This document shows, piece by piece, positions 1 to 64,000 of a stretch of DNA of 64,000 nt. Origin of the DNA: Seonamhaeicola algicola (GTDB lineage Bacteria > Bacteroidota > Bacteroidia > Flavobacteriales > Flavobacteriaceae); the NCBI RefSeq assembly GCF_007997385.1, contig NZ_VOSC01000007.1, positions 124,001 through 188,000 on the forward strand. Direction: 5' to 3'. Each line of letters begins with the position of its first letter. Positions within the stretch are counted from its first letter, which is position 1. Both the position numbers and the translations under genes were made by a program. Below the pieces are notes generated by a model. The model saw nothing but the letters and a program-made list of their open reading frames with translations, had not been told where the DNA came from and did no database searches.

Positions 1-124
1 TAAAAAAGCTGCAGAACTTTTACTTAAACGCATTGAAGATGAAAATGCCCCTATTGAAACCATTGTTATGAATGGCGAATTTAATATCAGGCAATCATCA
101 GTTAAAAATAAAGCTGTGCTTTAA
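1..124 (+). CDS. C-terminal end of a LacI-family transcriptional regulator (partial)
   Basis: Only the last 40 or so codons lie in the window, read from base 2 to the TAA at 122-124. The residues AAELLLKRIEDENAPIETIV followed by a short beta-strand-like tail resemble the extreme C-terminus of Bacteroidota LacI/GalR repressors, where the periplasmic-binding-protein-like effector domain ends in a helix and one strand. The DNA-binding part is outside the window. It converges on the polysaccharide locus, with a shared terminator between. LacI regulators often border such loci, but a link to this one is inference. The family call rests on a short segment. Confidence 0.6.
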   Translation, partial: KKAAELLLKRIEDENAPIETIVMNGEFNIRQSSVKNKAVL

Positions 125-126
125 AA

Positions 127-160
127 AAAGCCAGTAACTCATACTTAAGATACTGGCTTT
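127..160. terminator. Bidirectional intrinsic terminator
   Basis: A perfect 10-bp stem (127-136 with 151-160, arm AAAGCCAGTA) encloses a 14-nt loop. An A-run precedes it and an AT-rich tail follows, so it can stop both the LacI-type transcript and the minus-strand enzyme operon ending at 210. The U-tract is best for the minus strand. Confidence 0.75.
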
Positions 161-209
161 AAATTTTTATTTAAATGTTTTGCGTTATAGCTTTAAATAA
201 CAAAAACTT

Positions 210-2663
210 TTATTTAGAAACTATATCTACTTTTGAAGATTTTAATCCTTTAGATTTTGCATACAACGTTATTTTACCAGCTGTATTGCTAGCCTTAACA
301 ATAGCTAAACACATACCGCTAAAAGCTTTTCTATGGCTAGCCTGAAAAGACTCTAAACTGGTTTGATTTCCGTTATCAACAGCTAATAATTCACCCGCTC
401 CTTTTACTGAAAAGTTTACTAAGTTATCAGCGTTTGGGCATAAGTTTCCGTTTTTATCCTCTATTCTAACCGTAATATAGGCTAAATCTTCGCCATTAGC
501 ATTTATTTCTTCTCTATCAACAGATAAGCTTACTTTTGCTGGCTTTCCAGCTGTATTAATCTGTTTTTCTAAAATTTGTTTTCCGTTTTTATAACCAACA
601 ACTTTAATAGTTCCTGCCTCATATGGTACATCCCAAGACAACCTGTATTTAGATTTGAATGTTTTAGGTTCGTACCTTAAAAAATCAACCTTTAATTCTG
701 TTAAATCTTTACCTTTAACACGTTTTCCCATTGATTTTCCGTTTACAAATAATTCGGCACTATCACAATTTGTATAACAATATACAGGAATAGTTTGCCC
801 TTCCATACCTTGCCAATTCCAATGTGGTAATAAATGAATCATGGGTTTAGTTGTCCACTGGCTTTGGTATAAATAGAATCTGTCTTTTGGAAATCCACAT
901 AAATCTACCGCACCAAAATATGAACTATGCGATGGCCAATCTGCATTCCAATACCCATTGGTTGAATTATCTTTGCCTCCATAGGGTGTTGGCTCTCCTA
1001 AATAATCAAACCCAGTCCAAATAAACTCTCCCATACTATGTGGGTTTTGTTCTTGAAAATGAAACTCAACATCTGGAGGATACGCCCATGGTGGGCCAAT
1101 TAAATCATAACTAGTTACGTGTTTAGATTCATGTGTTTTATATTTTTCAATTGGTAAATGATACACACCTCTGCTGCTTGTACAACTTGAAGTTTCAGAG
1201 CCGTATAATGGCATTTCAGGATAATTTTCTCTAATTTCACTATACTTTGTTGGTTTGTAGTTTACTCCTGCTATGTCAACTTGTTGCGCCATATTATTAT
1301 CATAAGGCCCGGAATAATTATTAAAACCAGCCGATGTTGGTCTGGTTCTATCTAATTCCTTCACATAATCATTTAACATTTTAGCTGTTTTCCAACCGTT
1401 CTTTTTATCCTTTTGTTCAATAATTTCGTTGCCAATACTCCACATTACTATTGACGGATGGTTTCTGTCTCTTAAAACCATATCTTTAATATCACGTGCT
1501 CCCCATTCTTCAAAAAACACATTATATCCGTTAGGCACTTTTTCCATTTTCCAAACATCAAAGGCTTCATCTTGAACTAGTAACCCTAATTCATCACATA
1601 ACTCTAAAAATTCTCTTGAAGGCGGGTTATGACTTGTGCGAATAGCGTTTACACCCATACTTTTCATAATTTGAAGTTTACGCTCATCGGCTCTTCTATA
1701 AACTGCAGAACCAAGTGCTCCATTATCATGATGTAAACACACCCCATTAAAGCGTATTGGTTTGTTATTTAAAAAGAAACCATCTTTTGTATAAGCTATG
1801 CTTCGTATTCCAAAGCGTGTTTTATAGGTATCTAAAACTTCATTACCACTTATAATAGTTGTTACGGCATTGTATAAGTGTGGGGTTTCTGTATCCCAAA
1901 TTAAAGGGTTTTTAATTTTAGTATATAGCGCAGAAACAGCTGTACCGTTGGCTTTTACAGTAATATCTTCGGTTTCTGTTGCTACTAGTTTATTTTCAGC
2001 ATTAAAATACTCTTGTTTTACTGTTACAGTGGCGTTTATGTTACTTTTATTAACTACTGTTGTTTCATTTTGAATAACCCCAATTTTTGATGTTACCGTT
2101 GGTGTTGTTATAAATGTACCCCATTGTTTTACATGAACAGGGTTATCAATTTTTAACCAAACTGAACGGTATAAACCTGCCCCCGGATACCAACGCGATG
2201 ATAAATCTTCAGGGGTTAATCTTACTGCTACCACATTATCAGATCCATCGTACTTTAAATATTTACTCACATCAAACTCAAACCCTATGTAACCGTAAGG
2301 GCGCTTACCTACAAACTGGCCGTTTACCCATACATGTGCATTATACATAGCGCCTTCAAACTCTAAACTTACTACTTTTCCTTTAGCATTAGCATCCATT
2401 TTAAAATGTTTACGATACCAACCTGTGCCATGAAATGGTAATCCGCCAGCACGGGCATTATATTTTACATCAAAAGGCCCTTCAATAGCCCAATCGTGTG
2501 GGAGGTTTAAATCTCGCCATTTTGAATCATCAAAGGATGTATTTTCGGCACCTTCGGCTTTGTTGTTGTAAAACTTCCAAGAATTATTAAAATTTATGTT
2601 TTGTGCGCATAAACTACTTATACTTAAGGCTACAAAACAGAGTAAACTAAATAGTTTGTTCAT
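210..2663 (-). CDS. GH2 family glycoside hydrolase, beta-galactosidase-like, exported
   Basis: An 817-residue protein with a signal peptide (residues 1-20, cleavage near SLCA-Q). The order is a GH2 jelly-roll sugar-binding domain (about 22-180), an immunoglobulin-like domain (about 180-285), a TIM barrel (about 290-600), then C-terminal beta domains of the DUF4982 and GH2 C5 type. The acid/base candidate is Glu413 in the GNE motif after VMWSI, and the nucleophile candidate is Glu490 in YGSE. These motifs define retaining GH2 enzymes. The domain set is that of Bacteroidota beta-galactosidases, though GH2 also covers beta-glucuronidases and other specificities. It is the last gene of a minus-strand run, 28 nt after a sulfatase, which suggests exo-removal of beta-galactose from desulfated oligosaccharides in the periplasm. 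Substrate is inferred. Confidence 0.88.
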   Translation of the reverse strand: MNKLFSLLCFVALSISSLCAQNINFNNSWKFYNNKAEGAENTSFDDSKWRDLNLPHDWAIEGPFDVKYNARAGGLPFHGTGWYRKHFKMDANAKGKVVSLEFEGAMYNAHVWVNGQFVGKRPYGYIGFEFDVSKYLKYDGSDNVVAVRLTPEDLSSRWYPGAGLYRSVWLKIDNPVHVKQWGTFITTPTVTSKIGVIQNETTVVNKSNINATVTVKQEYFNAENKLVATETEDITVKANGTAVSALYTKIKNPLIWDTETPHLYNAVTTIISGNEVLDTYKTRFGIRSIAYTKDGFFLNNKPIRFNGVCLHHDNGALGSAVYRRADERKLQIMKSMGVNAIRTSHNPPSREFLELCDELGLLVQDEAFDVWKMEKVPNGYNVFFEEWGARDIKDMVLRDRNHPSIVMWSIGNEIIEQKDKKNGWKTAKMLNDYVKELDRTRPTSAGFNNYSGPYDNNMAQQVDIAGVNYKPTKYSEIRENYPEMPLYGSETSSCTSSRGVYHLPIEKYKTHESKHVTSYDLIGPPWAYPPDVEFHFQEQNPHSMGEFIWTGFDYLGEPTPYGGKDNSTNGYWNADWPSHSSYFGAVDLCGFPKDRFYLYQSQWTTKPMIHLLPHWNWQGMEGQTIPVYCYTNCDSAELFVNGKSMGKRVKGKDLTELKVDFLRYEPKTFKSKYRLSWDVPYEAGTIKVVGYKNGKQILEKQINTAGKPAKVSLSVDREEINANGEDLAYITVRIEDKNGNLCPNADNLVNFSVKGAGELLAVDNGNQTSLESFQASHRKAFSGMCLAIVKASNTAGKITLYAKSKGLKSSKVDIVSK

Positions 2664-2691
2664 TGTTTTTATTTTGAATTTTAAATTGGTA

Positions 2692-4188
2692 TTAAATTAC
2701 TTTATATTGTTTTTTTAGTTTTAGTAGTTCTTCTTTCATTTCTGAAATTTTACTACTATTTTTTAATCTTGGATACAAGTTATTCATTTCGGCAGGATCT
2801 TTTTTTAAATCATAAAACTCCCATTCTTCTTCATTTTTAACATCTTTCCCATAAAACCTAATAAGTTTATAGCGTTTGTTTGCTACACCTTCATGCTTAC
2901 GTACAGAATGTGCACCTGGATATTCGTAATAATGATAATAGAGACTTTTTCTCCAATCTTTTGGTGTTTTTCCTTTTAAAATTGGCACTAAACTTTTCCC
3001 TTGCATATCCTCTGGAATTGGTGCTCCTGCTATGTCTAAAAAGGTTTCAGCAAAATCTATATTTTGTACTAAATCTGAATTTACGCTTCCTGGTTTGGTT
3101 TGCCCTGGCCACTTAACAATCAGTGGTGTTCTAAATGATTCTTCATACATAAAACGTTTATCAAACCACCCGTGTTCTCCCATGTAAAAACCTTGATCTG
3201 ATGAGTACATTACAATGGTATTTTTATCTAAACCTGTTTCTTTTAAATAGGCCATTACACGTCCAATATTTTCATCTACACTCCAAATGCATCGTAAGTA
3301 ATCTTTCATGTAAATTTGGTATTTAAGTTTTAGTAAATCATCACCTTCTAAATTTAAATTTTTATATTTTTCTCGTCGGGCATCAAACCTATCATCAATA
3401 CCTTTAGTAACTTTCCAATACTCATTTTCGGCCTCTGTTATTTTAAGGTCTCTGTGCAAATTCATGTCTTTTAAAATACTCATGGTTTGCCCATGTGCTG
3501 CCGTGGTTCTTGTTTTATAATCATCAAATAAATTATTAGGTTCGGGTATTTCAATGTTTTCATACATACTCATGTGCTCTCTACTTGGTACCCATGCCCT
3601 GTGCGGTGCTTTATGATGTAACATCATCATAAAAGGTTTGGTTTTATCGCGTTTGTTTTCTAACCAATCTAAAGATTTATCTGTTATAATATTGGTGGTA
3701 TAACCTTCGTATTTTTTTTCACCTTCTTCAGAAAGTAATACAGGATTTACATAAGAACCTTGACCTAATAAAACCTCCCAATAATCAAAGCCTTGCATGT
3801 TACCATCTAAATGAATTTTACCAATCATAGCTGTTTGATAGCCATTTTTTCTTAGAATTTTTTGAAATTGTTGTTGATTATGATTGAAAGGATGCTTTTT
3901 AGTATTTGTAAACTTGCCATTTAAATGACTCATTTTACCTGTTAATAAAGCAGCTCTACTTGGTGCACAAATAGAATTTTCAACATAACACTTATTAAAA
4001 ATCATACCTTGAGACGCCAACTTATCTAGATTTGGCGTTGGGTTTAAACTTTGTAATTTTCCGCCGTAGGCACCAATGGTTTGATAGGAATGATCATCAC
4101 TAAAAATCAAGATAATATTTGGTTTGTTTTGTGCATATGCCATTAAGGCTGTAAGTAGATATAAAAGTGGAAATAGTTTAGCTTTCAT
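2692..4188 (-). CDS. Family S1 sulfatase with C-A-P-S-R formylglycine site
   Basis: A 498-residue exported protein (signal peptide 1-20, ending AYAQ). The N-terminus carries the metal-binding Asp pair (Asp31-Asp32 in FSDDH). The active-site motif is C74-A-P-S-R78, the standard C-x-P-x-R signature in which Cys becomes formylglycine. A later SSDQGFYMGEHG segment gives the second metal-binding Asp, and a C-terminal subdomain follows. The length is typical of S1 arylsulfatase-like enzymes. It is 28 nt upstream of the GH2 gene and 97 nt downstream of a GH29 gene. It probably removes a specific sulfate ester from oligosaccharides imported to the periplasm. The regiospecificity cannot be read from the sequence. 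A formylglycine-generating enzyme must come from elsewhere in the genome. Confidence 0.92.
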   Translation of the reverse strand: MKAKLFPLLYLLTALMAYAQNKPNIILIFSDDHSYQTIGAYGGKLQSLNPTPNLDKLASQGMIFNKCYVENSICAPSRAALLTGKMSHLNGKFTNTKKHPFNHNQQQFQKILRKNGYQTAMIGKIHLDGNMQGFDYWEVLLGQGSYVNPVLLSEEGEKKYEGYTTNIITDKSLDWLENKRDKTKPFMMMLHHKAPHRAWVPSREHMSMYENIEIPEPNNLFDDYKTRTTAAHGQTMSILKDMNLHRDLKITEAENEYWKVTKGIDDRFDARREKYKNLNLEGDDLLKLKYQIYMKDYLRCIWSVDENIGRVMAYLKETGLDKNTIVMYSSDQGFYMGEHGWFDKRFMYEESFRTPLIVKWPGQTKPGSVNSDLVQNIDFAETFLDIAGAPIPEDMQGKSLVPILKGKTPKDWRKSLYYHYYEYPGAHSVRKHEGVANKRYKLIRFYGKDVKNEEEWEFYDLKKDPAEMNNLYPRLKNSSKISEMKEELLKLKKQYKVI

Positions 4189-4285
4189 TTTTTGTTTATT
4201 CTATTATTTTGTTCTTGTCTTAAACTAGTTTTTGTATGCAATAAAACCTGTAATTGACATTGAAACATTTATAACAAGGTTCTAT

Positions 4286-5812
4286 TTATTTTATCTTTAT
4301 TTTATAAACTAAGGCCTTATCAGCCTCTTCTGGTTTTTGTTTGGGTTGTTTTAGCAATAGACCATTTTTTGTGTTTTTCCAATAAATTTTTTCATTGCTT
4401 CCTAAAACAGACACCGATTTAACCTTTATATGTTTAGCTTTTTCTGCAAAGGTTTTTAAAACTTTTTCAGGTGTGTTTTCATTCCATCCTAACTGAATAG
4501 CGTAAACAACATTGCCCTTTTGGGTAAATCTTACATCATTAGCATTTAGTTTATTTAGCCCTTTTTTAATGGCGCCATATTCGTTCCAAGCATCTGCTTC
4601 ATCTCGTTTTAAAATGGTGGTTCCTTCTCCAAAAGCAACAAAAGGTTTTGTATTGTAAATGGCTTCTCCGTAGCGTTTCATCCAAGCACCAATACCTTCC
4701 ATAGCTTTAACTTGTTCTTGTGGTATTGTACCATCTGCCATAGGACCTGCTGATAACAACATTACACCGTTTTTACTTACTACTTCTGCCAACATTCTAA
4801 TAGCTTGCGCAGGATTAATAGCAGTTCTTTTTTCTTTGTTATAACACCAACTACTACCTAGTATAAAATCTGTTATCCATACTTCTGGGGTAATATCTTC
4901 CATAGTAGCGCGCTCCACATTCACTACGGCTAATTCTGTTGGAAAGAAATCTCCTTTAGTGTTAACAACTACTTCTTTTCCTTCTTTTTGAGCTTTATTA
5001 AAATAGTTTGTTAAAAATTGTTTCCTATAATCTTCGGAAATGAAACGTTGCCCAAAATCCATCCAAATATAATCTGGACAATGTGCCTCAATGACTTCGT
5101 TTAATTTACCTAGCCATAAGTCTTGTGCTTCTTCATAATCCATATTACCATAAAGTACGCGGTATTTAGGGTTTTGTGGCACTTCACAATTTTCATAAAC
5201 ATAATTGTATTTGTTAACAGTTACAGGACGTAAATACGATAAATCTGGTTTAGGATAAAACATATTGTGAAACCCATGATGAAATGTTGCCATGAATTTT
5301 AAACCGCGCTTTTTGGTTTCTTCGCCAATGGCTTTTACTACATCAATTCCTGGACCTTTGTTTACAGAATTCCATTCATTAACCTCGCTTTCCCAAAGTG
5401 AAAAGCCGTCATGATGTTCTGCTATTGATCCAATAAATTTGGCTCCCATGGCTTCAAACATATCTACCCATTCTTTGGCATTAAATTTAGGTGCTTTCCA
5501 CATTGGAATAAAATCATGATAATCAAAATCTTCTCCGTAAGTTTCACGATGTTTTTTATATACTTTTCCGCCCCAAAGATTTTCATCACGGTCTGGAACA
5601 TACATCCAACGTGGGTACCATTCGCCATCTGTGGCTGGCACTGAATATACACCCCAATGAAAATACACACCCAATTTTGCATTGGCAAACCATTGCGGTA
5701 CAGCATTATGCTTTTTTAATGATTCCCAGTTAGATTGATACGCTTCCTGTGCTGAAACGTTTACCATTAATAATAATATGGTTATTGTAATAACAAGCTT
5801 TATTAGTTTCAT
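4286..5812 (-). CDS. GH29 alpha-L-fucosidase-like enzyme, exported
   Basis: A 508-residue protein with a signal peptide ending near residue 21 (NVSAQ). Family GH29 signs are the FHWGVYSVPA segment near residue 52, the His133-His134-Asp substrate-pocket motif (AEHHDGFSLW), the WNS motif near 147, and the nucleophile candidate Asp252 in YIWMDFG. GH29 retaining enzymes release alpha-L-fucose, and some release alpha-L-galactose from porphyran-type galactans, so the sugar is uncertain. The catalytic domain covers about 25-400, and a beta-sandwich follows to the end. It has its own predicted regulator site upstream (5835-5895) although it sits inside a run of minus-strand genes. It is a distant paralogue of the GH29 protein encoded at 26778-28343. 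Confidence 0.9.
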   Translation of the reverse strand: MKLIKLVITITILLLMVNVSAQEAYQSNWESLKKHNAVPQWFANAKLGVYFHWGVYSVPATDGEWYPRWMYVPDRDENLWGGKVYKKHRETYGEDFDYHDFIPMWKAPKFNAKEWVDMFEAMGAKFIGSIAEHHDGFSLWESEVNEWNSVNKGPGIDVVKAIGEETKKRGLKFMATFHHGFHNMFYPKPDLSYLRPVTVNKYNYVYENCEVPQNPKYRVLYGNMDYEEAQDLWLGKLNEVIEAHCPDYIWMDFGQRFISEDYRKQFLTNYFNKAQKEGKEVVVNTKGDFFPTELAVVNVERATMEDITPEVWITDFILGSSWCYNKEKRTAINPAQAIRMLAEVVSKNGVMLLSAGPMADGTIPQEQVKAMEGIGAWMKRYGEAIYNTKPFVAFGEGTTILKRDEADAWNEYGAIKKGLNKLNANDVRFTQKGNVVYAIQLGWNENTPEKVLKTFAEKAKHIKVKSVSVLGSNEKIYWKNTKNGLLLKQPKQKPEEADKALVYKIKIK

Positions 5813-5834
5813 GTTTTTGTTTAAGTGGTTTAAA

Positions 5835-5895
5835 CAAATTTGCCAAATTATAAAGTATTTTTATGAGACATACGTTTCAAAAACTATAACATATT
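5835..5895 (-). promoter_or_regulatory. Predicted hybrid-regulator operator and -7 element for the GH29 gene
   Basis: Read on the minus strand: distal half-site AATATGTTA (5895-5887), 12 nt, proximal half-site CGTATGTCT (5874-5866), 23 nt, then CAAATTTG (5842-5835), followed 22 nt later by the GH29 start codon. Half-site period is 21 bp. The spacing of all three elements is identical to the sites before SusC and the second GH29 gene. That this is the binding site of the hybrid regulator is inference from position and repetition. Confidence 0.6.
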
Positions 5896-5913
5896 GGTTA
5901 AAATTGATTTTCA

Positions 5914-7452
5914 TTAAAAATAACGCCCTGTTTTTACGCCACTATCACGGGTTTGATTATATAATTCAAACAAACGTTTTACTTTACTTTTATATTTAGG
6001 TGTATTAATAAAATTGAATGTTTCGTGCTCCCAAATGTTTTCATTTAAATTGAAAAGTGCAATGGGTGTTCTTGTATTGTTTGTTTTATCTTTTTTATCA
6101 ATTTGAATAATTAATTTCCATCCATCTTTTATTATCATCACTTCTTTATGAGAACCGCCTTGTAGCATTATATGCGAACGCTTTTTAGCTTTTGTATTAT
6201 TATTTAAAAAAGGCATGAGGTTATAAGAATCTAAAGCTTGATTATTGTGAATTTTAGTTTTTGAAATAGCTGATAGAGTTGCCATTATATCTGTGCCTAA
6301 AACGGGTTCATTAGATTTGGTATTTGCTTTTATTTTATTTGGCCAAGACACTATAAATGGTACTCTGCTTCCGCCCTCGTAAGGATCATTTTTGCTGCCC
6401 CTGTAAATATCACTTGGTTCATGGTGTGCATTCCAAGTATCTCCATCAACATGAAGCCCGCCATTATCTGATGTAAAAATAAATACGGTATTCTCATAAA
6501 TACCTTGGCGTTTCAATTCTTCAATCATCATCTTAATTTGAACATCTAGTTCTTTAACCATATCTAAATGCTTTGAAGGTGTTGTACCTTTTATTTTTAC
6601 ACCATTAATTTCATGTGGTGCGTCATGCGGTGTATGAACAGCCTGCGAGCAGTAATACATAAAAAATGGTTGCTTTTTATTTGCATACTTTTTAATGTAG
6701 TTTACTGCTTTATTGGCAATGAGCGGGCCTATTTTACTTGGTTGCCACATTGAATCTCCGTAACCTTCTTTTTTGTTTAAAGTAAAGCCTAGTTTTCTAT
6801 AAAATTCAGCATCAACAATTCCAATTAAAGAATGTTTATCTAACGGAAACCATTGGTCATTCTCATAAGCAGCATAAGGTACGTTTTGAATTCCTGAAGG
6901 TAGTGTAAAACTGTAGTCAAATCCGTTTTGCATTGGGCCATCACTTACTATTTCAGAAATATCAACATTGATATTAAATTTATCTTTATCGGTTTTAGCC
7001 TCATATACTTTGTTTGGTTTTCGTTTATCTTTAAAACCACACCCTAAATGCCACTTACCAATAAAAGCTGTATTGTAATTTGCTTTTTTCATTAGCCTAC
7101 CTAAAGTTAAGGTTTCTTCAGTAAAAACACCTTTTGAATAGCCACCCCAAACACCCCATGGTGACGGACTACGGTAATTGTAATTACCCGTCATTATAGA
7201 ATAACGAGACGTAGCACATAATGCTGCTGGTGCATGTGCATTAGTAAACATCATTCCGCTTGTTGCTAGCTTATCTATATTGGGCGTTTCAACAATAATT
7301 TTGGGGTTGTGCAATCTTCTATATTTTGAAATATCACCTACGCCTACATCATCTGCTAAAACAACAATAATATTAGGTTTTTCTTCTGAAGTATTTTGAG
7401 ATTTAAAAATACTAGTTTGAAATATGATTAATAAAATTACTAGTTTTTTCAT
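5914..7452 (-). CDS. Family S1 sulfatase with atypical C-A-T-S-R site
   Basis: A 512-residue exported protein with a hydrophobic signal sequence (about 1-18). Metal-binding Asp34-Asp35 occur in LADDVG. The formylglycine motif reads C79-A-T-S-R83, with Thr where the usual C-x-P-x-R has Pro. The flanking residues (AALC and RYSIMTGNY) are otherwise normal for S1 sulfatases. Further conserved pieces are IGKWHLG near residue 137, a VHTPHD segment, and FTSDNGG, which supplies the second metal ligands. The gene lies 1 nt downstream of the Asp-box protein gene, so the two are almost certainly cotranscribed and perhaps translationally coupled. It probably acts on sulfated oligosaccharides in the periplasm. 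Sulfate position is unknown. Confidence 0.9.
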   Translation of the reverse strand: MKKLVILLIIFQTSIFKSQNTSEEKPNIIVVLADDVGVGDISKYRRLHNPKIIVETPNIDKLATSGMMFTNAHAPAALCATSRYSIMTGNYNYRSPSPWGVWGGYSKGVFTEETLTLGRLMKKANYNTAFIGKWHLGCGFKDKRKPNKVYEAKTDKDKFNINVDISEIVSDGPMQNGFDYSFTLPSGIQNVPYAAYENDQWFPLDKHSLIGIVDAEFYRKLGFTLNKKEGYGDSMWQPSKIGPLIANKAVNYIKKYANKKQPFFMYYCSQAVHTPHDAPHEINGVKIKGTTPSKHLDMVKELDVQIKMMIEELKRQGIYENTVFIFTSDNGGLHVDGDTWNAHHEPSDIYRGSKNDPYEGGSRVPFIVSWPNKIKANTKSNEPVLGTDIMATLSAISKTKIHNNQALDSYNLMPFLNNNTKAKKRSHIMLQGGSHKEVMIIKDGWKLIIQIDKKDKTNNTRTPIALFNLNENIWEHETFNFINTPKYKSKVKRLFELYNQTRDSGVKTGRYF

Positions 7453-7453
7453 G

Positions 7454-10400
7454 CTATTTTTTTATAATTTTTCCTGATGATACTTTGTGGCCATTACTTA
7501 ACACTGTGTATATATATAGCCCTTGAGTTAATTTATTTATGTTAAATGACTTATTTGAATATCCTTTTGCATTAAAAACTAGTTTACCATCTATGGTATA
7601 TAGTTTTAATTGTATATTTCCTGTTACACCTTTAATATTTATAATGTTTGAAGTAGGGTTTGGAAACACCACAACATTATTAACTTTAACTTTTGCTTTA
7701 GTATTTAAAGCGTTAGGACTGGGGTCTATAGCCATATACCAACCACTACCACGGGTTGATGCATAATATTTTCCTGGAATGGTATAATCTATAGCAATAT
7801 CATTTACCCTATCAGATTGCCCATTGCCTTTATTAAATTTTACCCATGTATTACCGCCATCTTTAGATACATATGTTCCGCCATTTCTTCTATCTACATT
7901 TGTATTAGGTAATGTAGAAACCATAATGGTTTGTGTATCTAATTTTGAAACCTCAACACGGTTAGTCCATGGATAATCAAAAATTTTATTCCAAGTAGCC
8001 ATATTATCTTTACTAACCCATAAACCACCTTCATTAATACCTACATTTTTATACCCTGATGTTATATATGCATTACCATCAACATCAAAATGAATATCAT
8101 TAATACCCGAAGAGGCAGCTATTGATACTGTAGACGCTACTTCAAACCATGAAGCACCACCGTTAGTTGATTTATACAAGCCTCCATTATTATTAATTAC
8201 AGCTGCGTACAATGTATTTGTATTATCAGGATCAAAAGCTATTCTAGCAACATCTAGCGATGCTGGAAGCCCTGTGTTTATTTCACTCCAAGTTACACCA
8301 CCATTTGTTGATTTATGTACACCCCAACTTTGAGAGCTATCACCTACCCACTCTATATCTTTTGATGATTTTGGCACACAGAAATACATATTATTAGGAT
8401 TATTTTTATCAATCATTAACCCTAGTTGATGTACAGCTTGATCACCACTTCCTGGAGGTGCTGGAGCCCAGGGTTCAGGAATTGGTGTGCCTATAGCGTT
8501 CCATGTAGCACCTGCATTGGTTGTTTTTAACAATTGTCCGCGTTTGGCTTGCCTAAAAAACGTAGCAAACCACGTATTTTTATCGGTTGGATGAACCACT
8601 ACCGAACTTACAGAATGTTCTTGCCTTACGCCGTTGCTATTATAAACTAAATGCATTACAGAACCACCTTGCGCGCCTGCCCTAACGTTTTCACCTTCAT
8701 TATTAGTTATCCATAAACTATTTTCACCAGAAGGACAAAATACTTTTTCTGGCCAAAGCTCAGATTGATAAAATCCGTGACCTGGCACATTACTATTGCC
8801 TGCACCAACCCATCCATCTAACGGAGAGTTGGGTTCTTTTGCCGCTTCGTCATCAATATCAACCCACGTGTTTCCTTTATCATAAGATACAAAACCTACT
8901 TTTGCCAACTGAGTATAAAGTACAGAACCATTAGCATTAAACTTGATAAAATTACAGCCTTTCCGTTCGTAATTATCTCTGTTTATCCAATCACTTTTAT
9001 ATTTCATGGTAATGTTTGTACCTATTGGGTTATTTCTTTGTGTTACCCAAAGTGCATCATGTATACCATTATTCCAGTTTTTGCCGTTTCTGAATGTTAC
9101 AATCCAATTAGAGCCACCGTTAGTTGTACGCCATATTTGCCCCGGACCAAAATTGCCTTTAGCTACGTTTGAAAAATCGTTTACCAAATACACATTATTA
9201 GCGTCATTAGGATCTACTGTTATCATGTTAAACCTTGGGGTTATGTTAGTTGGCAATACAGTGTATGTTGCTTGCGCTGCAGCTGTTGAAACACCAAAAT
9301 AATGTGCTATAGATTGGTAATAATCTGTTTCTACATTACTATCACCATCATTTGCAAACGCATTTAAATTTAATGCTAAATTACTGCTAACGTTTATCCA
9401 GGTTTCTCCTCTATCTGTACTTTTAAAAACACCTCCTTTATCATTTTCTACAGAGTTTCCGGCCGCTGTTTCTTTCCACGTAATATTACTTAAAGCATAA
9501 ATAGTAACTTGGTTTGTTGTTTTGTTATGGTGTAAATCCATGGAGCGAATCATATCATGATTTATACCATTTGATTTTAATGACCATGAAGCACCTCCAT
9601 CTGTACTCTTGTAAAAGCCGTAATTAGTACCTGCATATACAATTGAATTATTTAACGGGTCTACCAAAATAGTTTCAAACTCTGCATTAGCATTAATTCC
9701 TGTATTTGAAAGTGTCCAGGTTTGTCCTTTATCCGTACTTTTCCATAGTTTACCATTAGCATTAGCATCTAAATAAGTTCCTTTTGGTGCTGATTGCGGA
9801 TAGGATAAACGCGCGTAATCACGCATTCTGCCTGCTCCTAAAAACCAAACATTATCATTTGATGGATCTACCGCTACTACCGATAAATAATTATTACTTA
9901 AAACTGAAGAGGTTTGTAACTCCCAAGTTTTGCCTTTATTTAATGTTTTGTATAAACTTCCCTTTACTTTACCGGTTGCAAAACCAAAGTTTTCATTTTG
10001 ACGTGAAAAATCTAATGAATACATTTCTAAAGGCCCTCTGTATCCTGTATTGTATGATTGTTCATCTTCATTCATTATAGTTTCATAAGTAAAACCACCA
10101 TTAGTAGAACGGTATGAATTACCCATATTAGGACTTGTGTAATGTGTATCAGGATCAGTAGGATGTGTATAAAAACAACGGTTATTACCGCTCATTCCAG
10201 GCCCAAACTGCACCCATTTTATTGAAGTACTAGATGCTACATTGGTAGTTTTTAATAGTTCAAAATAGTCTGGCACTACTTCTTCTATTATAAAATCATC
10301 AAAATAATACTCACCCTCACCACTTGCTGATGCTCTAAATGTAAATAAAACATAACCTCCTGTATCGTCTTTTTCAGGGGTAATTTTATCTTCAAACTTA

Positions 10401-10819
10401 ATCCAATCTGTAGTAGTTGTAGCATTGTTTATGGCGTTATTTCCATACAAATGCAACCCAAATTTAGAGTTATCACCTTCAAATGTTTTTATGTGTGAAT
10501 CATTACCGTTTGCTGGTGTAATTACTTTAAAGTAATATGAAACTTTATATGTTTTACCTAACTGCCAATTAAAAATAGTAGGTGTTGTTAAATTAGCTTT
10601 TTGCGCAGCATTATTAAACTTTATATGAAAGCCATAATTACCCGTTTTTTTTGCAGCTGTACTTCGTTCAAAAACTGGTAACCCTCCTGCATTATTCGTA
10701 TTCCATTCTGTAATTAAATCATTTTCAAAACCGCTACTAAATATTTGAGAAAACGCACTAAAACTACCAAGAAAAGCTAGTAGTAAAATGCTTTTTAAAA
10801 GTGTATTAATTTTAGTCAT
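7454..10819 (-). CDS. Large secreted Asp-box (BNR) beta-propeller protein with N-terminal jelly roll and T9SS sorting tail
   Basis: A 1121-residue protein with a signal peptide (cleavage after AFSQ, about residue 25). Residues 25-180 form a CBM4/9-like jelly roll ending YYFDDFIIEE. From about 230 to 1030 there are about a dozen Asp-box motifs of the form S-T-N/D-x-G-x-x-W (for example KSTDGGASW, RTTNGGSNW, KSTNGGVTW), typical of sialidase, GH74 and VPS10-like propellers. The last 75 residues are a type A T9SS C-terminal domain (FPNPTSNIINIKG to SSGKIIKK), so the protein should reach the cell surface or medium. I cannot name the catalytic family. It is the only T9SS-tailed gene product inside the minus-strand enzyme run and starts a transcription unit that continues into a sulfatase and GH29. 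It could be an endo-acting depolymerase or a binding protein. Confidence 0.8.
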   Translation of the reverse strand: MTKINTLLKSILLLAFLGSFSAFSQIFSSGFENDLITEWNTNNAGGLPVFERSTAAKKTGNYGFHIKFNNAAQKANLTTPTIFNWQLGKTYKVSYYFKVITPANGNDSHIKTFEGDNSKFGLHLYGNNAINNATTTTDWIKFEDKITPEKDDTGGYVLFTFRASASGEGEYYFDDFIIEEVVPDYFELLKTTNVASSTSIKWVQFGPGMSGNNRCFYTHPTDPDTHYTSPNMGNSYRSTNGGFTYETIMNEDEQSYNTGYRGPLEMYSLDFSRQNENFGFATGKVKGSLYKTLNKGKTWELQTSSVLSNNYLSVVAVDPSNDNVWFLGAGRMRDYARLSYPQSAPKGTYLDANANGKLWKSTDKGQTWTLSNTGINANAEFETILVDPLNNSIVYAGTNYGFYKSTDGGASWSLKSNGINHDMIRSMDLHHNKTTNQVTIYALSNITWKETAAGNSVENDKGGVFKSTDRGETWINVSSNLALNLNAFANDGDSNVETDYYQSIAHYFGVSTAAAQATYTVLPTNITPRFNMITVDPNDANNVYLVNDFSNVAKGNFGPGQIWRTTNGGSNWIVTFRNGKNWNNGIHDALWVTQRNNPIGTNITMKYKSDWINRDNYERKGCNFIKFNANGSVLYTQLAKVGFVSYDKGNTWVDIDDEAAKEPNSPLDGWVGAGNSNVPGHGFYQSELWPEKVFCPSGENSLWITNNEGENVRAGAQGGSVMHLVYNSNGVRQEHSVSSVVVHPTDKNTWFATFFRQAKRGQLLKTTNAGATWNAIGTPIPEPWAPAPPGSGDQAVHQLGLMIDKNNPNNMYFCVPKSSKDIEWVGDSSQSWGVHKSTNGGVTWSEINTGLPASLDVARIAFDPDNTNTLYAAVINNNGGLYKSTNGGASWFEVASTVSIAASSGINDIHFDVDGNAYITSGYKNVGINEGGLWVSKDNMATWNKIFDYPWTNRVEVSKLDTQTIMVSTLPNTNVDRRNGGTYVSKDGGNTWVKFNKGNGQSDRVNDIAIDYTIPGKYYASTRGSGWYMAIDPSPNALNTKAKVKVNNVVVFPNPTSNIINIKGVTGNIQLKLYTIDGKLVFNAKGYSNKSFNINKLTQGLYIYTVLSNGHKVSSGKIIKK

Positions 10820-10931
10820 TATTGCTTGTTAAAGTTTAGTTGACGTAAAATTAATTATTGATAATATGCTAAAAAGTAATAAAGTGTATGAAAAAAGTAA
10901 TAAATGGGTTTTTGTAGATTTTATACATAAA

Positions 10932-10956
10932 AAAAGCGCTCATAATGAGCGCTTTT
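10932..10956 (-). terminator. Intrinsic terminator after the sulfatase gene
   Basis: An 11-bp perfect stem (10932-10942 with 10946-10956, arm AAAAGCGCTCA) has a 3-nt loop and is followed on the minus strand by a U-tract. It ends the transcript of the sulfatase gene at 10974-12791 and separates it from the Asp-box operon. Confidence 0.8.
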
Positions 10957-10973
10957 GTTTTAAGTATACTTGT

Positions 10974-12791
10974 TTAAACTTTAGTTACATATACATAATA
11001 GGCTATGTTTTCTTCACCTTTATTATTAAAAAAACTTGCATTCATTTTTGTTTTTCCTTTGGGTAAGTGTACTTTAAAATCTGCTGATTTATCGTTGCTA
11101 CTAACAGCCTTTGTTTCATTAATAGCAGTGCCTATTTTAATATTTGCTTTTGTATAATTTAAATTTTCACCTTCTGGATAATCAAAAGCTAAACCTGGTT
11201 GTTCTTCTTGTGTTGTACCGTGTACTGTGGTGTTAATAAGTAAATTTACTTCTTGCGGATAACGCCTTAAAGATACTGTATAATTGCCTTCTTCTAAAAC
11301 ATTAATACTCCAGTAACCTTCTCCTGTGGCGCCACTTCTTATATAACGTTGATTCCATGGTTGTTTACCATTATCTGCGTGTACATCGTGGCAAGTTAAT
11401 GTAACAGGGTTTTCTTGTGGTGCTCCTATTTTTATATAAACTTCTTCATTAAACTGTACTGAAACGCGCTGCCACCATTTTTCATAAAACGCACGCATTT
11501 CGGCTACTTTTTCTGGGTATTTACTAGCTACATTATTTTTTTGACTTTTGTCTTTGGCAATGTTATATAATTCTTCGCCATTTACAAGGCGCCACTTATC
11601 TTGCATTACTGAAGATTTTCGCCATTTTTCTGGTACTTGAATTCTTTGAGAATCTGTTACCAACATCCTATCATCCTTTTTATCTGGATTTTGAATAAAA
11701 GGCACTAAACTTTGTCCTGCTAATTCTAGGTGATTTTCTGGCAAATCTATTTTACACAACTCTGCTAAGGTTGGCATTACATCTAAATTAGCAGAAAGCT
11801 GATTAATATCTGTTCCTGTAGCTAAGTTTCCATCTTTCCAGTAGATAAAAAACGGCACTCTATGGCCACCTTCATACTCGCTTCCTTTTGTTCCTCGCAT
11901 ATCTGCATTATACCCTGTAACATCACCTTTTTTGTTGTAATAGCCTGTGGTTCCGTTATCGGTCATAAAAATTAAAATAGTATTATCGGCTATATTCAAT
12001 TCTTTTAAGGTGTTACGAAGTTTCCCTAAGTTATCATCAACATTAGTAATCATTCCATAGAAACGTTTTTGGTTTTCTTTCAACACATCATTACCTAAAT
12101 CTTTATAAATATTGTAGTAATTTAAAGGTACGTGGTATGGCCCATGTGGTGCATTAGTTGAAATGTAGCAAAAAAATGGTTTTTCTTTGTTTTCAGCAAT
12201 AAACCTAGTGGCTTCTCTAAAAAACACATCGGTGCAGTAGCCTTCATACTTTTGGGGTTTACCGTTGTGAAAATAGGTATCGTTAAAATAATCGTTATTC
12301 CAATAATCTGGTGTTTGGTCAACACCGCCACCTCCGTGCATTACGGTTTCTTGAAAACCTCTATCTTCTGGCCTAAAACCATAATTATCGCCTAAATGCC
12401 ATTTACCAAATCCGCCTGTGGCATAACCTGCTTGTGTAAACATATTGGCTAATGTTTTTTCTTGCTCTCTTAATAAAGACCAACCACCTACGGTGTGCCA
12501 TACGCCTACTTCATTAGCATATCTACCCGTCATTAAACCAGAGCGCGTTGGTGCACATGTTGGCCCTACGTGAAAATCTGTAAATCTGTAACTTTCACTA
12601 TGCAATGCATCAATATTAGGCGTTTTTATAACTTTGTTTCCGTGTGCTCCAATATCTCCGTAGCCTTGATCATCGGTTATAACTAGAATAACATTGGGCT
12701 TTTTAAATGCTGTTTGTGCTGTTTGCTTTTTAGTTTCATTACAATTAAAAAGCAAAAGTGTTATTGCAAATAGACTTAAATAAAATTTCAT
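10974..12791 (-). CDS. Family S1 sulfatase lipoprotein with C-A-P-T-R site and C-terminal beta domain
   Basis: A 605-residue predicted lipoprotein: the signal sequence ends in the lipobox LLFN-C17. Metal-binding Asp40-Asp41 are in ITDDQGYGD, and the formylglycine site is C79-A-P-T-R83. GKWHLGDN (near 130), SPHGPYH-type His residues (NAPHGPYH) and MTDNGT complete the S1 core up to about residue 450. The remaining 150 residues form a beta-rich domain (GEGYWSINVLEEGNYTVSLR and following) absent from minimal sulfatases, possibly a carbohydrate-binding or lid module. Terminators on both sides (12889-12914 and 10932-10956) make it a single-gene unit with its own promoter region. The lipid anchor suggests it faces the periplasm or cell surface. 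Sulfate position is not readable. Confidence 0.9.
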   Translation of the reverse strand: MKFYLSLFAITLLLFNCNETKKQTAQTAFKKPNVILVITDDQGYGDIGAHGNKVIKTPNIDALHSESYRFTDFHVGPTCAPTRSGLMTGRYANEVGVWHTVGGWSLLREQEKTLANMFTQAGYATGGFGKWHLGDNYGFRPEDRGFQETVMHGGGGVDQTPDYWNNDYFNDTYFHNGKPQKYEGYCTDVFFREATRFIAENKEKPFFCYISTNAPHGPYHVPLNYYNIYKDLGNDVLKENQKRFYGMITNVDDNLGKLRNTLKELNIADNTILIFMTDNGTTGYYNKKGDVTGYNADMRGTKGSEYEGGHRVPFFIYWKDGNLATGTDINQLSANLDVMPTLAELCKIDLPENHLELAGQSLVPFIQNPDKKDDRMLVTDSQRIQVPEKWRKSSVMQDKWRLVNGEELYNIAKDKSQKNNVASKYPEKVAEMRAFYEKWWQRVSVQFNEEVYIKIGAPQENPVTLTCHDVHADNGKQPWNQRYIRSGATGEGYWSINVLEEGNYTVSLRRYPQEVNLLINTTVHGTTQEEQPGLAFDYPEGENLNYTKANIKIGTAINETKAVSSNDKSADFKVHLPKGKTKMNASFFNNKGEENIAYYVYVTKV

Positions 12792-12820
12792 TGGGTGTAA
12801 TTTAGTTTGAATGTTTATTA

Positions 12821-12881
12821 CAAAACTATATATAACTTTAACTTAATTATATATCAAATGATTTTTTGAGTGATTGGTATG
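12821..12881 (-). promoter_or_regulatory. Degenerate candidate hybrid-regulator operator with -7 element
   Basis: On the minus strand: CATACCAAT (12881-12873), 12 nt, CATTTGATA (12860-12852), 23 nt, then TAGTTTTG (12828-12821), a full match to the Bacteroidota -7 consensus, 29 nt before the sulfatase start. Each half-site differs from CATAT(C/G)T at two positions, but spacing matches the three stronger sites exactly. Regulator identity is inferred. Confidence 0.4.
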
Positions 12882-12888
12882 GTTAAAA

Positions 12889-12914
12889 AAAGCCTATGAT
12901 TTCTCATAGGCTTT
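12889..12914 (-). terminator. Intrinsic terminator after the C-S-V-A-R sulfatase gene
   Basis: An 11-bp perfect stem (12889-12899 with 12904-12914, arm AAAGCCTATGA) with a 4-nt loop, followed on the minus strand by a run of U. It separates two adjacent sulfatase genes into different transcripts. Confidence 0.8.
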
Positions 12915-12933
12915 GTATAATGTTTTTTAATGT

Positions 12934-14817
12934 TTATATATTAATTACGTTTTTTATGTAATTCATTTTACGTTCTAGCTCTTGTACTTTTAATATGTTT
13001 TTATCAATTTTATTTACATCGATATTGAATTTATAATGATGGTTACCTTCTTCTTGATCCATTAAAACAATGCAGTTAATAATTAATAAAGCTTCAGCTG
13101 CTTGTTTAGATTGATACAACGCCTGTGTCATTACTTCTACAGGGCTTGTATGTTTAATTAAACCTAGATATTCAGCGGCTCTTACTTTATTAATTAACTC
13201 AGTATCTGATTTAGAAATTTCTTGAATAATAGGAATAAATTCTTTGGCTTTATCACCAAAAATACTACAATTAATTAAGGCCCAATACCTATCCCAAGCA
13301 TCTGTTGATTTTAAGCTTTTTTCTAAACTTGTTTTGGCTTCTTCAAATGATAGTAAACTTAAATTAGCAATTTCAATGTAACGCTTAATGTCATTTTTAT
13401 GATCTTGACCAAATTTTACAGGATTTTCAAATGCATTTTCAATTAAATAATGTTCTGGATAGAATGATAAATCTGGCATGCTTTCTACCCAATTATTTAA
13501 CTTTCCTCTTAATTCTAATAGTTTAGATTTGAAATTAGCATCATTTGCTAAATTTTTAGTTTCGTATGGGTCTGCTTCAACATCAAACAGTAACTCTACA
13601 GGGCGTTCTTTAAAAAATGCAGCCTGCACCTCGTTTAGCGCGCCTTTATCATATAATTTAGCCCATTCTTTGTAGGCTAATTGCTTGTAACGATAATTGT
13701 TCATTAAACCATCAAAATTAAATGGTTGATAGCTGCGCATGTATTTGTATTTACCTTTTCTAACGGTACGCACCATATCATACTTTTCATCAAATCTATC
13801 GGCATAACTATAGGTTTCATCACAAGTTTCAAGATATTCTTTGGTTATGTTTTCACCCATAAAAGGTTTTCCATCCATGTTTTCTGGCACTTTTATACCT
13901 GCAAGATTTAAAACTGTTGGTCCAAAATCTTTAAAACTTACAAAAGCGTTTTCTCTTCCTCCAATTTCTGCATTAACCAAGTGCTTATATTTTTCTGGCA
14001 CCCTAACTACTAACGGCACATGTAAACCCGTTTCATAAATATAGCCTTTACTGCCGGGTAAAACACCTCCATGGTCTCCAAAGTAAAAAATAATTGTGCT
14101 GTCTAACAATCCATCAGTTTCAAGCGTTTTAACAATTTCACCCAATTGCTTATCAATATGCACCATTTTATCTCGGTAAAAGGCATTTGTGTATTTAAAC
14201 ACTTCAGTATTGGGGTGATTTGGCTGTACAAAAACAGTATTAGCATCTGTTTTTGTTGGGTTGTTTTTCATTTGTTCTTCAGAAAAATGCAGTCTGCTTT
14301 CATGAGAATCGCCTAAATTAACTACGTGAAAAAATGGCTGCCCTTGTTTTCTATTCTTATAGGTTGCTTTTTTAGAAGAATCATCCCAAACAGAGTCACT
14401 TTTAATAAAGTTATAATCTTCTTTACTGTTATTAGTAGTGTAATAACCTGCACTTTTTAAATAAGCCGGATACATTTCTACACCGTTTGGCATAGGAACC
14501 TGTTCTATTTTACGGTGATACTGCGCACCAACTCTAGGGGCATAACAGCCCGAAATTAGTGTTGAACGTGCAACACTACAAACTGGTGCATTTGAAAATG
14601 CATGATTAAAAACCACACCTTGGCTAGCTAATGCTTCAATGTTTGGTGTAGCAACACCGTTTTCATCAAACAATTTCATGTAGTGTTTAGAGTTGTCTTC
14701 TGAAGTTATCCAAACAATGTTTGGTGGGTCTAATTGAATGTTTTCTTGTTGTTGTTTACAACTTAAAAACAACAAACCGACCATTAGGAAAAATAAAGGT
14801 TTTAAGTTAAAATTCAT
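12934..14817 (-). CDS. Divergent family S1 sulfatase lipoprotein with C-S-V-A-R site and C-terminal helical-repeat domain
   Basis: A 627-residue predicted lipoprotein (lipobox LFLS-C20). The fold is that of S1 sulfatases, but key motifs are unusual. The first metal site reads Glu40-Asp41-Asn (ITSEDNS) rather than Asp-Asp, and the formylglycine position is C80-S-V-A-R84, lacking the Pro of C-x-P-x-R. Cys and Arg are both kept. FGDHGGVLPGSKG supplies the second metal ligands. After the catalytic domain (to about residue 480) comes a helix-rich region of about 130 residues that resembles HEAT-like repeats (AWDRYWALINCSIFG, KVRAAEYLGLI). This pattern recurs in Bacteroidota sulfatases related to N-sulfoglucosamine sulfohydrolase-type enzymes, as far as I recall. 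Regiospecificity is unknown. Confidence 0.85.
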   Translation of the reverse strand: MNFNLKPLFFLMVGLLFLSCKQQQENIQLDPPNIVWITSEDNSKHYMKLFDENGVATPNIEALASQGVVFNHAFSNAPVCSVARSTLISGCYAPRVGAQYHRKIEQVPMPNGVEMYPAYLKSAGYYTTNNSKEDYNFIKSDSVWDDSSKKATYKNRKQGQPFFHVVNLGDSHESRLHFSEEQMKNNPTKTDANTVFVQPNHPNTEVFKYTNAFYRDKMVHIDKQLGEIVKTLETDGLLDSTIIFYFGDHGGVLPGSKGYIYETGLHVPLVVRVPEKYKHLVNAEIGGRENAFVSFKDFGPTVLNLAGIKVPENMDGKPFMGENITKEYLETCDETYSYADRFDEKYDMVRTVRKGKYKYMRSYQPFNFDGLMNNYRYKQLAYKEWAKLYDKGALNEVQAAFFKERPVELLFDVEADPYETKNLANDANFKSKLLELRGKLNNWVESMPDLSFYPEHYLIENAFENPVKFGQDHKNDIKRYIEIANLSLLSFEEAKTSLEKSLKSTDAWDRYWALINCSIFGDKAKEFIPIIQEISKSDTELINKVRAAEYLGLIKHTSPVEVMTQALYQSKQAAEALLIINCIVLMDQEEGNHHYKFNIDVNKIDKNILKVQELERKMNYIKNVINI

Positions 14818-14860
14818 TTTGTATTGTTAAGTGTTTAATTGATGCCGAAATATACTTAAA

Positions 14861-14890
14861 AAAGCCCTTGACACCATGTGCAAGAGCTTT
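14861..14890 (-). terminator. Probable intrinsic terminator after the SusCD-type operon
   Basis: Arms AAAGCCCTTG (14861-14870) and CAAGAGCTTT (14881-14890) pair with one mismatch around a 10-nt loop. A U-tract follows on the minus strand. It lies between the glycan-binding lipoprotein gene and the next sulfatase, so it should limit read-through from SusC-SusD. Confidence 0.6.
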
Positions 14891-14924
14891 TAAAATATGT
14901 ACAAAAGTTATACAAACTTGGTTT

Positions 14925-16970
14925 TTATGGTCTGTATTCTTTTTTATAAACTTTAAAATCATCAAAGTATAAAGTATACACAGTTCCTGATGTTGGCACT
15001 GGTTGAAACCTAATACCTACATTACTTACAGCACCTGGTGTAATTTCTACTTCAACTAGCTCCCAAGAGTCTTTTACAGGATCTCCGTTTGTAAACCATC
15101 TTGGTGTTACTGCGGCATTACCATTACCTAAATCAAACCAAATTTTTTCGCCAGCATCGGCTGCTCTAAAACCTGCTTCAAAATCTACACTGGCAGGAAT
15201 GTATCTTCTGTATGAAATGATATATGTTTCACCAGCTTCATAATTTAAGTTTCTGCCAGACTCTAATCTTGGTTTATCATTTGTTAACTTTACACTTTGT
15301 GCACCATCAAAAGCTTGATCTGTTGAAAACTCTACAATTGCACCTGTACCACTTGCTCCTTCAAACCAATAATCACCCAAAGTACCTTCAAAAGAACCAT
15401 CTGTAAATAAATTTTCAATGTATGGTTCTACGGTATCTGCGGCAAAATTTGCTATAGATCCGCCTCCTACAGTTTTAATTTCTCCTGGACCTGTGTAAGC
15501 TACTGTAATTACATCATCTTGATATACACCTTCAGAAATTGTAAACTCTAAAATTGCTGGGTTTGTTGCATTAACAGCTACTGAGCTAATTGTAGCTGCA
15601 CTACCATTAAGCATAATTGAAAAACCTGTTGCTGGATTTGTGGCGTTTGCTACAGAATCTGGATTTAAATCTTGATTAAATGTTACTTGAATAACATCAG
15701 TATTTGTTTCTACAATACTGCCTATTTTATCAGTTGGTGTTGGCACATATACTTGTATTGGTAGGTTTGAAAATGGCTCTAAAGGTCTTTCATCAAAAGA
15801 TTTTAATAAACTACTTGCCCCATCATAAGACACTACAACGGTTTTGCCATCATCTTCAGGCAGTATTGGATCGTCAGATAAATCTATTAATAACTTTGTG
15901 CCATTAGCATTTCTAGTTATTGCCGTAATTGTTTTTGCAACCCCATCAACTTCAACTAAAAAATTATCAACTACAGCGCCCTCTAGCGGCATAATTTTAT
16001 GGCTTAGTGTAACCTCTACAATATCCATATCAGTTTCAACAATAGTACCTGTTTGCTCTAATGGCTCAGTTAACGGAATTACGTTAAATATTGTTGGTAT
16101 ATTGTATGTATTTTGGCTTTGCTTTAAATTATCAGTTCTTTCTCGTGTGGCTGTTAGCTCTACTTTAAACTCTCCTAATTCATCAAAGGTAATAGTGTCT
16201 ATTACACGCTCTCTTAAATTTGTTCGTGTGTAACTATTTCTGTATGCATTTGTTTGATCTTCTTCATTCGCTTCGGTGGTATGCATTCTCCAAACAGTAG
16301 TATTGGGTCTTGCATTGTTGTTTTCTAACAAGCCGCTTAAATCTTCAAAAATCAATTTATCGCCAAAAGTTAAAGTAACAGTTTGAGTGTTATTATGGTT
16401 TAGTATAGTTTCATCTAAATACCTAACTTGTGGTGTAGCTACAACGGTATCATACACATCAATATTAAACCAGTATTCTGCTACCCATTTACCGTTTCTT
16501 TTAACTGTTTTAATAGTATCTTCAACATTTTCGCCTAAATCTGAATCCCAGTAAGCCGGAAACCTAAATGATGTTGAATCTGGAAACACCCCAAAATATC
16601 CTACTTTAGTTAAAGAATCTCCTTTTTTCCAGAGTACGTGTACTGTTTTTTCTGAAGATACTTTTCTGTTTGAAGGTTCTGCTATGTATGCATCATGATT
16701 ATCTAAATTATTAGGAATTGGACCTTCTAAAAAGAAGGCTGAATTTGGTATTCTCCACTCACTATACTCTGCTCCTGCTGAAATATCAGAGAAAGAGAAA
16801 AATCTATTAACTTCAGATTCTCTTTCGGCAGCAGCACCAGAGGTCATGGTTATTGAGAGGTCTACAAATGATCCTGGTATTTCATATTCATCATCACTAC
16901 AGCTAACAAAAGAACTTATAAGTAATGATAACAAACACAATGATTTTAATATATTATTTGTTTTATTCAT
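14925..16970 (-). CDS. SusE/F-position surface glycan-binding-type lipoprotein
   Basis: A 681-residue predicted lipoprotein (lipobox near FVS-C24, followed by SDDEYE, an acidic stretch resembling Bacteroidota lipoprotein export signals). An N-terminal beta-rich part (about 30-300) has no family I can name. Two tandem SwmB/bacterial Ig-like repeats follow (about 305-400 and 405-520), both starting GxIVETxxDxxxVT. The C-terminus (about 520-681) is a CBM4/9-like jelly roll starting LFTDGSFEG and ending YTLYFDDFKVYKK. It follows SusD by 48 nt in the same operon, the usual place for a surface glycan-binding protein that works with the SusCD transporter. The binding specificity is unknown. No catalytic motifs are seen. 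Confidence 0.75.
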   Translation of the reverse strand: MNKTNNILKSLCLLSLLISSFVSCSDDEYEIPGSFVDLSITMTSGAAAERESEVNRFFSFSDISAGAEYSEWRIPNSAFFLEGPIPNNLDNHDAYIAEPSNRKVSSEKTVHVLWKKGDSLTKVGYFGVFPDSTSFRFPAYWDSDLGENVEDTIKTVKRNGKWVAEYWFNIDVYDTVVATPQVRYLDETILNHNNTQTVTLTFGDKLIFEDLSGLLENNNARPNTTVWRMHTTEANEEDQTNAYRNSYTRTNLRERVIDTITFDELGEFKVELTATRERTDNLKQSQNTYNIPTIFNVIPLTEPLEQTGTIVETDMDIVEVTLSHKIMPLEGAVVDNFLVEVDGVAKTITAITRNANGTKLLIDLSDDPILPEDDGKTVVVSYDGASSLLKSFDERPLEPFSNLPIQVYVPTPTDKIGSIVETNTDVIQVTFNQDLNPDSVANATNPATGFSIMLNGSAATISSVAVNATNPAILEFTISEGVYQDDVITVAYTGPGEIKTVGGGSIANFAADTVEPYIENLFTDGSFEGTLGDYWFEGASGTGAIVEFSTDQAFDGAQSVKLTNDKPRLESGRNLNYEAGETYIISYRRYIPASVDFEAGFRAADAGEKIWFDLGNGNAAVTPRWFTNGDPVKDSWELVEVEITPGAVSNVGIRFQPVPTSGTVYTLYFDDFKVYKKEYRP

Positions 16971-17018
16971 AATCTTAAATTTTGCTTTATGCTTTGGTTT
17001 TAAACCATAAACATTAAA

Positions 17019-18929
17019 TTATTGATTCCAATTTAAATTAGCATTAATTTCATCTTGTGGCACTGGTAAATAGCTGTGTACCTCTTCAATAAAATTTTGA
17101 GAACCTAAAAGATTATCTCTTAAAAAAGGTTCATTTGTTCTTCTGTTGGCATTAGAATTTAGGTTGGCTGGTTGCCTAAAAGCATAATCTGGCGCTTCTG
17201 TGTTTGCCGGGTAAGATGGTACCTGACCTGCTGGCATGATAAAGCAACGCCACCTGGTTGGGTTTTTGCTCATAGCGTTATTTTTAAAGTGCCACGCATC
17301 ATACTCAAATTGTGCTAAGTGTTCTAATTGCTGTTTCCAAACGCCCCAACGTCTTAAATCTATAGTACGATTTCCTTCTAGTGCTAACTCTAGAGGTTTT
17401 TCGGTAAACCTTAAATGTTCCATTAGGTTTTGAAGCGTTACCGGCTCTTCACCATTTGTTAAATCTAAATCAATATCATTATAATATGTTGCAGTACCTG
17501 AAAATTCTGCTCCGGCATCAGATGAGCTTCCTAATAAAATTAAATGAGAGCGTTTTCTAACGCGGTTTATATAGCGTAATGCTTCAGATAAATCGCCTTT
17601 TTCAATCATACATTCAGCATACATTAAATAAACTTCAGCTAAACGCATTATTGGTATATTAATATCAGATCTGTTATCTTTTTCAGGATCTTCTGCTTCA
17701 CCAATACCACCGTTATTTGTATTCCAGCCTGTAAACTTTTTAATAAAGTTAGGAAATTGTCTTGCGTGTGGAGCTGCCGATGTTTCGGTACCGTAATCAG
17801 CTAATTCAACACCGTACATTCTGTCATCTCTATCATCAACAGATGATATTGAGTTGTTCATACGTAAGCTGTACATTCTTAAAACGTTTTCTTGTATGCT
17901 TTCTAAATCTCCACTGGCATCATAAACATTTCTGTTTACATAGTTTGCAGGGTCTGCAGGGTCTGGTCTTTCATTTCTGTATTTAAGTGTTAACCATGAT
18001 GAAAACTGTATTCTGTTTCCGTCATTTAAAAAGTGTGTAATACGTTGTGAAAGGTTTTGCTCATCTAAACCTAAAGGGTTGGCTTCATAGGAATAATTAA
18101 TTTCGAAAATTGATTCATTATTAAACTCTGCAATGCCTGTTACACATTCTGATAAATCATCAGTTAATTGATAGTTATAGTTATCAATTACGTTTTTAAG
18201 ATATATTTCAGCATTTGTAAAATCGTTTTCGTTTAAGTAACTTTTTCCTAATAAGGCTTCACAAAAACCGGCTGTGATTCTTCCTAAATTACCGCTACCA
18301 ACTTCAGATTGCCATGCGTTGTATGTTGCGGGTAAATTATCTAAACCATATTGTAAATCTGCTCTAAAGAATGTTTTAATTTCTTCGGAAGAAGAAAATG
18401 CTATTTGAAAATCATTAAAATCTGTTGGTACTGTTTCAAATAACGGCACTGAACCATTATTAAATGTATGGTGCAATGTGTAATAAAAATAGCCTCTTAA
18501 CGCTCTTGCTTGGGCTAAAATTAAACTAGCTGTTTCATCGTTAATTGAAGGGTTTAACCTATTGTAAGCATCAATTACTTGGTTGGCTCTAAACACACCT
18601 CTGTAACAAGCATCCCATTTATTTTGTACTTCATTTGTTGTTAAATCAAAGGTTTGATCATAAATAGGGTTTCCTATAGCATTACTTCTTTGAGAAAACG
18701 GTACCGCTATATCTGTACGGGTATAATCCCAAAGAATTCCTAGAATATCTTCATCTCTCATGGCTGCATAAACGGCATTTAAACCTGTATTTAAATCGGC
18801 TGTTGTTTGCCAAAACGTACCTAATGTTAAAGCATTAGGGTTTACTTGGTCTAATTCATCTACACATGATTGAAATGTACAGGCAAAAATAAGTAGCGGA
18901 ATTAAGCCTTTTATAAATGTCTTTTTCAT
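17019..18929 (-). CDS. susD: SusD/RagB family outer-membrane lipoprotein
   Basis: I place the start at 18929 (MKKTFIKG), because this gives a proper lipoprotein signal with lipobox TFQS-C22. The open frame extends 16 codons further upstream to 18977, but that adds a charged segment in front of the signal sequence. The protein is 636 residues. SusD features include the TPR-like helices (ALRGYFYYTLHHTFNNGSVPLFE), the SEVYLMYAE-type motif (LAEVYLMYAECMIEKGDLSEALRYINRVR, cited here as one block) and a C-terminal PVPQDEINANLN signature. SusD caps the SusC barrel and captures oligosaccharides. It lies directly between SusC and the glycan-binding lipoprotein gene on one transcript. Confidence 0.92.
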   Translation of the reverse strand: MKKTFIKGLIPLLIFACTFQSCVDELDQVNPNALTLGTFWQTTADLNTGLNAVYAAMRDEDILGILWDYTRTDIAVPFSQRSNAIGNPIYDQTFDLTTNEVQNKWDACYRGVFRANQVIDAYNRLNPSINDETASLILAQARALRGYFYYTLHHTFNNGSVPLFETVPTDFNDFQIAFSSSEEIKTFFRADLQYGLDNLPATYNAWQSEVGSGNLGRITAGFCEALLGKSYLNENDFTNAEIYLKNVIDNYNYQLTDDLSECVTGIAEFNNESIFEINYSYEANPLGLDEQNLSQRITHFLNDGNRIQFSSWLTLKYRNERPDPADPANYVNRNVYDASGDLESIQENVLRMYSLRMNNSISSVDDRDDRMYGVELADYGTETSAAPHARQFPNFIKKFTGWNTNNGGIGEAEDPEKDNRSDINIPIMRLAEVYLMYAECMIEKGDLSEALRYINRVRKRSHLILLGSSSDAGAEFSGTATYYNDIDLDLTNGEEPVTLQNLMEHLRFTEKPLELALEGNRTIDLRRWGVWKQQLEHLAQFEYDAWHFKNNAMSKNPTRWRCFIMPAGQVPSYPANTEAPDYAFRQPANLNSNANRRTNEPFLRDNLLGSQNFIEEVHSYLPVPQDEINANLNWNQ

Positions 18930-18987
18930 TATTAACACTTTATTTTTTATTTCGTTATAATTTCTTTCCATCTTCATAATATTTATA

Positions 18988-21900
18988 TTAAAATTGAAGT
19001 TGGATACCTGCCTTAACTTGAGAAGCTATTGGGTATCTACCTTGGTCTATACCACGCGTACTTAAACCATTACCACCAACTTCAGGATCAAAACCAGTAT
19101 AATCTGTAATGGTTAATAAATTTTGACCTTGTACGTAAAACCTAAATTTACTCAAGCCCATTTTTTCAATAACATCTTTAGGGAATGAAAACCCTAGTGT
19201 TATGTTACGAAGCCTTACAAAATCGGCATTCTCAAGAAATAAAGATGAAGCCCCTCTGTATGATCTTGTATTATTACCGTTATACCATGGTATGTTTGAG
19301 GTTGTGTTATGCTGTGTCCATGAGTAAAACAAATCTTTATGTACACCTGCTTGGTAGGCATAAGCTTTACTACCATTCATAACTTCTGCTCCAAATGAGC
19401 CGTACCATTGCATACTAAAATCTATACCTTTATATTTTGCTGAAAAGTTTAAACCTGTTTCAAAATCTGGTGTACCAGAGCCAGCATATACTCTATCATT
19501 ATCATCAATAGTGCCGTCTCCCGCATCAGGTATACCATCATTATTAGTATCAATAGTTGGCTGATCTACATACATTAACTCACCCATTTTAGCACTTGGA
19601 TCTATTAATTGGTATGCTTCCAACTGCTCTTGTGTTTTAATAACACCAGCTGTTTCACGTAAAAAGAATGCTGCAGCTTCATAACCCTCTGTAATTACGG
19701 TTACTAACTCTCTTGTTCCTTTTGTTGAAATGAAGCCTCTATCTAAATAAATTATTGGATTGTTTAAACTTGTTTTTGTAACAACATTTTCATTTGTTGT
19801 GAATGTTCCTGAAACATTCCAGCTAAATCCTTTTTTACCTCTGTAATTATATTTTGCTGCAAGTTCTAAACCTTTGTTTTCCATGTTACCAACATTAAAT
19901 ACAGTATTTCTAAACTCACCAGACACACCTGTTGATGGCGGATTAACTATTTGGTATAGTAAATCTTTCTTTTCATTTTTATATAAATCTGCAGATAGTG
20001 TTAATTTGTTTTTAAACAACCCTAAATCTACACCTATATTTTGCTCAACTGAGGTTTCCCAGCCAAGGTTTTCATTTGCGTATTCTAATTGAGTTGTTCC
20101 TAAAGCACCTTGTTCGTTTGTTGGGTTGTTTACATCACTTGAAGGGCTATTGCTACCAAACACATAATCTCTACCTGGTTCTACAACCGGTTGATTGCTA
20201 TATGGCGAAAACCTATCATTACCTACAGTACCGTAACCTGCTCTAATTTTAAATGAGTTTACAACTTTTTTAAACGGATGCCAGAAGTTTTCTTGATCTA
20301 CGTTCCAACCTACAGATACTGATGGAAAAAAACCCCACCTGTTATCTTCACTAAACTGCGAAGATCCATCATATCTTCCACTTGCACTTAAAAGATATTT
20401 ACCATCAAAATTATATTGTAATCTGGCTATGTTACCAATTAATGTTCTGGTAAAATCTTGTCCGCCAGATTCTATATCCCAAATGAGTTCATAATTATCA
20501 AGTACAGTAATGGCTGGGTTTAAATTATTTCTAACTTCAATTTGATACCTTTCATTTTTAGATTTTTCAAAAGAAGTACCTAAAAGCGCTGTAATTTTAT
20601 GCTTGCCAAATTGTTTGTTATAGGTTGCAAACTGCTCTGATGTTAGTTTAGATGATGTGAGGTCTGTAACCGTTTGCGATGTGATGTTGTTTGGGTTAAC
20701 AATTAAATTGCCATCAGTGTTATAAATATCATATCTTGGAATAATTCTAACCCACTTTTGGTCATTGTAAGTTATACCAAAACGGCCTGTTAACGTTAAA
20801 TTTTTTGTAGCTTCTAATTCAAACTGAATATTTCCGGCATGACTGTTACCATCTCTATTTTCTTCTGTTTTAATATTTCTTAAAGCATTTGCCAAGTTTC
20901 TGGCTTCGTTTAATTTCCAATCTTCAGTTGGATCATCAGTACTTATTTCAGATATATTATCCAGCACATTTTCATCTAAATTTACAGCAGGCCTAAACGC
21001 TTGATACTCATAAATTCTATTCATCATACCATTCCATGGCACCAATTTCTCATCTCTTTTAAAGGTTAAACCTGTTGTTATTTTCCATTTACCTTTAGTA
21101 AATTGTGTATTTGCACGTACGTTAAACCTTTTATAATCTGAATTATAAAACACCCCTTCTTGTTGATAAAAGTTGGCATTAAAATTATAGGTTAAACCAT
21201 CTTTACCACCAGATACATTTACTGAATGATTTTGAATTATGGCATTGTTATTTAAAAGTACATCTCCTATATTTGTATTATTGGTAAAATAACTAGAGTT
21301 TCGGTGAATATCACCATCTACACCACCTTGAGGTTTATCAGTATTTAATGCACCACGTAGCAAATGTAAATAGGTGTATTCTTCTTTGGTCATATTGTGA
21401 AATGTAGAGGCTATTGTTTGCATACCATATTCAGTATTTACACGAATATCCATTTGACCCACTTTGCCTTGTTTTGTGGTAATTAAAATAACACCGCCTG
21501 CACCACGCACACCATAAATTGATGTTGATGCTGCATCTTTTAAAACATCAATGGTTTGAATTTCACTAATACTTAATTGAGGGTCTGAATCAAAAGGAAT
21601 ACCATCAACTACATAAAGAGGGCTGTTTTGGCCATCAATTAACGAGCTAAAACCACGAATTAAAATATTAGCCTCTTCACCTGGAGCACCAGAGCTAGAT
21701 GCAATATTTACACCTGCTATTTGCCCTTGTAAAGCGGTACCAATATCTGATGTGGTTGTTTGCTCTAGCACCTCGGCTTTTACTTGGCCAACGGCACCTG
21801 TAACTTCCTTTTTCTTTTGCTTACCATAGCCTACTACTACAACTTCTTCAAGTGTAGACAAATCTGTTTGCATAGTTACGTTTAACTGTGTTTTACCATT

Positions 21901-22173
21901 AACAGCAACCTCTTGGGTTTCATAACCCAAATAACTAAACACTAGTACAGCATTTGTGTTTGCTTTAATGGCATAGTTTCCATCAAAGTCTGACACTGCA
22001 CCTGTACTTGTACCTTTTACCAAAATACTTACTCCTGGTAACGGCATACCTTCAGCTTGTACATTACCACTTATAGTGGTTGTTTGCGCACTTGCAAAAC
22101 CTAAGCATAACACACCTAAAAAATAGGTTATAAACACCTTGGATTTACAATAATAAAATAATTTCAAATTCAT
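18988..22173 (-). CDS. susC: SusC/RagA family TonB-dependent outer-membrane transporter
   Basis: A 1061-residue protein with a signal peptide ending near FASAQ (residue 30). A carboxypeptidase D regulatory-like domain (about 32-110) is followed by the TonB box region (EEVVVVGYGKQKKKEVTGAV), the plug (about 130-240, ILIRGFSS and PLYVVDG motifs), and a beta-barrel to the C-terminal Phe. This is the standard SusC layout and length. It imports oligosaccharides with its partner SusD, encoded next. It is the first gene of the SusC-SusD-lipoprotein operon, and its promoter carries the strongest copy of the predicted operator (22233-22262). The transported glycan is inferred from neighbours: sulfated and containing fucose or galactose. 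Confidence 0.95.
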   Translation of the reverse strand: MNLKLFYYCKSKVFITYFLGVLCLGFASAQTTTISGNVQAEGMPLPGVSILVKGTSTGAVSDFDGNYAIKANTNAVLVFSYLGYETQEVAVNGKTQLNVTMQTDLSTLEEVVVVGYGKQKKKEVTGAVGQVKAEVLEQTTTSDIGTALQGQIAGVNIASSSGAPGEEANILIRGFSSLIDGQNSPLYVVDGIPFDSDPQLSISEIQTIDVLKDAASTSIYGVRGAGGVILITTKQGKVGQMDIRVNTEYGMQTIASTFHNMTKEEYTYLHLLRGALNTDKPQGGVDGDIHRNSSYFTNNTNIGDVLLNNNAIIQNHSVNVSGGKDGLTYNFNANFYQQEGVFYNSDYKRFNVRANTQFTKGKWKITTGLTFKRDEKLVPWNGMMNRIYEYQAFRPAVNLDENVLDNISEISTDDPTEDWKLNEARNLANALRNIKTEENRDGNSHAGNIQFELEATKNLTLTGRFGITYNDQKWVRIIPRYDIYNTDGNLIVNPNNITSQTVTDLTSSKLTSEQFATYNKQFGKHKITALLGTSFEKSKNERYQIEVRNNLNPAITVLDNYELIWDIESGGQDFTRTLIGNIARLQYNFDGKYLLSASGRYDGSSQFSEDNRWGFFPSVSVGWNVDQENFWHPFKKVVNSFKIRAGYGTVGNDRFSPYSNQPVVEPGRDYVFGSNSPSSDVNNPTNEQGALGTTQLEYANENLGWETSVEQNIGVDLGLFKNKLTLSADLYKNEKKDLLYQIVNPPSTGVSGEFRNTVFNVGNMENKGLELAAKYNYRGKKGFSWNVSGTFTTNENVVTKTSLNNPIIYLDRGFISTKGTRELVTVITEGYEAAAFFLRETAGVIKTQEQLEAYQLIDPSAKMGELMYVDQPTIDTNNDGIPDAGDGTIDDNDRVYAGSGTPDFETGLNFSAKYKGIDFSMQWYGSFGAEVMNGSKAYAYQAGVHKDLFYSWTQHNTTSNIPWYNGNNTRSYRGASSLFLENADFVRLRNITLGFSFPKDVIEKMGLSKFRFYVQGQNLLTITDYTGFDPEVGGNGLSTRGIDQGRYPIASQVKAGIQLQF

Positions 22174-22201
22174 TATTTAGTCTGTTTATTTGTTAGTGTA
22201 A

Positions 22202-22262
22202 CAAATTTTGAAATTAATTAACTGCAAGCACTTTAGATATGATTTTAATTTTGTTAGATATG
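22202..22262 (-). promoter_or_regulatory. Predicted hybrid-regulator operator and -7 element for SusC
   Basis: On the minus strand: CATATCTAA (22262-22254), 12 nt, identical CATATCTAA (22241-22233), 23 nt, then AAAATTTG (22209-22202), and the SusC start 28 nt later. The two half-sites are perfect 9-bp direct repeats with 21-bp period, that is two helical turns. No convincing -33 TTTG is present, which fits an activator-dependent promoter. The link to the neighbouring hybrid regulator is inference. Confidence 0.65.
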
Positions 22263-22276
22263 GGTTTAAAAGCGCA

Positions 22277-22302
22277 AAAACCCTTGTAAAAACAAGGGTT
22301 TT
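22277..22302 (-). terminator. Intrinsic terminator of the hybrid regulator gene
   Basis: A perfect 10-bp stem (22277-22286 with 22293-22302, arm AAAACCCTTG) with a 6-nt loop and a short U-tract on the minus strand. It lies just after the regulator gene and before the SusC operator, keeping SusC under its own promoter. Confidence 0.8.
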
Positions 22303-22343
22303 AAATTGCAAAAACTAAACAAATGGTTTTATAAACGCTCTAC

Positions 22344-25300
22344 TTATTGAGACGCTTTAGCTTTTTCGGCTTTTATTTTTTTTACGTATTCTCTGGGCAA
22401 CATACCAAATTGTTTTTTAAAACATTGTGAGAAATATGATGATGTATTAAACCCTGTCATGTACATAATTTCTTTTACAGAAAAATTGCTTTGTTCTAAG
22501 AGTTGTACGGCTCTTTTTAATCTAATGTTTCTAATAAACGCACTTGATGAAAGCCCTGTAAGCTCTTTAAATTTAACGTATAAATTACTACGACTTAGCC
22601 CCATTTCTTTTACTAGAAGCTCTACATTAAAATCGGTATTCATCATGTGTTTTTCAACAATTTCAATAGCTTTTTTTAAGAATTTTTCATCTAGTGATGT
22701 TACAGTAACCTCTTCGGGTTGTAGGGTTATTTCTCTATTAAATTTCTTTTTTAAACCTTCTCTGTACTTTAAAATATTACTGAGCTTTAGTTTTAATATA
22801 TTTATATCAAATGGTTTTTTCATGTAACCATCGGCTCCAATTTTTAAACCTTCAATTTCACTTTCGTTTGAAGATTTTGCTGTTAGCATAATAACCGGAA
22901 TATGGCTAGTTTCGTTTTGTGATTTTAATACATTACAAAGCTCAATGCCATCCATTACTGGCATAATAACATCGGTTAATATAATGTTTGGTATACTTTT
23001 ATTGGCTATTTCTAAACCTTCGGCACCATTTGATGCTTCTAATACTTTGTATGATTCACCTAAAGCCCGCTTTATAAAGTTTCTAATATCTTTATTATCA
23101 TCAACCACTAATAAAACAGGTAGTTTTGAGCGTGAACTTGATATTTGAGAATCTGTTATTTCATCATTTAATTGAATAGCAAATGATTCTTGCTCTGAAC
23201 TTCTTACAAGAAAATCGCTTTCATTTTTTTCTTTTATACTTATTTCGGGTATTTTTTCGTAAGCAGTTTTACGCTGTGGTAATTTTACAATAAATGTAGT
23301 TGTTTCATTAGGTTCACTTTCAACTTTTATTGTTCCTTGATGGAAATTTATAAGGTTTTTAGTAAACGCTAACCCAATGCCAGCTCCGTTTTGAAAATCG
23401 TTATTTCGCTTTTTGTTCTTTTTAGTGTAAAAGCGTTCAAAAATATTTTCAATATCATCTTTACTAATACCAATGCCTGTGTTTTTAACTTCAATTACAA
23501 CAAAATCTGTAGTATCATTTTGTTGTGTTTCAGTTTCTTTTAAAATATTAATGGTAACCTCGCCTCCTGCGGGTGTAAATTTGAATGCATTTGACAATAA
23601 GTTTTTAGTAATTTTTTCTAATGCATCATGATCAAACCATGCTTTAATACTTTTATGAGGTGATTTTATGTTAAAATCTATATCTTGTTTATGCGCTATA
23701 AACTGAAAAGGTTCACCAATGTCTTTAATAAAATTGATAATTTCTGTATTACGAATTACCAGCCTCATTTTACCTTGATTTATTTTTCTAAAATCTAATA
23801 GTTGATTTACCAATCTTAATAAATAATTGGTGTTTTTTAGCATAATTTGTGCTTGCTCTTGCACTACTTCATTATCTTTTGTTGTGTTAGATGTTAGTAA
23901 ATAATCTAAAGGTCCTTTTATGAGTGTTAAAGGTGTACGAAACTCATGTGAAATGTTAGTAAAAAACTCTAATTTTATTTTTTGAAGTTCTTCTTTTTGC
24001 TCTTTTTCTAATTGATCTAACTCTAATTGATGCTTTCGGGTTGTACCTATAATGGTATATTTTCTAAATGCTAATAAAAGCCCAATAGTAAATAGGGTAT
24101 AAATAAAATAGGCAAAATTTGTTTTCCAAAAAGGTGGTGCTATGTATAAACTTAATGTACTTGGTGTGGCATCCCAAACACCATCACTGTTTGAAGATTT
24201 TACTTTAAACGTATAATTTCCTGGTGAAATATTGGTGTAATTTGCAAACCTGTTATTGGATGTTGATGTAACCCAGTTTTTATCATAACCTTCTAATTTA
24301 TATGTAAATTTATTTTTTAATGGCGCTTCATAATGCAGCCCCGTAAATTCTATTGTAAAGCTATTTTGATCGTAGGCTAAATTTAAGTGTTTTTTATAGG
24401 CTATGGCGCTGTCTAAAACCACAGTTTTATTATATATTTTACCTACTTTTACTATTTCATTGAAAATTGAAAAATTTGATATTATGGTTTCTGATGGCAA
24501 TACATTATCATTTATTTGACTTGGTGTAAACACGTTAAAACCGTTAATACCACCAAACATTAAAGCTCCTGAACTTAACTTTAAACCTGCTAGTTCTTGA
24601 AACTCGTTATCTTGTAAACCATCATTAACATCATAATTTTTAAAGGTTTGGTTTTCAGGGTTAAATTTTGAAAGCCCTTTATTGGTTGATACCCAAATAT
24701 GCCCCAAATGATCTTCTAAAATAGATTTTACTACATTATTTGCTAAACCATCTTTTTGATAATACCGTATAAATTTTTCGGGGCTGCCATTTCTTGGTGG
24801 CATATACCTATTTAAGCCGCCACCAAAAGTTCCTATATAAATATCACCCGATGAGTGCTCATAAATTGGCATTATGTAATTATGACTAATAGAGTTAGCA
24901 TCTTGTTTGTTTGTTTTGTAAACATCAAACATAGGGTCTTCTTCTAAAAGCTCATTATATTCTAGCTTTGATAAGCCATCACCTGTTGCAAACCAAATAT
25001 TACCTTTGCTATCTTGGTATATATATCTTATTATGTTGTTAGATATGCTGTACTTATTTTCAGGGTTGTTTGTAAATTCAGAAACATTGTAAGTACCTTT
25101 ATCATTTTTTACCATTCTGTACACACCACCATTGTATGTGCCTACCCAAATAGTATTATCTGCATCTTTTAGTATAGAAAAAACACTGTTTGTTGTTTCT
25201 AACAATAGTTCTACTTTAGTATTGGGTTTATTAATTGCATCTTCAATATCTAACATGTATAAACCGCGTTTATTACCATCTCCAATTAATAATTTTTTAC

Positions 25301-26558
25301 GGTTATTTATTTCTACTTCTTGTAGTGCAAAACCTCTTAAAACCTTTTCAAATTTTTTAAAGTTGGTGTAAGTTCCTATTTCACTTTTAGGCAGTAAGTT
25401 TAAGCCACCACCTTCGGTACCTATCCAAATATTCCCTAAACTATCTTCAAAAAGAGCTCTAATTTTATCATAACTCAAGCTATTGGGGCTTGATGTTTTT
25501 TTTACATGAAGAAATTGTTTTTTCTTGGGGTTTACTTTATTTACACCGCCGCCGTTGGTTCCAATCCAGATAATGCCTGTTTTGTCTTTGTACAATATAT
25601 TTACCAAGTTTTTACTTAAACTATTAGGGTTAACAGGGTCATAGGTGAAACGGTTTTCTTTTACTAACTGCCTACCTTTATCATTAAGTTCATATTGTAA
25701 AACACCATTATTTGTACCAACCCAATAGTGGTTATCATTATCAATAACTAATGATTTTACGGGGTTTTTTAAAATATGTCTGGCTTTTCTTTTTTTGTGT
25801 TTTAAGCTTTTTACAAATAACCCTTTGGATGTACCAATTAATAAATTGCCTTTTTTATCTTCACCTAAATATGAAATAGTGGTATTGGGTACATCGGGCC
25901 TGTAATTAAGTTTTTTAAATTTAAATGCGCCATCATTAGTTTCTACAAGTTCAAATAATTTTTCAGTAGCAGAAAACCAAATGGTACCAGTTTTATCTTG
26001 GTAAATTGTTTTTATAATTTTATTAAATGGTAGCTCTAAGCGCTTAAATATCATTTTTCCTTCCGGTGTTTCATTTATTAATAAATTAACGCCTTTGTCG
26101 GTAGCTACCCAAACTCTATCTTTATTATCAACAAAAACCACTCTTATTATATCACTATCAATAGTAGTACTATCACTTTCTATATGGTAATTTCTGGTAA
26201 AAGTTTCGGTTTTTTTATTCAGTTTATTTAAACCGCCTCCGGTGGTACCAATCCATAAATTACCTTTTGTATCTCCACTAATAGTAAAAACTATATTACT
26301 ACTAATACTATTATTATTGTTTGGGTTTGGTACATAATAATCAAATTTATAACCATCGTATTTGTTTAAACCATCAAAAGTACCAAACCACATAAAGCCA
26401 TCATTGTCTTGATATATACAGTTAATATCGCTTTGCGATAAACCCTCACTTGTGGTAATACGCTCAAATTTTATATTGCTTTGGGCGTTAGTAATAAGTG
26501 TAATTGTAAAAACAACACTATTAATAAAAGTAGTAATAAAACGTTTGTTTAGGGTCAT
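22344..26558 (-). CDS. Hybrid two-component system regulator (HTCS), one-component sensor kinase/AraC activator
   Basis: A 1404-residue fusion. A signal or first membrane segment (about 8-25) precedes a periplasmic sensor of some 14 two-component-regulator propeller repeats (GLNKYDG, WIGTNGGGVNK and related), then a Y_Y_Y domain (about 700-795) and a membrane helix near 805-830. The cytoplasmic part has a HisKA domain with His871 in NISHEFRTPL, a HATPase domain (NLLSNAFKFTP, GAGIGLAFTKN), a receiver domain with phospho-acceptor Asp1196 (LTDVIMPVMDG) and a C-terminal AraC helix-turn-helix pair. Such proteins sense an oligosaccharide in the periplasm and activate the adjoining SusCD operon. It sits between SusC and the divergent GH29 gene. 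Predicted target sites are at 22233-22262, 26651-26680 and 5866-5895. Confidence 0.95.
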   Translation of the reverse strand: MTLNKRFITTFINSVVFTITLITNAQSNIKFERITTSEGLSQSDINCIYQDNDGFMWFGTFDGLNKYDGYKFDYYVPNPNNNNSISSNIVFTISGDTKGNLWIGTTGGGLNKLNKKTETFTRNYHIESDSTTIDSDIIRVVFVDNKDRVWVATDKGVNLLINETPEGKMIFKRLELPFNKIIKTIYQDKTGTIWFSATEKLFELVETNDGAFKFKKLNYRPDVPNTTISYLGEDKKGNLLIGTSKGLFVKSLKHKKRKARHILKNPVKSLVIDNDNHYWVGTNNGVLQYELNDKGRQLVKENRFTYDPVNPNSLSKNLVNILYKDKTGIIWIGTNGGGVNKVNPKKKQFLHVKKTSSPNSLSYDKIRALFEDSLGNIWIGTEGGGLNLLPKSEIGTYTNFKKFEKVLRGFALQEVEINNRKKLLIGDGNKRGLYMLDIEDAINKPNTKVELLLETTNSVFSILKDADNTIWVGTYNGGVYRMVKNDKGTYNVSEFTNNPENKYSISNNIIRYIYQDSKGNIWFATGDGLSKLEYNELLEEDPMFDVYKTNKQDANSISHNYIMPIYEHSSGDIYIGTFGGGLNRYMPPRNGSPEKFIRYYQKDGLANNVVKSILEDHLGHIWVSTNKGLSKFNPENQTFKNYDVNDGLQDNEFQELAGLKLSSGALMFGGINGFNVFTPSQINDNVLPSETIISNFSIFNEIVKVGKIYNKTVVLDSAIAYKKHLNLAYDQNSFTIEFTGLHYEAPLKNKFTYKLEGYDKNWVTSTSNNRFANYTNISPGNYTFKVKSSNSDGVWDATPSTLSLYIAPPFWKTNFAYFIYTLFTIGLLLAFRKYTIIGTTRKHQLELDQLEKEQKEELQKIKLEFFTNISHEFRTPLTLIKGPLDYLLTSNTTKDNEVVQEQAQIMLKNTNYLLRLVNQLLDFRKINQGKMRLVIRNTEIINFIKDIGEPFQFIAHKQDIDFNIKSPHKSIKAWFDHDALEKITKNLLSNAFKFTPAGGEVTINILKETETQQNDTTDFVVIEVKNTGIGISKDDIENIFERFYTKKNKKRNNDFQNGAGIGLAFTKNLINFHQGTIKVESEPNETTTFIVKLPQRKTAYEKIPEISIKEKNESDFLVRSSEQESFAIQLNDEITDSQISSSRSKLPVLLVVDDNKDIRNFIKRALGESYKVLEASNGAEGLEIANKSIPNIILTDVIMPVMDGIELCNVLKSQNETSHIPVIMLTAKSSNESEIEGLKIGADGYMKKPFDINILKLKLSNILKYREGLKKKFNREITLQPEEVTVTSLDEKFLKKAIEIVEKHMMNTDFNVELLVKEMGLSRSNLYVKFKELTGLSSSAFIRNIRLKRAVQLLEQSNFSVKEIMYMTGFNTSSYFSQCFKKQFGMLPREYVKKIKAEKAKASQ

Positions 26559-26650
26559 AATTAATTCAGTTCTGTTGAGAGATACTATAAATATACAATG
26601 TAATTTATAATGAAAAAGACACTAGTTACTGTTAATTTCTTTTTAAAAAT

Positions 26651-26711
26651 CATATGTAGCCTAAACTAAATCATATGTCTTAAAACTTCGTTTGGTTTAA
26701 AATTAGCTTTG
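26651..26711 (+). promoter_or_regulatory. Predicted hybrid-regulator operator and -7 element for the divergent GH29 gene
   Basis: CATATGTAG (26651-26659), 12 nt, CATATGTCT (26672-26680), 23 nt, then TAGCTTTG (26704-26711), a full -7 consensus match. The surrounding repeat is longer: AAATCATATGT occurs at 26647-26657 and 26668-26678. Period 21 bp. It lies between divergent genes, so it could also influence the regulator gene. The regulator assignment is inferred. Confidence 0.65.
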
Positions 26712-26777
26712 TATAGTAGATATCCTTTTTTAAAGGAACAATATTTCTATTAACACTAAAAAACAAAATACACTAAA

Positions 26778-28343
26778 ATGCGGTTACATAAAAAAACACG
26801 CCAATTATTATTTGTTTTAAGTTTAGGTTTAGCTCTAAACTTAAATGCCCAAAACACAAAAAAGGAGCCATACAAAGCTACTTGGGAATCTGTTAACACC
26901 GTAAATGCTACACCAGATTGGTTTCAAGATGCTAAGTTTGGTATTTATGCCCATTGGGGACCTGTAAGTAATGCTTTTGTAGGAAGCGACCCTAATACTT
27001 GGTATGCCGGTTGGCACGGAATGAAAATGTATGAAGATGGAAAAAAAGTACCTACCAAAAACGGAAAACCATCAAATAACTACATTCACCACAAAAAGAA
27101 ATATGGAAATCCAAAAAAATACGGATATAAACACATAATTGAAGAGTTTAACCCTTCTGGTTTTGATGCTAAAGCTTGGGCCGAATTATTTGCTAAATCT
27201 GGTGCTAAATTTGCTGGACCAGTAGCCATGCATCATGATAATTTTGCTATGTGGGATGCAAAATCTACACGTTGGAATTCTATGAATTATGGAGGCATAG
27301 ATCCTTCGGCTGAATTGAAAAAAGAAATTGAAGCTAGAGGCATGAAATTTATGGGGTCTTTCCACCACGCATTTACATGGAAATACTTTGCACCTGCACA
27401 CGCTCATGGAGGTATAAACCCAAAAGATTATGACTTATACACCAACCCACACCCTTTAGATTCTGATACCCCTGATGCACAATTTTATGCAGATTGGTGG
27501 GCAAAATTAAAAGAATTTATTGACGTTTACCAACCCGATTTAATTTGGTTTGACTGGTGGCTAGAAAACATGACAGAAGAATGTAGAACTGAATTTTTAG
27601 CGTATTATTACAACAAAGGTTTAGAATGGGGAAAAGACGTAGTGGTTTGCTACAAAGAAACTACATTTAATGAAAACGCTGCTGTTAAAGATTATGAAAG
27701 AGGCCGCCCTAACCAACCTAAAGAACATGCTTGGTTAACTGATACGTCTCCTGGTGCTTGGTTTTACAGACCTGGAGCTAAATTTAAAACACCAAATGAA
27801 CTTATTGATATACTTGTTGATATTGTATCTAAAAACGGGTTAATGCTATTAAATGTTCCGCCCAATCCTGATGGAACCATACCCGATGTTATGGTTAATC
27901 TATTAACAGAAATGGGAGCTTGGTTAGAGGTTAATGGTGAAGCTATTTATGGCACAAGACCTTACACTATTTTTGGCGAAGGCCCAACAAGATTACCAGA
28001 AGGTGGCCATAAAGTTGAAAAATTAAAAATTGAATATACCAATAAAGATATTAGATTTACTAAAAAATCAGATAAAGTGTTTTATGCCATAGTAATGGAT
28101 AAACCTTCTGAAAAAACAGTTATTAAATCTTTTAGCAAACAAATTGGTCTTTTAAATTCAAAAATTGAAAACATTGAACTTTTAGGCAGTAATGAAACTA
28201 TTACTTGGGAAAGAAATGACGAAGGGCTTATAATTAATGCTGCAAAAAACTACCCTTCAAATTACGCTCATGCCTATAAAATAACGCTTGAAGGTTATAC
28301 TGAAAACAATATTGGTGGCGCTGTTGATGCTCATGTTGATTAA
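26778..28343 (+). CDS. GH29 alpha-L-fucosidase-like enzyme, exported
   Basis: A 521-residue protein with a signal peptide (1-24, LNLNAQ). GH29 signs are YAHWGPVSN near residue 58, the His152-His153-Asp pocket motif (AMHHDNFAMW), RWNSMN near 165, and the nucleophile candidate Asp259 in DLIWFDWW. The barrel is followed by a beta domain containing LLNVPPNPDGTIP and a C-terminal segment VEKLKIEYTNKDIRF. It may release alpha-L-fucose or alpha-L-galactose. It is transcribed away from the hybrid regulator gene, ends in a strong terminator at 28371-28401, and carries a predicted operator of the regulator upstream. It is only loosely similar to the other GH29 protein here, so the two probably split linkages or sulfation states. 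Confidence 0.92.
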   Translation: MRLHKKTRQLLFVLSLGLALNLNAQNTKKEPYKATWESVNTVNATPDWFQDAKFGIYAHWGPVSNAFVGSDPNTWYAGWHGMKMYEDGKKVPTKNGKPSNNYIHHKKKYGNPKKYGYKHIIEEFNPSGFDAKAWAELFAKSGAKFAGPVAMHHDNFAMWDAKSTRWNSMNYGGIDPSAELKKEIEARGMKFMGSFHHAFTWKYFAPAHAHGGINPKDYDLYTNPHPLDSDTPDAQFYADWWAKLKEFIDVYQPDLIWFDWWLENMTEECRTEFLAYYYNKGLEWGKDVVVCYKETTFNENAAVKDYERGRPNQPKEHAWLTDTSPGAWFYRPGAKFKTPNELIDILVDIVSKNGLMLLNVPPNPDGTIPDVMVNLLTEMGAWLEVNGEAIYGTRPYTIFGEGPTRLPEGGHKVEKLKIEYTNKDIRFTKKSDKVFYAIVMDKPSEKTVIKSFSKQIGLLNSKIENIELLGSNETITWERNDEGLIINAAKNYPSNYAHAYKITLEGYTENNIGGAVDAHVD

Positions 28344-28370
28344 CACCCCACTTTTTTATTAAGAAGCTAA

Positions 28371-28401
28371 AAACCTCAGATATTAAATCTGAGGTTTTTT
28401 T
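28371..28401 (+). terminator. Intrinsic terminator after GH29
   Basis: A perfect 10-bp stem (28371-28380 with 28388-28397, arm AAACCTCAGA) with a 7-nt loop, then a U-tract. It closes the GH29 transcript. Confidence 0.85.
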
Positions 28402-28489
28402 ATGAATATTATCACAAATTGCTAATTCATCTTAGTAATCACAAAAAAGAAAGTTTATTCTCTCTTTTTAAAAATAAAACACACACTTA

Positions 28490-28531
28490 ATCGATTATTT
28501 TTGCATTTAAAAGACATTATTCATACGTTTG
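28490..28531 (+). promoter_or_regulatory. Promoter with conserved ATCGATT block for the 1087-residue T9SS protein
   Basis: The block ATCGATTATTTTTGCATTT (28490-28508) contains a -33 TTTG (28500-28503). The -7 element TACGTTTG lies at 28524-28531, 20 nt further on, 39 nt before the start codon. The same block with the same geometry precedes the next paralogue at 32032-32074. Confidence 0.6.
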
Positions 28532-28570
28532 ACGAGTAATTAGCCCCCAAAGCTAAAAACTTAACCAACC

Positions 28571-31500
28571 ATGAAAATAATTGTCCCTCTCTCAAGGTAT
28601 TTGCCTTTGCAAATATTATTGTGCTTCGGTACACTAATATTTTCACAAAATAATATAGCCCAGAACTACACAGGCACTGATGGTAATATTGTTTGGAATA
28701 CTTCTGAAAATGCAAATTTTAACAATAACGTACTAGTAATTGGTAGAGATGATGCATCAAACTTTAATAAAAAACAATCTCATTTCTCAAATGATAATAT
28801 AACTATTGGTATAAAAACCATAGCAACTTCAAACCAGAAAAACACCGAAACCTTTTTTAATAATAAAAGTTTTATTGCATGTGGGCATAATAATAAAAGT
28901 ACATTATCAGCATCTACAATAACCATAAATTACAGCGCTTCAACACCTAACACCACAACCAATGTAAGTGCTATACCTATTGCAAGAATTTGGAAATTTA
29001 TTGTTACTGATACTGTACCCACAATTAAAGTTTCAATTCCTGAACATTTAGTTGCAAACACAAAAAACAGCAATAGTGCTTATGTAATGTTAATTGCTAA
29101 TGATGAAAACTTTACAAGCCATGTTACATCTGTAACGTTAAAAGCCAACAACACAAACCTTGAAACTAGCTTCTATTTTACAGGCACTAAATATGTAACG
29201 TTTGCATCAACACACATAACACCTGAAATTCCTAGAGCAGCTGCATTTTACAACGCCAATTCATTTTTAAGTGCTGGTAATGTTCACAATTTAAACAATA
29301 CTAGTTTTACACTTAGTGGCTGGGTTAAATTGGCTTCTAATGGCAACTTTGATGTGGTATCAAAACTTAACAATACCAATGGTTATGCTGTTTCCACAAC
29401 AACCAACAATACATTTAAGTTTTCTTGGAAAAACAATAACATTAGCTATAATATTGAAGCTTCAACAGCTATTTTAAAAAATCAGTGGCATCATTTTGCA
29501 GTAACTTACAATGGTAATAATAATATGTTTAAATTGTATGTTGACGGTGTTTTAGATAATGAAACCTCAACAAAACCAGCTATACAAAATAGTACCGATG
29601 CCCATTTTTTAATAGGCGCATCAAACCATAAAACCCCTAAAAACCATTTTAAAGGTAGTATTGATGAAGTTAGAATTTGGAAAACGGCCTTAACCAATAG
29701 CCAAATTCAGTTTATCATGAATCAAGAAATTAAACAAGACGCTCAGTTTAATGTTGCTGGTAAAGTGCTACCTGCTTCAATACAAAAAAATGATATTAAT
29801 ATAATTTCATGGAACAATTTATTGGGCTACTACCCTATGAACGTTTTGGTTTTTGGAAGTGTAAAAGACGCATCAAAATACAATAATGATGCTTCAATGA
29901 TTAATTTTAAAAGTTTAGAACCTCAAACAGCCCCAATACCTTACCAAACTGCGCAAACTGGACATTGGGATAACCCAAACACCTGGCTTAACGGAAATGT
30001 ACAGTACATACCTGGTGCTAAATCTTGTAGCTTTTCTAATCAAACCATTAACAATACCATAGCTGTAATTAACCACAATGTTACTTTAAGTAATGATAAC
30101 AACAGTTTAATTCCTGCACAAAACAATGGCGAAAGGCGTGTATTGGGCTTACTTATTAACCCAAGAGCTAAACTGGTTTTAACTGGTAATAATAACAACA
30201 AAACTGGGTTTGCCTTAACTGTTACACATTATTTAAAAATTAACGGCTCTATTGATTTAGAAGGCGAATCTCAACTCATTCAAACGCTTGGTAGTTATTA
30301 TGACACAAGTGGTATAGGCTATTTAGAAAGAGACCAACAAGGTACTGCCAATACGTATAAATATGATTATTGGTCATCACCTGTTGCTCCTACTAGTAAT
30401 GCCAATTATACCGCAAAAAATGTTATAAATAATGTAGGTTTTTTAACTTCAGGGTATAATGGTAGCGCTTCGCCAGTTAAAAATGCAGACTATTGGATTT
30501 GGAAATATGCTAATAACCCTAACATAAATTGCTCACAATGGCAACACGTACGTAGTACGGGTGCAATTGCCGCTGGTGAGGGCTTTACTATGAAGGGCCC
30601 TGGAACAAATAATACCAATCAAAATTACGTGTTTAAAGGGCAACCTAATAATGGTGATATTACCTTAAGCATTGTTGCTAATAACAATTATTTAATTGGA
30701 AATCCGTACCCATCTGCTATTAATGCCGATGTGTTTATAAAAAATAATATATCTGTTTTTAATGGCGGAAACAATACCTCTAACATTATAAATGGCGCTA
30801 TTTATTATTGGGATCATTTTGCTGTAAATTCACATCAACCTTCAGAGTATAGTGGCGGTTATGCAATGTACACTTTAATGGGAGGTGTTAAAGCACTTAC
30901 ACACAATTTGCGCTTAAACACAGCAAATGCACCTCAAACAAAGGTGCCTAAAAAGTACATTCCTATTGGGCAAGGGTTTATTGTGTCTTCAACAGTAAAT
31001 AGTAGTACAAATACCCCTGTTGTTAATGGCGGAAACATTATTTTTAACAATAATCAAAGGGCTTTTAAAAAAGAAGAAGCGCATGATGAGTCTGTTGAAA
31101 AATTAATTAAAACCACCAAAGTAATTAATAGTAATGATACTACTGATGCCCGACAAAAATTACGTTTATTAGCGAGTACTCCAACAGGGTATCACCGTCA
31201 ATTACTTTTAGGAGCAGATACTAAGGCAACTAGCAATTTTGATTTAGGCTATGAAGGTGCTTTAATAGAAAACAACAAAGAAGATGCCTACTGGTTATTA
31301 AATAATTCAAAATTAATAATACAAGCTGTAAACACTATAAACAGTAGCCAAACAGTAGCTCTAGGCACTAAAATAAATAAAGCAGGAAACATTACTTTTA
31401 AACTAGATGAACTTATTAATTTTGATAATGAAACACAAGTAATTTTACATGACAAAGACCTTGATATATTTCACAATTTAAACACTTCAAATTATGAAAC

Positions 31501-31834
31501 ATATATTACTGCTGGTGAACATTTGCAACGCTTTGAATTAACCTTTGTAAATACCTCAAACAAAACATTAAGTAACAATGATTTTGAAGAGCAAACCAAT
31601 GCTTCTATTTTATATTCAAATAAAAAAGGGCGCTTAATAATAAATAACCCAAAACATAGTAACATTACATCTATTCAAGTATATTCGCTTTTAGGTAAAT
31701 TAATTACAAACAATAAAAAAGTTGAAACCTCAGGCTATTTAGAAATAAGCTTACCTAAAATAGTTCCGGGTGTTTATATTGCTACTGTAGAAATTAATGG
31801 TAAGCGTATTACTAAAAAATTCACAAAAAATTAG
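28571..31834 (+). CDS. LamG-domain T9SS-secreted surface protein, shorter paralogue
   Basis: A 1087-residue protein with a signal sequence (about 1-26, cleavage near IFSQ). An N-terminal segment holds the IGRDDAS motif (about 40-200). A LamG/concanavalin-A-like lectin domain lies at about 223-395 (WVKLASNGNFDVVSK, WHHFAVTYNG, GSIDEVRIWKT). A long repeat-poor region follows, with GHWDNPNTWLNGNV, LERDQQGTANTY and GNPYPSAI. The final 60 or so residues are a T9SS-type sorting domain (IQVYSLLGKLITN to ITKKFTKN). It matches the C-terminal half of the next protein nearly end to end. The function is unknown. A surface adhesin or glycan-binding role is possible. No catalytic motif is seen. Confidence 0.75.
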   Translation: MKIIVPLSRYLPLQILLCFGTLIFSQNNIAQNYTGTDGNIVWNTSENANFNNNVLVIGRDDASNFNKKQSHFSNDNITIGIKTIATSNQKNTETFFNNKSFIACGHNNKSTLSASTITINYSASTPNTTTNVSAIPIARIWKFIVTDTVPTIKVSIPEHLVANTKNSNSAYVMLIANDENFTSHVTSVTLKANNTNLETSFYFTGTKYVTFASTHITPEIPRAAAFYNANSFLSAGNVHNLNNTSFTLSGWVKLASNGNFDVVSKLNNTNGYAVSTTTNNTFKFSWKNNNISYNIEASTAILKNQWHHFAVTYNGNNNMFKLYVDGVLDNETSTKPAIQNSTDAHFLIGASNHKTPKNHFKGSIDEVRIWKTALTNSQIQFIMNQEIKQDAQFNVAGKVLPASIQKNDINIISWNNLLGYYPMNVLVFGSVKDASKYNNDASMINFKSLEPQTAPIPYQTAQTGHWDNPNTWLNGNVQYIPGAKSCSFSNQTINNTIAVINHNVTLSNDNNSLIPAQNNGERRVLGLLINPRAKLVLTGNNNNKTGFALTVTHYLKINGSIDLEGESQLIQTLGSYYDTSGIGYLERDQQGTANTYKYDYWSSPVAPTSNANYTAKNVINNVGFLTSGYNGSASPVKNADYWIWKYANNPNINCSQWQHVRSTGAIAAGEGFTMKGPGTNNTNQNYVFKGQPNNGDITLSIVANNNYLIGNPYPSAINADVFIKNNISVFNGGNNTSNIINGAIYYWDHFAVNSHQPSEYSGGYAMYTLMGGVKALTHNLRLNTANAPQTKVPKKYIPIGQGFIVSSTVNSSTNTPVVNGGNIIFNNNQRAFKKEEAHDESVEKLIKTTKVINSNDTTDARQKLRLLASTPTGYHRQLLLGADTKATSNFDLGYEGALIENNKEDAYWLLNNSKLIIQAVNTINSSQTVALGTKINKAGNITFKLDELINFDNETQVILHDKDLDIFHNLNTSNYETYITAGEHLQRFELTFVNTSNKTLSNNDFEEQTNASILYSNKKGRLIINNPKHSNITSIQVYSLLGKLITNNKKVETSGYLEISLPKIVPGVYIATVEINGKRITKKFTKN

Positions 31835-32031
31835 TGCATAATTTAGGGTTATCTATTTTACAAACTTTGAATAAGCTCTTTTAATTTTATTATCTCAAAT
31901 TTTATACTGAGAGATAATATAACAGGCACACCTTACATCTTATTTTAATGTAAAACACTTTAAGTATGAAGAGAAGTAAAGTACTCTTTATTTAACTTTC
32001 CTTATATTTTTGTTAAAACAAAATGCATTTC

Positions 32032-32074
32032 ATCGATTTTTTTTGCGTTTTATGGATTTTAGTATTTATATTTG
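32032..32074 (+). promoter_or_regulatory. Promoter with conserved ATCGATT block for the large T9SS protein
   Basis: The block ATCGATTTTTTTTGCGTTT (32032-32050) matches that at 28490-28508 at 17 of 19 positions. The -33 TTTG is at 32042-32045 and the -7 TATATTTG at 32067-32074, 21 nt apart. The start at 32105 leaves a leader of about 25 nt. Confidence 0.6.
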
Positions 32075-32104
32075 GTGCATTGCTATTTAAACCAACTCTC
32101 TCAC

Positions 32105-35100
32105 ATGAAAAAACTCAATCTCTCAATAGGGTTTTGCATATTTTTGGTATGCGCTCTATTTTCTGAAGGAATATCCTCTCAAACAGTTATTAATTCACAA
32201 ACCTTTGAGTCTGGTACCGGAATATGGTCTCTTTCGGGTAGTGCTACACGTTTGAATAATACAAACCCTTCTTGCGGTGGTAACTACTCAATAAGATTAC
32301 AACAAAATAGTAGCGCACAAATGGTTACTTCACCATTAAACATTACAAGTTTTAATCAAGTTGATATTTCTTTTTGCCATAAAGCCAATAATAATGTTGA
32401 TACAAATGAAGGATTTAATTTAGAGTATTATGATGGAACCTCATGGCATACCTTACAACAATACCGAAGAGGTACTGAATTTACAACAACTGGTAACAAC
32501 AACCCTCATAGTTTTTCATTTAGCATAACTACAGCAAGCTACACATTTTCTACAAACTCAAGATTCAGAATAACAAACAATACCAATGCTAATAATGAAA
32601 GAAATTTTATTGACAACATTACTATTGAAGGCATTAACACAACTCCTACATATTCTAATGTTTCTGTTACTGTTAATTGGCCTAGTTGGTCTGGTGAGAA
32701 TAGAGTTGAAATTTACGAACCCAATGGTACACTAATTACAACTATTGATGATGGATATAATGGTAGCAATGGTTCATATAACAACACATTTAACCTTGGC
32801 TGCCTATTAGATGCTAGCAACTATTATATAGTAATGTATGACAGTTATGGTGATGGTTGGAATGGGGCCGACAACATTACAATAACTGTTGGTGGTTCAA
32901 CGGTTTTAAACATGAGTAATAATAACATATTAACTGGTGCCGGCACTAGTGTAAACTTCAATGTTTCTGGAAGCTCATGTGCCATAAACCCAGAAATTAA
33001 TATTACAGGCAATGGCAATACTATTTTAAATGGAGCTACAACACCAACTTCAACTAATAATACAAGTTTTGGTAATATTGATGTTGCAAGCGGAAGCTTA
33101 ACACATACTTTTACTATTGAAAACTCAGGGATTGCTAACTTAAACCTAACAGGTAGTGCACCTTATGTGTCAATTTCAGGAACCAATGCTTCAGATTTTT
33201 CAGTCACTGTTACACCAAACAATAACATAGCCTCGGGTGATACCACTACTTTTAATATAACATTTAATCCTGGTGCTGTTGGTACAAGAACAGCTACCAT
33301 AACAATAAACAATGATGATAGTGATGAAAGTACATATACTTTTAGCATTGAGGGTAACGGAACAGACCCGTGCGGAAGTACTATTAATACATTTCCTTAT
33401 ACTGAAAATTTTGAAACAAATACTGTAGGCGCCTGGATACAGGATTCTGCTGATAATTTTAACTGGACAGTTAATAACGGTGGTACACCATCATCAAACA
33501 CAGGGCCTAATACAGCAGCACAAGGTTCATATTATATTTTTACTGAAGCCTCAAACCCAAGAAATAACGGCGATGTTACAAATTTAGAAAGTCCTTGCTT
33601 TAACTTAACAACTTTAACAAACCCAGAGTTTTCATTTAGTTATCATATGTATGGCGCCACAATGGGTACATTATATGTTGATATTAGTACAGATAGTGGT
33701 GCTACATTTCCAACAACAATTTGGTCTCAGTCTGGTCAAGTACAAACATCGTATTTTAATGCTTGGACACCGGTTACAATAAACCTTTCTGCTTATACTG
33801 GTCAAACTGTTAAATTAAGACTTAGGGGCGTTATTGGTAATGATTACAGAGGTGATATAGCTGTTGATGATATTGAACTAAGGAATGCTGCGCCTACACC
33901 CGAAATAAATGTAGTAGGAAATGGCATTTCTATTTTTGATGGAGATATAACACCTTCTACCACAGACAATACAGATTTTGGTAATGTTTTAACTACCAGC
34001 ACAACTAAAACACATTTATTTACTATTGAAAACCTAGGTACATCAAACACCTTAACACTATCTGGCGCTAGCCCTTACATTTCTATAACAGGTGCACATG
34101 CGTCTGATTTTACACTAACAACTATACCAAATAATACTATTGCAGCAGGTAGTAGCACCAATTTTGAAATTACTTTCAACCCCAGCAATACAGGTATTAG
34201 AACAGCTATTATTACCATTAATAATAATGATACTGATGAAGGCTCATATACCTTTAACATTCAAGGCTCGGGTGTATTAGGCCCACCACAATACACCGCT
34301 TACTACGAAACTTTTGATAGCAATAATGGCGGGTGGACACCTGTTACATCAACCAATGACACATGGGTTTGGACTAATACTTTTACTACCACTGATGAAA
34401 TAGGAGAAGGTAGCTTTTGGCGAAACTCAAACTATAACTCATATGTAAGTAATACTAACATAGTAATTGAAAGTCCGCAATTAAATTTTAGTGGTTTACA
34501 AAACTTAAAATTTAGTATTGATATTAAATATAACACTGAAAATAATAACGATGGTATGCGAATTTTATATTCGGTGGGTGGTGGCCCATTTACGGTACTA
34601 GGTGCTAGCGGTAGTGGTACAAATTGGTACAATGATAATGTAGCCGCCTTAGGTTCTGATGGTTGGAATAATGATGGCCACACGGCTACCCCAAGCTTTA
34701 CACCGCATAGTCAATTTGGGCAATCTAGCATTGAATTACTTGATGCTATTTTTTCAAACCAAAGTAATGTAAGGTTCAGAATTCAATTTAGTTCTAATGC
34801 TAGTAATAACTATGAAGGCGTTGCCTTTGATAATGTATTAATTGAAGCAGACCCTATTACAAGTTTAAACACACCAACCACTTCACCTGGTAGTGCAGCT
34901 AATAATTTAAGACTTTGGTTAAAAGCAAATGCAGGCATTACAGCTACCGATGGTAATGCTTTAACCCTTTGGGAAGACCAAGCTTTTGATACCGCTTTAG
35001 ATAAAGAAGATGCTACTACTGCCATGTCTGTTGCCCCAACTTACAGAGATAACACCAATAGAAACATAAACTTTAATCCTGCTGTAGATTTTAACCACAA

Positions 35101-38100
35101 TAATTTAGAATACATGAACGGTAAAGGCGGTTTTTACTCAAAAGAATATTTTGTGGTAGTTAAAAGTAATGATGTTGTAAATACCAATACAGGTAGTTTT
35201 AACCCCGGAAGACAGTTTGTTATTGGTGGTCGTTATTCTGATGATTCTTTTCATGAAGACCCTACTGGTTTAGGTTTTGGTAGTGTATCTAGTAGGTATT
35301 CAAATGAAATTATTTCACATAATATCAGTTCATTTCCAAATGGTTCAAGCAGTGCGCCAAATGCAACTTCTTATGGGCGCTCATATTCTTCGGCAACAGA
35401 TGCATTTCAAAATCATCCGTTAATTATTAATGTAAAAACAAATGCTGCTGGTACAGCTTCAGAAATTTATAAAAATGGTAAACAAATTGATAATACTACA
35501 GGTGTTGCTGGTAACGGCGCAAACTTAAACTTTAATGAGTTTAGTAATCTTCAATTTTTAATTGGTATAGGCCGTAGTGGTATTACTGGCCGAACAACCT
35601 CACAAATGAATGGTTTAATTACTGAAATTATTTCATACACATCACCTAACTCGGCTATTAATCAGCAAAAAATTCATTCGTATTTAGCAGTTAAATATGG
35701 TACAACTTTACAAGCTACAAATTCAGTATTAACAAATTATAGAATTAATGATATTAACTATATAGATTCTCAAGGTGTAGTAATTTGGAATACAAATAAT
35801 AACGCTGGCTTTAATTATGATGTTGCTGGTATTGGTAGAGATGATGCATCTTCACTTAACCAAAAACAATCTAAAAGTCAAAATACTGAAACAGATGGTA
35901 CAGGAGCTATTAGTGGCTTAATTACTATTGGTTTATCTAATATTTACAACACTAATAACACAAACATAAGTACAAATACAACAACGCTAAATGATAGAGC
36001 TTTTTTAATGTGGGGAAACAATGGGGCCGATTTAAATTTAACCCCAACTACAATACATGTAGATATGAGTGCGGGTATTTCTGGCTTAAGTACGCCTGTT
36101 TCTCTTACTGCTATGCAACGCGTTTGGAAAATAGTAGAAACGGGTGGCGATGTTCCTTCGTGTAAAATTAAAATACCTGAAAACGCCCTAAGAAACATGA
36201 CGCCTCCTGGTAATTTTTACATGTTTATTTCAAACTCACCTACATTTACACCTACAGCAGATTATAGAATAATGACACCTGATGGTAATGGAAACTTAGA
36301 AACTAACTATAACTTTGATGGTGCTAGCTATATAACTTTTGGTTACGCTCCGCAAATAATTGCTGAACGCTCTATATATTTTGATGGTACTTCTGATTAT
36401 ATTGATGTAGATGATCATTTAGATTTGAATAGTACTGAATTTACAATTTCAGCATGGATTAAAAGAGATGCTGGCACTGTAAATGCTTCAATAGTATCAA
36501 AACGAAATGCTGCAAATACTGAAGGATATGATTTTAGAATTAATGCTTCTGGGCATGTACAGTTTAGTGCAAATGGTGGTGCGCGTTTAGTAACATCGTC
36601 TGTTGCCATTCCAAGTAACAAATGGCATCAAGTAGCTGTAGTTTACAACAGTGGCAGAATTAGACTGTATATTGACGGAGTTGCAGATACTTCTGCTATA
36701 TTTTTTCCAGCACCTATTAGCACTTCGCAATCATTTATAATAGGAGCTGCCGATGGATACGCGCCTAATACAACAAACTTTTTTGCAGGTAATATTGATG
36801 AGGTTAGAGTTTGGAATACAGCTTTATCTGCCAACCAGTTAAGATATATTATGAATCAAGAGCTAATGAACAATGCTTCGTTATTATTAGAATATGGTGA
36901 TGTAATTCCTCAAACGGTTACTAATAATGAAATTAACAGCATTCCGTGGTCAAACTTAGCCGGTTACTACCCAATGCAAGTATTCACATACACTAATACA
37001 AATGACATGTCTGGTAATGAACACCAAGGCGCTTTAAGAAATTTAAATACCGTAGATAGGCAAACCGCACCATTACCGTACAAATCAAACAATAACGGCT
37101 CTTGGGATACAAATACAACATGGCTAAACGGCAATGTACAAACATTACCAAACGCATTATCTATTGTTGATGGATCTGCTATAAATTGGAATATTGTTGA
37201 AATTAATAACAACATATATCTAGGCGCTAATGCAACAGATGTAAGACACAGAAACTGTGCTGTACAAGGTTTAATTATTAACAGTGGTAAACTTACTATA
37301 AATGGAGATACTGCAGCTACAGAAGGCATTGGGCTTACTGTTACACATTATTTAAAACTAGATGGCACTATTGATTTAGAAGGCGAATCGCAATTAATTC
37401 AAACTGAAAATAGTGATTTTGATACTTCAAGTACAGGAAATTTAGAAAGAGACCAACAAGGTACAGCAAACACCTATTTATATAATTATTGGTCTTCACC
37501 TGTATCAACAACTAGTAATGCCAACTACACTGTACCTTCGGTTTTACCAGATTTAAACTTTTTAAGTGCTGGTTATAATGGAACCGCATCACCTATTGCT
37601 GTGGCCGATTATTGGATATGGAAATATTCAAACAGAACCAGTAATACCTATTCTGAATGGCAACATGTGCGCAGTTCTGGTACATTAGCCGTTGGCGAAG
37701 GTTTTACTATGAAAGGCCCCGGAACTAGTGGAACAAACCAAAATTATGTATTTAATGGGCAGCCAAATAATGGCGATATAAACCTTATAATTTCTGCTGG
37801 CAATGATTATTTAACTGGAAATCCATACCCTTCGGCTTTAGATGCTAATGAATTTATTTTAGACAATTTAGGCACTATAAGTGGTGGCCGCAACCCAAGT
37901 GGTAACATAATTAATGGCGCCCTTTATTTCTGGGATCATTTTGCTGTTAACTCACATAATTTAGCCGAATATCAAGGTGGTTATGCTACGTATACTTTAA
38001 TTGGTGGTATTGTAGCAATTTCAAACGATTTAAGAATAAATGCTTCGGGGCTTTTAGGTATTAATCAACCTGAACGTTATATTCCTGTTGGGCAAGGTTT

Positions 38101-38977
38101 CTTTGTATCATCATCGTCATCGCTTTTAAGTCTTTCTACATTATTTCAGCCAATTGTTGGTGGTACACTACAGTTTAAAAATAGTCAGCGTGTTTTTGCT
38201 AAAGAAACATCAACATTTACAAATTCTGGTTCATTGTTTTTAAAATCTAATTCTAAAACAAATAAATCAAACATAAAAGACGTTGAAATTGATACAAGAC
38301 CCAAAATAAGGCTGTTATTTTCAACACCAAAAGGCTACCACAGGCAACTTTTAGTTGGTACAGATAATAATGCTTCAAACAATTTTGACTTAGGTTATGA
38401 TGCGCCTTTAATTGAAACTAATATTGAAGATGTTTACTGGACAGTTAATAGTGATAAATTTGTTATTCAAGCTGTAAATAACTTTGATGATTCACAGGTA
38501 TTACCTCTTGGTGTTACCATTAATAAAGCTGGTTTAATTACTTTAAAAATTGATTATTTAGAAAATATTGATGATAATAAAACCATTTTTATACATGATA
38601 AAGCACTTAACATATACCATAATTTAAAAGATGGTAATTACCAAACTTACATGAATACAGGAGAATACCTTGACCGTTTTGAATTAACCTTTAGCGCTAC
38701 AACTGCAAAGTCTTTAAGCAGTGAAACTTTTGAAACTAAAAATATTCAAGCTTTTTACGCTAACAATGAAAACAATATTGTAATTATAAACTCATTAAAA
38801 AGCCATATAAAATCAGTTTCATTACACAACGTTTTAGGGCAGTTAATTACAAACAAATACTTAAATACAAATGATAATTACATAACCCTTGAAACATTTA
38901 AATTACAGGCTGGTACTTATATTTTAAATGTTTACACTGATGATAAAACTATTTCTAAAAAAGTATTAATAAACTAA
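32105..38977 (+). CDS. Giant modular T9SS-secreted surface protein with MAM, choice-of-anchor-D-like and LamG domains
   Basis: About 2290 residues. I start at ATG 32105 (MKKLNLSIGF), which begins a clean signal peptide. An in-frame TTG at 32072 falls inside the predicted -7 element. Modules in order: a jelly roll (about 25-170), a Gly/Asn-rich SYGDGWNGADN segment (about 180-290), a choice-of-anchor-D-like domain (295-420), a MAM-like domain (about 440-595), a second anchor-D-like domain (598-725), a second MAM-like domain (about 735-920), an LWLKANAGI domain of the DUF8202 type (930-1400), LamG (1420-1590), a long linker-like region and a T9SS tail (from about 2233). It may be an adhesin or a glycan-capturing surface protein. 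No enzyme motif is seen. It sits just downstream of its shorter paralogue. Confidence 0.78.
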   Translation: MKKLNLSIGFCIFLVCALFSEGISSQTVINSQTFESGTGIWSLSGSATRLNNTNPSCGGNYSIRLQQNSSAQMVTSPLNITSFNQVDISFCHKANNNVDTNEGFNLEYYDGTSWHTLQQYRRGTEFTTTGNNNPHSFSFSITTASYTFSTNSRFRITNNTNANNERNFIDNITIEGINTTPTYSNVSVTVNWPSWSGENRVEIYEPNGTLITTIDDGYNGSNGSYNNTFNLGCLLDASNYYIVMYDSYGDGWNGADNITITVGGSTVLNMSNNNILTGAGTSVNFNVSGSSCAINPEINITGNGNTILNGATTPTSTNNTSFGNIDVASGSLTHTFTIENSGIANLNLTGSAPYVSISGTNASDFSVTVTPNNNIASGDTTTFNITFNPGAVGTRTATITINNDDSDESTYTFSIEGNGTDPCGSTINTFPYTENFETNTVGAWIQDSADNFNWTVNNGGTPSSNTGPNTAAQGSYYIFTEASNPRNNGDVTNLESPCFNLTTLTNPEFSFSYHMYGATMGTLYVDISTDSGATFPTTIWSQSGQVQTSYFNAWTPVTINLSAYTGQTVKLRLRGVIGNDYRGDIAVDDIELRNAAPTPEINVVGNGISIFDGDITPSTTDNTDFGNVLTTSTTKTHLFTIENLGTSNTLTLSGASPYISITGAHASDFTLTTIPNNTIAAGSSTNFEITFNPSNTGIRTAIITINNNDTDEGSYTFNIQGSGVLGPPQYTAYYETFDSNNGGWTPVTSTNDTWVWTNTFTTTDEIGEGSFWRNSNYNSYVSNTNIVIESPQLNFSGLQNLKFSIDIKYNTENNNDGMRILYSVGGGPFTVLGASGSGTNWYNDNVAALGSDGWNNDGHTATPSFTPHSQFGQSSIELLDAIFSNQSNVRFRIQFSSNASNNYEGVAFDNVLIEADPITSLNTPTTSPGSAANNLRLWLKANAGITATDGNALTLWEDQAFDTALDKEDATTAMSVAPTYRDNTNRNINFNPAVDFNHNNLEYMNGKGGFYSKEYFVVVKSNDVVNTNTGSFNPGRQFVIGGRYSDDSFHEDPTGLGFGSVSSRYSNEIISHNISSFPNGSSSAPNATSYGRSYSSATDAFQNHPLIINVKTNAAGTASEIYKNGKQIDNTTGVAGNGANLNFNEFSNLQFLIGIGRSGITGRTTSQMNGLITEIISYTSPNSAINQQKIHSYLAVKYGTTLQATNSVLTNYRINDINYIDSQGVVIWNTNNNAGFNYDVAGIGRDDASSLNQKQSKSQNTETDGTGAISGLITIGLSNIYNTNNTNISTNTTTLNDRAFLMWGNNGADLNLTPTTIHVDMSAGISGLSTPVSLTAMQRVWKIVETGGDVPSCKIKIPENALRNMTPPGNFYMFISNSPTFTPTADYRIMTPDGNGNLETNYNFDGASYITFGYAPQIIAERSIYFDGTSDYIDVDDHLDLNSTEFTISAWIKRDAGTVNASIVSKRNAANTEGYDFRINASGHVQFSANGGARLVTSSVAIPSNKWHQVAVVYNSGRIRLYIDGVADTSAIFFPAPISTSQSFIIGAADGYAPNTTNFFAGNIDEVRVWNTALSANQLRYIMNQELMNNASLLLEYGDVIPQTVTNNEINSIPWSNLAGYYPMQVFTYTNTNDMSGNEHQGALRNLNTVDRQTAPLPYKSNNNGSWDTNTTWLNGNVQTLPNALSIVDGSAINWNIVEINNNIYLGANATDVRHRNCAVQGLIINSGKLTINGDTAATEGIGLTVTHYLKLDGTIDLEGESQLIQTENSDFDTSSTGNLERDQQGTANTYLYNYWSSPVSTTSNANYTVPSVLPDLNFLSAGYNGTASPIAVADYWIWKYSNRTSNTYSEWQHVRSSGTLAVGEGFTMKGPGTSGTNQNYVFNGQPNNGDINLIISAGNDYLTGNPYPSALDANEFILDNLGTISGGRNPSGNIINGALYFWDHFAVNSHNLAEYQGGYATYTLIGGIVAISNDLRINASGLLGINQPERYIPVGQGFFVSSSSSLLSLSTLFQPIVGGTLQFKNSQRVFAKETSTFTNSGSLFLKSNSKTNKSNIKDVEIDTRPKIRLLFSTPKGYHRQLLVGTDNNASNNFDLGYDAPLIETNIEDVYWTVNSDKFVIQAVNNFDDSQVLPLGVTINKAGLITLKIDYLENIDDNKTIFIHDKALNIYHNLKDGNYQTYMNTGEYLDRFELTFSATTAKSLSSETFETKNIQAFYANNENNIVIINSLKSHIKSVSLHNVLGQLITNKYLNTNDNYITLETFKLQAGTYILNVYTDDKTISKKVLIN

Positions 38978-39014
38978 TACAACTACTTATTAATAGCCTT
39001 GGTATTAAAAGCAA

Positions 39015-39038
39015 AAAGCCCTTAAAATTAAGGGCTTT
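39015..39038. terminator. Bidirectional intrinsic terminator
   Basis: An 11-bp perfect stem (39015-39025 with 39028-39038, arm AAAGCCCTTAA) flanked by A-rich and T-rich runs on the two sides. It lies between the convergent giant surface protein gene and hisS and can serve both. Confidence 0.8.
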
Positions 39039-39043
39039 AGTTT

Positions 39044-40417
39044 TTATTTTTTAACTGTTTCAATTAATTGCTCTAGTTCAATTTTATCTTGTGTGCCAGT
39101 AACCATATTTTTTAAGGTGTAGGTGTTTGAGTTTATTTCTTCTTCACCCACCAAAACTACAAATGGTATATTACGCTTATTAGCATGCATCATTTGTTTT
39201 TTCATTTTTGCAGCATCTGGATATAGCTCTGCATTTATGCCATTTGCACGTAATTTGTTAATAGCTTTTAAGCTAAAAAGCGCTTCGTTATCACCAAAAT
39301 TTATAAATAAAACTTCAATATTTTTGTTTACAGCTTCAGGGAATAAATTTAATTCTTCAAGTACTAAGTAAATTCTATCAAGGCCAAAACTAATACCAAC
39401 ACCACTAACATCTTTTAGGCCAAAAATACCCGTTAAATCGTCATATCTTCCGCCACCACCAATAGAGCCCATTTTTACGCCTTTTGGTGCTGCTACTTCA
39501 AAAATAGCTCCGGTATAATAATTTAGGCCACGTGCTAAAGTAACATCTAATTGTAAAGTAGCCGTTTTTAAACCTAAAGCAGTAATGGCGTTATCAATAA
39601 ATGCTAGTTCTTCAATACCTTTTAAACCTTCGTTTGATGTTGATAATATGGTTTTTAAACTCTCAATTTGCGAATCAAAAGAGCCTGACAATGAAAACAA
39701 AGGCTGTAATTTATCAATACCTTCTTGCGCAATACCCTTGCTTAACATTTCTTCTTTAACCTTGTCCTCGCCTATTTTATCAAGCTTATCTAGCGCTACA
39801 GTAAAATCTATTAATTTATTGCTAGCACCAATAACTTCAGCAATACCCGATAATATTTTACGATTGTTAATTTTTATTGTAACGCCTTCTAATTGTAATT
39901 TAGAAAACACGGTATCATACAACTGAATGAACTCTACCTCTTGCCATAAGCTTTTACTACCAACTACATCGGCATCGCACTGGTAAAACTCTCTAAAACG
40001 CCCTTTTTGCGGTCTGTCTGCTCGCCAAACTGGTTGAATTTGGTAGCGCTTAAACGGAAACTCAATATCATTTTGGTGCTGTACAACGTAGCGTGCAAAA
40101 GGCACTGTTAAGTCATAACGTAGGGCTTTTTCTGAGATACTTGGTGTTAATTTATTAGAATCTTTTTCCTCATAAGCATCCGTATTGGCTTTATTTAAAT
40201 AGTCACCTGAGTTTAAAATTTTAAAAATCAAACGATCACCTTCATCACCATATTTACCCATTAACGTATCTGAATTTTCAAAACTTGGTGTTTCTATAGG
40301 TTGAAACCCAAAAGTTTCAAAAGCACCACGTATGGTATTAAAAATATAATTACGTTTTGCTACTTGTTCTGGGTTAAAATCTCTAGTGCCTTTTGGTATA
40401 CTTGGTTTTTGAGCCAT
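39044..40417 (-). CDS. hisS: Histidyl-tRNA synthetase
   Basis: A 457-residue cytoplasmic class II aminoacyl-tRNA synthetase that charges tRNA-His. It begins with the typical [11 protein letters not shown] segment. Motif 2 is [21 protein letters not shown], described here as residues around 120-140. The histidine-specific [14 protein letters not shown] and motif 3 GIGFGLDR-like sequence ([10 protein letters not shown]) follow. A C-terminal anticodon-binding domain ([12 protein letters not shown] to the end) closes it. The length is normal. It is a single gene between a bidirectional terminator and a 120-nt gap that holds two small inverted repeats. Confidence 0.97.
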
Positions 40418-40424
40418 AATTTTG

Positions 40425-40494
40425 CCTGTAAATACAGGTATCTCTTTTAAAATTATAAAATAGATTCCGCATTAAACACGGAATAACAAAAATA
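40425..40494 (-). promoter_or_regulatory. Possible hisS promoter and leader palindromes
   Basis: On the minus strand TATTTTTG (40494-40487) matches the -7 consensus, with no clear -33. The leader then holds two inverted repeats: ATTCCG/CGGAAT (about 40463-40483) and CCTGTA-AA-TACAGG (40425-40438), the second only 7 nt before the start codon. Role unknown. Confidence 0.35.
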
Positions 40495-40514
40495 ACTGTT
40501 TATCTTGAAAAAGG

Positions 40515-40532
40515 TTCCTGCTTTTGCAGGAA
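40515..40532 (-). terminator. Probable terminator of the small conserved gene
   Basis: TTCCTGC and GCAGGAA arms (40515-40521, 40526-40532) with a TTTT loop. On the minus strand a U-run follows after CC. It lies 6 nt after the stop of the gene at 40539-41006. Similar short hairpins are common between flavobacterial genes. Confidence 0.5.
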
Positions 40533-40538
40533 TAAAAT

Positions 40539-41006
40539 TTAATTTATAAGCTTATCAAAATACTTAAACAAATCGCCTTTAGTAATAACAGCGCCTTGTT
40601 CTATCATTTTAAACTTATCTAAGTTTTTATCTTCAGTGTAATCTTTATTTGCCTGTAAAAACTCAACATTTTCATCCATTAAATTTTCACGTAACCAATT
40701 ATAACCTTCGGTAGTTGTAATATCTACATCATTTTTTAGGTTAATAACAATGGCTTGCATGTTTTCTTCACCTAGATAAAACAAATACATATGTTTTGCC
40801 GAAATATGTTCTAAATATTCAGCTTTATTTAAAACACCTTCCCAAATTAAATCACTAAACACATCTAATTCCGTTTCTGCTAATTCGGGTTTATTTACTT
40901 TTAAATTTTCCCACTCACTAGCAGTTATTTGCTGTGTAGCTAAAAAGTTTATAAACTCTTTATGCAGTTCTTCAAATTGTTCTTTTGTAAGTCTTGAATA
41001 TTTCAT
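40539..41006 (-). CDS. Small conserved Flavobacteriia protein (DUF6495-like)
   Basis: A 155-residue acidic protein with no signal peptide or membrane segment. It begins KYSRLTKEQFEELHKEFINF and contains ITASEWENLK, VFSDLIWEGVLNKAEYLEHIS, HMYLFYLGEENMQAIVINL and GYNWLRENL. I recognise it as the kind of conserved hypothetical often annotated DUF6495 in Flavobacteriaceae, but the family name is from memory. No function is known to me. It lies 26 nt downstream of the glycerophosphodiesterase gene and is probably cotranscribed with it. Confidence 0.65.
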   Translation of the reverse strand: MKYSRLTKEQFEELHKEFINFLATQQITASEWENLKVNKPELAETELDVFSDLIWEGVLNKAEYLEHISAKHMYLFYLGEENMQAIVINLKNDVDITTTEGYNWLRENLMDENVEFLQANKDYTEDKNLDKFKMIEQGAVITKGDLFKYFDKLIN

Positions 41007-41032
41007 TGTAGTTCTTTAAACATTAAATTAAT

Positions 41033-41899
41033 TTAGTTCATTATGGCATTATAAGCATCAAAAGGCCTGTCTGTAGCAATAATATCTACACCCATTTGAG
41101 CCCATACTTTATACAATGAATCATTTTTTGCTTTTGCTTGCTTATCTAAGTTTCCTAAAGTGCCTAAAATTGTTTTTATTCCGTATGAATGAATTTTTTT
41201 ATAAAACGTTTCAGAAGACAATCGTGTACCTGTAAAGGCTAACATGTTTTTGGTTGGAATTCCTGAATGTATTAACCAGTCTAGCTCTTTTTCATTTCTA
41301 GCAGAAACTGATAGTAGTAATTCTGGTGCAACTTTGTGTGCTGCTGTTGCCTGATCTAAACTATAAGTTATAATAACTGCTATATCTTGAGCCTGCGCTT
41401 CTTTAATTTGGTTTACAACTTTTTTTACAGAAACCCCGCGTTTAATATCTACAGTTAAAATTACATTATTCTTTTTTGCCCATTGTAAAACGTGCTTAAA
41501 TAACGGAATTTTAAATTGTGTTTCATTTCCAAAATCATCTTGCAAATTATATGCTAAAAGTTCTTTATAAGTGAAATTTGAAATTTTACCGTTTCCTGTT
41601 GTGGTGCGGTTTATTGCATTATCATGCATTAATACTAACAAACTATCTTTTGTTAAGGCTACATCAATTTCATAAATGGCGCCTTTAATACTGTCATTTA
41701 TAAATTGAAGTGTTTCTAAACAGTTTTCAGGATATTTTTTTAGGCCCTTTCCGCCTCTGTGTACGCTAATTATTGTTGAATCATTTGATGAATATGCAAA
41801 GGTACTTAAGAAAACCGATGGTTTATTTTCTTCAACTTTATTTGATTTTGATTTACATGATAGCCCCAGAAAAAGCAAAAAAACTAATAAATATTTCAT
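41033..41899 (-). CDS. Glycerophosphodiester phosphodiesterase family lipoprotein
   Basis: A 288-residue predicted lipoprotein (lipobox LGLS-C15). Family signs are the His47-Arg-Gly-Gly motif (SVHRGG), PEN with Glu58, the metal-binding YEIDV (Glu77 and Asp79) and the second catalytic His92 in LMHD. These match the GDPD TIM barrel that hydrolyses glycerophosphodiesters to glycerol-3-phosphate and an alcohol. It ends with IIATDRPFDA. The anchor places it in the periplasm or outer membrane. It probably forms an operon with the small gene at 40539. A terminator hairpin sits directly in front of its start codon, which is unusual for a gene without an obvious promoter of its own. Confidence 0.88.
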   Translation of the reverse strand: MKYLLVFLLFLGLSCKSKSNKVEENKPSVFLSTFAYSSNDSTIISVHRGGKGLKKYPENCLETLQFINDSIKGAIYEIDVALTKDSLLVLMHDNAINRTTTGNGKISNFTYKELLAYNLQDDFGNETQFKIPLFKHVLQWAKKNNVILTVDIKRGVSVKKVVNQIKEAQAQDIAVIITYSLDQATAAHKVAPELLLSVSARNEKELDWLIHSGIPTKNMLAFTGTRLSSETFYKKIHSYGIKTILGTLGNLDKQAKAKNDSLYKVWAQMGVDIIATDRPFDAYNAIMN

Positions 41900-41905
41900 A
41901 AAAAA

Positions 41906-41930
41906 TGCGCTCCTAATTTTTAGAAGCGCA
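41906..41930 (-). terminator. Intrinsic terminator after the Oar-like receptor, abutting the next start codon
   Basis: TGCGCT (41906-41911) pairs with AGCGCA (41925-41930), and the stem extends past one mismatch with CTAA/TTAG. On the minus strand the U-tract TTTTTT runs straight into the ATG of the glycerophosphodiesterase gene at 41899. It may attenuate that gene as well as end the receptor transcript. Confidence 0.6.
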
Positions 41931-41956
41931 AATTTAATAATATTACTACTAGTATT

Positions 41957-44900
41957 CTAGAAAATGTAACGTAAACCTACCTGAGCTTGCCAACGTGATG
42001 CCAAACTAGAATCAAAACCAAAGGTTTTTGTTTGGTTACCGTTAAATGTATAAATTGGCGCCCCAGCATTATCAAAAGTTACACCAATTGGTTGAGTATT
42101 GTTAGGTTCTTGAATAACACCCCAATCTGAATTTAGTAAATTACCAAAGTTTAAAATATCTAAACTTAACTGTAATGTATTGGTTTTATCTTCAGCTACA
42201 TTAAATTTAAAATCTTGTAACAATTTAATATCCCAGCGGCCTCTCCAAGGCGCTAAAGCACCGTAACGTTCAGCATATTGGCCACGTCTGTCATTTAAAT
42301 AATCATCTTGAGCAATATAATTTTCTAAAGCTTGTGCATCGGCAGTATTAGCAAATTGCATTTGGCTAATTTCAGAAGATGTTGGTATATAAATAAGATC
42401 ATTAATTGCACTACCATCACCATTAATATCACCTCCGTAAGTATAATTAAAACGTGCTCCTTGAGCATATTCAAAAAATGTAGACAAGGTAGTTGACCAT
42501 TTATCATTACCATAGGTCCATTTTTTACTAGCTACCCCAATAAAACGGTGTGTATCACCATATTTAGAGTAACTTAACACATCATTGTTTACATTACCTA
42601 AAGCTGGGTTTCCGTTGAAGGCATCACCTGTAATTTCAGCTTCAATAGAGTTTACATCTTTAGCATTTAAATAGCTATACGCTAGCATAGTGTACAAACC
42701 ATTATCAAAACTTTTTTGTGCTTTTACCGAAGCATTCCAAATTCTACCTTTATCAGAATTTGTCATAACATAGGCATTACCATTTACAACTTCACCCCAC
42801 GGCAAGGTAGCTTTTGCGTGGTCTGCATCAGTATAAACAGCTCTATTATCAACACCTTGTAATTGACCTGTAGGCTTGTTTAAGCCCCAATTTTGTACAT
42901 GCACACCGTTAATATCTTTGGTGTATGATACATCGGCTGTTAAAATAATACCATTTTCTAATTTTTTATCAATACCTAAATTAGTTCTCCAAACTTGTGG
43001 GAATTTAAAATCAGGATCAACCGCTTGATAGAAAAAGGCATCAACACCACTTACTTGGTTACCAATCCATACAAACGGGAAACGTCCTGTAAATACACCT
43101 GTACCACCACGTATTTGTAATGAGCTATCGCCATTAACATCATAGTTAATACCAACTCTTGGAGAAATCAACCAATCGTTACCTGGCATTTGTGTAGAGT
43201 CTATTAATAAAGGCTCTCCTGTATCAGGATCAAAGTACTGTGTGTCTGGTAAATAAATTTCACCATTATCAGTATCTATAAAATTTTGGGCTTTATCTGC
43301 TGTGTCAAAAAATAGTGGTTTATCAAAACGAATACCGTAGGTTAATTTAAATTTATCATTTACTTCCCATTCGTCTTGTAAGTAAAATGCTAGTTGACCA
43401 ACGTTTGTTTCGGCAAGTAACCAACCGCCATCCGTTCCTTCTGGCTGTGAATTTCTTGCATTAAAAGTAGCTTGTGCAGCTGCAAAATCATATGCAGCGG
43501 CATCAAAATCATTTATATCAACACTTCCGAAAACATCAAAACCATAACCTTTTAAATTGAATGAGTTATCAAACTCAAATTTTTCAAATGAAAACCCTAC
43601 TGTATATGTATGATTTCCTTTAAAAAAGTTTAAGTTGTTGGTTAACTGAATTACTTTTTGATCTAGTTTATTGTTTATTGAAAATGGTTCATGTCCTGCA
43701 ACAATGTAAGGAGATCCATCTTTAAAAATATTAATTACTGGTGCTGGTGTTGAAAATGGGTTTCTAAAATCATTGAAATGTGAATACCCAACTTGTAATT
43801 TATTAGTTACGCTTTCTGATACTGTTGAGTTTAACTCTAACTGCACCGAATTTAACTCATTAACTTGCTCATAACCTGAATTTTGAAACTGAAGTGTAGA
43901 AGCACCAGGACCACGTGGATATATAGCCGATGGATGTGCTGGTTTTTGTTGTGAAGCATCTAAAAAGTTATAAATTAATGCTAAGCGGTTTTTATCGTTA
44001 ATATTCCAATCTAATTTAAAAATACCTTTAGTAGACTCTGATGCATGTGTAAAATCTTGATAAGCTCCAGGGTCATACCCTTGAGCTAAAAGGGCGTCTC
44101 TAACAGCTATTAAATCGCTTTCTAAAACTCTAGATTCATTAATACCACCAGCGCCTGTGTTTGGTACCCAACCCTTGGTTCCTAAATCATCTCTATCATC
44201 TTTTTCAAAATTTGCAAAAAAGAATAATTTGTTTTTTACTATGGGGCCACCTATACTAACGCCGTATTGTGTTTGGTTTAAATCTGGGCGAGTAACCTCT
44301 TCTCCTTTTATTTTTTTACCAGTCATTTTTTCGTTTCTAGTAAACCCATAAACTGTACCATGAAACTCATTAGTACCACTTTTAGTTACTGCATTAACTG
44401 ATGCACCTGTAAAGCCAGACTGTGTAACATCATACGGAGCTGTAGATACTTGAATTTGATCAATAGCATCTAATGAAATTGGTTGTGCGCCAGTTTGTCC
44501 ACCAGGCGTAGCTGCATCTAAACCAAATGGGTTGTTAAAAATAGCACCATCTAGAGAAAAATTATTGAACTGATCATTTCTACCTCCAAATGAGCCACCA
44601 CTAGCGGTTGGTTCTAACCTTGTAAAATCTGCTTGCGATCTTGATATTGTTGGTAATCTTGTTAATTCACGACGGCCTACGCTGGTTTCGGCACCAGTAC
44701 GATCGCTACCAAAAGTACCTGTACCACCAGTACCTTGAATTACCACAGCATCAAGCTGTTGACTATCTTCTGTTAAAGTAACGTCAATATTTTGTGTTTT
44801 ACCTAAGGTTAAAAACACATCATTAAAAGTTTGCTCTTGGTATCCAATAAAACTTACAGTAATGGTGTAAGGCCCACCTACTCTTAAATTTAAAAGGTTA

Positions 44901-45091
44901 AACCTTCCGTCAAAGTTTGTAGCTGCACCATACTTTGTACCTGTTGGTGTATGAATAGCAACTATGTTGGCTCCTGGAAGTGGTTCAGAGTTACTATCAA
45001 CAATAAGGCCTTTAATGTTTGATGTTGTTACTTGGGCAAAACCAAGCAAACTACAAAACAAGAAAAAAAATAAAATAGTTGATTTTTTCAT
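41957..45091 (-). CDS. Oar-like TonB-dependent receptor with carboxypeptidase regulatory-like domain
   Basis: A 1044-residue protein with a signal peptide (1-19, LLGFAQ). A carboxypeptidase regulatory-like domain covers about 22-110 (IKGLIVDSNSEPLPGANIV). A plug follows with VIQGTGGTGTFGSDRTGAETSVGRRE and ISLDAIDQIQVSTAPYDV. A large barrel rich in aromatic strands then runs to the C-terminal LRYIF. This architecture is that of Oar-type outer-membrane proteins rather than SusC, and no SusD partner is adjacent. The substrate is unknown. The family is often linked to protein, peptide or adhesion functions. A perfect 14-bp palindrome lies 31 nt upstream of its start codon. It is flanked by terminators on both sides. 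Confidence 0.85.
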   Translation of the reverse strand: MKKSTILFFFLFCSLLGFAQVTTSNIKGLIVDSNSEPLPGANIVAIHTPTGTKYGAATNFDGRFNLLNLRVGGPYTITVSFIGYQEQTFNDVFLTLGKTQNIDVTLTEDSQQLDAVVIQGTGGTGTFGSDRTGAETSVGRRELTRLPTISRSQADFTRLEPTASGGSFGGRNDQFNNFSLDGAIFNNPFGLDAATPGGQTGAQPISLDAIDQIQVSTAPYDVTQSGFTGASVNAVTKSGTNEFHGTVYGFTRNEKMTGKKIKGEEVTRPDLNQTQYGVSIGGPIVKNKLFFFANFEKDDRDDLGTKGWVPNTGAGGINESRVLESDLIAVRDALLAQGYDPGAYQDFTHASESTKGIFKLDWNINDKNRLALIYNFLDASQQKPAHPSAIYPRGPGASTLQFQNSGYEQVNELNSVQLELNSTVSESVTNKLQVGYSHFNDFRNPFSTPAPVINIFKDGSPYIVAGHEPFSINNKLDQKVIQLTNNLNFFKGNHTYTVGFSFEKFEFDNSFNLKGYGFDVFGSVDINDFDAAAYDFAAAQATFNARNSQPEGTDGGWLLAETNVGQLAFYLQDEWEVNDKFKLTYGIRFDKPLFFDTADKAQNFIDTDNGEIYLPDTQYFDPDTGEPLLIDSTQMPGNDWLISPRVGINYDVNGDSSLQIRGGTGVFTGRFPFVWIGNQVSGVDAFFYQAVDPDFKFPQVWRTNLGIDKKLENGIILTADVSYTKDINGVHVQNWGLNKPTGQLQGVDNRAVYTDADHAKATLPWGEVVNGNAYVMTNSDKGRIWNASVKAQKSFDNGLYTMLAYSYLNAKDVNSIEAEITGDAFNGNPALGNVNNDVLSYSKYGDTHRFIGVASKKWTYGNDKWSTTLSTFFEYAQGARFNYTYGGDINGDGSAINDLIYIPTSSEISQMQFANTADAQALENYIAQDDYLNDRRGQYAERYGALAPWRGRWDIKLLQDFKFNVAEDKTNTLQLSLDILNFGNLLNSDWGVIQEPNNTQPIGVTFDNAGAPIYTFNGNQTKTFGFDSSLASRWQAQVGLRYIF

Positions 45092-45121
45092 GTGAATTGT
45101 TTTAAAAATTGAGTTAGTCTA

Positions 45122-45135
45122 TTATGCATGCATAA
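45122..45135. promoter_or_regulatory. 14-bp perfect palindrome upstream of the Oar-like receptor
   Basis: TTATGCATGCATAA is its own reverse complement and lies 31 nt upstream of the receptor start codon, in the promoter or leader region. It could be an operator for a dimeric regulator. No regulator is assigned. Confidence 0.35.
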
Positions 45136-45160
45136 CAAGCATACCTAACAAAATTAATAA

Positions 45161-45194
45161 AAAAAAAGGCTACTCAGTTGAGTAGCCTTTTTTT
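45161..45194 (-). terminator. Intrinsic terminator of the rpsF-rpsR-rplI operon
   Basis: A 16-bp stem including the A/T runs (45161-45176 with 45179-45194, GC core GGCTACTCA) with a minimal loop and an uninterrupted U-tract on the minus strand, 33 nt after the rplI stop. A-run symmetry could make it work in both directions. Confidence 0.85.
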
Positions 45195-45227
45195 ATGATA
45201 ATATTTTATTAACGTATTGTTAACATT

Positions 45228-45680
45228 TTAGTTTGCTTGCGCAACAACTTCAAATGGTAAATCTACAGATACTTCTCTGTGTAAACGTATAACAGCGTTG
45301 TATTTACCTAAACGTTTTACGTTACCACCAATTACATTAATGAATTTTTTATCAATTGCTTGACCTTCTTTTTCTAAAGCAGCAGCAACATCAATATTGT
45401 TTACAGAACCAAATAATTTATCGCCTGCACCTACTTTTGATGCTATTTTAATTTCTAAAGCTTTAAGCTTTTCAGCTACAGCATTAGCATCATCAATAAT
45501 TTTCTTTTCTTTAAAAGCTCTTTGCTTTAAGTTTTCAGCTAATACTTTTTTTGCTGAAACGGTAGCTAAAATAGCTTGACCTGTTGGAATTAAAAAGTTT
45601 CTACCGTAACCGTTCTTTACTGTTACAACATCGTCTTTAAATCCTAAATTCTCAACGTCTTGTTTTAATATAAGTTCCAT
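45228..45680 (-). CDS. rplI: 50S ribosomal protein L9
   Basis: A 150-residue protein with the L9 N-terminal domain motif (LILKQDVENLGFKDDVVTVK then GYGRNFLIPTGQA), the long connecting helix (about 45-75) and a C-terminal RNA-binding domain (KLFGSVNNIDVAAAL). L9 binds 23S rRNA at the base of the L1 stalk. The length is normal. It is the last gene of the rpsF-rpsR-rplI operon, 13 nt after rpsR, the usual bacterial order. Confidence 0.97.
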   Translation of the reverse strand: MELILKQDVENLGFKDDVVTVKNGYGRNFLIPTGQAILATVSAKKVLAENLKQRAFKEKKIIDDANAVAEKLKALEIKIASKVGAGDKLFGSVNNIDVAAALEKEGQAIDKKFINVIGGNVKRLGKYNAVIRLHREVSVDLPFEVVAQAN

Positions 45681-45693
45681 TGTTATCGGTATT

Positions 45694-45990
45694 TTACTTT
45701 AATAAATCTGCTACGTATGGCATTAAAGCTAAGTGGCGTGCTCTTTTAACAGCTACAGACACTTTTCTTTGGTACTTTAATGAAGTTCCTGTTAAACGTC
45801 TTGGTAAAATTTTACCTTGCTCGTTTACAAACTTTAATAAGAAATCTGGATCTTTATAATCAATATATTTAATACCTGATTTTTTAAATCTACAGTATTT
45901 CTTTTGCTTATTAGTTTCAATGTTTAACGGTGTTAAATATCTAATTTCACCGTCTTTTTTTCCTTTTGCTTGTTGATCTAATGATGCCAT
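45694..45990 (-). CDS. rpsR: 30S ribosomal protein S18
   Basis: A 98-residue basic protein with the S18 signatures [16 protein letters not shown] and [23 protein letters not shown]. It has an N-terminal extension of about 25 residues relative to the E. coli form, usual in Bacteroidota. S18 binds S6 in the platform of the small subunit. Gene spacing is 2 nt after rpsF, so the two are coupled. Confidence 0.97.
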
Positions 45991-45992
45991 AA

Positions 45993-46331
45993 TTAAGCTT
46001 TTTGTTTAAGTTTTTCTCTTCTTCTTTCTGCCCAAGCTACTGCGTGTTTATCTAACGATACTGTTAAATAACGCATAAAACGCTCATCACGTCTAAACTC
46101 TAATTCTAAGTCTCCAATTACTTCACCAGCAACAGTGTACTCAAATAAGTGATAAAAACCACTTTTCTTGTTTTGAATAGGGTAAGCTAATTTTTTTAGT
46201 CCCCAATCTTCTTTTGATATCATCTTAGCACCTTTAGAAACAAGAAAATCTTCGTATTTCTTTACTGTTTCCTTTATCTGATCTTCAGATAAAACGGGAT
46301 TCAAGATGAAAACAGTTTCATAATGATTCAT
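45993..46331 (-). CDS. rpsF: 30S ribosomal protein S6
   Basis: A 112-residue protein beginning [18 protein letters not shown], with the ferredoxin-like fold typical of S6 ([30 protein letters not shown]). It binds S18 and 16S rRNA. It is the first gene of the three-gene ribosomal operon and has a good Bacteroidota promoter 35 nt upstream. Confidence 0.97.
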
Positions 46332-46365
46332 ATAAAATCTATTTTAATTGTTAAAAAATTGGCTG

Positions 46366-46399
46366 CAAAAATAAATAATATATACATATAAAACAACAA
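46366..46399 (-). promoter_or_regulatory. Promoter of rpsF-rpsR-rplI
   Basis: On the minus strand a -33 TTGTTG (46399-46394), 20 nt, and -7 TATTTTTG (46373-46366). This matches the Bacteroidota consensus TTTG-N19/21-TANNTTTG well. The inferred transcript starts near 46359, leaving a leader of under 30 nt. Confidence 0.6.
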
Positions 46400-46470
46400 T
46401 AATTTCATTATATTGTGACGCAGAATATTTTTGTTAAAATTATGTTAAAAAACGTTGTTTGTCGATGTTT

Positions 46471-46502
46471 TTTGGTGTTTACCGTAATTTTTTGTACTAT
46501 TG
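46471..46502 (+). promoter_or_regulatory. Probable promoter of the LytTR response regulator gene, flanked by TTGTCGAT repeats
   Basis: TTTG (46471-46474), 20 nt, TACTATTG (46495-46502), one mismatch from the -7 consensus. The octamer TTGTCGAT occurs at 46459-46466 and again at 46500-46507, bracketing the promoter with a 41-bp period. Autoregulation is possible but untested. Confidence 0.45.
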
Positions 46503-46532
46503 TCGATATCTTAACCGAAATAATAAAATGTT

Positions 46533-47228
46533 ATGACTTTAAACTGTGTAGTAGTAGACGATTCAGCGATACAACGTTTGTCTATTGTTAAGCTTGTTGA
46601 AAATCACCCTTCGCTTAACTTGATAGCCGAATACAGTAGCGCTTTAGAGACTAAAAACGGATTGAATACGCACCAAGTAGATCTTATCTTTTTAGATATT
46701 GAAATGCCAGTATTAAATGGATTTGAACTACTAGACGTATTAAACAAAAAACCGCAAATTATTTTTGTAACCGGTAAAACCGAGTATGCTTTTAAAGCAT
46801 TTAACTATGATGCTACCGATTATTTGCACAAGCCAATTACTAGAGAACGCTTTAACGCATCTGTAGAAAAAGCTTTAGAACACCACCGCTTATTAATGAA
46901 CCAAAACGAAGAAGAGGGTGAACACATCTTTGTTAAAAGTAACCTAAAAAAGCGTAAAGTTTATATAAAAGACATTAAATGGATTGAAGCTTTAGGTGAC
47001 TACGTAAAATTAGTTACTGAAGAAACTAGCTTAGTTGTACTTTCTACAATGAAAGCTTTTGAAGCTGAATTACCCGAAGGTAAATTTTTAAGAATTCATA
47101 AATCTTATATTGTTAACCTTGATAAAATTGATAGGTTTAACAGCAAAAATGTTGAAGTAGGCGCTTATGAAATTCCGTTAAGCCGAAACAAAAAAACACA
47201 ACTTGTTGATGCTTTAAATAATATTTAG
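46533..47228 (+). CDS. LytTR-family response regulator
   Basis: A 231-residue protein. The receiver domain (1-120) has the acidic pocket VVDDS and phospho-acceptor Asp55 in IFLDIEMPVLNG, then the conserved Lys in LHKPI. The LytTR DNA-binding domain (about 130-231) has IKWIEALGDYVKLVT and FLRIHKSYIVNLDKI. Such regulators are phosphorylated by LytS-type membrane kinases and act as transcription factors. No partner kinase is adjacent, so it is an orphan here. Its promoter is flanked by a repeated octamer (TTGTCGAT). Confidence 0.93.
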   Translation: MTLNCVVVDDSAIQRLSIVKLVENHPSLNLIAEYSSALETKNGLNTHQVDLIFLDIEMPVLNGFELLDVLNKKPQIIFVTGKTEYAFKAFNYDATDYLHKPITRERFNASVEKALEHHRLLMNQNEEEGEHIFVKSNLKKRKVYIKDIKWIEALGDYVKLVTEETSLVVLSTMKAFEAELPEGKFLRIHKSYIVNLDKIDRFNSKNVEVGAYEIPLSRNKKTQLVDALNNI

Positions 47229-47353
47229 AAGCTTGCCTTTAAAAACTAAACCTGTTTTAGTTTAATACAAATATTAAGATGAAGTAAATTAAAATCCTGA
47301 TTTTTTATCTGGATAAATTCAAAAACGAAATTTAAATACTAATTTCTATTTCA

Positions 47354-49810
47354 CTAAAAGTTATCAACATTTAAGATTACTTTAACCGACCGAAAATCTT
47401 TTATACTAGAGAAGCTATTGTTTATTTTAATGATAGCTTCTTTTGTTTTTGATAACGATTGCTGTTTAGGAATTTTTACCAAAATATTTTTATGGAATTG
47501 ATTTCTAATTCTTGCTACAGGCGGTGCTTCTGGCCCTAAAACATTTGTATTAAATAGTTGCCTTAATGACTTAGCAAACCAAATAGAGGCTGTTTCTACT
47601 CTATTGTAATCTTTATGTTTTAATGTAATTTTTATTTGTTTGAAAATTGGTGGGTATTTAAAATTATAACGCTCATTCATTTGCTCATTAAACATATCTA
47701 CATAACTATTAGTTGATACTTGCTGCAATATATTATGATACGGATTGTAGGTTTGTATAAGCACTTTACCACGCTTTTCGGTACGCCCTGCCCTACCTGC
47801 TACTTGTACCATGAGCTGATAACTACGTTCATGCGCTCTAAAATCTGGAAAGTTTAGCATATTATCGGCATTCATAATACCAACTAAGTTAACATTTCTA
47901 AAATCTAAACCTTTGGTTAACATTTGTGTACCAACCAAAATATCAATTTCTTGTTGCTCTAAAGCGGTTATTATTTTTTCATAACCAAATTTACCTCGTG
48001 TAGTATCTAAATCCATTCTAGCAACATTAGCTTCAGGAAATAATTGCTTTACTTCAGTTTCAATTTGTTCTGTACCAAAACCTTTACTATCAATATCTGG
48101 ACTACCGCACGCCATACAGGTTTTTGGCATAATTACAGCATAACCACAGTAATGACAACGTAATTGACTTCTGTATTGATGATAGGTTAAACTTACATCG
48201 CAATTTGGGCATTGTGGTGAATGCCCGCAGGTATTACACTCTACAATTGGTGAATACCCACGACGATTTTGAAACAAAATAACTTGCTTCTTTTCGTTTA
48301 AAACCTCGGTTATTTCTTCAATAAGCCTATCACTAAAATGCCCTTTCATACGTTTACGCTTGTGCTTATCTTTAATATCAACCAACTCAATATCTGGCAT
48401 AAGCACATTATTGTAACGGTGCATTAATTCTACAAAACCATATTTATTATGTTTAGCATTAAAGTAACTTTCTAAACTTGGTGTTGCCGAACCTAATAAG
48501 GTATTAGCTTTATGTAATGCTGCCAATACTATGGCTGTATCTCGGGCATGATAACGTGGCGCCGGATCAAATTGTTTAAAAGATTGCTCGTGCTCTTCAT
48601 CAACTAAAATTAACCCTAAATTGGTAAATGGTAGAAATATTGACGATCTGGCTCCTAAAACTATTTTAGCTTTTGCTGATGCATTTAAAACATTATTCCA
48701 TACCTCAACACGTTCATGATTAGAATATTTTGAATGAAATATAGCAACTTGGTCTCCAAAATAATTTTGAAGCCTATTTACCAATTGTGTTGTTAGTGCA
48801 ATTTCGGGCAATAAATACAACACCTGCTTGCCTTCTTTTAAAACACTTTCAATAAGTTTTACATAAATTTCAGTTTTTCCTGATGATGTAACACCGTGCA
48901 ACAATGTAACTTTATGTGTTTGAAAACTTGTGTTTATGTTATGTAAAGCTGTTTCTTGATGTGTATTTAATTGTTTTGACGCCTCATTATCTTCATCGCC
49001 TTCATATTGCAACCTATCTGTTTGAATATAGTATTCTTGTAAAATACCTTTATCTATTAATGCTTTTATAATAGCTGAAGAAGCGCCGCTAGCCTCAGTT
49101 AAATCGGTTACTTTTACAGGCTTTTTAGTTTTTGCTGATAACGAAAATAAACTTAACACAACTTCTTTTTGCTTGTGTGCTCTTCCTAAATCTTCTAATA
49201 AATTTTGAAGCTGATTGTTTGATGTATAATTAGCATGTAATTTAACATAGCGTACTAACTTTGGCTTGTACTTTTCATAAACTTCTTCTTCAACAATAAT
49301 AGCCTCTTTTTCTATGAGTCTTTTTATTACTGGTAATACATTTTTTTTATCTAAAATATTAGAAATATCATGAATTTTTAAAGACGATTGATGGTGAAGT
49401 GCTTCATAAATTAAAAATTCATCATCTTTTAAAACAGCTTCATGAATTTCTTTTTTGGTGTTTTTGGTAATTATTGTTTCACTTTCTAAAATAAAAGCAC
49501 TTGGTAAAGCTGCTCTAAAAACATCACCTAATGTACACATGTAATAACTAGAAATCCATTGCCATAATTGAAGCTGTATGTTGTTTACAATTGGAACCTC
49601 ATCTAAAATTTGATGAATTTCTTTAGCTTCATAAGCGGTTGGTGCTTGGTTGTGAATTTTAAACACTAACCCTGTGTATATTTTGGTTTTACCAAAAGGT
49701 ACCGCTACACGCATACCTTCTTTTAAAAAAGCAGATTCGGCTTCGGTTATACTATAAGTGAATAACTTTTGAAGCGACACAGGTAAAATAACATCAATAA
49801 AATACTGCAT
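47354..49810 (-). CDS. priA: Primosomal protein N' (replication restart helicase PriA)
   Basis: An 818-residue superfamily 2 DNA helicase. The N-terminal DNA-binding domain (YFIDVILPVSLQKLFTYSI) precedes Walker A GVTSSGKTEIY (about residue 305), the DEEH box (VDEEHEQSFKQ), and a zinc-binding cysteine cluster with eight Cys (CNTCGHSPQCPNC and CHYCGY with CMACGSPDI). Helicase motifs V and VI follow (GTQMLTKGLDF, QVAGRAGR). PriA reloads the replisome at stalled forks. The stop is followed by a 125-nt gap. Its start codon lies directly next to the stop of the YihY-type gene, so the two are probably cotranscribed. Confidence 0.97.
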   Translation of the reverse strand: MQYFIDVILPVSLQKLFTYSITEAESAFLKEGMRVAVPFGKTKIYTGLVFKIHNQAPTAYEAKEIHQILDEVPIVNNIQLQLWQWISSYYMCTLGDVFRAALPSAFILESETIITKNTKKEIHEAVLKDDEFLIYEALHHQSSLKIHDISNILDKKNVLPVIKRLIEKEAIIVEEEVYEKYKPKLVRYVKLHANYTSNNQLQNLLEDLGRAHKQKEVVLSLFSLSAKTKKPVKVTDLTEASGASSAIIKALIDKGILQEYYIQTDRLQYEGDEDNEASKQLNTHQETALHNINTSFQTHKVTLLHGVTSSGKTEIYVKLIESVLKEGKQVLYLLPEIALTTQLVNRLQNYFGDQVAIFHSKYSNHERVEVWNNVLNASAKAKIVLGARSSIFLPFTNLGLILVDEEHEQSFKQFDPAPRYHARDTAIVLAALHKANTLLGSATPSLESYFNAKHNKYGFVELMHRYNNVLMPDIELVDIKDKHKRKRMKGHFSDRLIEEITEVLNEKKQVILFQNRRGYSPIVECNTCGHSPQCPNCDVSLTYHQYRSQLRCHYCGYAVIMPKTCMACGSPDIDSKGFGTEQIETEVKQLFPEANVARMDLDTTRGKFGYEKIITALEQQEIDILVGTQMLTKGLDFRNVNLVGIMNADNMLNFPDFRAHERSYQLMVQVAGRAGRTEKRGKVLIQTYNPYHNILQQVSTNSYVDMFNEQMNERYNFKYPPIFKQIKITLKHKDYNRVETASIWFAKSLRQLFNTNVLGPEAPPVARIRNQFHKNILVKIPKQQSLSKTKEAIIKINNSFSSIKDFRSVKVILNVDNF

Positions 49811-50761
49811 TTAAACGCCTTTTTTAAGTTTATTTAATGATGCGTTTAACTCATAACCCAACAGTAAAATATTAGCATTTAACCAGAGGTAAAACAGCAA
49901 TATTAACAAAGCACCAATAGAACCGTAAAGCTTATTGTACTGGGCAAAGTTTTCTATGTAAATGCCAAATAAATAGGATGACAACATAATTAATAAAGTG
50001 GTAAAAAGCGCTCCTACTGAAAAGAATTTTGAGTTTCGCCCCTCGTGTGTTCCAAAATAATACAATGTTGCTGTTGCTAAATATATCATGGCCACAAAAA
50101 ATAAATACTGAGCAAAATTAGCCCAAAATACATTTTGAGCATCAACAGCAAACGCATTTAATAAACCCTGTACTACATATATTTGAAAATACCCCAAAAA
50201 TGCAATAGTTAGTATTAACAAAAACGCTAAAATTAAAGCTATACCTAAAGCGTATAAATATTGTTTAAACACATTACGGGTAAGCTGCTCATGATACGAA
50301 TATTCAAAACCTGAAAACACTGCATTTACACCATTTGCCATTAATGCTATAGATAGCACAAATACAGATGATAGTAATCCGCCACGTTGTGATTGATCAA
50401 TATTTTCAAAAATGTTATTAATAAAAAAATCGGATGTGTTTGGAGGTAAAAACGATTCTAAAAATACCAAAAATTCACCTTTAAAACCCTCTACAGGAAT
50501 ATACGGTATAATAAAAAGAACAAATAACAAAAACGGAAAAAGCGCCATAAAAAAGCTAAATGCAATGGCACTTGCTCTGGTTGTTAATGCACCTTTAACA
50601 ATACCTATAATATAAAGTTCTAATAAATCATAAAACGATAAGCCTTCTAAACCGGGAAGCTTAATTTTTTTGAAAAACCGCATTAAGACGTTTAATAGAG
50701 GGATTTTTTCTAGTTTGTCTTCAATGGGTTTACTCATATAACTTTGTATTTTGCTTGTCAT
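49811..50761 (-). CDS. YihY/BrkB family inner-membrane protein
   Basis: A 316-residue protein with six predicted membrane helices (for example FSFFMALFPFLLFVLFIIPYI, SVFVLSIALMANGVNAVF, YALGIALILAFLLILTIAFL) and the family motifs ASAIAFSFFMALFPF near residue 65 and LYGSIGALLILLFYLWLNA near 275. The family, once wrongly linked to ribonuclease BN, has no firmly established role. It may be a transporter or envelope protein. It lies directly upstream of priA with no gap. Confidence 0.9.
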   Translation of the reverse strand: MTSKIQSYMSKPIEDKLEKIPLLNVLMRFFKKIKLPGLEGLSFYDLLELYIIGIVKGALTTRASAIAFSFFMALFPFLLFVLFIIPYIPVEGFKGEFLVFLESFLPPNTSDFFINNIFENIDQSQRGGLLSSVFVLSIALMANGVNAVFSGFEYSYHEQLTRNVFKQYLYALGIALILAFLLILTIAFLGYFQIYVVQGLLNAFAVDAQNVFWANFAQYLFFVAMIYLATATLYYFGTHEGRNSKFFSVGALFTTLLIMLSSYLFGIYIENFAQYNKLYGSIGALLILLFYLWLNANILLLGYELNASLNKLKKGV

Positions 50762-50820
50762 ACAAAGTTATTAAATTTATGATTGCAGAAATAAGAATAT
50801 TTAGGTTAAAACTACAATTA

Positions 50821-51678
50821 TTACATGGCTTTTAAACTCAAATCCATGTTATGAACAGAATGTGTTAAAGCACCGCATGAAATGTAGTTTACACCACACT
50901 CTGCATAATGCCTAATGGTAGTTTCATTTATATTGCCTGAAGATTCTGTTAAACACTTATCTCCAATTAATTTTACGGCTTCTCTAGTGTCTTCGTAATC
51001 AAAATTATCAAGCAAAATACGGTAAACGCCATCGTTTCTAAGTATTTCTTCAACCTCAATAAGGTTTCTGGCTTCAACCATAATTTTTAAATCTCTACCG
51101 GTTTCTCTTAAATACAGTTTTGAAGTTTCAATGGCTTTGGTAATGCCTCCTGCAAAATCAATATGATTGTCTTTAAGCATAATCATATCATATAATGCAA
51201 ATCTGTGATTTTCTCCACCACCAATTTTAACGGCCCATTTTTCTAATACCCTAATGCCTGGTGTTGTTTTTCTAGTATCTAAAATTTTAGTATTTGTACC
51301 CTTAACCAAATCAACAAAATGCCTTGTTTTAGTGGCAATGGCACTCATACGCTGCATAGAATTCAATACAGTGCGTTCTGCTTTTAAAATAGATTGCGAA
51401 GGACCTTCAACATACATTACTACATCACCAAACTTAACTTCTGTACCATCTTCAATGCGTACATCTAATTTTAAGTTTTTATCAACGTAAGCAAATATTT
51501 TTTTTGCAAAATTTACACCTCCAATTATACCTTTATCCTTTACTAAAAGTTTTGCACGCCCGCGTGCATTTTCTGGAATACAGGCTAAAGAACTATGATC
51601 GCCATCTCCTACATCTTCTCTAATGGCATTAGCAATTATAGATCTTACTTCTTGGTCAAACTGCTCTTGTGTAATCAT
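50821..51678 (-). CDS. nadC: Nicotinate-nucleotide pyrophosphorylase (quinolinate phosphoribosyltransferase)
   Basis: A 285-residue cytoplasmic enzyme of NAD synthesis that converts quinolinate and PRPP to nicotinate mononucleotide. Signature segments are EDVGDGDHSS near the N-terminus, LNSMQRMSAIATKTR, LDTRKTTPGIRVLEKWAVKIGGGENHRF (described here as residues around 135-165), KDNHIDFAGG and ESSGNINETTIRHYAECGVNYISCG. The length is normal. It is followed by the YihY-type gene 59 nt downstream, and is divergent from rlmH. Confidence 0.97.
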   Translation of the reverse strand: MITQEQFDQEVRSIIANAIREDVGDGDHSSLACIPENARGRAKLLVKDKGIIGGVNFAKKIFAYVDKNLKLDVRIEDGTEVKFGDVVMYVEGPSQSILKAERTVLNSMQRMSAIATKTRHFVDLVKGTNTKILDTRKTTPGIRVLEKWAVKIGGGENHRFALYDMIMLKDNHIDFAGGITKAIETSKLYLRETGRDLKIMVEARNLIEVEEILRNDGVYRILLDNFDYEDTREAVKLIGDKCLTESSGNINETTIRHYAECGVNYISCGALTHSVHNMDLSLKAM

Positions 51679-51697
51679 ATTTTTTATTGGTTTCGCA

Positions 51698-51705
51698 CAA
51701 AAATA
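51698..51705 (-). promoter_or_regulatory. Possible nadC -7 promoter element
   Basis: TATTTTTG on the minus strand, 19 nt upstream of the nadC start codon, matches TANNTTTG. No matching -33 is obvious. Confidence 0.35.
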
Positions 51706-51731
51706 ATAAATAGATTTACTTTTTTAAATTT

Positions 51732-51739
51732 TAGATTTG
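51732..51739 (+). promoter_or_regulatory. Possible rlmH -7 promoter element
   Basis: TAGATTTG matches the -7 consensus and lies 66 nt upstream of the rlmH start, in the divergent nadC-rlmH gap. No clear -33 is seen. Confidence 0.35.
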
Positions 51740-51805
51740 TGAAATTTTTATTTTTTTTGATTTTAAATAAGGATTTCTTAATCAATAAACTTTATTTTTA
51801 AGATT

Positions 51806-52279
51806 ATGACTATAAGCCTTATTGCCATTGGCAAAACAGACAACAACCAACTACAAACACTTATAAATGAATACATTAAGCGTATTGGTTTTTATATAAA
51901 ATTTGTTTTTGAAGTGATACCTGATGTTAAAAACACGAAGCATTTAAGTGAAGAACAACAGAAACAAAAGGAAGGCGAACTTATTTTAAGTAAAATTTCA
52001 AACGCCGATACTTTAGTACTTTTAGACGAAAAAGGAAAGCAATTTACCTCAGTAGATTTTGCAAATTACCTACAAAAACACATGAACTCTGGTGTTAAAA
52101 ATGTTGTTTTTGTTATTGGTGGTCCTTATGGTTTTTCTGAAGATGTATATGCTAGGGCCAACGGTAAAGTATCATTATCAAAAATGACTTTTTCACATCA
52201 AATGGTACGTTTATTTTTTATTGAGCAATTATACCGCGGTTTTACTATACTAAAAAATGAACCTTACCACCATAGATAA
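51806..52279 (+). CDS. rlmH: 23S rRNA (pseudouridine1915-N3)-methyltransferase
   Basis: A 157-residue SPOUT-class methyltransferase acting on helix 69 of 23S rRNA. Family signs are the N-terminal ISLIAIGKTDNNQLQTLI, TLVLLDEKGKQFTSVDFA, and the knotted SAM-binding region VFVIGGPYGFSEDVYARA followed by LSKMTFSHQMVRLFFIEQLYRGFTILKNEPYHH, cited as residues 120-156. The length equals the family norm. The end of the gene carries an inverted repeat that may be the terminator of hpf on the opposite strand. Confidence 0.97.
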   Translation: MTISLIAIGKTDNNQLQTLINEYIKRIGFYIKFVFEVIPDVKNTKHLSEEQQKQKEGELILSKISNADTLVLLDEKGKQFTSVDFANYLQKHMNSGVKNVVFVIGGPYGFSEDVYARANGKVSLSKMTFSHQMVRLFFIEQLYRGFTILKNEPYHHR

Positions 52280-52295
52280 ACTACTGGCGGTAAGG
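52262..52295 (-). terminator. Possible terminator of hpf located within the rlmH 3' end
   Basis: Arms CCTTACCACC (52262-52271) and GGCGGTAAGG (52286-52295) pair with one mismatch around a 14-nt loop. On the minus strand U-rich sequence follows. It overlaps the last codons and stop of rlmH. Confidence 0.4.
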
Positions 52296-52309
52296 CTATT
52301 AAAAAACTA

Positions 52310-52609
52310 TTAATAATTATGAAAAACTTGTTTGCGCTTTTTAAGCTGAATTTCTAAATCTCTTATGGTTTCTTTTACTGCTTCTTCGTAATTCTCTTCA
52401 TTTGAGCTTGCAAAAATTCTGGGTCCGGGTGCACTTAATTCTATTTTACATATTTTGCCTTTAGTTTTGGCATTATGTTCTACTTCAAAATGTACTTGTG
52501 CACCAATTATCCATTCATATTTTTTATGAAGATTATTTAACTTATCGGTTACGTACTGGTTCATAGCATCACTTGTTTGCATATGAACATATTGAATGTT
52601 AACTGTCAT
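52310..52609 (-). CDS. hpf: Short-form ribosome hibernation promoting factor
   Basis: A 99-residue protein of the HPF/RaiA family: VNIQYVHMQTSDAMNQYVTDKLNNL, then VHFEVEHNAKTKGKICKIELS, and EENYEEAVKETIRDLEIQLKKRK. It has a single N-terminal domain without the dimerisation domain of long HPF. The family binds the 30S subunit at the A and P sites and promotes ribosome inactivation in stationary phase. It converges with rlmH with only 30 nt between the stops. Confidence 0.92.
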   Translation of the reverse strand: MTVNIQYVHMQTSDAMNQYVTDKLNNLHKKYEWIIGAQVHFEVEHNAKTKGKICKIELSAPGPRIFASSNEENYEEAVKETIRDLEIQLKKRKQVFHNY

Positions 52610-52738
52610 AATTCTTTCTTTTTTTATAGGTATAAATTTAAAAAGAATGTTACAGTAAAAAGATGAGATTTGTCATGTAAAAGCTATAGTAACTTTTACA
52701 TATACCTGAATTTACACGAGATAAAAAGATGGGGGTAA

Positions 52739-53155
52739 TTAAATTTTACCGCTGTCATGTAATTCTGTTAAAATGGTTCTTAATAAGCCGGGGCTTACTG
52801 GTTTTATAATATAATCTGAAATTTCGCTTATACTTTTTGCTTTATCAATATCAACAGGATCTACCGATGAAGACACCATATAAATGGTTATTTTTTTACC
52901 AACTTTAGGTTTTATTTTTATGTATTCTTCCATGAACTGAAAACCATCCATTATAGGCATGTTTATATCTAGTAGAATAACATCGGGTAATTCTTTTTCA
53001 TTATTTAAATTATCTATTAAAAAATCAAAGGCTTCTTCTCCATCTGAAAAAACGGTAATATTTTCAGCTAGTTCAATAGATTTTAAAATTTTTGTTATTG
53101 TGAATTGGTATATTTCATCATCATCAATCACACATACATTTAAAGCGCTATTCAT
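52739..53155 (-). CDS. Single-domain (CheY-like) response regulator
   Basis: A 138-residue receiver domain without an output domain. The acidic pocket is VIDDDE (residues 10-14), the phospho-acceptor Asp63 is in ILLDINMPIMDG, the switch Ser is in MVSSSVDP, and the conserved Lys is in YIIKPVSP. It follows the four-PAS kinase gene by 9 nt on the same strand, so it probably receives phosphate from that kinase and works by protein contact. Such pairs are common in Flavobacteria, and the downstream target is unknown. Confidence 0.93.
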   Translation of the reverse strand: MNSALNVCVIDDDEIYQFTITKILKSIELAENITVFSDGEEAFDFLIDNLNNEKELPDVILLDINMPIMDGFQFMEEYIKIKPKVGKKITIYMVSSSVDPVDIDKAKSISEISDYIIKPVSPGLLRTILTELHDSGKI

Positions 53156-53164
53156 ATTTTAGTG

Positions 53165-56077
53165 TTAAAAGTTTATTATAAATGTTGTGCCTTCATTTAC
53201 AGCGCTTGTTGCTGATATTGAACCACCCATTGTTTCTATTTGTACCTTAGTCATAAACAACCCTACACCTTTGGCGTTTGGGTGCCTATGGAATACTTTA
53301 TTTAATTTAAATAATTTGTGCCCGTGTTTTTTTAAATCTATTCCTAAGCCGTTGTCTTTAAATTTTAAAATTACGTTACCATCAACCACCTCTGAGTTTA
53401 CATGAATTTCTGGTGTTTTATTTCTCGCACTGTATTTTATAGCATTCTCTACTAAGTTAAGAAAAATACTTTCTAAATATATTTTGTTGTATGAAATTTT
53501 ATTTACTTGTGAAAAATCATCAGTTATAATCACATTTTTCTCAGCAATTTGTGCTGCTAACACCTCTTTTGTTCTGTTTAGTATTTCATCAAAAAATACA
53601 TTTTTAACAGTTGCTTTATCATTTTTAGTTTTTAAAGCTTCAACTAAAGTGTTTAAAGTTAATGTTAAATGATTTATTACTCTTTCAAATTTACCAAACA
53701 ACATATGTTTTTCATCATCATCTTCGGCTGTGTTATACAAATCTAAAAGTGCATTTAAATTACTTACTGGTGCGCGTAGGTTGTGTGATGTAATTTGAAC
53801 AAAATCTGCCAATTGGGTGTTTTGTTTTCCTAATTTATCAGCTAAAACTTCAAGATTTTCTTTTGATTTTAAAATACGTGCTTCTGCTTGTTTTTCAGCT
53901 GTAATATCTCTTAAAGCAGCAGATACTAGCAAACCTTCTTCTGTTTGTAGCGGGCTTAAACTTAATTGTACAGGAAATTCTTTTCCGTATTTATCTATAC
54001 CGTAAAATTCTGATCTTTCTAATAGATTTATTGATTTCGGATTTGTAAAAAATCCTTCAGTATGTAATTTATGTTTCTTACTGTAACGTTTTGGTATTAA
54101 TACTTCTACAGGTTTGTTAATTAGTTCTCCCGGGCTGTAACCAAACATTTTTTCGGTTTGTTTGTTTATTATTTGAATTAAACCTTGATCATTTACAATA
54201 ATCATGGCATCTGGAGCAGACTCTAAAAGGCCTCTAAATTTAATTTCGGCCATTCTTTGAAGTGTTATGTCTTGGCAGGTTCCTAATATTTCAACAACCT
54301 CACCCATTTCATTTGTTATAACTTTACCTAACATATGCACTGTTTTAGTTTGCCCGTTACTTGTTATTATTTTATGAATAAAGTTATCATGAAACTTCCT
54401 GTTTTCTATTGTTTTCCTAACTATGGTAGCTACCTTTTCTTTATCTTTAGGGTGTACGTGGTTAAAGTAAGTTTGATAGTTTAGTTCTGAAATATTCTCA
54501 TTTATTCCAAAAATTTTCATTAATGTTTTTGAACACTTTACGGTATCATTTTTCACATTCCAGTGGTAATACCCCAAGAGCGCAATTTCTTCTGCAAAAT
54601 TTAAGAACTCATTTTTTCTTACAAGTTCTTGCTCAATAGCTTTAGATTTGGTTACATCTTGAAACACGCCATAAACCCTTACACATTCACCCATTTTAAA
54701 TTCGGCTTGCCCAATGGTTCTCACCCATTTTAAATTTCCTTTTTTGGTAATAATTTCTAATTGCAAATCAAAAGGCTCACCGCTTTCAATTGTTTTGTTT
54801 ACAACTTCAGTTATAGTATCTCTACTTTTTCCTTCTTTATAAAAATTTATAGCGGTTTCTAATTCTGGTACGTAATTTTCTGGTACTTCGTGTATTTCAC
54901 AAACCATTTTACTCCAATAAACCGTTTTTTTAACTAAATCTAGTTCCCATGCACCAATTTTTGCTACTTTGTTAGTGCTTTCAACAATTTCTTCTGCACG
55001 TTTTTTCTCTAAACGTTGCCTGCGTTCTTCTGTAATATCGCCTGTGTACATAATAAGTCCGCCAATAGTACCATCGGCTTTAAACCAAGGGCGTACTTCC
55101 CAAAAAATCCATTGTACGGTACCATCAGCTCTTATAAAAGGGGCTTCATCGCACACATCTATAGCTCCATTTAAACACTCTTTATGCTTTTGTTTCCAGT
55201 CATCACCAATTTCAGGAAATACATCATAATGAGATTTTCCTATAATGGTTTGTCCTTCTTTTTTATAATCTTTTATCCATCGTTGAGATACCGCTAAATA
55301 CACCATATTAGTATCTAACATAGCAATAGATGTTGGAGCTTGCTCTATAAGTATTTTGTTGAACCTTTCTTGAATTTCTATATCTGTTTTTAACTTAGAA
55401 ACTTCAGATAAATTACCTTTAATTTTCTGCTTTGTGAAGGCTATTTCTTTGTTAGCATTAATAAGTGCTTTATTTTTTTTAACTAATTGCCTAAATGCTG
55501 GCCCTAATATTAAAAAGAAACACCCTATTATTACTACGCCAGACATAATAGCCAAAAACCAAACTGTACGCATTAAATGGTTTAAGTTATTTGACGCTTG
55601 CTGCTCTAAACGCTGTGATAATTTTACCGTTAAAGGCACATAATTATTATTAGCTATGTTTATATCATTTAAAGATGTTGTTATTACTGAAGTATTGGGA
55701 TAATTAATAACGTTATTTGTTGATGCTACTATTGTATTAAAATAAGGTTTACTTAATTGAAATAAAGAATCTGAAACATTATACTTATTGGTAGATATTT
55801 TACCTGACAAATAGTTTTGGTTTGATTTAAATTTGCGTAATAATTCAGCTATATTTTTTAATACTTCAAGGTTATTAGTTTCTTGTAAAGCAGTTAAATT
55901 TTGTACAATATTTTTACTTAAAGTTATTTGATTATTTGCTTGAGATATTAATGCGTTATCATTTTTTCTCTCATTAATATTACCATCAACAATTAATAAT
56001 ACTACTATTAACACCAATATTTTGGTAATTATAAAAAGAATAGCTCCTTTCCTTATTTTACGCTGCGCATTAATCAT
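53165..56077 (-). CDS. Membrane sensor histidine kinase with four PAS domains
   Basis: A 970-residue protein. Two membrane helices (about 12-33 and 170-192) flank an extracytoplasmic domain of about 135 residues, which resembles CHASE3-type sensors. Four PAS/PAC units follow between about 235 and 730: EQAPTSIAMLDTNMVYLAVSQ, IGAWELDLVKKTVYWS, LGYYHWNVKNDTVKCS, and ESAPDAMIIVNDQGLIQIIN. The histidine kinase has His765 in ITSHNLRAPVSNL and an ATPase domain (NLVENAIKYSA, KDNGLGIDL, GVGLFMTKVQ). It pairs with the single-domain regulator 9 nt downstream. The signals are unknown. It is divergent from rdgB, and I saw nothing recognisable in the 274-nt AT-rich gap. Confidence 0.93.
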   Translation of the reverse strand: MINAQRKIRKGAILFIITKILVLIVVLLIVDGNINERKNDNALISQANNQITLSKNIVQNLTALQETNNLEVLKNIAELLRKFKSNQNYLSGKISTNKYNVSDSLFQLSKPYFNTIVASTNNVINYPNTSVITTSLNDINIANNNYVPLTVKLSQRLEQQASNNLNHLMRTVWFLAIMSGVVIIGCFFLILGPAFRQLVKKNKALINANKEIAFTKQKIKGNLSEVSKLKTDIEIQERFNKILIEQAPTSIAMLDTNMVYLAVSQRWIKDYKKEGQTIIGKSHYDVFPEIGDDWKQKHKECLNGAIDVCDEAPFIRADGTVQWIFWEVRPWFKADGTIGGLIMYTGDITEERRQRLEKKRAEEIVESTNKVAKIGAWELDLVKKTVYWSKMVCEIHEVPENYVPELETAINFYKEGKSRDTITEVVNKTIESGEPFDLQLEIITKKGNLKWVRTIGQAEFKMGECVRVYGVFQDVTKSKAIEQELVRKNEFLNFAEEIALLGYYHWNVKNDTVKCSKTLMKIFGINENISELNYQTYFNHVHPKDKEKVATIVRKTIENRKFHDNFIHKIITSNGQTKTVHMLGKVITNEMGEVVEILGTCQDITLQRMAEIKFRGLLESAPDAMIIVNDQGLIQIINKQTEKMFGYSPGELINKPVEVLIPKRYSKKHKLHTEGFFTNPKSINLLERSEFYGIDKYGKEFPVQLSLSPLQTEEGLLVSAALRDITAEKQAEARILKSKENLEVLADKLGKQNTQLADFVQITSHNLRAPVSNLNALLDLYNTAEDDDEKHMLFGKFERVINHLTLTLNTLVEALKTKNDKATVKNVFFDEILNRTKEVLAAQIAEKNVIITDDFSQVNKISYNKIYLESIFLNLVENAIKYSARNKTPEIHVNSEVVDGNVILKFKDNGLGIDLKKHGHKLFKLNKVFHRHPNAKGVGLFMTKVQIETMGGSISATSAVNEGTTFIINF

Positions 56078-56351
56078 TTTCAGTTACTTTTAAACGTCCA
56101 AATAAATAAAATTTCAGCAACTTGTCTTCTTATTTTCTTTAAAAAAGCTTTATAATTAAAACTGATGTAACCTCAATAAATACCAAAAATCACCTATTAA
56201 ATAACTACAGTTTAACCTAATAACAAATAATTGAGAGAAAGAAAATTTAATTAGGTTCCTTTTTTATTCATTAAATATATTCATTAAAAACATAAAAAAA
56301 AATTCTTATTCTCATAATAACTATATATTTATTCAAAAAATACAATTTAGA

Positions 56352-56930
56352 ATGAAACTAGTTTTTGCAACAAATAATTTAAATAAACTTAAAGAAGTAC
56401 AAGCCTTATTACCTAAGCATATTGCTATACTTAGCTTAAAAGACATTAATTGTTTTGAAGACATACCCGAAACCCAACCAACCATAGAAGGTAACGCTAT
56501 ACAAAAGGCCGAATACATAAAAAACAAATATGGCTATAATTGCTTTGCTGATGATACTGGTTTAGAAACCGAAGCTTTAAATGGTGCTCCTGGTGTGTAT
56601 TCAGCAAGATTTGCAGGTCCGCAAAAAAATGATCAAGACAATATGGTTAAACTTTTAAACAATTTAAGCAATAACACCAACCGTAATGCGCAATTTAAAA
56701 CTGTTATTGCTTTAAGTTTAAACAACAAAACACAAACATTTACAGGAATTTGTAAAGGTAAAATTACACTAGAAAAACAAGGAAACAAAGGCTTTGGTTA
56801 TGATCCTATTTTTAAACCTGACGGCTATAAAAATACCTTTGCAGAAATGGATTTAGCTACCAAAAACCAAATTAGCCACAGAGGTAAAGCTATTAATTTA
56901 TTAGTTGATTTTTTATCAACCTTAAAATAA
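56352..56930 (+). CDS. rdgB: Non-canonical purine NTP pyrophosphatase (RdgB/HAM1)
   Basis: A 192-residue enzyme that hydrolyses ITP, dITP and XTP to monophosphates, keeping deaminated purines out of nucleic acids. Family signs are [16 protein letters not shown] at the N-terminus, [26 protein letters not shown] near residue 70 (cited in two parts), [12 protein letters not shown] and [18 protein letters not shown]. The length is normal. It is 59 nt upstream of the RelA/SpoT homologue and may share its transcript. Confidence 0.96.
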
Positions 56931-56989
56931 ACCACACAAAAACTACCATGCCTATTGGTTGTTAATTTTCTTTATGTTACCTTTAATCT

Positions 56990-59212
56990 ATGATGACAGC
57001 CGAAGAAATTGAAATAGAAAATGCAGCTATTACCAAAGCCTACAAAGAACTTTTAAAGGTAAGTTACACCACACTTTCTGATGATGATAAAAAGCTAATA
57101 AGAGGCGCTTTTGAAGTAGCCTTAGATGGGCATAAAAACCAACGAAGAAAATCGGGTGAAGCCTACATTTTTCACCCTTTAGCCGTAGCAAAAATTGTAG
57201 CACAAGAAATTGGTTTAGATGGTACATCTATTGCAGCTGCCCTATTGCATGATGTTGTTGAAGATAGCCCTGATTATGAAATTGAAGATATTGAAAAACG
57301 CTTTGGTAAAACAGTAGCAACCATTGTTGACGGGCTCACCAAAATATCATCATTAAGTAAAGAAAAAGACATGGATGTGTCTTTACAAGCAGAAAATTTT
57401 AGAAAAATGCTGCTAACGCTAAATGATGATGTTAGGGTAATAATTATAAAAATTGCCGACAGGCTTCACAACATGCAAACCATGGACTCTATGCGTCCTG
57501 ATAAGCAAGAAAAAATAGCCTCTGAAACCCTTTACATTTATGCACCACTAGCACACAGAATTGGCCTATACAACATAAAAACTGAACTTGAAGACCTTGG
57601 TTTAAAATACACTGAACCGGACACTTACTACGATATTTTAGGCAAAATAAAAGAAAGTAAAGAAGACCAAGACAAATATATTGAGCAGTTTAGTGATGTT
57701 ATAAAAAAATCATTAGATAAAGAACTTTTTAACTACACCATAAAAGGAAGACCAAAATCTATTTTTTCTATTAGAAGAAAAATGTTGAAGCAAGGCGTTT
57801 CTTTTGATGAAGTGTACGACAAGTTTGCCATAAGAATCATTTATAAAAGTGATATAGAAAATGAAAAGTTTTTTGCTTGGAAAATATACTCCATTGTAAC
57901 AGATCATTTTAGACCAAACCCAACACGATTACGCGATTGGATTTCATCACCCAAAACCACAGGTTATGAAGCACTACACATTACCGTAATGGGCCCCAAA
58001 GGACGCTGGGTTGAAGTACAAATACGAAGTGAACGTATGAATGAAATAGCCGAAAAAGGCTATGCTGCACATTATAAATACAAACAAGACAAAGAAAAAG
58101 AAGACAATTTAGATGCATGGATTAACCGTTTACAAGAAGCACTAGAAAACCCCGAAACCAATGCTGTAGACTTTGTTGAACAATTCAAACTAAACCTGTA
58201 TTCAAAAGAAATATTTGTTTTCACACCCAAAGGCGATTTAAAATCGTTACCAAAAGGCGCCACCGCACTAGATTTTGCCTTTAACATTCATACCGAAGTT
58301 GGTATGAAAACCCGTGGCGCTAGAGTAAATGGTAAATTAGTACCACTTAGCCATGAATTAAAAAGTGGAGACCAAGTTGATATATTAACTTCTGAAACCG
58401 CAAAACCAAACCCTAACTGGTTAGATTATACCTCAACCGCCAGAGCTAGAAGTAAAATTAAATCTGCTCTAAGAGAAGATAAAAAACGTATTGGCGAAGA
58501 AGGAAAAGAAATTTTAAGACGTAAACTAAAACAACTTAAAATTACGCTTAATGAAGCATCAACCAATGAGCTTGTTAACTATTTCAAACTAAAAACAAGT
58601 TTAGATTTGTTTTATAGAGTTGGCAATGGTAGTATAGACAATACCATGCTAAAAAACTTTGCTTCATCTAGAAGCAATGCCTTAATGAGTTTTATTAAAA
58701 ATAAAATTACAAGAAAGGCTACTGTTAAAAAAGATGATACAGAAAAAGAAGACGCAACAGTAAGCTATGACTCTTTGGTGTTTGGTAAAGAAGAAGAAAA
58801 ATTAGACTATAAATTAGCCAACTGTTGTAACCCAATACCTGGCGATCCTGTTTTTGGTTTCTTAACAGTTTCCGATGGTATAAAAGTTCACAAAAAAAAC
58901 TGTCCAAACGCCATAAGCCTGCAATCTAACTATGCTTACCGCATTATGCCTGCAAAATGGGTAGACTCAACACAACAAGAGTTTTTAGGTAAAATAGTTA
59001 TTACCGGTATTGATAATATGGGCTTAGTTAATGAAATAACACAAATTATTTCATCTAACATGAATGTAAACATGAAAAGCTTAAATTTTGAAAGTAATGA
59101 CGGGCTTTTCACAGGAAAAATAAACCTTGTAGTTAAAAATAATAACACTATAAAAAAGCTTATTGAAAAACTAAAAAAAATTAATGGTATAGATAAGGTT
59201 ACTAGAGTGTAA
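56990..59212 (+). CDS. Bifunctional (p)ppGpp synthetase/hydrolase (RelA/SpoT homologue)
   Basis: A 740-residue stringent-response enzyme. The HD hydrolase domain has AALLHDVVEDS near residue 85 and the RLHNMQTMDSM motif, so hydrolysis looks intact. The synthetase domain spans about 230-350 (KGRPKSIFSIRRKM, YEALHITVMGP). Then come TGS (IFVFTPKGDLKSLPKGATAL, near 395), a helical region, a Cys-containing conserved region (LANCCNPIPGDPVFGF) and a C-terminal ACT domain (VITGIDNMGLVNEITQI). This is the full-length Rel architecture. It is followed by a Fur-family gene after 27 nt and then purA, in one probable operon. ATG at 56990 is directly followed by a second ATG, so the true start may be one codon later. 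Confidence 0.96.
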   Translation: MMTAEEIEIENAAITKAYKELLKVSYTTLSDDDKKLIRGAFEVALDGHKNQRRKSGEAYIFHPLAVAKIVAQEIGLDGTSIAAALLHDVVEDSPDYEIEDIEKRFGKTVATIVDGLTKISSLSKEKDMDVSLQAENFRKMLLTLNDDVRVIIIKIADRLHNMQTMDSMRPDKQEKIASETLYIYAPLAHRIGLYNIKTELEDLGLKYTEPDTYYDILGKIKESKEDQDKYIEQFSDVIKKSLDKELFNYTIKGRPKSIFSIRRKMLKQGVSFDEVYDKFAIRIIYKSDIENEKFFAWKIYSIVTDHFRPNPTRLRDWISSPKTTGYEALHITVMGPKGRWVEVQIRSERMNEIAEKGYAAHYKYKQDKEKEDNLDAWINRLQEALENPETNAVDFVEQFKLNLYSKEIFVFTPKGDLKSLPKGATALDFAFNIHTEVGMKTRGARVNGKLVPLSHELKSGDQVDILTSETAKPNPNWLDYTSTARARSKIKSALREDKKRIGEEGKEILRRKLKQLKITLNEASTNELVNYFKLKTSLDLFYRVGNGSIDNTMLKNFASSRSNALMSFIKNKITRKATVKKDDTEKEDATVSYDSLVFGKEEEKLDYKLANCCNPIPGDPVFGFLTVSDGIKVHKKNCPNAISLQSNYAYRIMPAKWVDSTQQEFLGKIVITGIDNMGLVNEITQIISSNMNVNMKSLNFESNDGLFTGKINLVVKNNNTIKKLIEKLKKINGIDKVTRV

Positions 59213-59239
59213 AAAAAGTGTAAATTTGCTCCCGAAATT

Positions 59240-59692
59240 ATGAGTGCAAAGGCAGATAATAAAAATCAAGAAATAGTTAAAAGCGTTTTTACCAGCTTTT
59301 TAGAAAGTAACGGGCACAGAAAAACACCTGAGCGTTACGCTATACTTCAAGAAATCTATAACAACGAAGAACATTTTGATATAGAGTCCCTATATCTTAA
59401 TATGAAAAACAAAAAATATAGAGTTTCTAGAGCAACATTATATAACACCATAGAATTACTTTTAGAATGTGGCTTGGTAAGAAAACACCAATTTGGGCAA
59501 AGTCAAGCACATTATGAAAAGTCGTATTTTGATAAACAACATGATCATGTTATTTTAACTGATACTGGTGAAGTTATAGAATTTTGCGACCCAAGAATAC
59601 AATCAATAAAAAAAACCATAGAAGAAGTTTTTGATATAGAAATAAACAACCATTCGCTTTATTTCTACGGAAACAGAAAATCAACTAAATAA
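59240..59692 (+). CDS. Fur-family metal-dependent transcriptional regulator
   Basis: A 150-residue protein with the Fur winged helix ([20 protein letters not shown], then [20 protein letters not shown]) and a C-terminal dimerisation part ([20 protein letters not shown]). The usual Cys-x-x-Cys of structural-zinc Fur proteins is replaced: where CxxC should follow the HDH motif the sequence reads LTDTG. Metal-sensing His and Glu residues ([20 protein letters not shown]) remain. Whether it senses iron, zinc or something else cannot be decided. It lies 27 nt after the Rel gene and 13 nt before purA. Confidence 0.9.
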
Positions 59693-59705
59693 CTACTTTT
59701 TTACA

Positions 59706-60980
59706 ATGGCAGTAGATTTACTACTAGGACTACAATGGGGAGACGAAGGCAAAGGAAAAATTGTTGACGTATTAACTAACAACTACAACATTATAGCGCG
59801 TTTTCAAGGCGGTCCAAACGCAGGACACACCTTAGTATTTAACGGCAAAAAACATGTATTACACACCATACCATCAGGTATTTTTCATGATGATGCCATT
59901 AATTTGGTAGGTAACGGCGTTGTAATAGACCCTGTTATTTTTAAAGGCGAATTAGATAAATTAGCCGAACAAAATATAGACTACAAAAAATCGCTTTTAA
60001 TTTCGCGTAAAGCCCACATAATTCTACCAACACACCGCTTATTAGATGCAGCAAGCGAAGCTTCAAAAGGTAAAGCTAAAATTGGATCTACACTAAAAGG
60101 TATTGGGCCAACATACATGGATAAAACCGGAAGAAACGGTATTAGAGTTGGCGATTTAGAATTAGCAGATTGGAAAGAACGCTACAGAAATTTAGCAGAC
60201 AAACACGAATCTATGATTTCGTTTTACAACGTAGACATAGAATACAATTTAAAAGAACTTGAAGATGAGTTTTTTAAAGCAGTAGACGTTTTAAAATCTT
60301 TAACCTTTATAGACTCGGAAGAGTATATATACCAAGCGCAAAAAGGAGGCAAAACCATTTTAGCCGAAGGTGCCCAAGGCTCATTACTAGATATAGATTT
60401 TGGTACTTACCCATTTGTAACATCTAGTAACACTACAGCTGCAGGTGCTTGTACTGGCTTAGGCGTTGCACCAAACCAAATAGGTGAAGTATTTGGTATT
60501 TTTAAAGCTTATACTACTAGAGTAGGCTCGGGCCCATTCCCTACTGAGTTATTTGATGAAGATGGTGATACTATGGGGCGTGTAGGTAATGAATTTGGTG
60601 CTACAACAGGACGTAAAAGACGTTGCGGTTGGTTAGATTTAGTTGCCCTAAAATACGCATGTCAAGTAAATGGTGTAACCCAATTAAACATGATGAAAGC
60701 CGATGTACTTTCAGGCTTTAAAACCTTAAAGGTTTGTACAGCATATAAATACAATGGCGAAGTTATTAACCATTTACCATATAATATTGAAGCCGAAAAT
60801 GTAGAACCTGTATACACCGAAATTAAAGGCTGGGAAGCAGATTTAACTGAAATGGCAGGCGCTTCACAATTTCCTAAGGAATTAAATGACTATATAACTT
60901 TTTTAGAAAAAGCATTAGAAATTCCTATTACCATCGTGTCTGTTGGACCAGATAGGAAGCAAACAATTTTCAGAAAATAA
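59706..60980 (+). CDS. purA: Adenylosuccinate synthetase
   Basis: A 424-residue cytoplasmic enzyme joining IMP and aspartate with GTP hydrolysis, the first step from IMP to AMP. Signature segments are GLQWGDEGKGKIVDVL at the N-terminus, FQGGPNAGHTL, GIGPTYMDKTGRNGIRVGD (near 130), AEGAQGSLLDIDFGTYPFVTSS (cited in two parts around 215-237) and TGRKRRCGWLDLVALKYA. The length is normal. It lies in the probable operon after the Rel and Fur genes, and ends at a strong terminator. Confidence 0.98.
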   Translation: MAVDLLLGLQWGDEGKGKIVDVLTNNYNIIARFQGGPNAGHTLVFNGKKHVLHTIPSGIFHDDAINLVGNGVVIDPVIFKGELDKLAEQNIDYKKSLLISRKAHIILPTHRLLDAASEASKGKAKIGSTLKGIGPTYMDKTGRNGIRVGDLELADWKERYRNLADKHESMISFYNVDIEYNLKELEDEFFKAVDVLKSLTFIDSEEYIYQAQKGGKTILAEGAQGSLLDIDFGTYPFVTSSNTTAAGACTGLGVAPNQIGEVFGIFKAYTTRVGSGPFPTELFDEDGDTMGRVGNEFGATTGRKRRCGWLDLVALKYACQVNGVTQLNMMKADVLSGFKTLKVCTAYKYNGEVINHLPYNIEAENVEPVYTEIKGWEADLTEMAGASQFPKELNDYITFLEKALEIPITIVSVGPDRKQTIFRK

Positions 60981-61001
60981 ATTTAAAAAAATCACACACC
61001 A

Positions 61002-61035
61002 AAACGCTTCAAAAATAATTTGAAGCGTTTTTTGT
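61002..61035 (+). terminator. Intrinsic terminator after purA
   Basis: A 12-bp perfect stem (61002-61013 with 61019-61030, arm AAACGCTTCAAA), 5-nt loop, then a U-tract. It is 21 nt after the purA stop. Confidence 0.85.
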
Positions 61036-61073
61036 TTCAACATAATGAAACGTAATAATAATCGTTATTTTTG
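61034..61073 (+). promoter_or_regulatory. Possible promoter and small palindrome of the OstA-like gene
   Basis: TATTTTTG (61066-61073) matches the -7 consensus, 17 nt before the TTG start codon. Upstream, GTTTCA and TGAAAC form an inverted repeat with a 6-nt spacer (61034-61051). No correctly spaced -33 TTTG is seen. Confidence 0.35.
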
Positions 61074-61090
61074 CTGTAAATACTTTTATT

Positions 61091-63238
61091 TTGAACAAAC
61101 AACTTCTTATATATTTTTTAATATTTTTTAGTGGTGCTTTTACTATTAATGCACAAAGTAAAAAGAAAATTGAAATAAAATACGCCGGCAGATTAAATGT
61201 TGATGAAGTTAAATACCCTGGCGCTAGAATACTTACCCGAGACGACTCGCAACAAGTACACATTGGCCATGAAAGTATAGAACTTTGGTGCGATAGAGCC
61301 ATTCACTACGGTAATGAAAACTTCATTGAAGCTTATGGCAATGTTAGAATGAAACAAGCCGATACGGTAAACATGACATCTAAATATATTGAATACAGTG
61401 GTATTACCCAATTAGCTTTGGCTCGTGGTGAAGTTGTTTTAAAAGACCCTAAAACAACTATTTCATCTGATACTATTTATTTTGATAGATTAAAACAAGA
61501 AGCCTTTTACCGAAGCAACGGTATGGTTGTAAAAGATTCAACTGTTACAATTACCAGTAAAATTGGCAGGCATTATATGCAAGAAAATAAATTTAAGTTT
61601 GTTGAAAATGTTGTTTTGGTAAATGATAGTTCAACCATAAACTCTAATTATTTCGATTATTATTCTGACACTGGTCATGCTTATCTTTTTGGGCCATCAA
61701 CAATAACAACTCCCGAAAGCAAAACCTACTGTGAAAAAGGATTTTATGACACTGAAAATCAAGTAGGTTATGCCTTAAAAAACGCACGAATTAATTATGA
61801 CAATCGTATCATAGAAGGTGATAGTTTATACCTTGATAATGCTAAAAACTTTGCATCAGCATCAAACAACATTAAAGTAACAGATACTTTAAACCACAGT
61901 ATTATTAAAGGGCATTATGCCGAAGTTTTTAAAGGAAAAGAAAAAGATTCTGTTTTTATAACAAAAAAAGCTTTAGCTATTACTGTTCAAGAAAACGACT
62001 CTATTTACATGCATGCCGATAAAATTATGGTTACCGGCAAACCAGAAAACAGAATTGTTAGAGCTTATTATAATGCAAAAATTTATAAATCTGATTTAAG
62101 TGGTAAAGCAGATTCCATTCATTCTAACCAAAAAACTGGTATTACTAAACTTATAAACTTAAGTAAATTTGGAACTTCCGATAGGTTTTCAGCAAAAAGA
62201 AAGCCCATTATGTGGAATGTAGAAAACCAAATGACTGGTGATACTATTCACTTAATTTCTAACCCAAAATCAGAAAAATTAGATTCTCTTTTAGTGTTTG
62301 AAAATGCCTTTATTATTAGTAAAGACACTATTAGTGAAAACGGATACAACCAAATTTATGGTTTACGTTTAAAAGGTTTGTTTAATGAACAAAACCAGTT
62401 AAGGCAAGTAGATATTACTAAAAATGCCGAATCTATATTTTATGCCAGAGATGACAAACAAGAACTAATTGGTATTGATAAAGCAAAAGCTGGTAGTATA
62501 AATATTCTTTTTGATCAAGGTGCTATAGAAGAATACACAAGATATAACCAAGTTGATGGTACGCTTACACCTGAATCTCAATTTAAAGAACGAGATAAAA
62601 AGCTACGAGGTTTTGATTGGCGCGAAACAGAACGACCAACAAGTGTTGAAGATTTGTTTAAAGACGACCCGCCACTAGAGTTGCCAAAAATAAAAGGATT
62701 AGCAGATTATGTACCGCCTAAAGACTTTTTTGATGAAGCGTTAATTGAACGTATTAATCAAGCGGGAAGTCATGCTTTTAATGATATTCATTTAATTAAT
62801 GAACACTCAATAAATAACTTATTAAAATCACCTAACAACTTTAAAAAAAATGTTTGGAAAAAAACAAGAGTTATTGTAATAAACGCCAACGAAAAAGCTC
62901 CTAATGGTGATAAAATTACCCAAACCATTAAAGCAAAAGATAGTTCTAAAGACTATAAATATTTATCGCAAACTATACTAAACACTAAAGGATCTTTTAA
63001 TTTTTCTGTTTGGCTGAAAGGAACAGGAAACTTACAATTAAAATTCCAAGAAAATGGTGGTGATTACACTAACTATAAACAAGAAAATATTACACTTACA
63101 AAATTTTGGAAAAAACATAGTATAAATACTATAAAAGAAAATGATAACCATAAATTAAGAATAGTTATAATTGGTATAGATCAAGATGACGATTTTTATA
63201 TTTGGAATCCTACTTTAACTGAAATTTCAAAAAATTGA
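61091..63238 (+). CDS. OstA/LptA-like exported protein with C-terminal beta domain, TTG start
   Basis: A 715-residue protein. I start at TTG 61091, since it begins a signal peptide (about 1-22, LLIYFLIFFSGAFTINAQ) and no ATG or GTG occurs between it and the upstream in-frame stop at 61046. Residues about 30-560 look like repeated OstA/LptA-type beta-jelly-roll strands (VQIGHESIELWCDRAIHYG-type and YGNVRMKQADTVNMTS), as in proteins of the lipopolysaccharide bridge. The last 150 residues look like a jelly-roll carbohydrate-binding fold (GSFNFSVWLKGTGNLQLKF). It may act in the periplasm in lipopolysaccharide transport or envelope upkeep. The role of the C-terminal part is unknown. Its stop overlaps the next gene's TTG start. 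Confidence 0.82.
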   Translation: MNKQLLIYFLIFFSGAFTINAQSKKKIEIKYAGRLNVDEVKYPGARILTRDDSQQVHIGHESIELWCDRAIHYGNENFIEAYGNVRMKQADTVNMTSKYIEYSGITQLALARGEVVLKDPKTTISSDTIYFDRLKQEAFYRSNGMVVKDSTVTITSKIGRHYMQENKFKFVENVVLVNDSSTINSNYFDYYSDTGHAYLFGPSTITTPESKTYCEKGFYDTENQVGYALKNARINYDNRIIEGDSLYLDNAKNFASASNNIKVTDTLNHSIIKGHYAEVFKGKEKDSVFITKKALAITVQENDSIYMHADKIMVTGKPENRIVRAYYNAKIYKSDLSGKADSIHSNQKTGITKLINLSKFGTSDRFSAKRKPIMWNVENQMTGDTIHLISNPKSEKLDSLLVFENAFIISKDTISENGYNQIYGLRLKGLFNEQNQLRQVDITKNAESIFYARDDKQELIGIDKAKAGSINILFDQGAIEEYTRYNQVDGTLTPESQFKERDKKLRGFDWRETERPTSVEDLFKDDPPLELPKIKGLADYVPPKDFFDEALIERINQAGSHAFNDIHLINEHSINNLLKSPNNFKKNVWKKTRVIVINANEKAPNGDKITQTIKAKDSSKDYKYLSQTILNTKGSFNFSVWLKGTGNLQLKFQENGGDYTNYKQENITLTKFWKKHSINTIKENDNHKLRIVIIGIDQDDDFYIWNPTLTEISKN

Positions 63239-64000
63239 AAACTAACTTCCTAAAACACCAAGCGCAAACCTCACCGCACCCTTTAGCCATGGAAGTTTCA
63301 CATGCAAAAGGCTCGTACATTTACAATACCCAAAATAAAGAGTTCCTAGATTTTGTTGCAGGTGTTTCAGCTACACCTCTAGGGCATAACCACCCAAAAG
63401 TTATTAACGCTATTAAACAGCAATTAAACAAGTACTTACACGTAATGGTTTATGGTGAATATATACAAGCACCAACTGTACAATTAACAAAACTATTAGC
63501 TGATAACCTACCTAACTCCTTAAATAAAACCTACTTAACAAATTCTGGTACCGAAGCTATTGAAGGTGCTTTAAAACTAGCCAAACGTGCAACAGGCAGA
63601 AGCCAAATTATTGCAGCAAACAATGCCTACCACGGCAACACCATGGGTTCAATGAGTGTTATGGGTTATGAAGAACGTAAACAAGCATTTAGGCCATTAT
63701 TACCCGATGTTTCATTTATAAATTTTAATTCTGAAAAAGATTTAGAACAAATTACTACTAAAACGGCCTGTGTAATTTTAGAAACCGTTCAAGGAGGTGC
63801 AGGTTTTATTGAACCTGAAAATAATTATTTAGCAAAGGTTAGAAAAAAATGTGATGCTGTTGGAGCTTTACTAATTTTAGACGAAATACAACCCGGAATT
63901 GGTAGAACAGGAAAACTATTTGGTTTTGAGCATTACAACTGTATTCCAGATATTTTAGTTACAGGAAAAGCACTTGGAGGCGGCATGCCTATAGGCGCAT
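63235..64000 (+). CDS. Class III PLP-dependent aminotransferase (partial, runs off the window end)
   Basis: An open frame from TTG 63235 to the window end (255 complete codons, no stop). The N-terminus KTNFLKHQAQTSPHPLAMEV is typical of Bacteroidota members of the acetylornithine/4-aminobutyrate-type class III family. Seen motifs are LDFVAGVSATPLGHNHPK, YLTNSGTEAIEGALKLAKRATG, the Asp of LLILDEIQPGIGRTG and the likely PLP Lys in VTGKALGGG. An ATG only occurs at 63289, inside the conserved N-terminus, so TTG is preferred. TTG overlaps the TGA stop of the OstA-like gene by two bases, suggesting coupled translation. The amino donor and keto acceptor cannot be told. Confidence 0.88.
   Translation, partial: MKTNFLKHQAQTSPHPLAMEVSHAKGSYIYNTQNKEFLDFVAGVSATPLGHNHPKVINAIKQQLNKYLHVMVYGEYIQAPTVQLTKLLADNLPNSLNKTYLTNSGTEAIEGALKLAKRATGRSQIIAANNAYHGNTMGSMSVMGYEERKQAFRPLLPDVSFINFNSEKDLEQITTKTACVILETVQGGAGFIEPENNYLAKVRKKCDAVGALLILDEIQPGIGRTGKLFGFEHYNCIPDILVTGKALGGGMPIGA

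Follow-up and report, generated by a model that had tools for sequence, protein, structure and literature searches.

The locus studied here raises the question of which of its proteins makes the first cut in a long glycan chain, and what a propeller protein with a T9SS tail contributes to it. The window, that is, the whole stretch of 64,000 nucleotides of Seonamhaeicola algicola that was analysed, had been given a preliminary description in which the Asp-box propeller protein encoded at 7454-10819 was the best candidate for a missing depolymerase. Overall, our analysis makes the enzyme reading plausible: the protein resembles GH74 in sequence and its family keeps a set of polar residues invariant, but the first catalytic Asp of GH74 is replaced by Asn and endo-enzymes of known families are encoded nearby. 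The reading that we prefer is an active galactan hydrolase of the GH74 fold with an altered catalytic residue, to which we give a probability of about 0.4. The genes of the locus are as follows.

210-2663, minus strand: GH2, a conserved partner (best PDB match 5t98, 1206 bits)
2692-4188, minus strand: S1 sulfatase A
4286-5812, minus strand: GH29 (best PDB matches 7snk and 7ljj, exo-alpha-L-galactosidase)
5914-7452, minus strand: S1 sulfatase B, a conserved partner, 1 bp from the stop of the propeller gene
7454-10819, minus strand: GH74-like protein of 1121 aa with a signal peptide, a predicted double propeller and a T9SS tail
10974-12791, minus strand: S1 sulfatase C
12934-14817, minus strand: S1 sulfatase D
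14925-16970, minus strand: SWM-repeat protein beside SusD, conserved across loci
17019-18977, minus strand: SusD-like protein
18988-22173, minus strand: SusC-like TonB-dependent transporter
22344-26558, minus strand: hybrid two-component regulator (HTCS)
26778-28343, plus strand: second GH29 (best PDB matches 7snk and 7ljj, exo-alpha-L-galactosidase)

The GH2, the two GH29 and the four sulfatases that had been listed for this run are thus all present, and downstream of the propeller gene the order is sulfatase B, GH29, sulfatase A and GH2. Sulfatase B has the formylglycine-site motif CATSR (C-x-T-x-R) and not the usual C-x-P/A-x-R, a feature common to 6/6 orthologues compared. The propeller protein had been called the only enzyme-like product with a T9SS tail. 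After the second GH29, on the plus strand, two large and mutually related proteins with LamG/MAM domains (28571-31834 and 32072-38977) also carry such tails, and no enzyme domain is recognised in them.

Within and just ahead of the propeller gene, the features that matter for the argument are these.

10932-10956, minus strand: terminator-like hairpin, stem of 11 bp plus T run, lying between the genes of sulfatase C and the propeller protein (consensus match only)
10340-10747, minus strand: N-terminal CBM4/9-like domain, residues 25-160 (PF02018, below the gathering score)
10127-10129, minus strand: codon of N231, in the column of GH74's first catalytic Asp
8723-8725, minus strand: codon of E699, candidate second catalytic acid at the turn of blade 8 (invariant in 37/37; from blade counting)
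7727-10264, minus strand: Asp-box propeller core of 14 blades (7+7), residues 186-1031 (from blade count, hhalign and Foldseek on poor models)
7463-7669, minus strand: T9SS type A sorting tail, residues 1051-1119 (PF18962, TIGR04183)

The open reading frame of 1121 residues is confirmed on the minus strand, and it is not a chance one, since 37 homologous proteins are found, several of them 54-67% identical over the full length. The terminator-like hairpin lies in the gap ahead of the gene, which may therefore open its own transcription unit. The tail is detected by both PF18962 (E=2.4e-10) and TIGR04183 (E=3.3e-10), each exceeding its cut-off, and the N-terminus is signal-like as judged by eye; by its sorting domain and signal peptide, the protein is predicted to be a T9SS cargo, secreted and surface-targeted. 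The N-terminal jelly roll fared less clearly, as the match to PF02018 (E=5e-5) scores 24.1 bits, under the cut-off of 25.9, and is thus sub-threshold; a distant member of CBM4/9 is plausible, and only part of the 37-member family carries this domain. In the propeller core of about 850 aa we count 14 blades from the sequence, 12 of them with an Asp-box, in agreement with the dozen or so reported previously, and the Asp-box/BNR matches are to PF15902 (Sortilin-Vps10, E=5e-28) and PF02012.

The fold had been left between GH74, GH33 and several lyases, and profile and fold comparisons decide in favour of GH74; the libraries searched for family matches were Pfam, NCBIfam and PDB sequences. The single sequence already finds the GH74 enzyme 6p2m in PDB (E=1e-5), and a profile of 21 family sequences places GH74 chains first (E down to 6e-22), before GH33 sialidases, sortilins and Ycf48. 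In hhalign, the match to GH74 has a local probability of 99.9% (E=2.6e-32) and a global E of 1.9e-48 and is collinear across the whole core; against the GH74 xyloglucanases the probability is 99.9-100% over the 850-aa core, end to end, the aligned profiles being about 22% identical. In addition, the Asp-boxes of the second propeller, which we count in blades 2-6, fall where they are tabulated for GH74 structures (blades 2-6, PMC2716378). AlphaFold2 was applied to the core and to its C-terminal half with three input sequences, giving pLDDT of 47 and 49, respectively, and models in which blades 7-8 are missing. The second catalytic residue of GH74 is presumably located in these two blades. For two low-confidence models Foldseek lists GH74 enzymes first, a weak support because the global TM-scores are poor (0.2-0.4). 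A GH33 sialidase was downgraded, as the sequence has no RIP motif, shows 14 blades and not a single 6-bladed propeller, and compares less well with GH33 in profile and fold. In a tree with eight GH74s, the 37 relatives stand together on one long branch outside the GH74 clade, and therefore the protein resembles GH74 and is not filed as GH74; by these comparisons, it belongs to a GH74-like, unclassified family.

The relatives divide into two reciprocally monophyletic subfamilies (tree support 1.0 and 0.996; 37 relatives), about 33% identical to each other, and they differ at a catalytic position. The first catalytic Asp of GH74 is marked by the D to A change between PDB chains 2cn2 and 2cn3 in the motif ARADIGGAYR, and is Asp in 9/9 of our comparison set, nine GH74 genes taken from plasmid records. 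It falls on residue 231 whether the family profile is set against 6p2m, hhalign is used or the sequences are aligned jointly with MAFFT; this residue is Asn in the propeller protein and in 20/20 of its own (Asn-type) subfamily, and Asp in 17/17 of the sister (Asp-type) subfamily. Only five columns split the subfamilies perfectly, namely N212Y, N231D, K640Q, N700H and I1010P (Asn-type to Asp-type), with column 700 adjoining the invariant E699. At 654, 856 and 908 the Asn-type carries additional acids (19-20/20); the Asp-type residues there are Q, S and, for the most part, N. Invariant in 37/37 are D252, R577, N602, D656, E699, R756, Q757, N979 and D1007, of which D252, R577, D656, E699, R756 and Q757 are candidate active-site residues. 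The question whether orthologues conserve acidic residues thus receives a divided answer, D252, D656 and E699 being kept throughout and the first Asp being lost in the Asn-type. As to the second catalytic Asp, which we take to lie in a GD-[ILV]-GG motif (D465, mutated in 2ebs), this motif is absent from the propeller protein. By blade counting, E699 belongs to the blade that opens propeller 2, the location of the second Asp in GH74, but neither hhalign (including sub-regions) nor MAFFT aligns the two; since direct alignment does not bear out the register from blade counting, E699 is only a putative acid. With blade limits set by hand, the conserved polar residues show a trend towards the functional face that is not significant (p=0.10), and neither is that of the subfamily-specific positions (p=0.26).

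These residues bear directly on the main rival explanation, that the protein is a pseudoenzyme derived from an enzyme, binding galactan through its CBM and propeller and holding it at the surface for enzymes that cut. The loss of the first Asp in all 20 Asn-type members speaks for such a binder, as do the CBM-like domain and T9SS tail of the window protein, the known-family endo-enzymes encoded nearby, and the Asp-type paralogues with intact Asp that the same genome also encodes. However, the candidate active-site residues stay invariant, and Asn-type members without tail and without CBM are common, for which surface binding is implausible; we regard this explanation as somewhat doubtful. If the protein is instead an active enzyme, its catalytic carboxylate may have moved elsewhere, as one possibility, or N231 may itself be the base, as noted for Asn in GH95 (PMC8245568).

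Whether the propeller protein has to make the first cut depends on what else the genome encodes. Pfam and NCBIfam reveal no endo-enzyme of a known family within the window run, as had been claimed, but the claim does not extend beyond the left edge. On the same contig (C25), a GH86-like gene at 110452-112440 (best PDB match 5ta1, E=1.5e-18; PF18206) lies 11.6 kb to the left of window base 1 and a GH16 gene at 105215-106462 lies 17.5 kb to the left, the two together spanning 11.6-18.8 kb past the edge. They share a cluster with GH2 and GH43-like genes and lie behind a divergent gene of LacI type, so designated on its N-terminal sequence alone. The adjacent region C25:90000-124000 (L126, L127) has the look of a red-algal-galactan cluster and contains a LacI-like regulator, an SSF symporter, an FAD oxidoreductase, GH2s, the GH86-like gene, a GH117-like gene, sulfatases, five GH43-like proteins of about 372 aa, and a GH16 interrupted by an F5/8C domain. 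In the genome as a whole there are 13 matches to GH16 and three proteins with a GH86 domain. Another locus, C2:322000-360000 (L030, L031), has two Asp-type paralogues, one of them at C2:335930-338392, together with GH16, GH28, GH2, GH43-like, SASA esterase and sulfatase genes, and adjoins planctomycete-type PSD1/PSCyt and DUF1501 genes; the best matches of its GH16 are porphyranases. The preliminary description had named a known-family endo-enzyme encoded elsewhere as part of what would count against its proposal, and with the GH86-like and GH16 genes just outside the window the propeller protein is not the sole depolymerase candidate; these other enzymes could make the first cut.

The proposed place of action is also only partly upheld. 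The window protein is predicted to be secreted and surface-targeted, but the T9SS tail is absent in 10/20 Asn-type relatives and no lipobox is found in the family members examined, so that the tail-less relatives are probably periplasmic, and the job of the propeller domain is not tied to a first extracellular cut. This leads to a second rival, an exo- or short-chain hydrolase acting on oligosaccharides, mainly the products of GH86 and GH16, in which the tail changes the workplace only. It would suit the probably periplasmic half of the subfamily and the clustering of the Asn-type gene with exo-enzymes (GH2, GH29 and GH43/117-like) in a Zobellia-type locus, but would fit poorly with the CBM-like domain and tail of the window protein and its closest relatives, and with GH74 being mostly endo-acting, though PDB 1sqj is a reducing-end-specific cellobiohydrolase. 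We consider it unlikely.

The substrate is approached through the neighbours and the distribution of the family. The 37 relatives are nearly all in polysaccharide loci of Bacteroidota; homologues occur in 13/399 Flavobacteriaceae genomes and in 3/395 of a sample of the phylum Bacteroidota, and a scan of viral contigs gives no relatives. In Lutibacter L010, G181, G002, G036 and G072 the propeller gene has a homologue of the window GH2 (74-78% identity) as an immediate or close neighbour, and four of these genomes also have sulfatase B homologues there. We take the best match of this GH2, 5t98, to be the agarose-locus GH2 of Bacteroides uniformis, a beta-galactosidase of agar type, and the exo-alpha-L-galactosidase matched by both GH29s to come from a porphyran locus. 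A fucoidan substrate was downgraded on these matches, and a galactan is likelier. Because of them and the homology to Zobellia-type loci, whose GH2s are 56-58% identical to that of the window, the likeliest target of the locus is a sulfated galactan of agar/porphyran type.

A third rival, a propeller-fold polysaccharide lyase that attacks uronic acid within the glycan, also depends on neighbours. Lyases with a propeller fold exist, and two relatives, Lutibacter L010 and G002, have GH88-like genes in the neighbourhood of the Asn-type gene. Fusions of GH88 with a BNR_4 propeller are encoded close to that gene at L010 3389-7183 and L036 3886-6321, L010 having a 3-keto-disaccharide hydrolase there as well, and this is a hint that the substrate of some relatives contains uronic acid. 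The window locus has no GH88/GH105, however, and the nearest relatives in fold and sequence are hydrolases, making a lyase highly improbable. At L045 7480-9960 (minus strand), a protein of 826 aa without Pfam match is 81-92% conserved in Zobellia-type loci beside GH29 and GH140-like genes.

The gene order GH16, two sulfatases, two GH28, GH2, GH29, SusC and SusD in one genome (G1112) is that of ZGAL_3628-3640, and from this match with the order in the passages of PMC5698469 on the locus we infer that the genome is Zobellia galactanivorans. An Asn-type and an Asp-type propeller gene lie there just past the GH16 matching ZGAL_3628. According to these passages, ZGAL_3629-3638 are up by log2 7-10 on kappa-carrageenan, oligo-carrageenans are substrates of the GH2 ZGAL_3633, clear binding of carrageenan is not seen for the SusD, and the locus is proposed for another sulfated galactan, e.g. 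sulfated agars; they make no mention of the propeller genes. The main text of the transcriptome paper PMC5613140 does not mention the locus.

Taken together, a hydrolase is favoured by the full-length GH74 alignment, the invariant polar residues, the fixed Asn231, the conserved sulfatase B and GH2 partners, the galactan-type locus, and the tail and CBM-like domain of the window protein. It is weakened by the Asn in place of the first Asp, a second Asp unplaced by sequence, the non-significant face test, the tail-less half of the Asn-type subfamily, and the GH86-like and GH16 genes in adjacent clusters. As a hydrolase, the secreted and surface-anchored double seven-bladed propeller would cleave sulfated red-algal galactan of agar/porphyran type, probably within the chain and in the cleft that separates the two propellers. 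E699 would serve as catalytic acid. N231 might keep a role, perhaps that of a base activated by a carboxylate, which has been described for GH95, or it might be replaced by an acid specific to the Asn-type (D654, D856 or D908, for instance). The products would feed SusC/D, the S1 sulfatases, the GH2 and the GH29s. Extended to the whole Asn-type subfamily, the proposal is of active GH74-fold galactanases with a catalytic residue moved or replaced (Asn231 or an acid such as D654) and of Asp-type paralogues differing in specificity; this we hold to be doubtful, but if true it would mean a new mechanism and a new activity on sulfated galactans. A vaguely defined Asp-box propeller has thus become a testable GH74-like family, with two subfamilies differing at a catalytic position. 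This family also borders a Zobellia locus that carrageenan strongly induces and whose true substrate was left open in 2017 (PMC5698469). Should the protein prove active, a fold known for xyloglucan would gain a branch that cuts galactan, and there would be a further example of an exchanged catalytic residue; should it prove inactive, it would illustrate how enzyme folds are put to new use as binders in red-algal loci.

Among known systems, GH33 sialidases and Vps10/sortilin are also Asp-box propellers, the latter reflected in the match to PF15902, but with 6 or 10 blades in one propeller, and they are weaker in profile and fold searches. The lambda-carrageenase family GH150 was set aside as a relative by its published description, a three-domain, two-lobed model in which the word "propeller" is absent. 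The GH74 xyloglucanases (PDB 2cn2, 6p2m and 6mgj) have two tandem 7-bladed Asp-box propellers, an arrangement predicted from the sequence of our protein as well, which differs from them in its CBM-like domain and T9SS tail and in a sulfated-galactan context with no xyloglucan partner enzymes; this context argues against xyloglucan as the substrate. The nearest system as a locus is ZGAL_3628-3640 of Zobellia galactanivorans. It has two GH28 and the GH16 porphyranase-like genes in addition, and its Asn-type propeller is without CBM and tail, unlike the window protein, while the regulator, SusC/D, GH29, GH2 and sulfatase set is the same as in the window locus.
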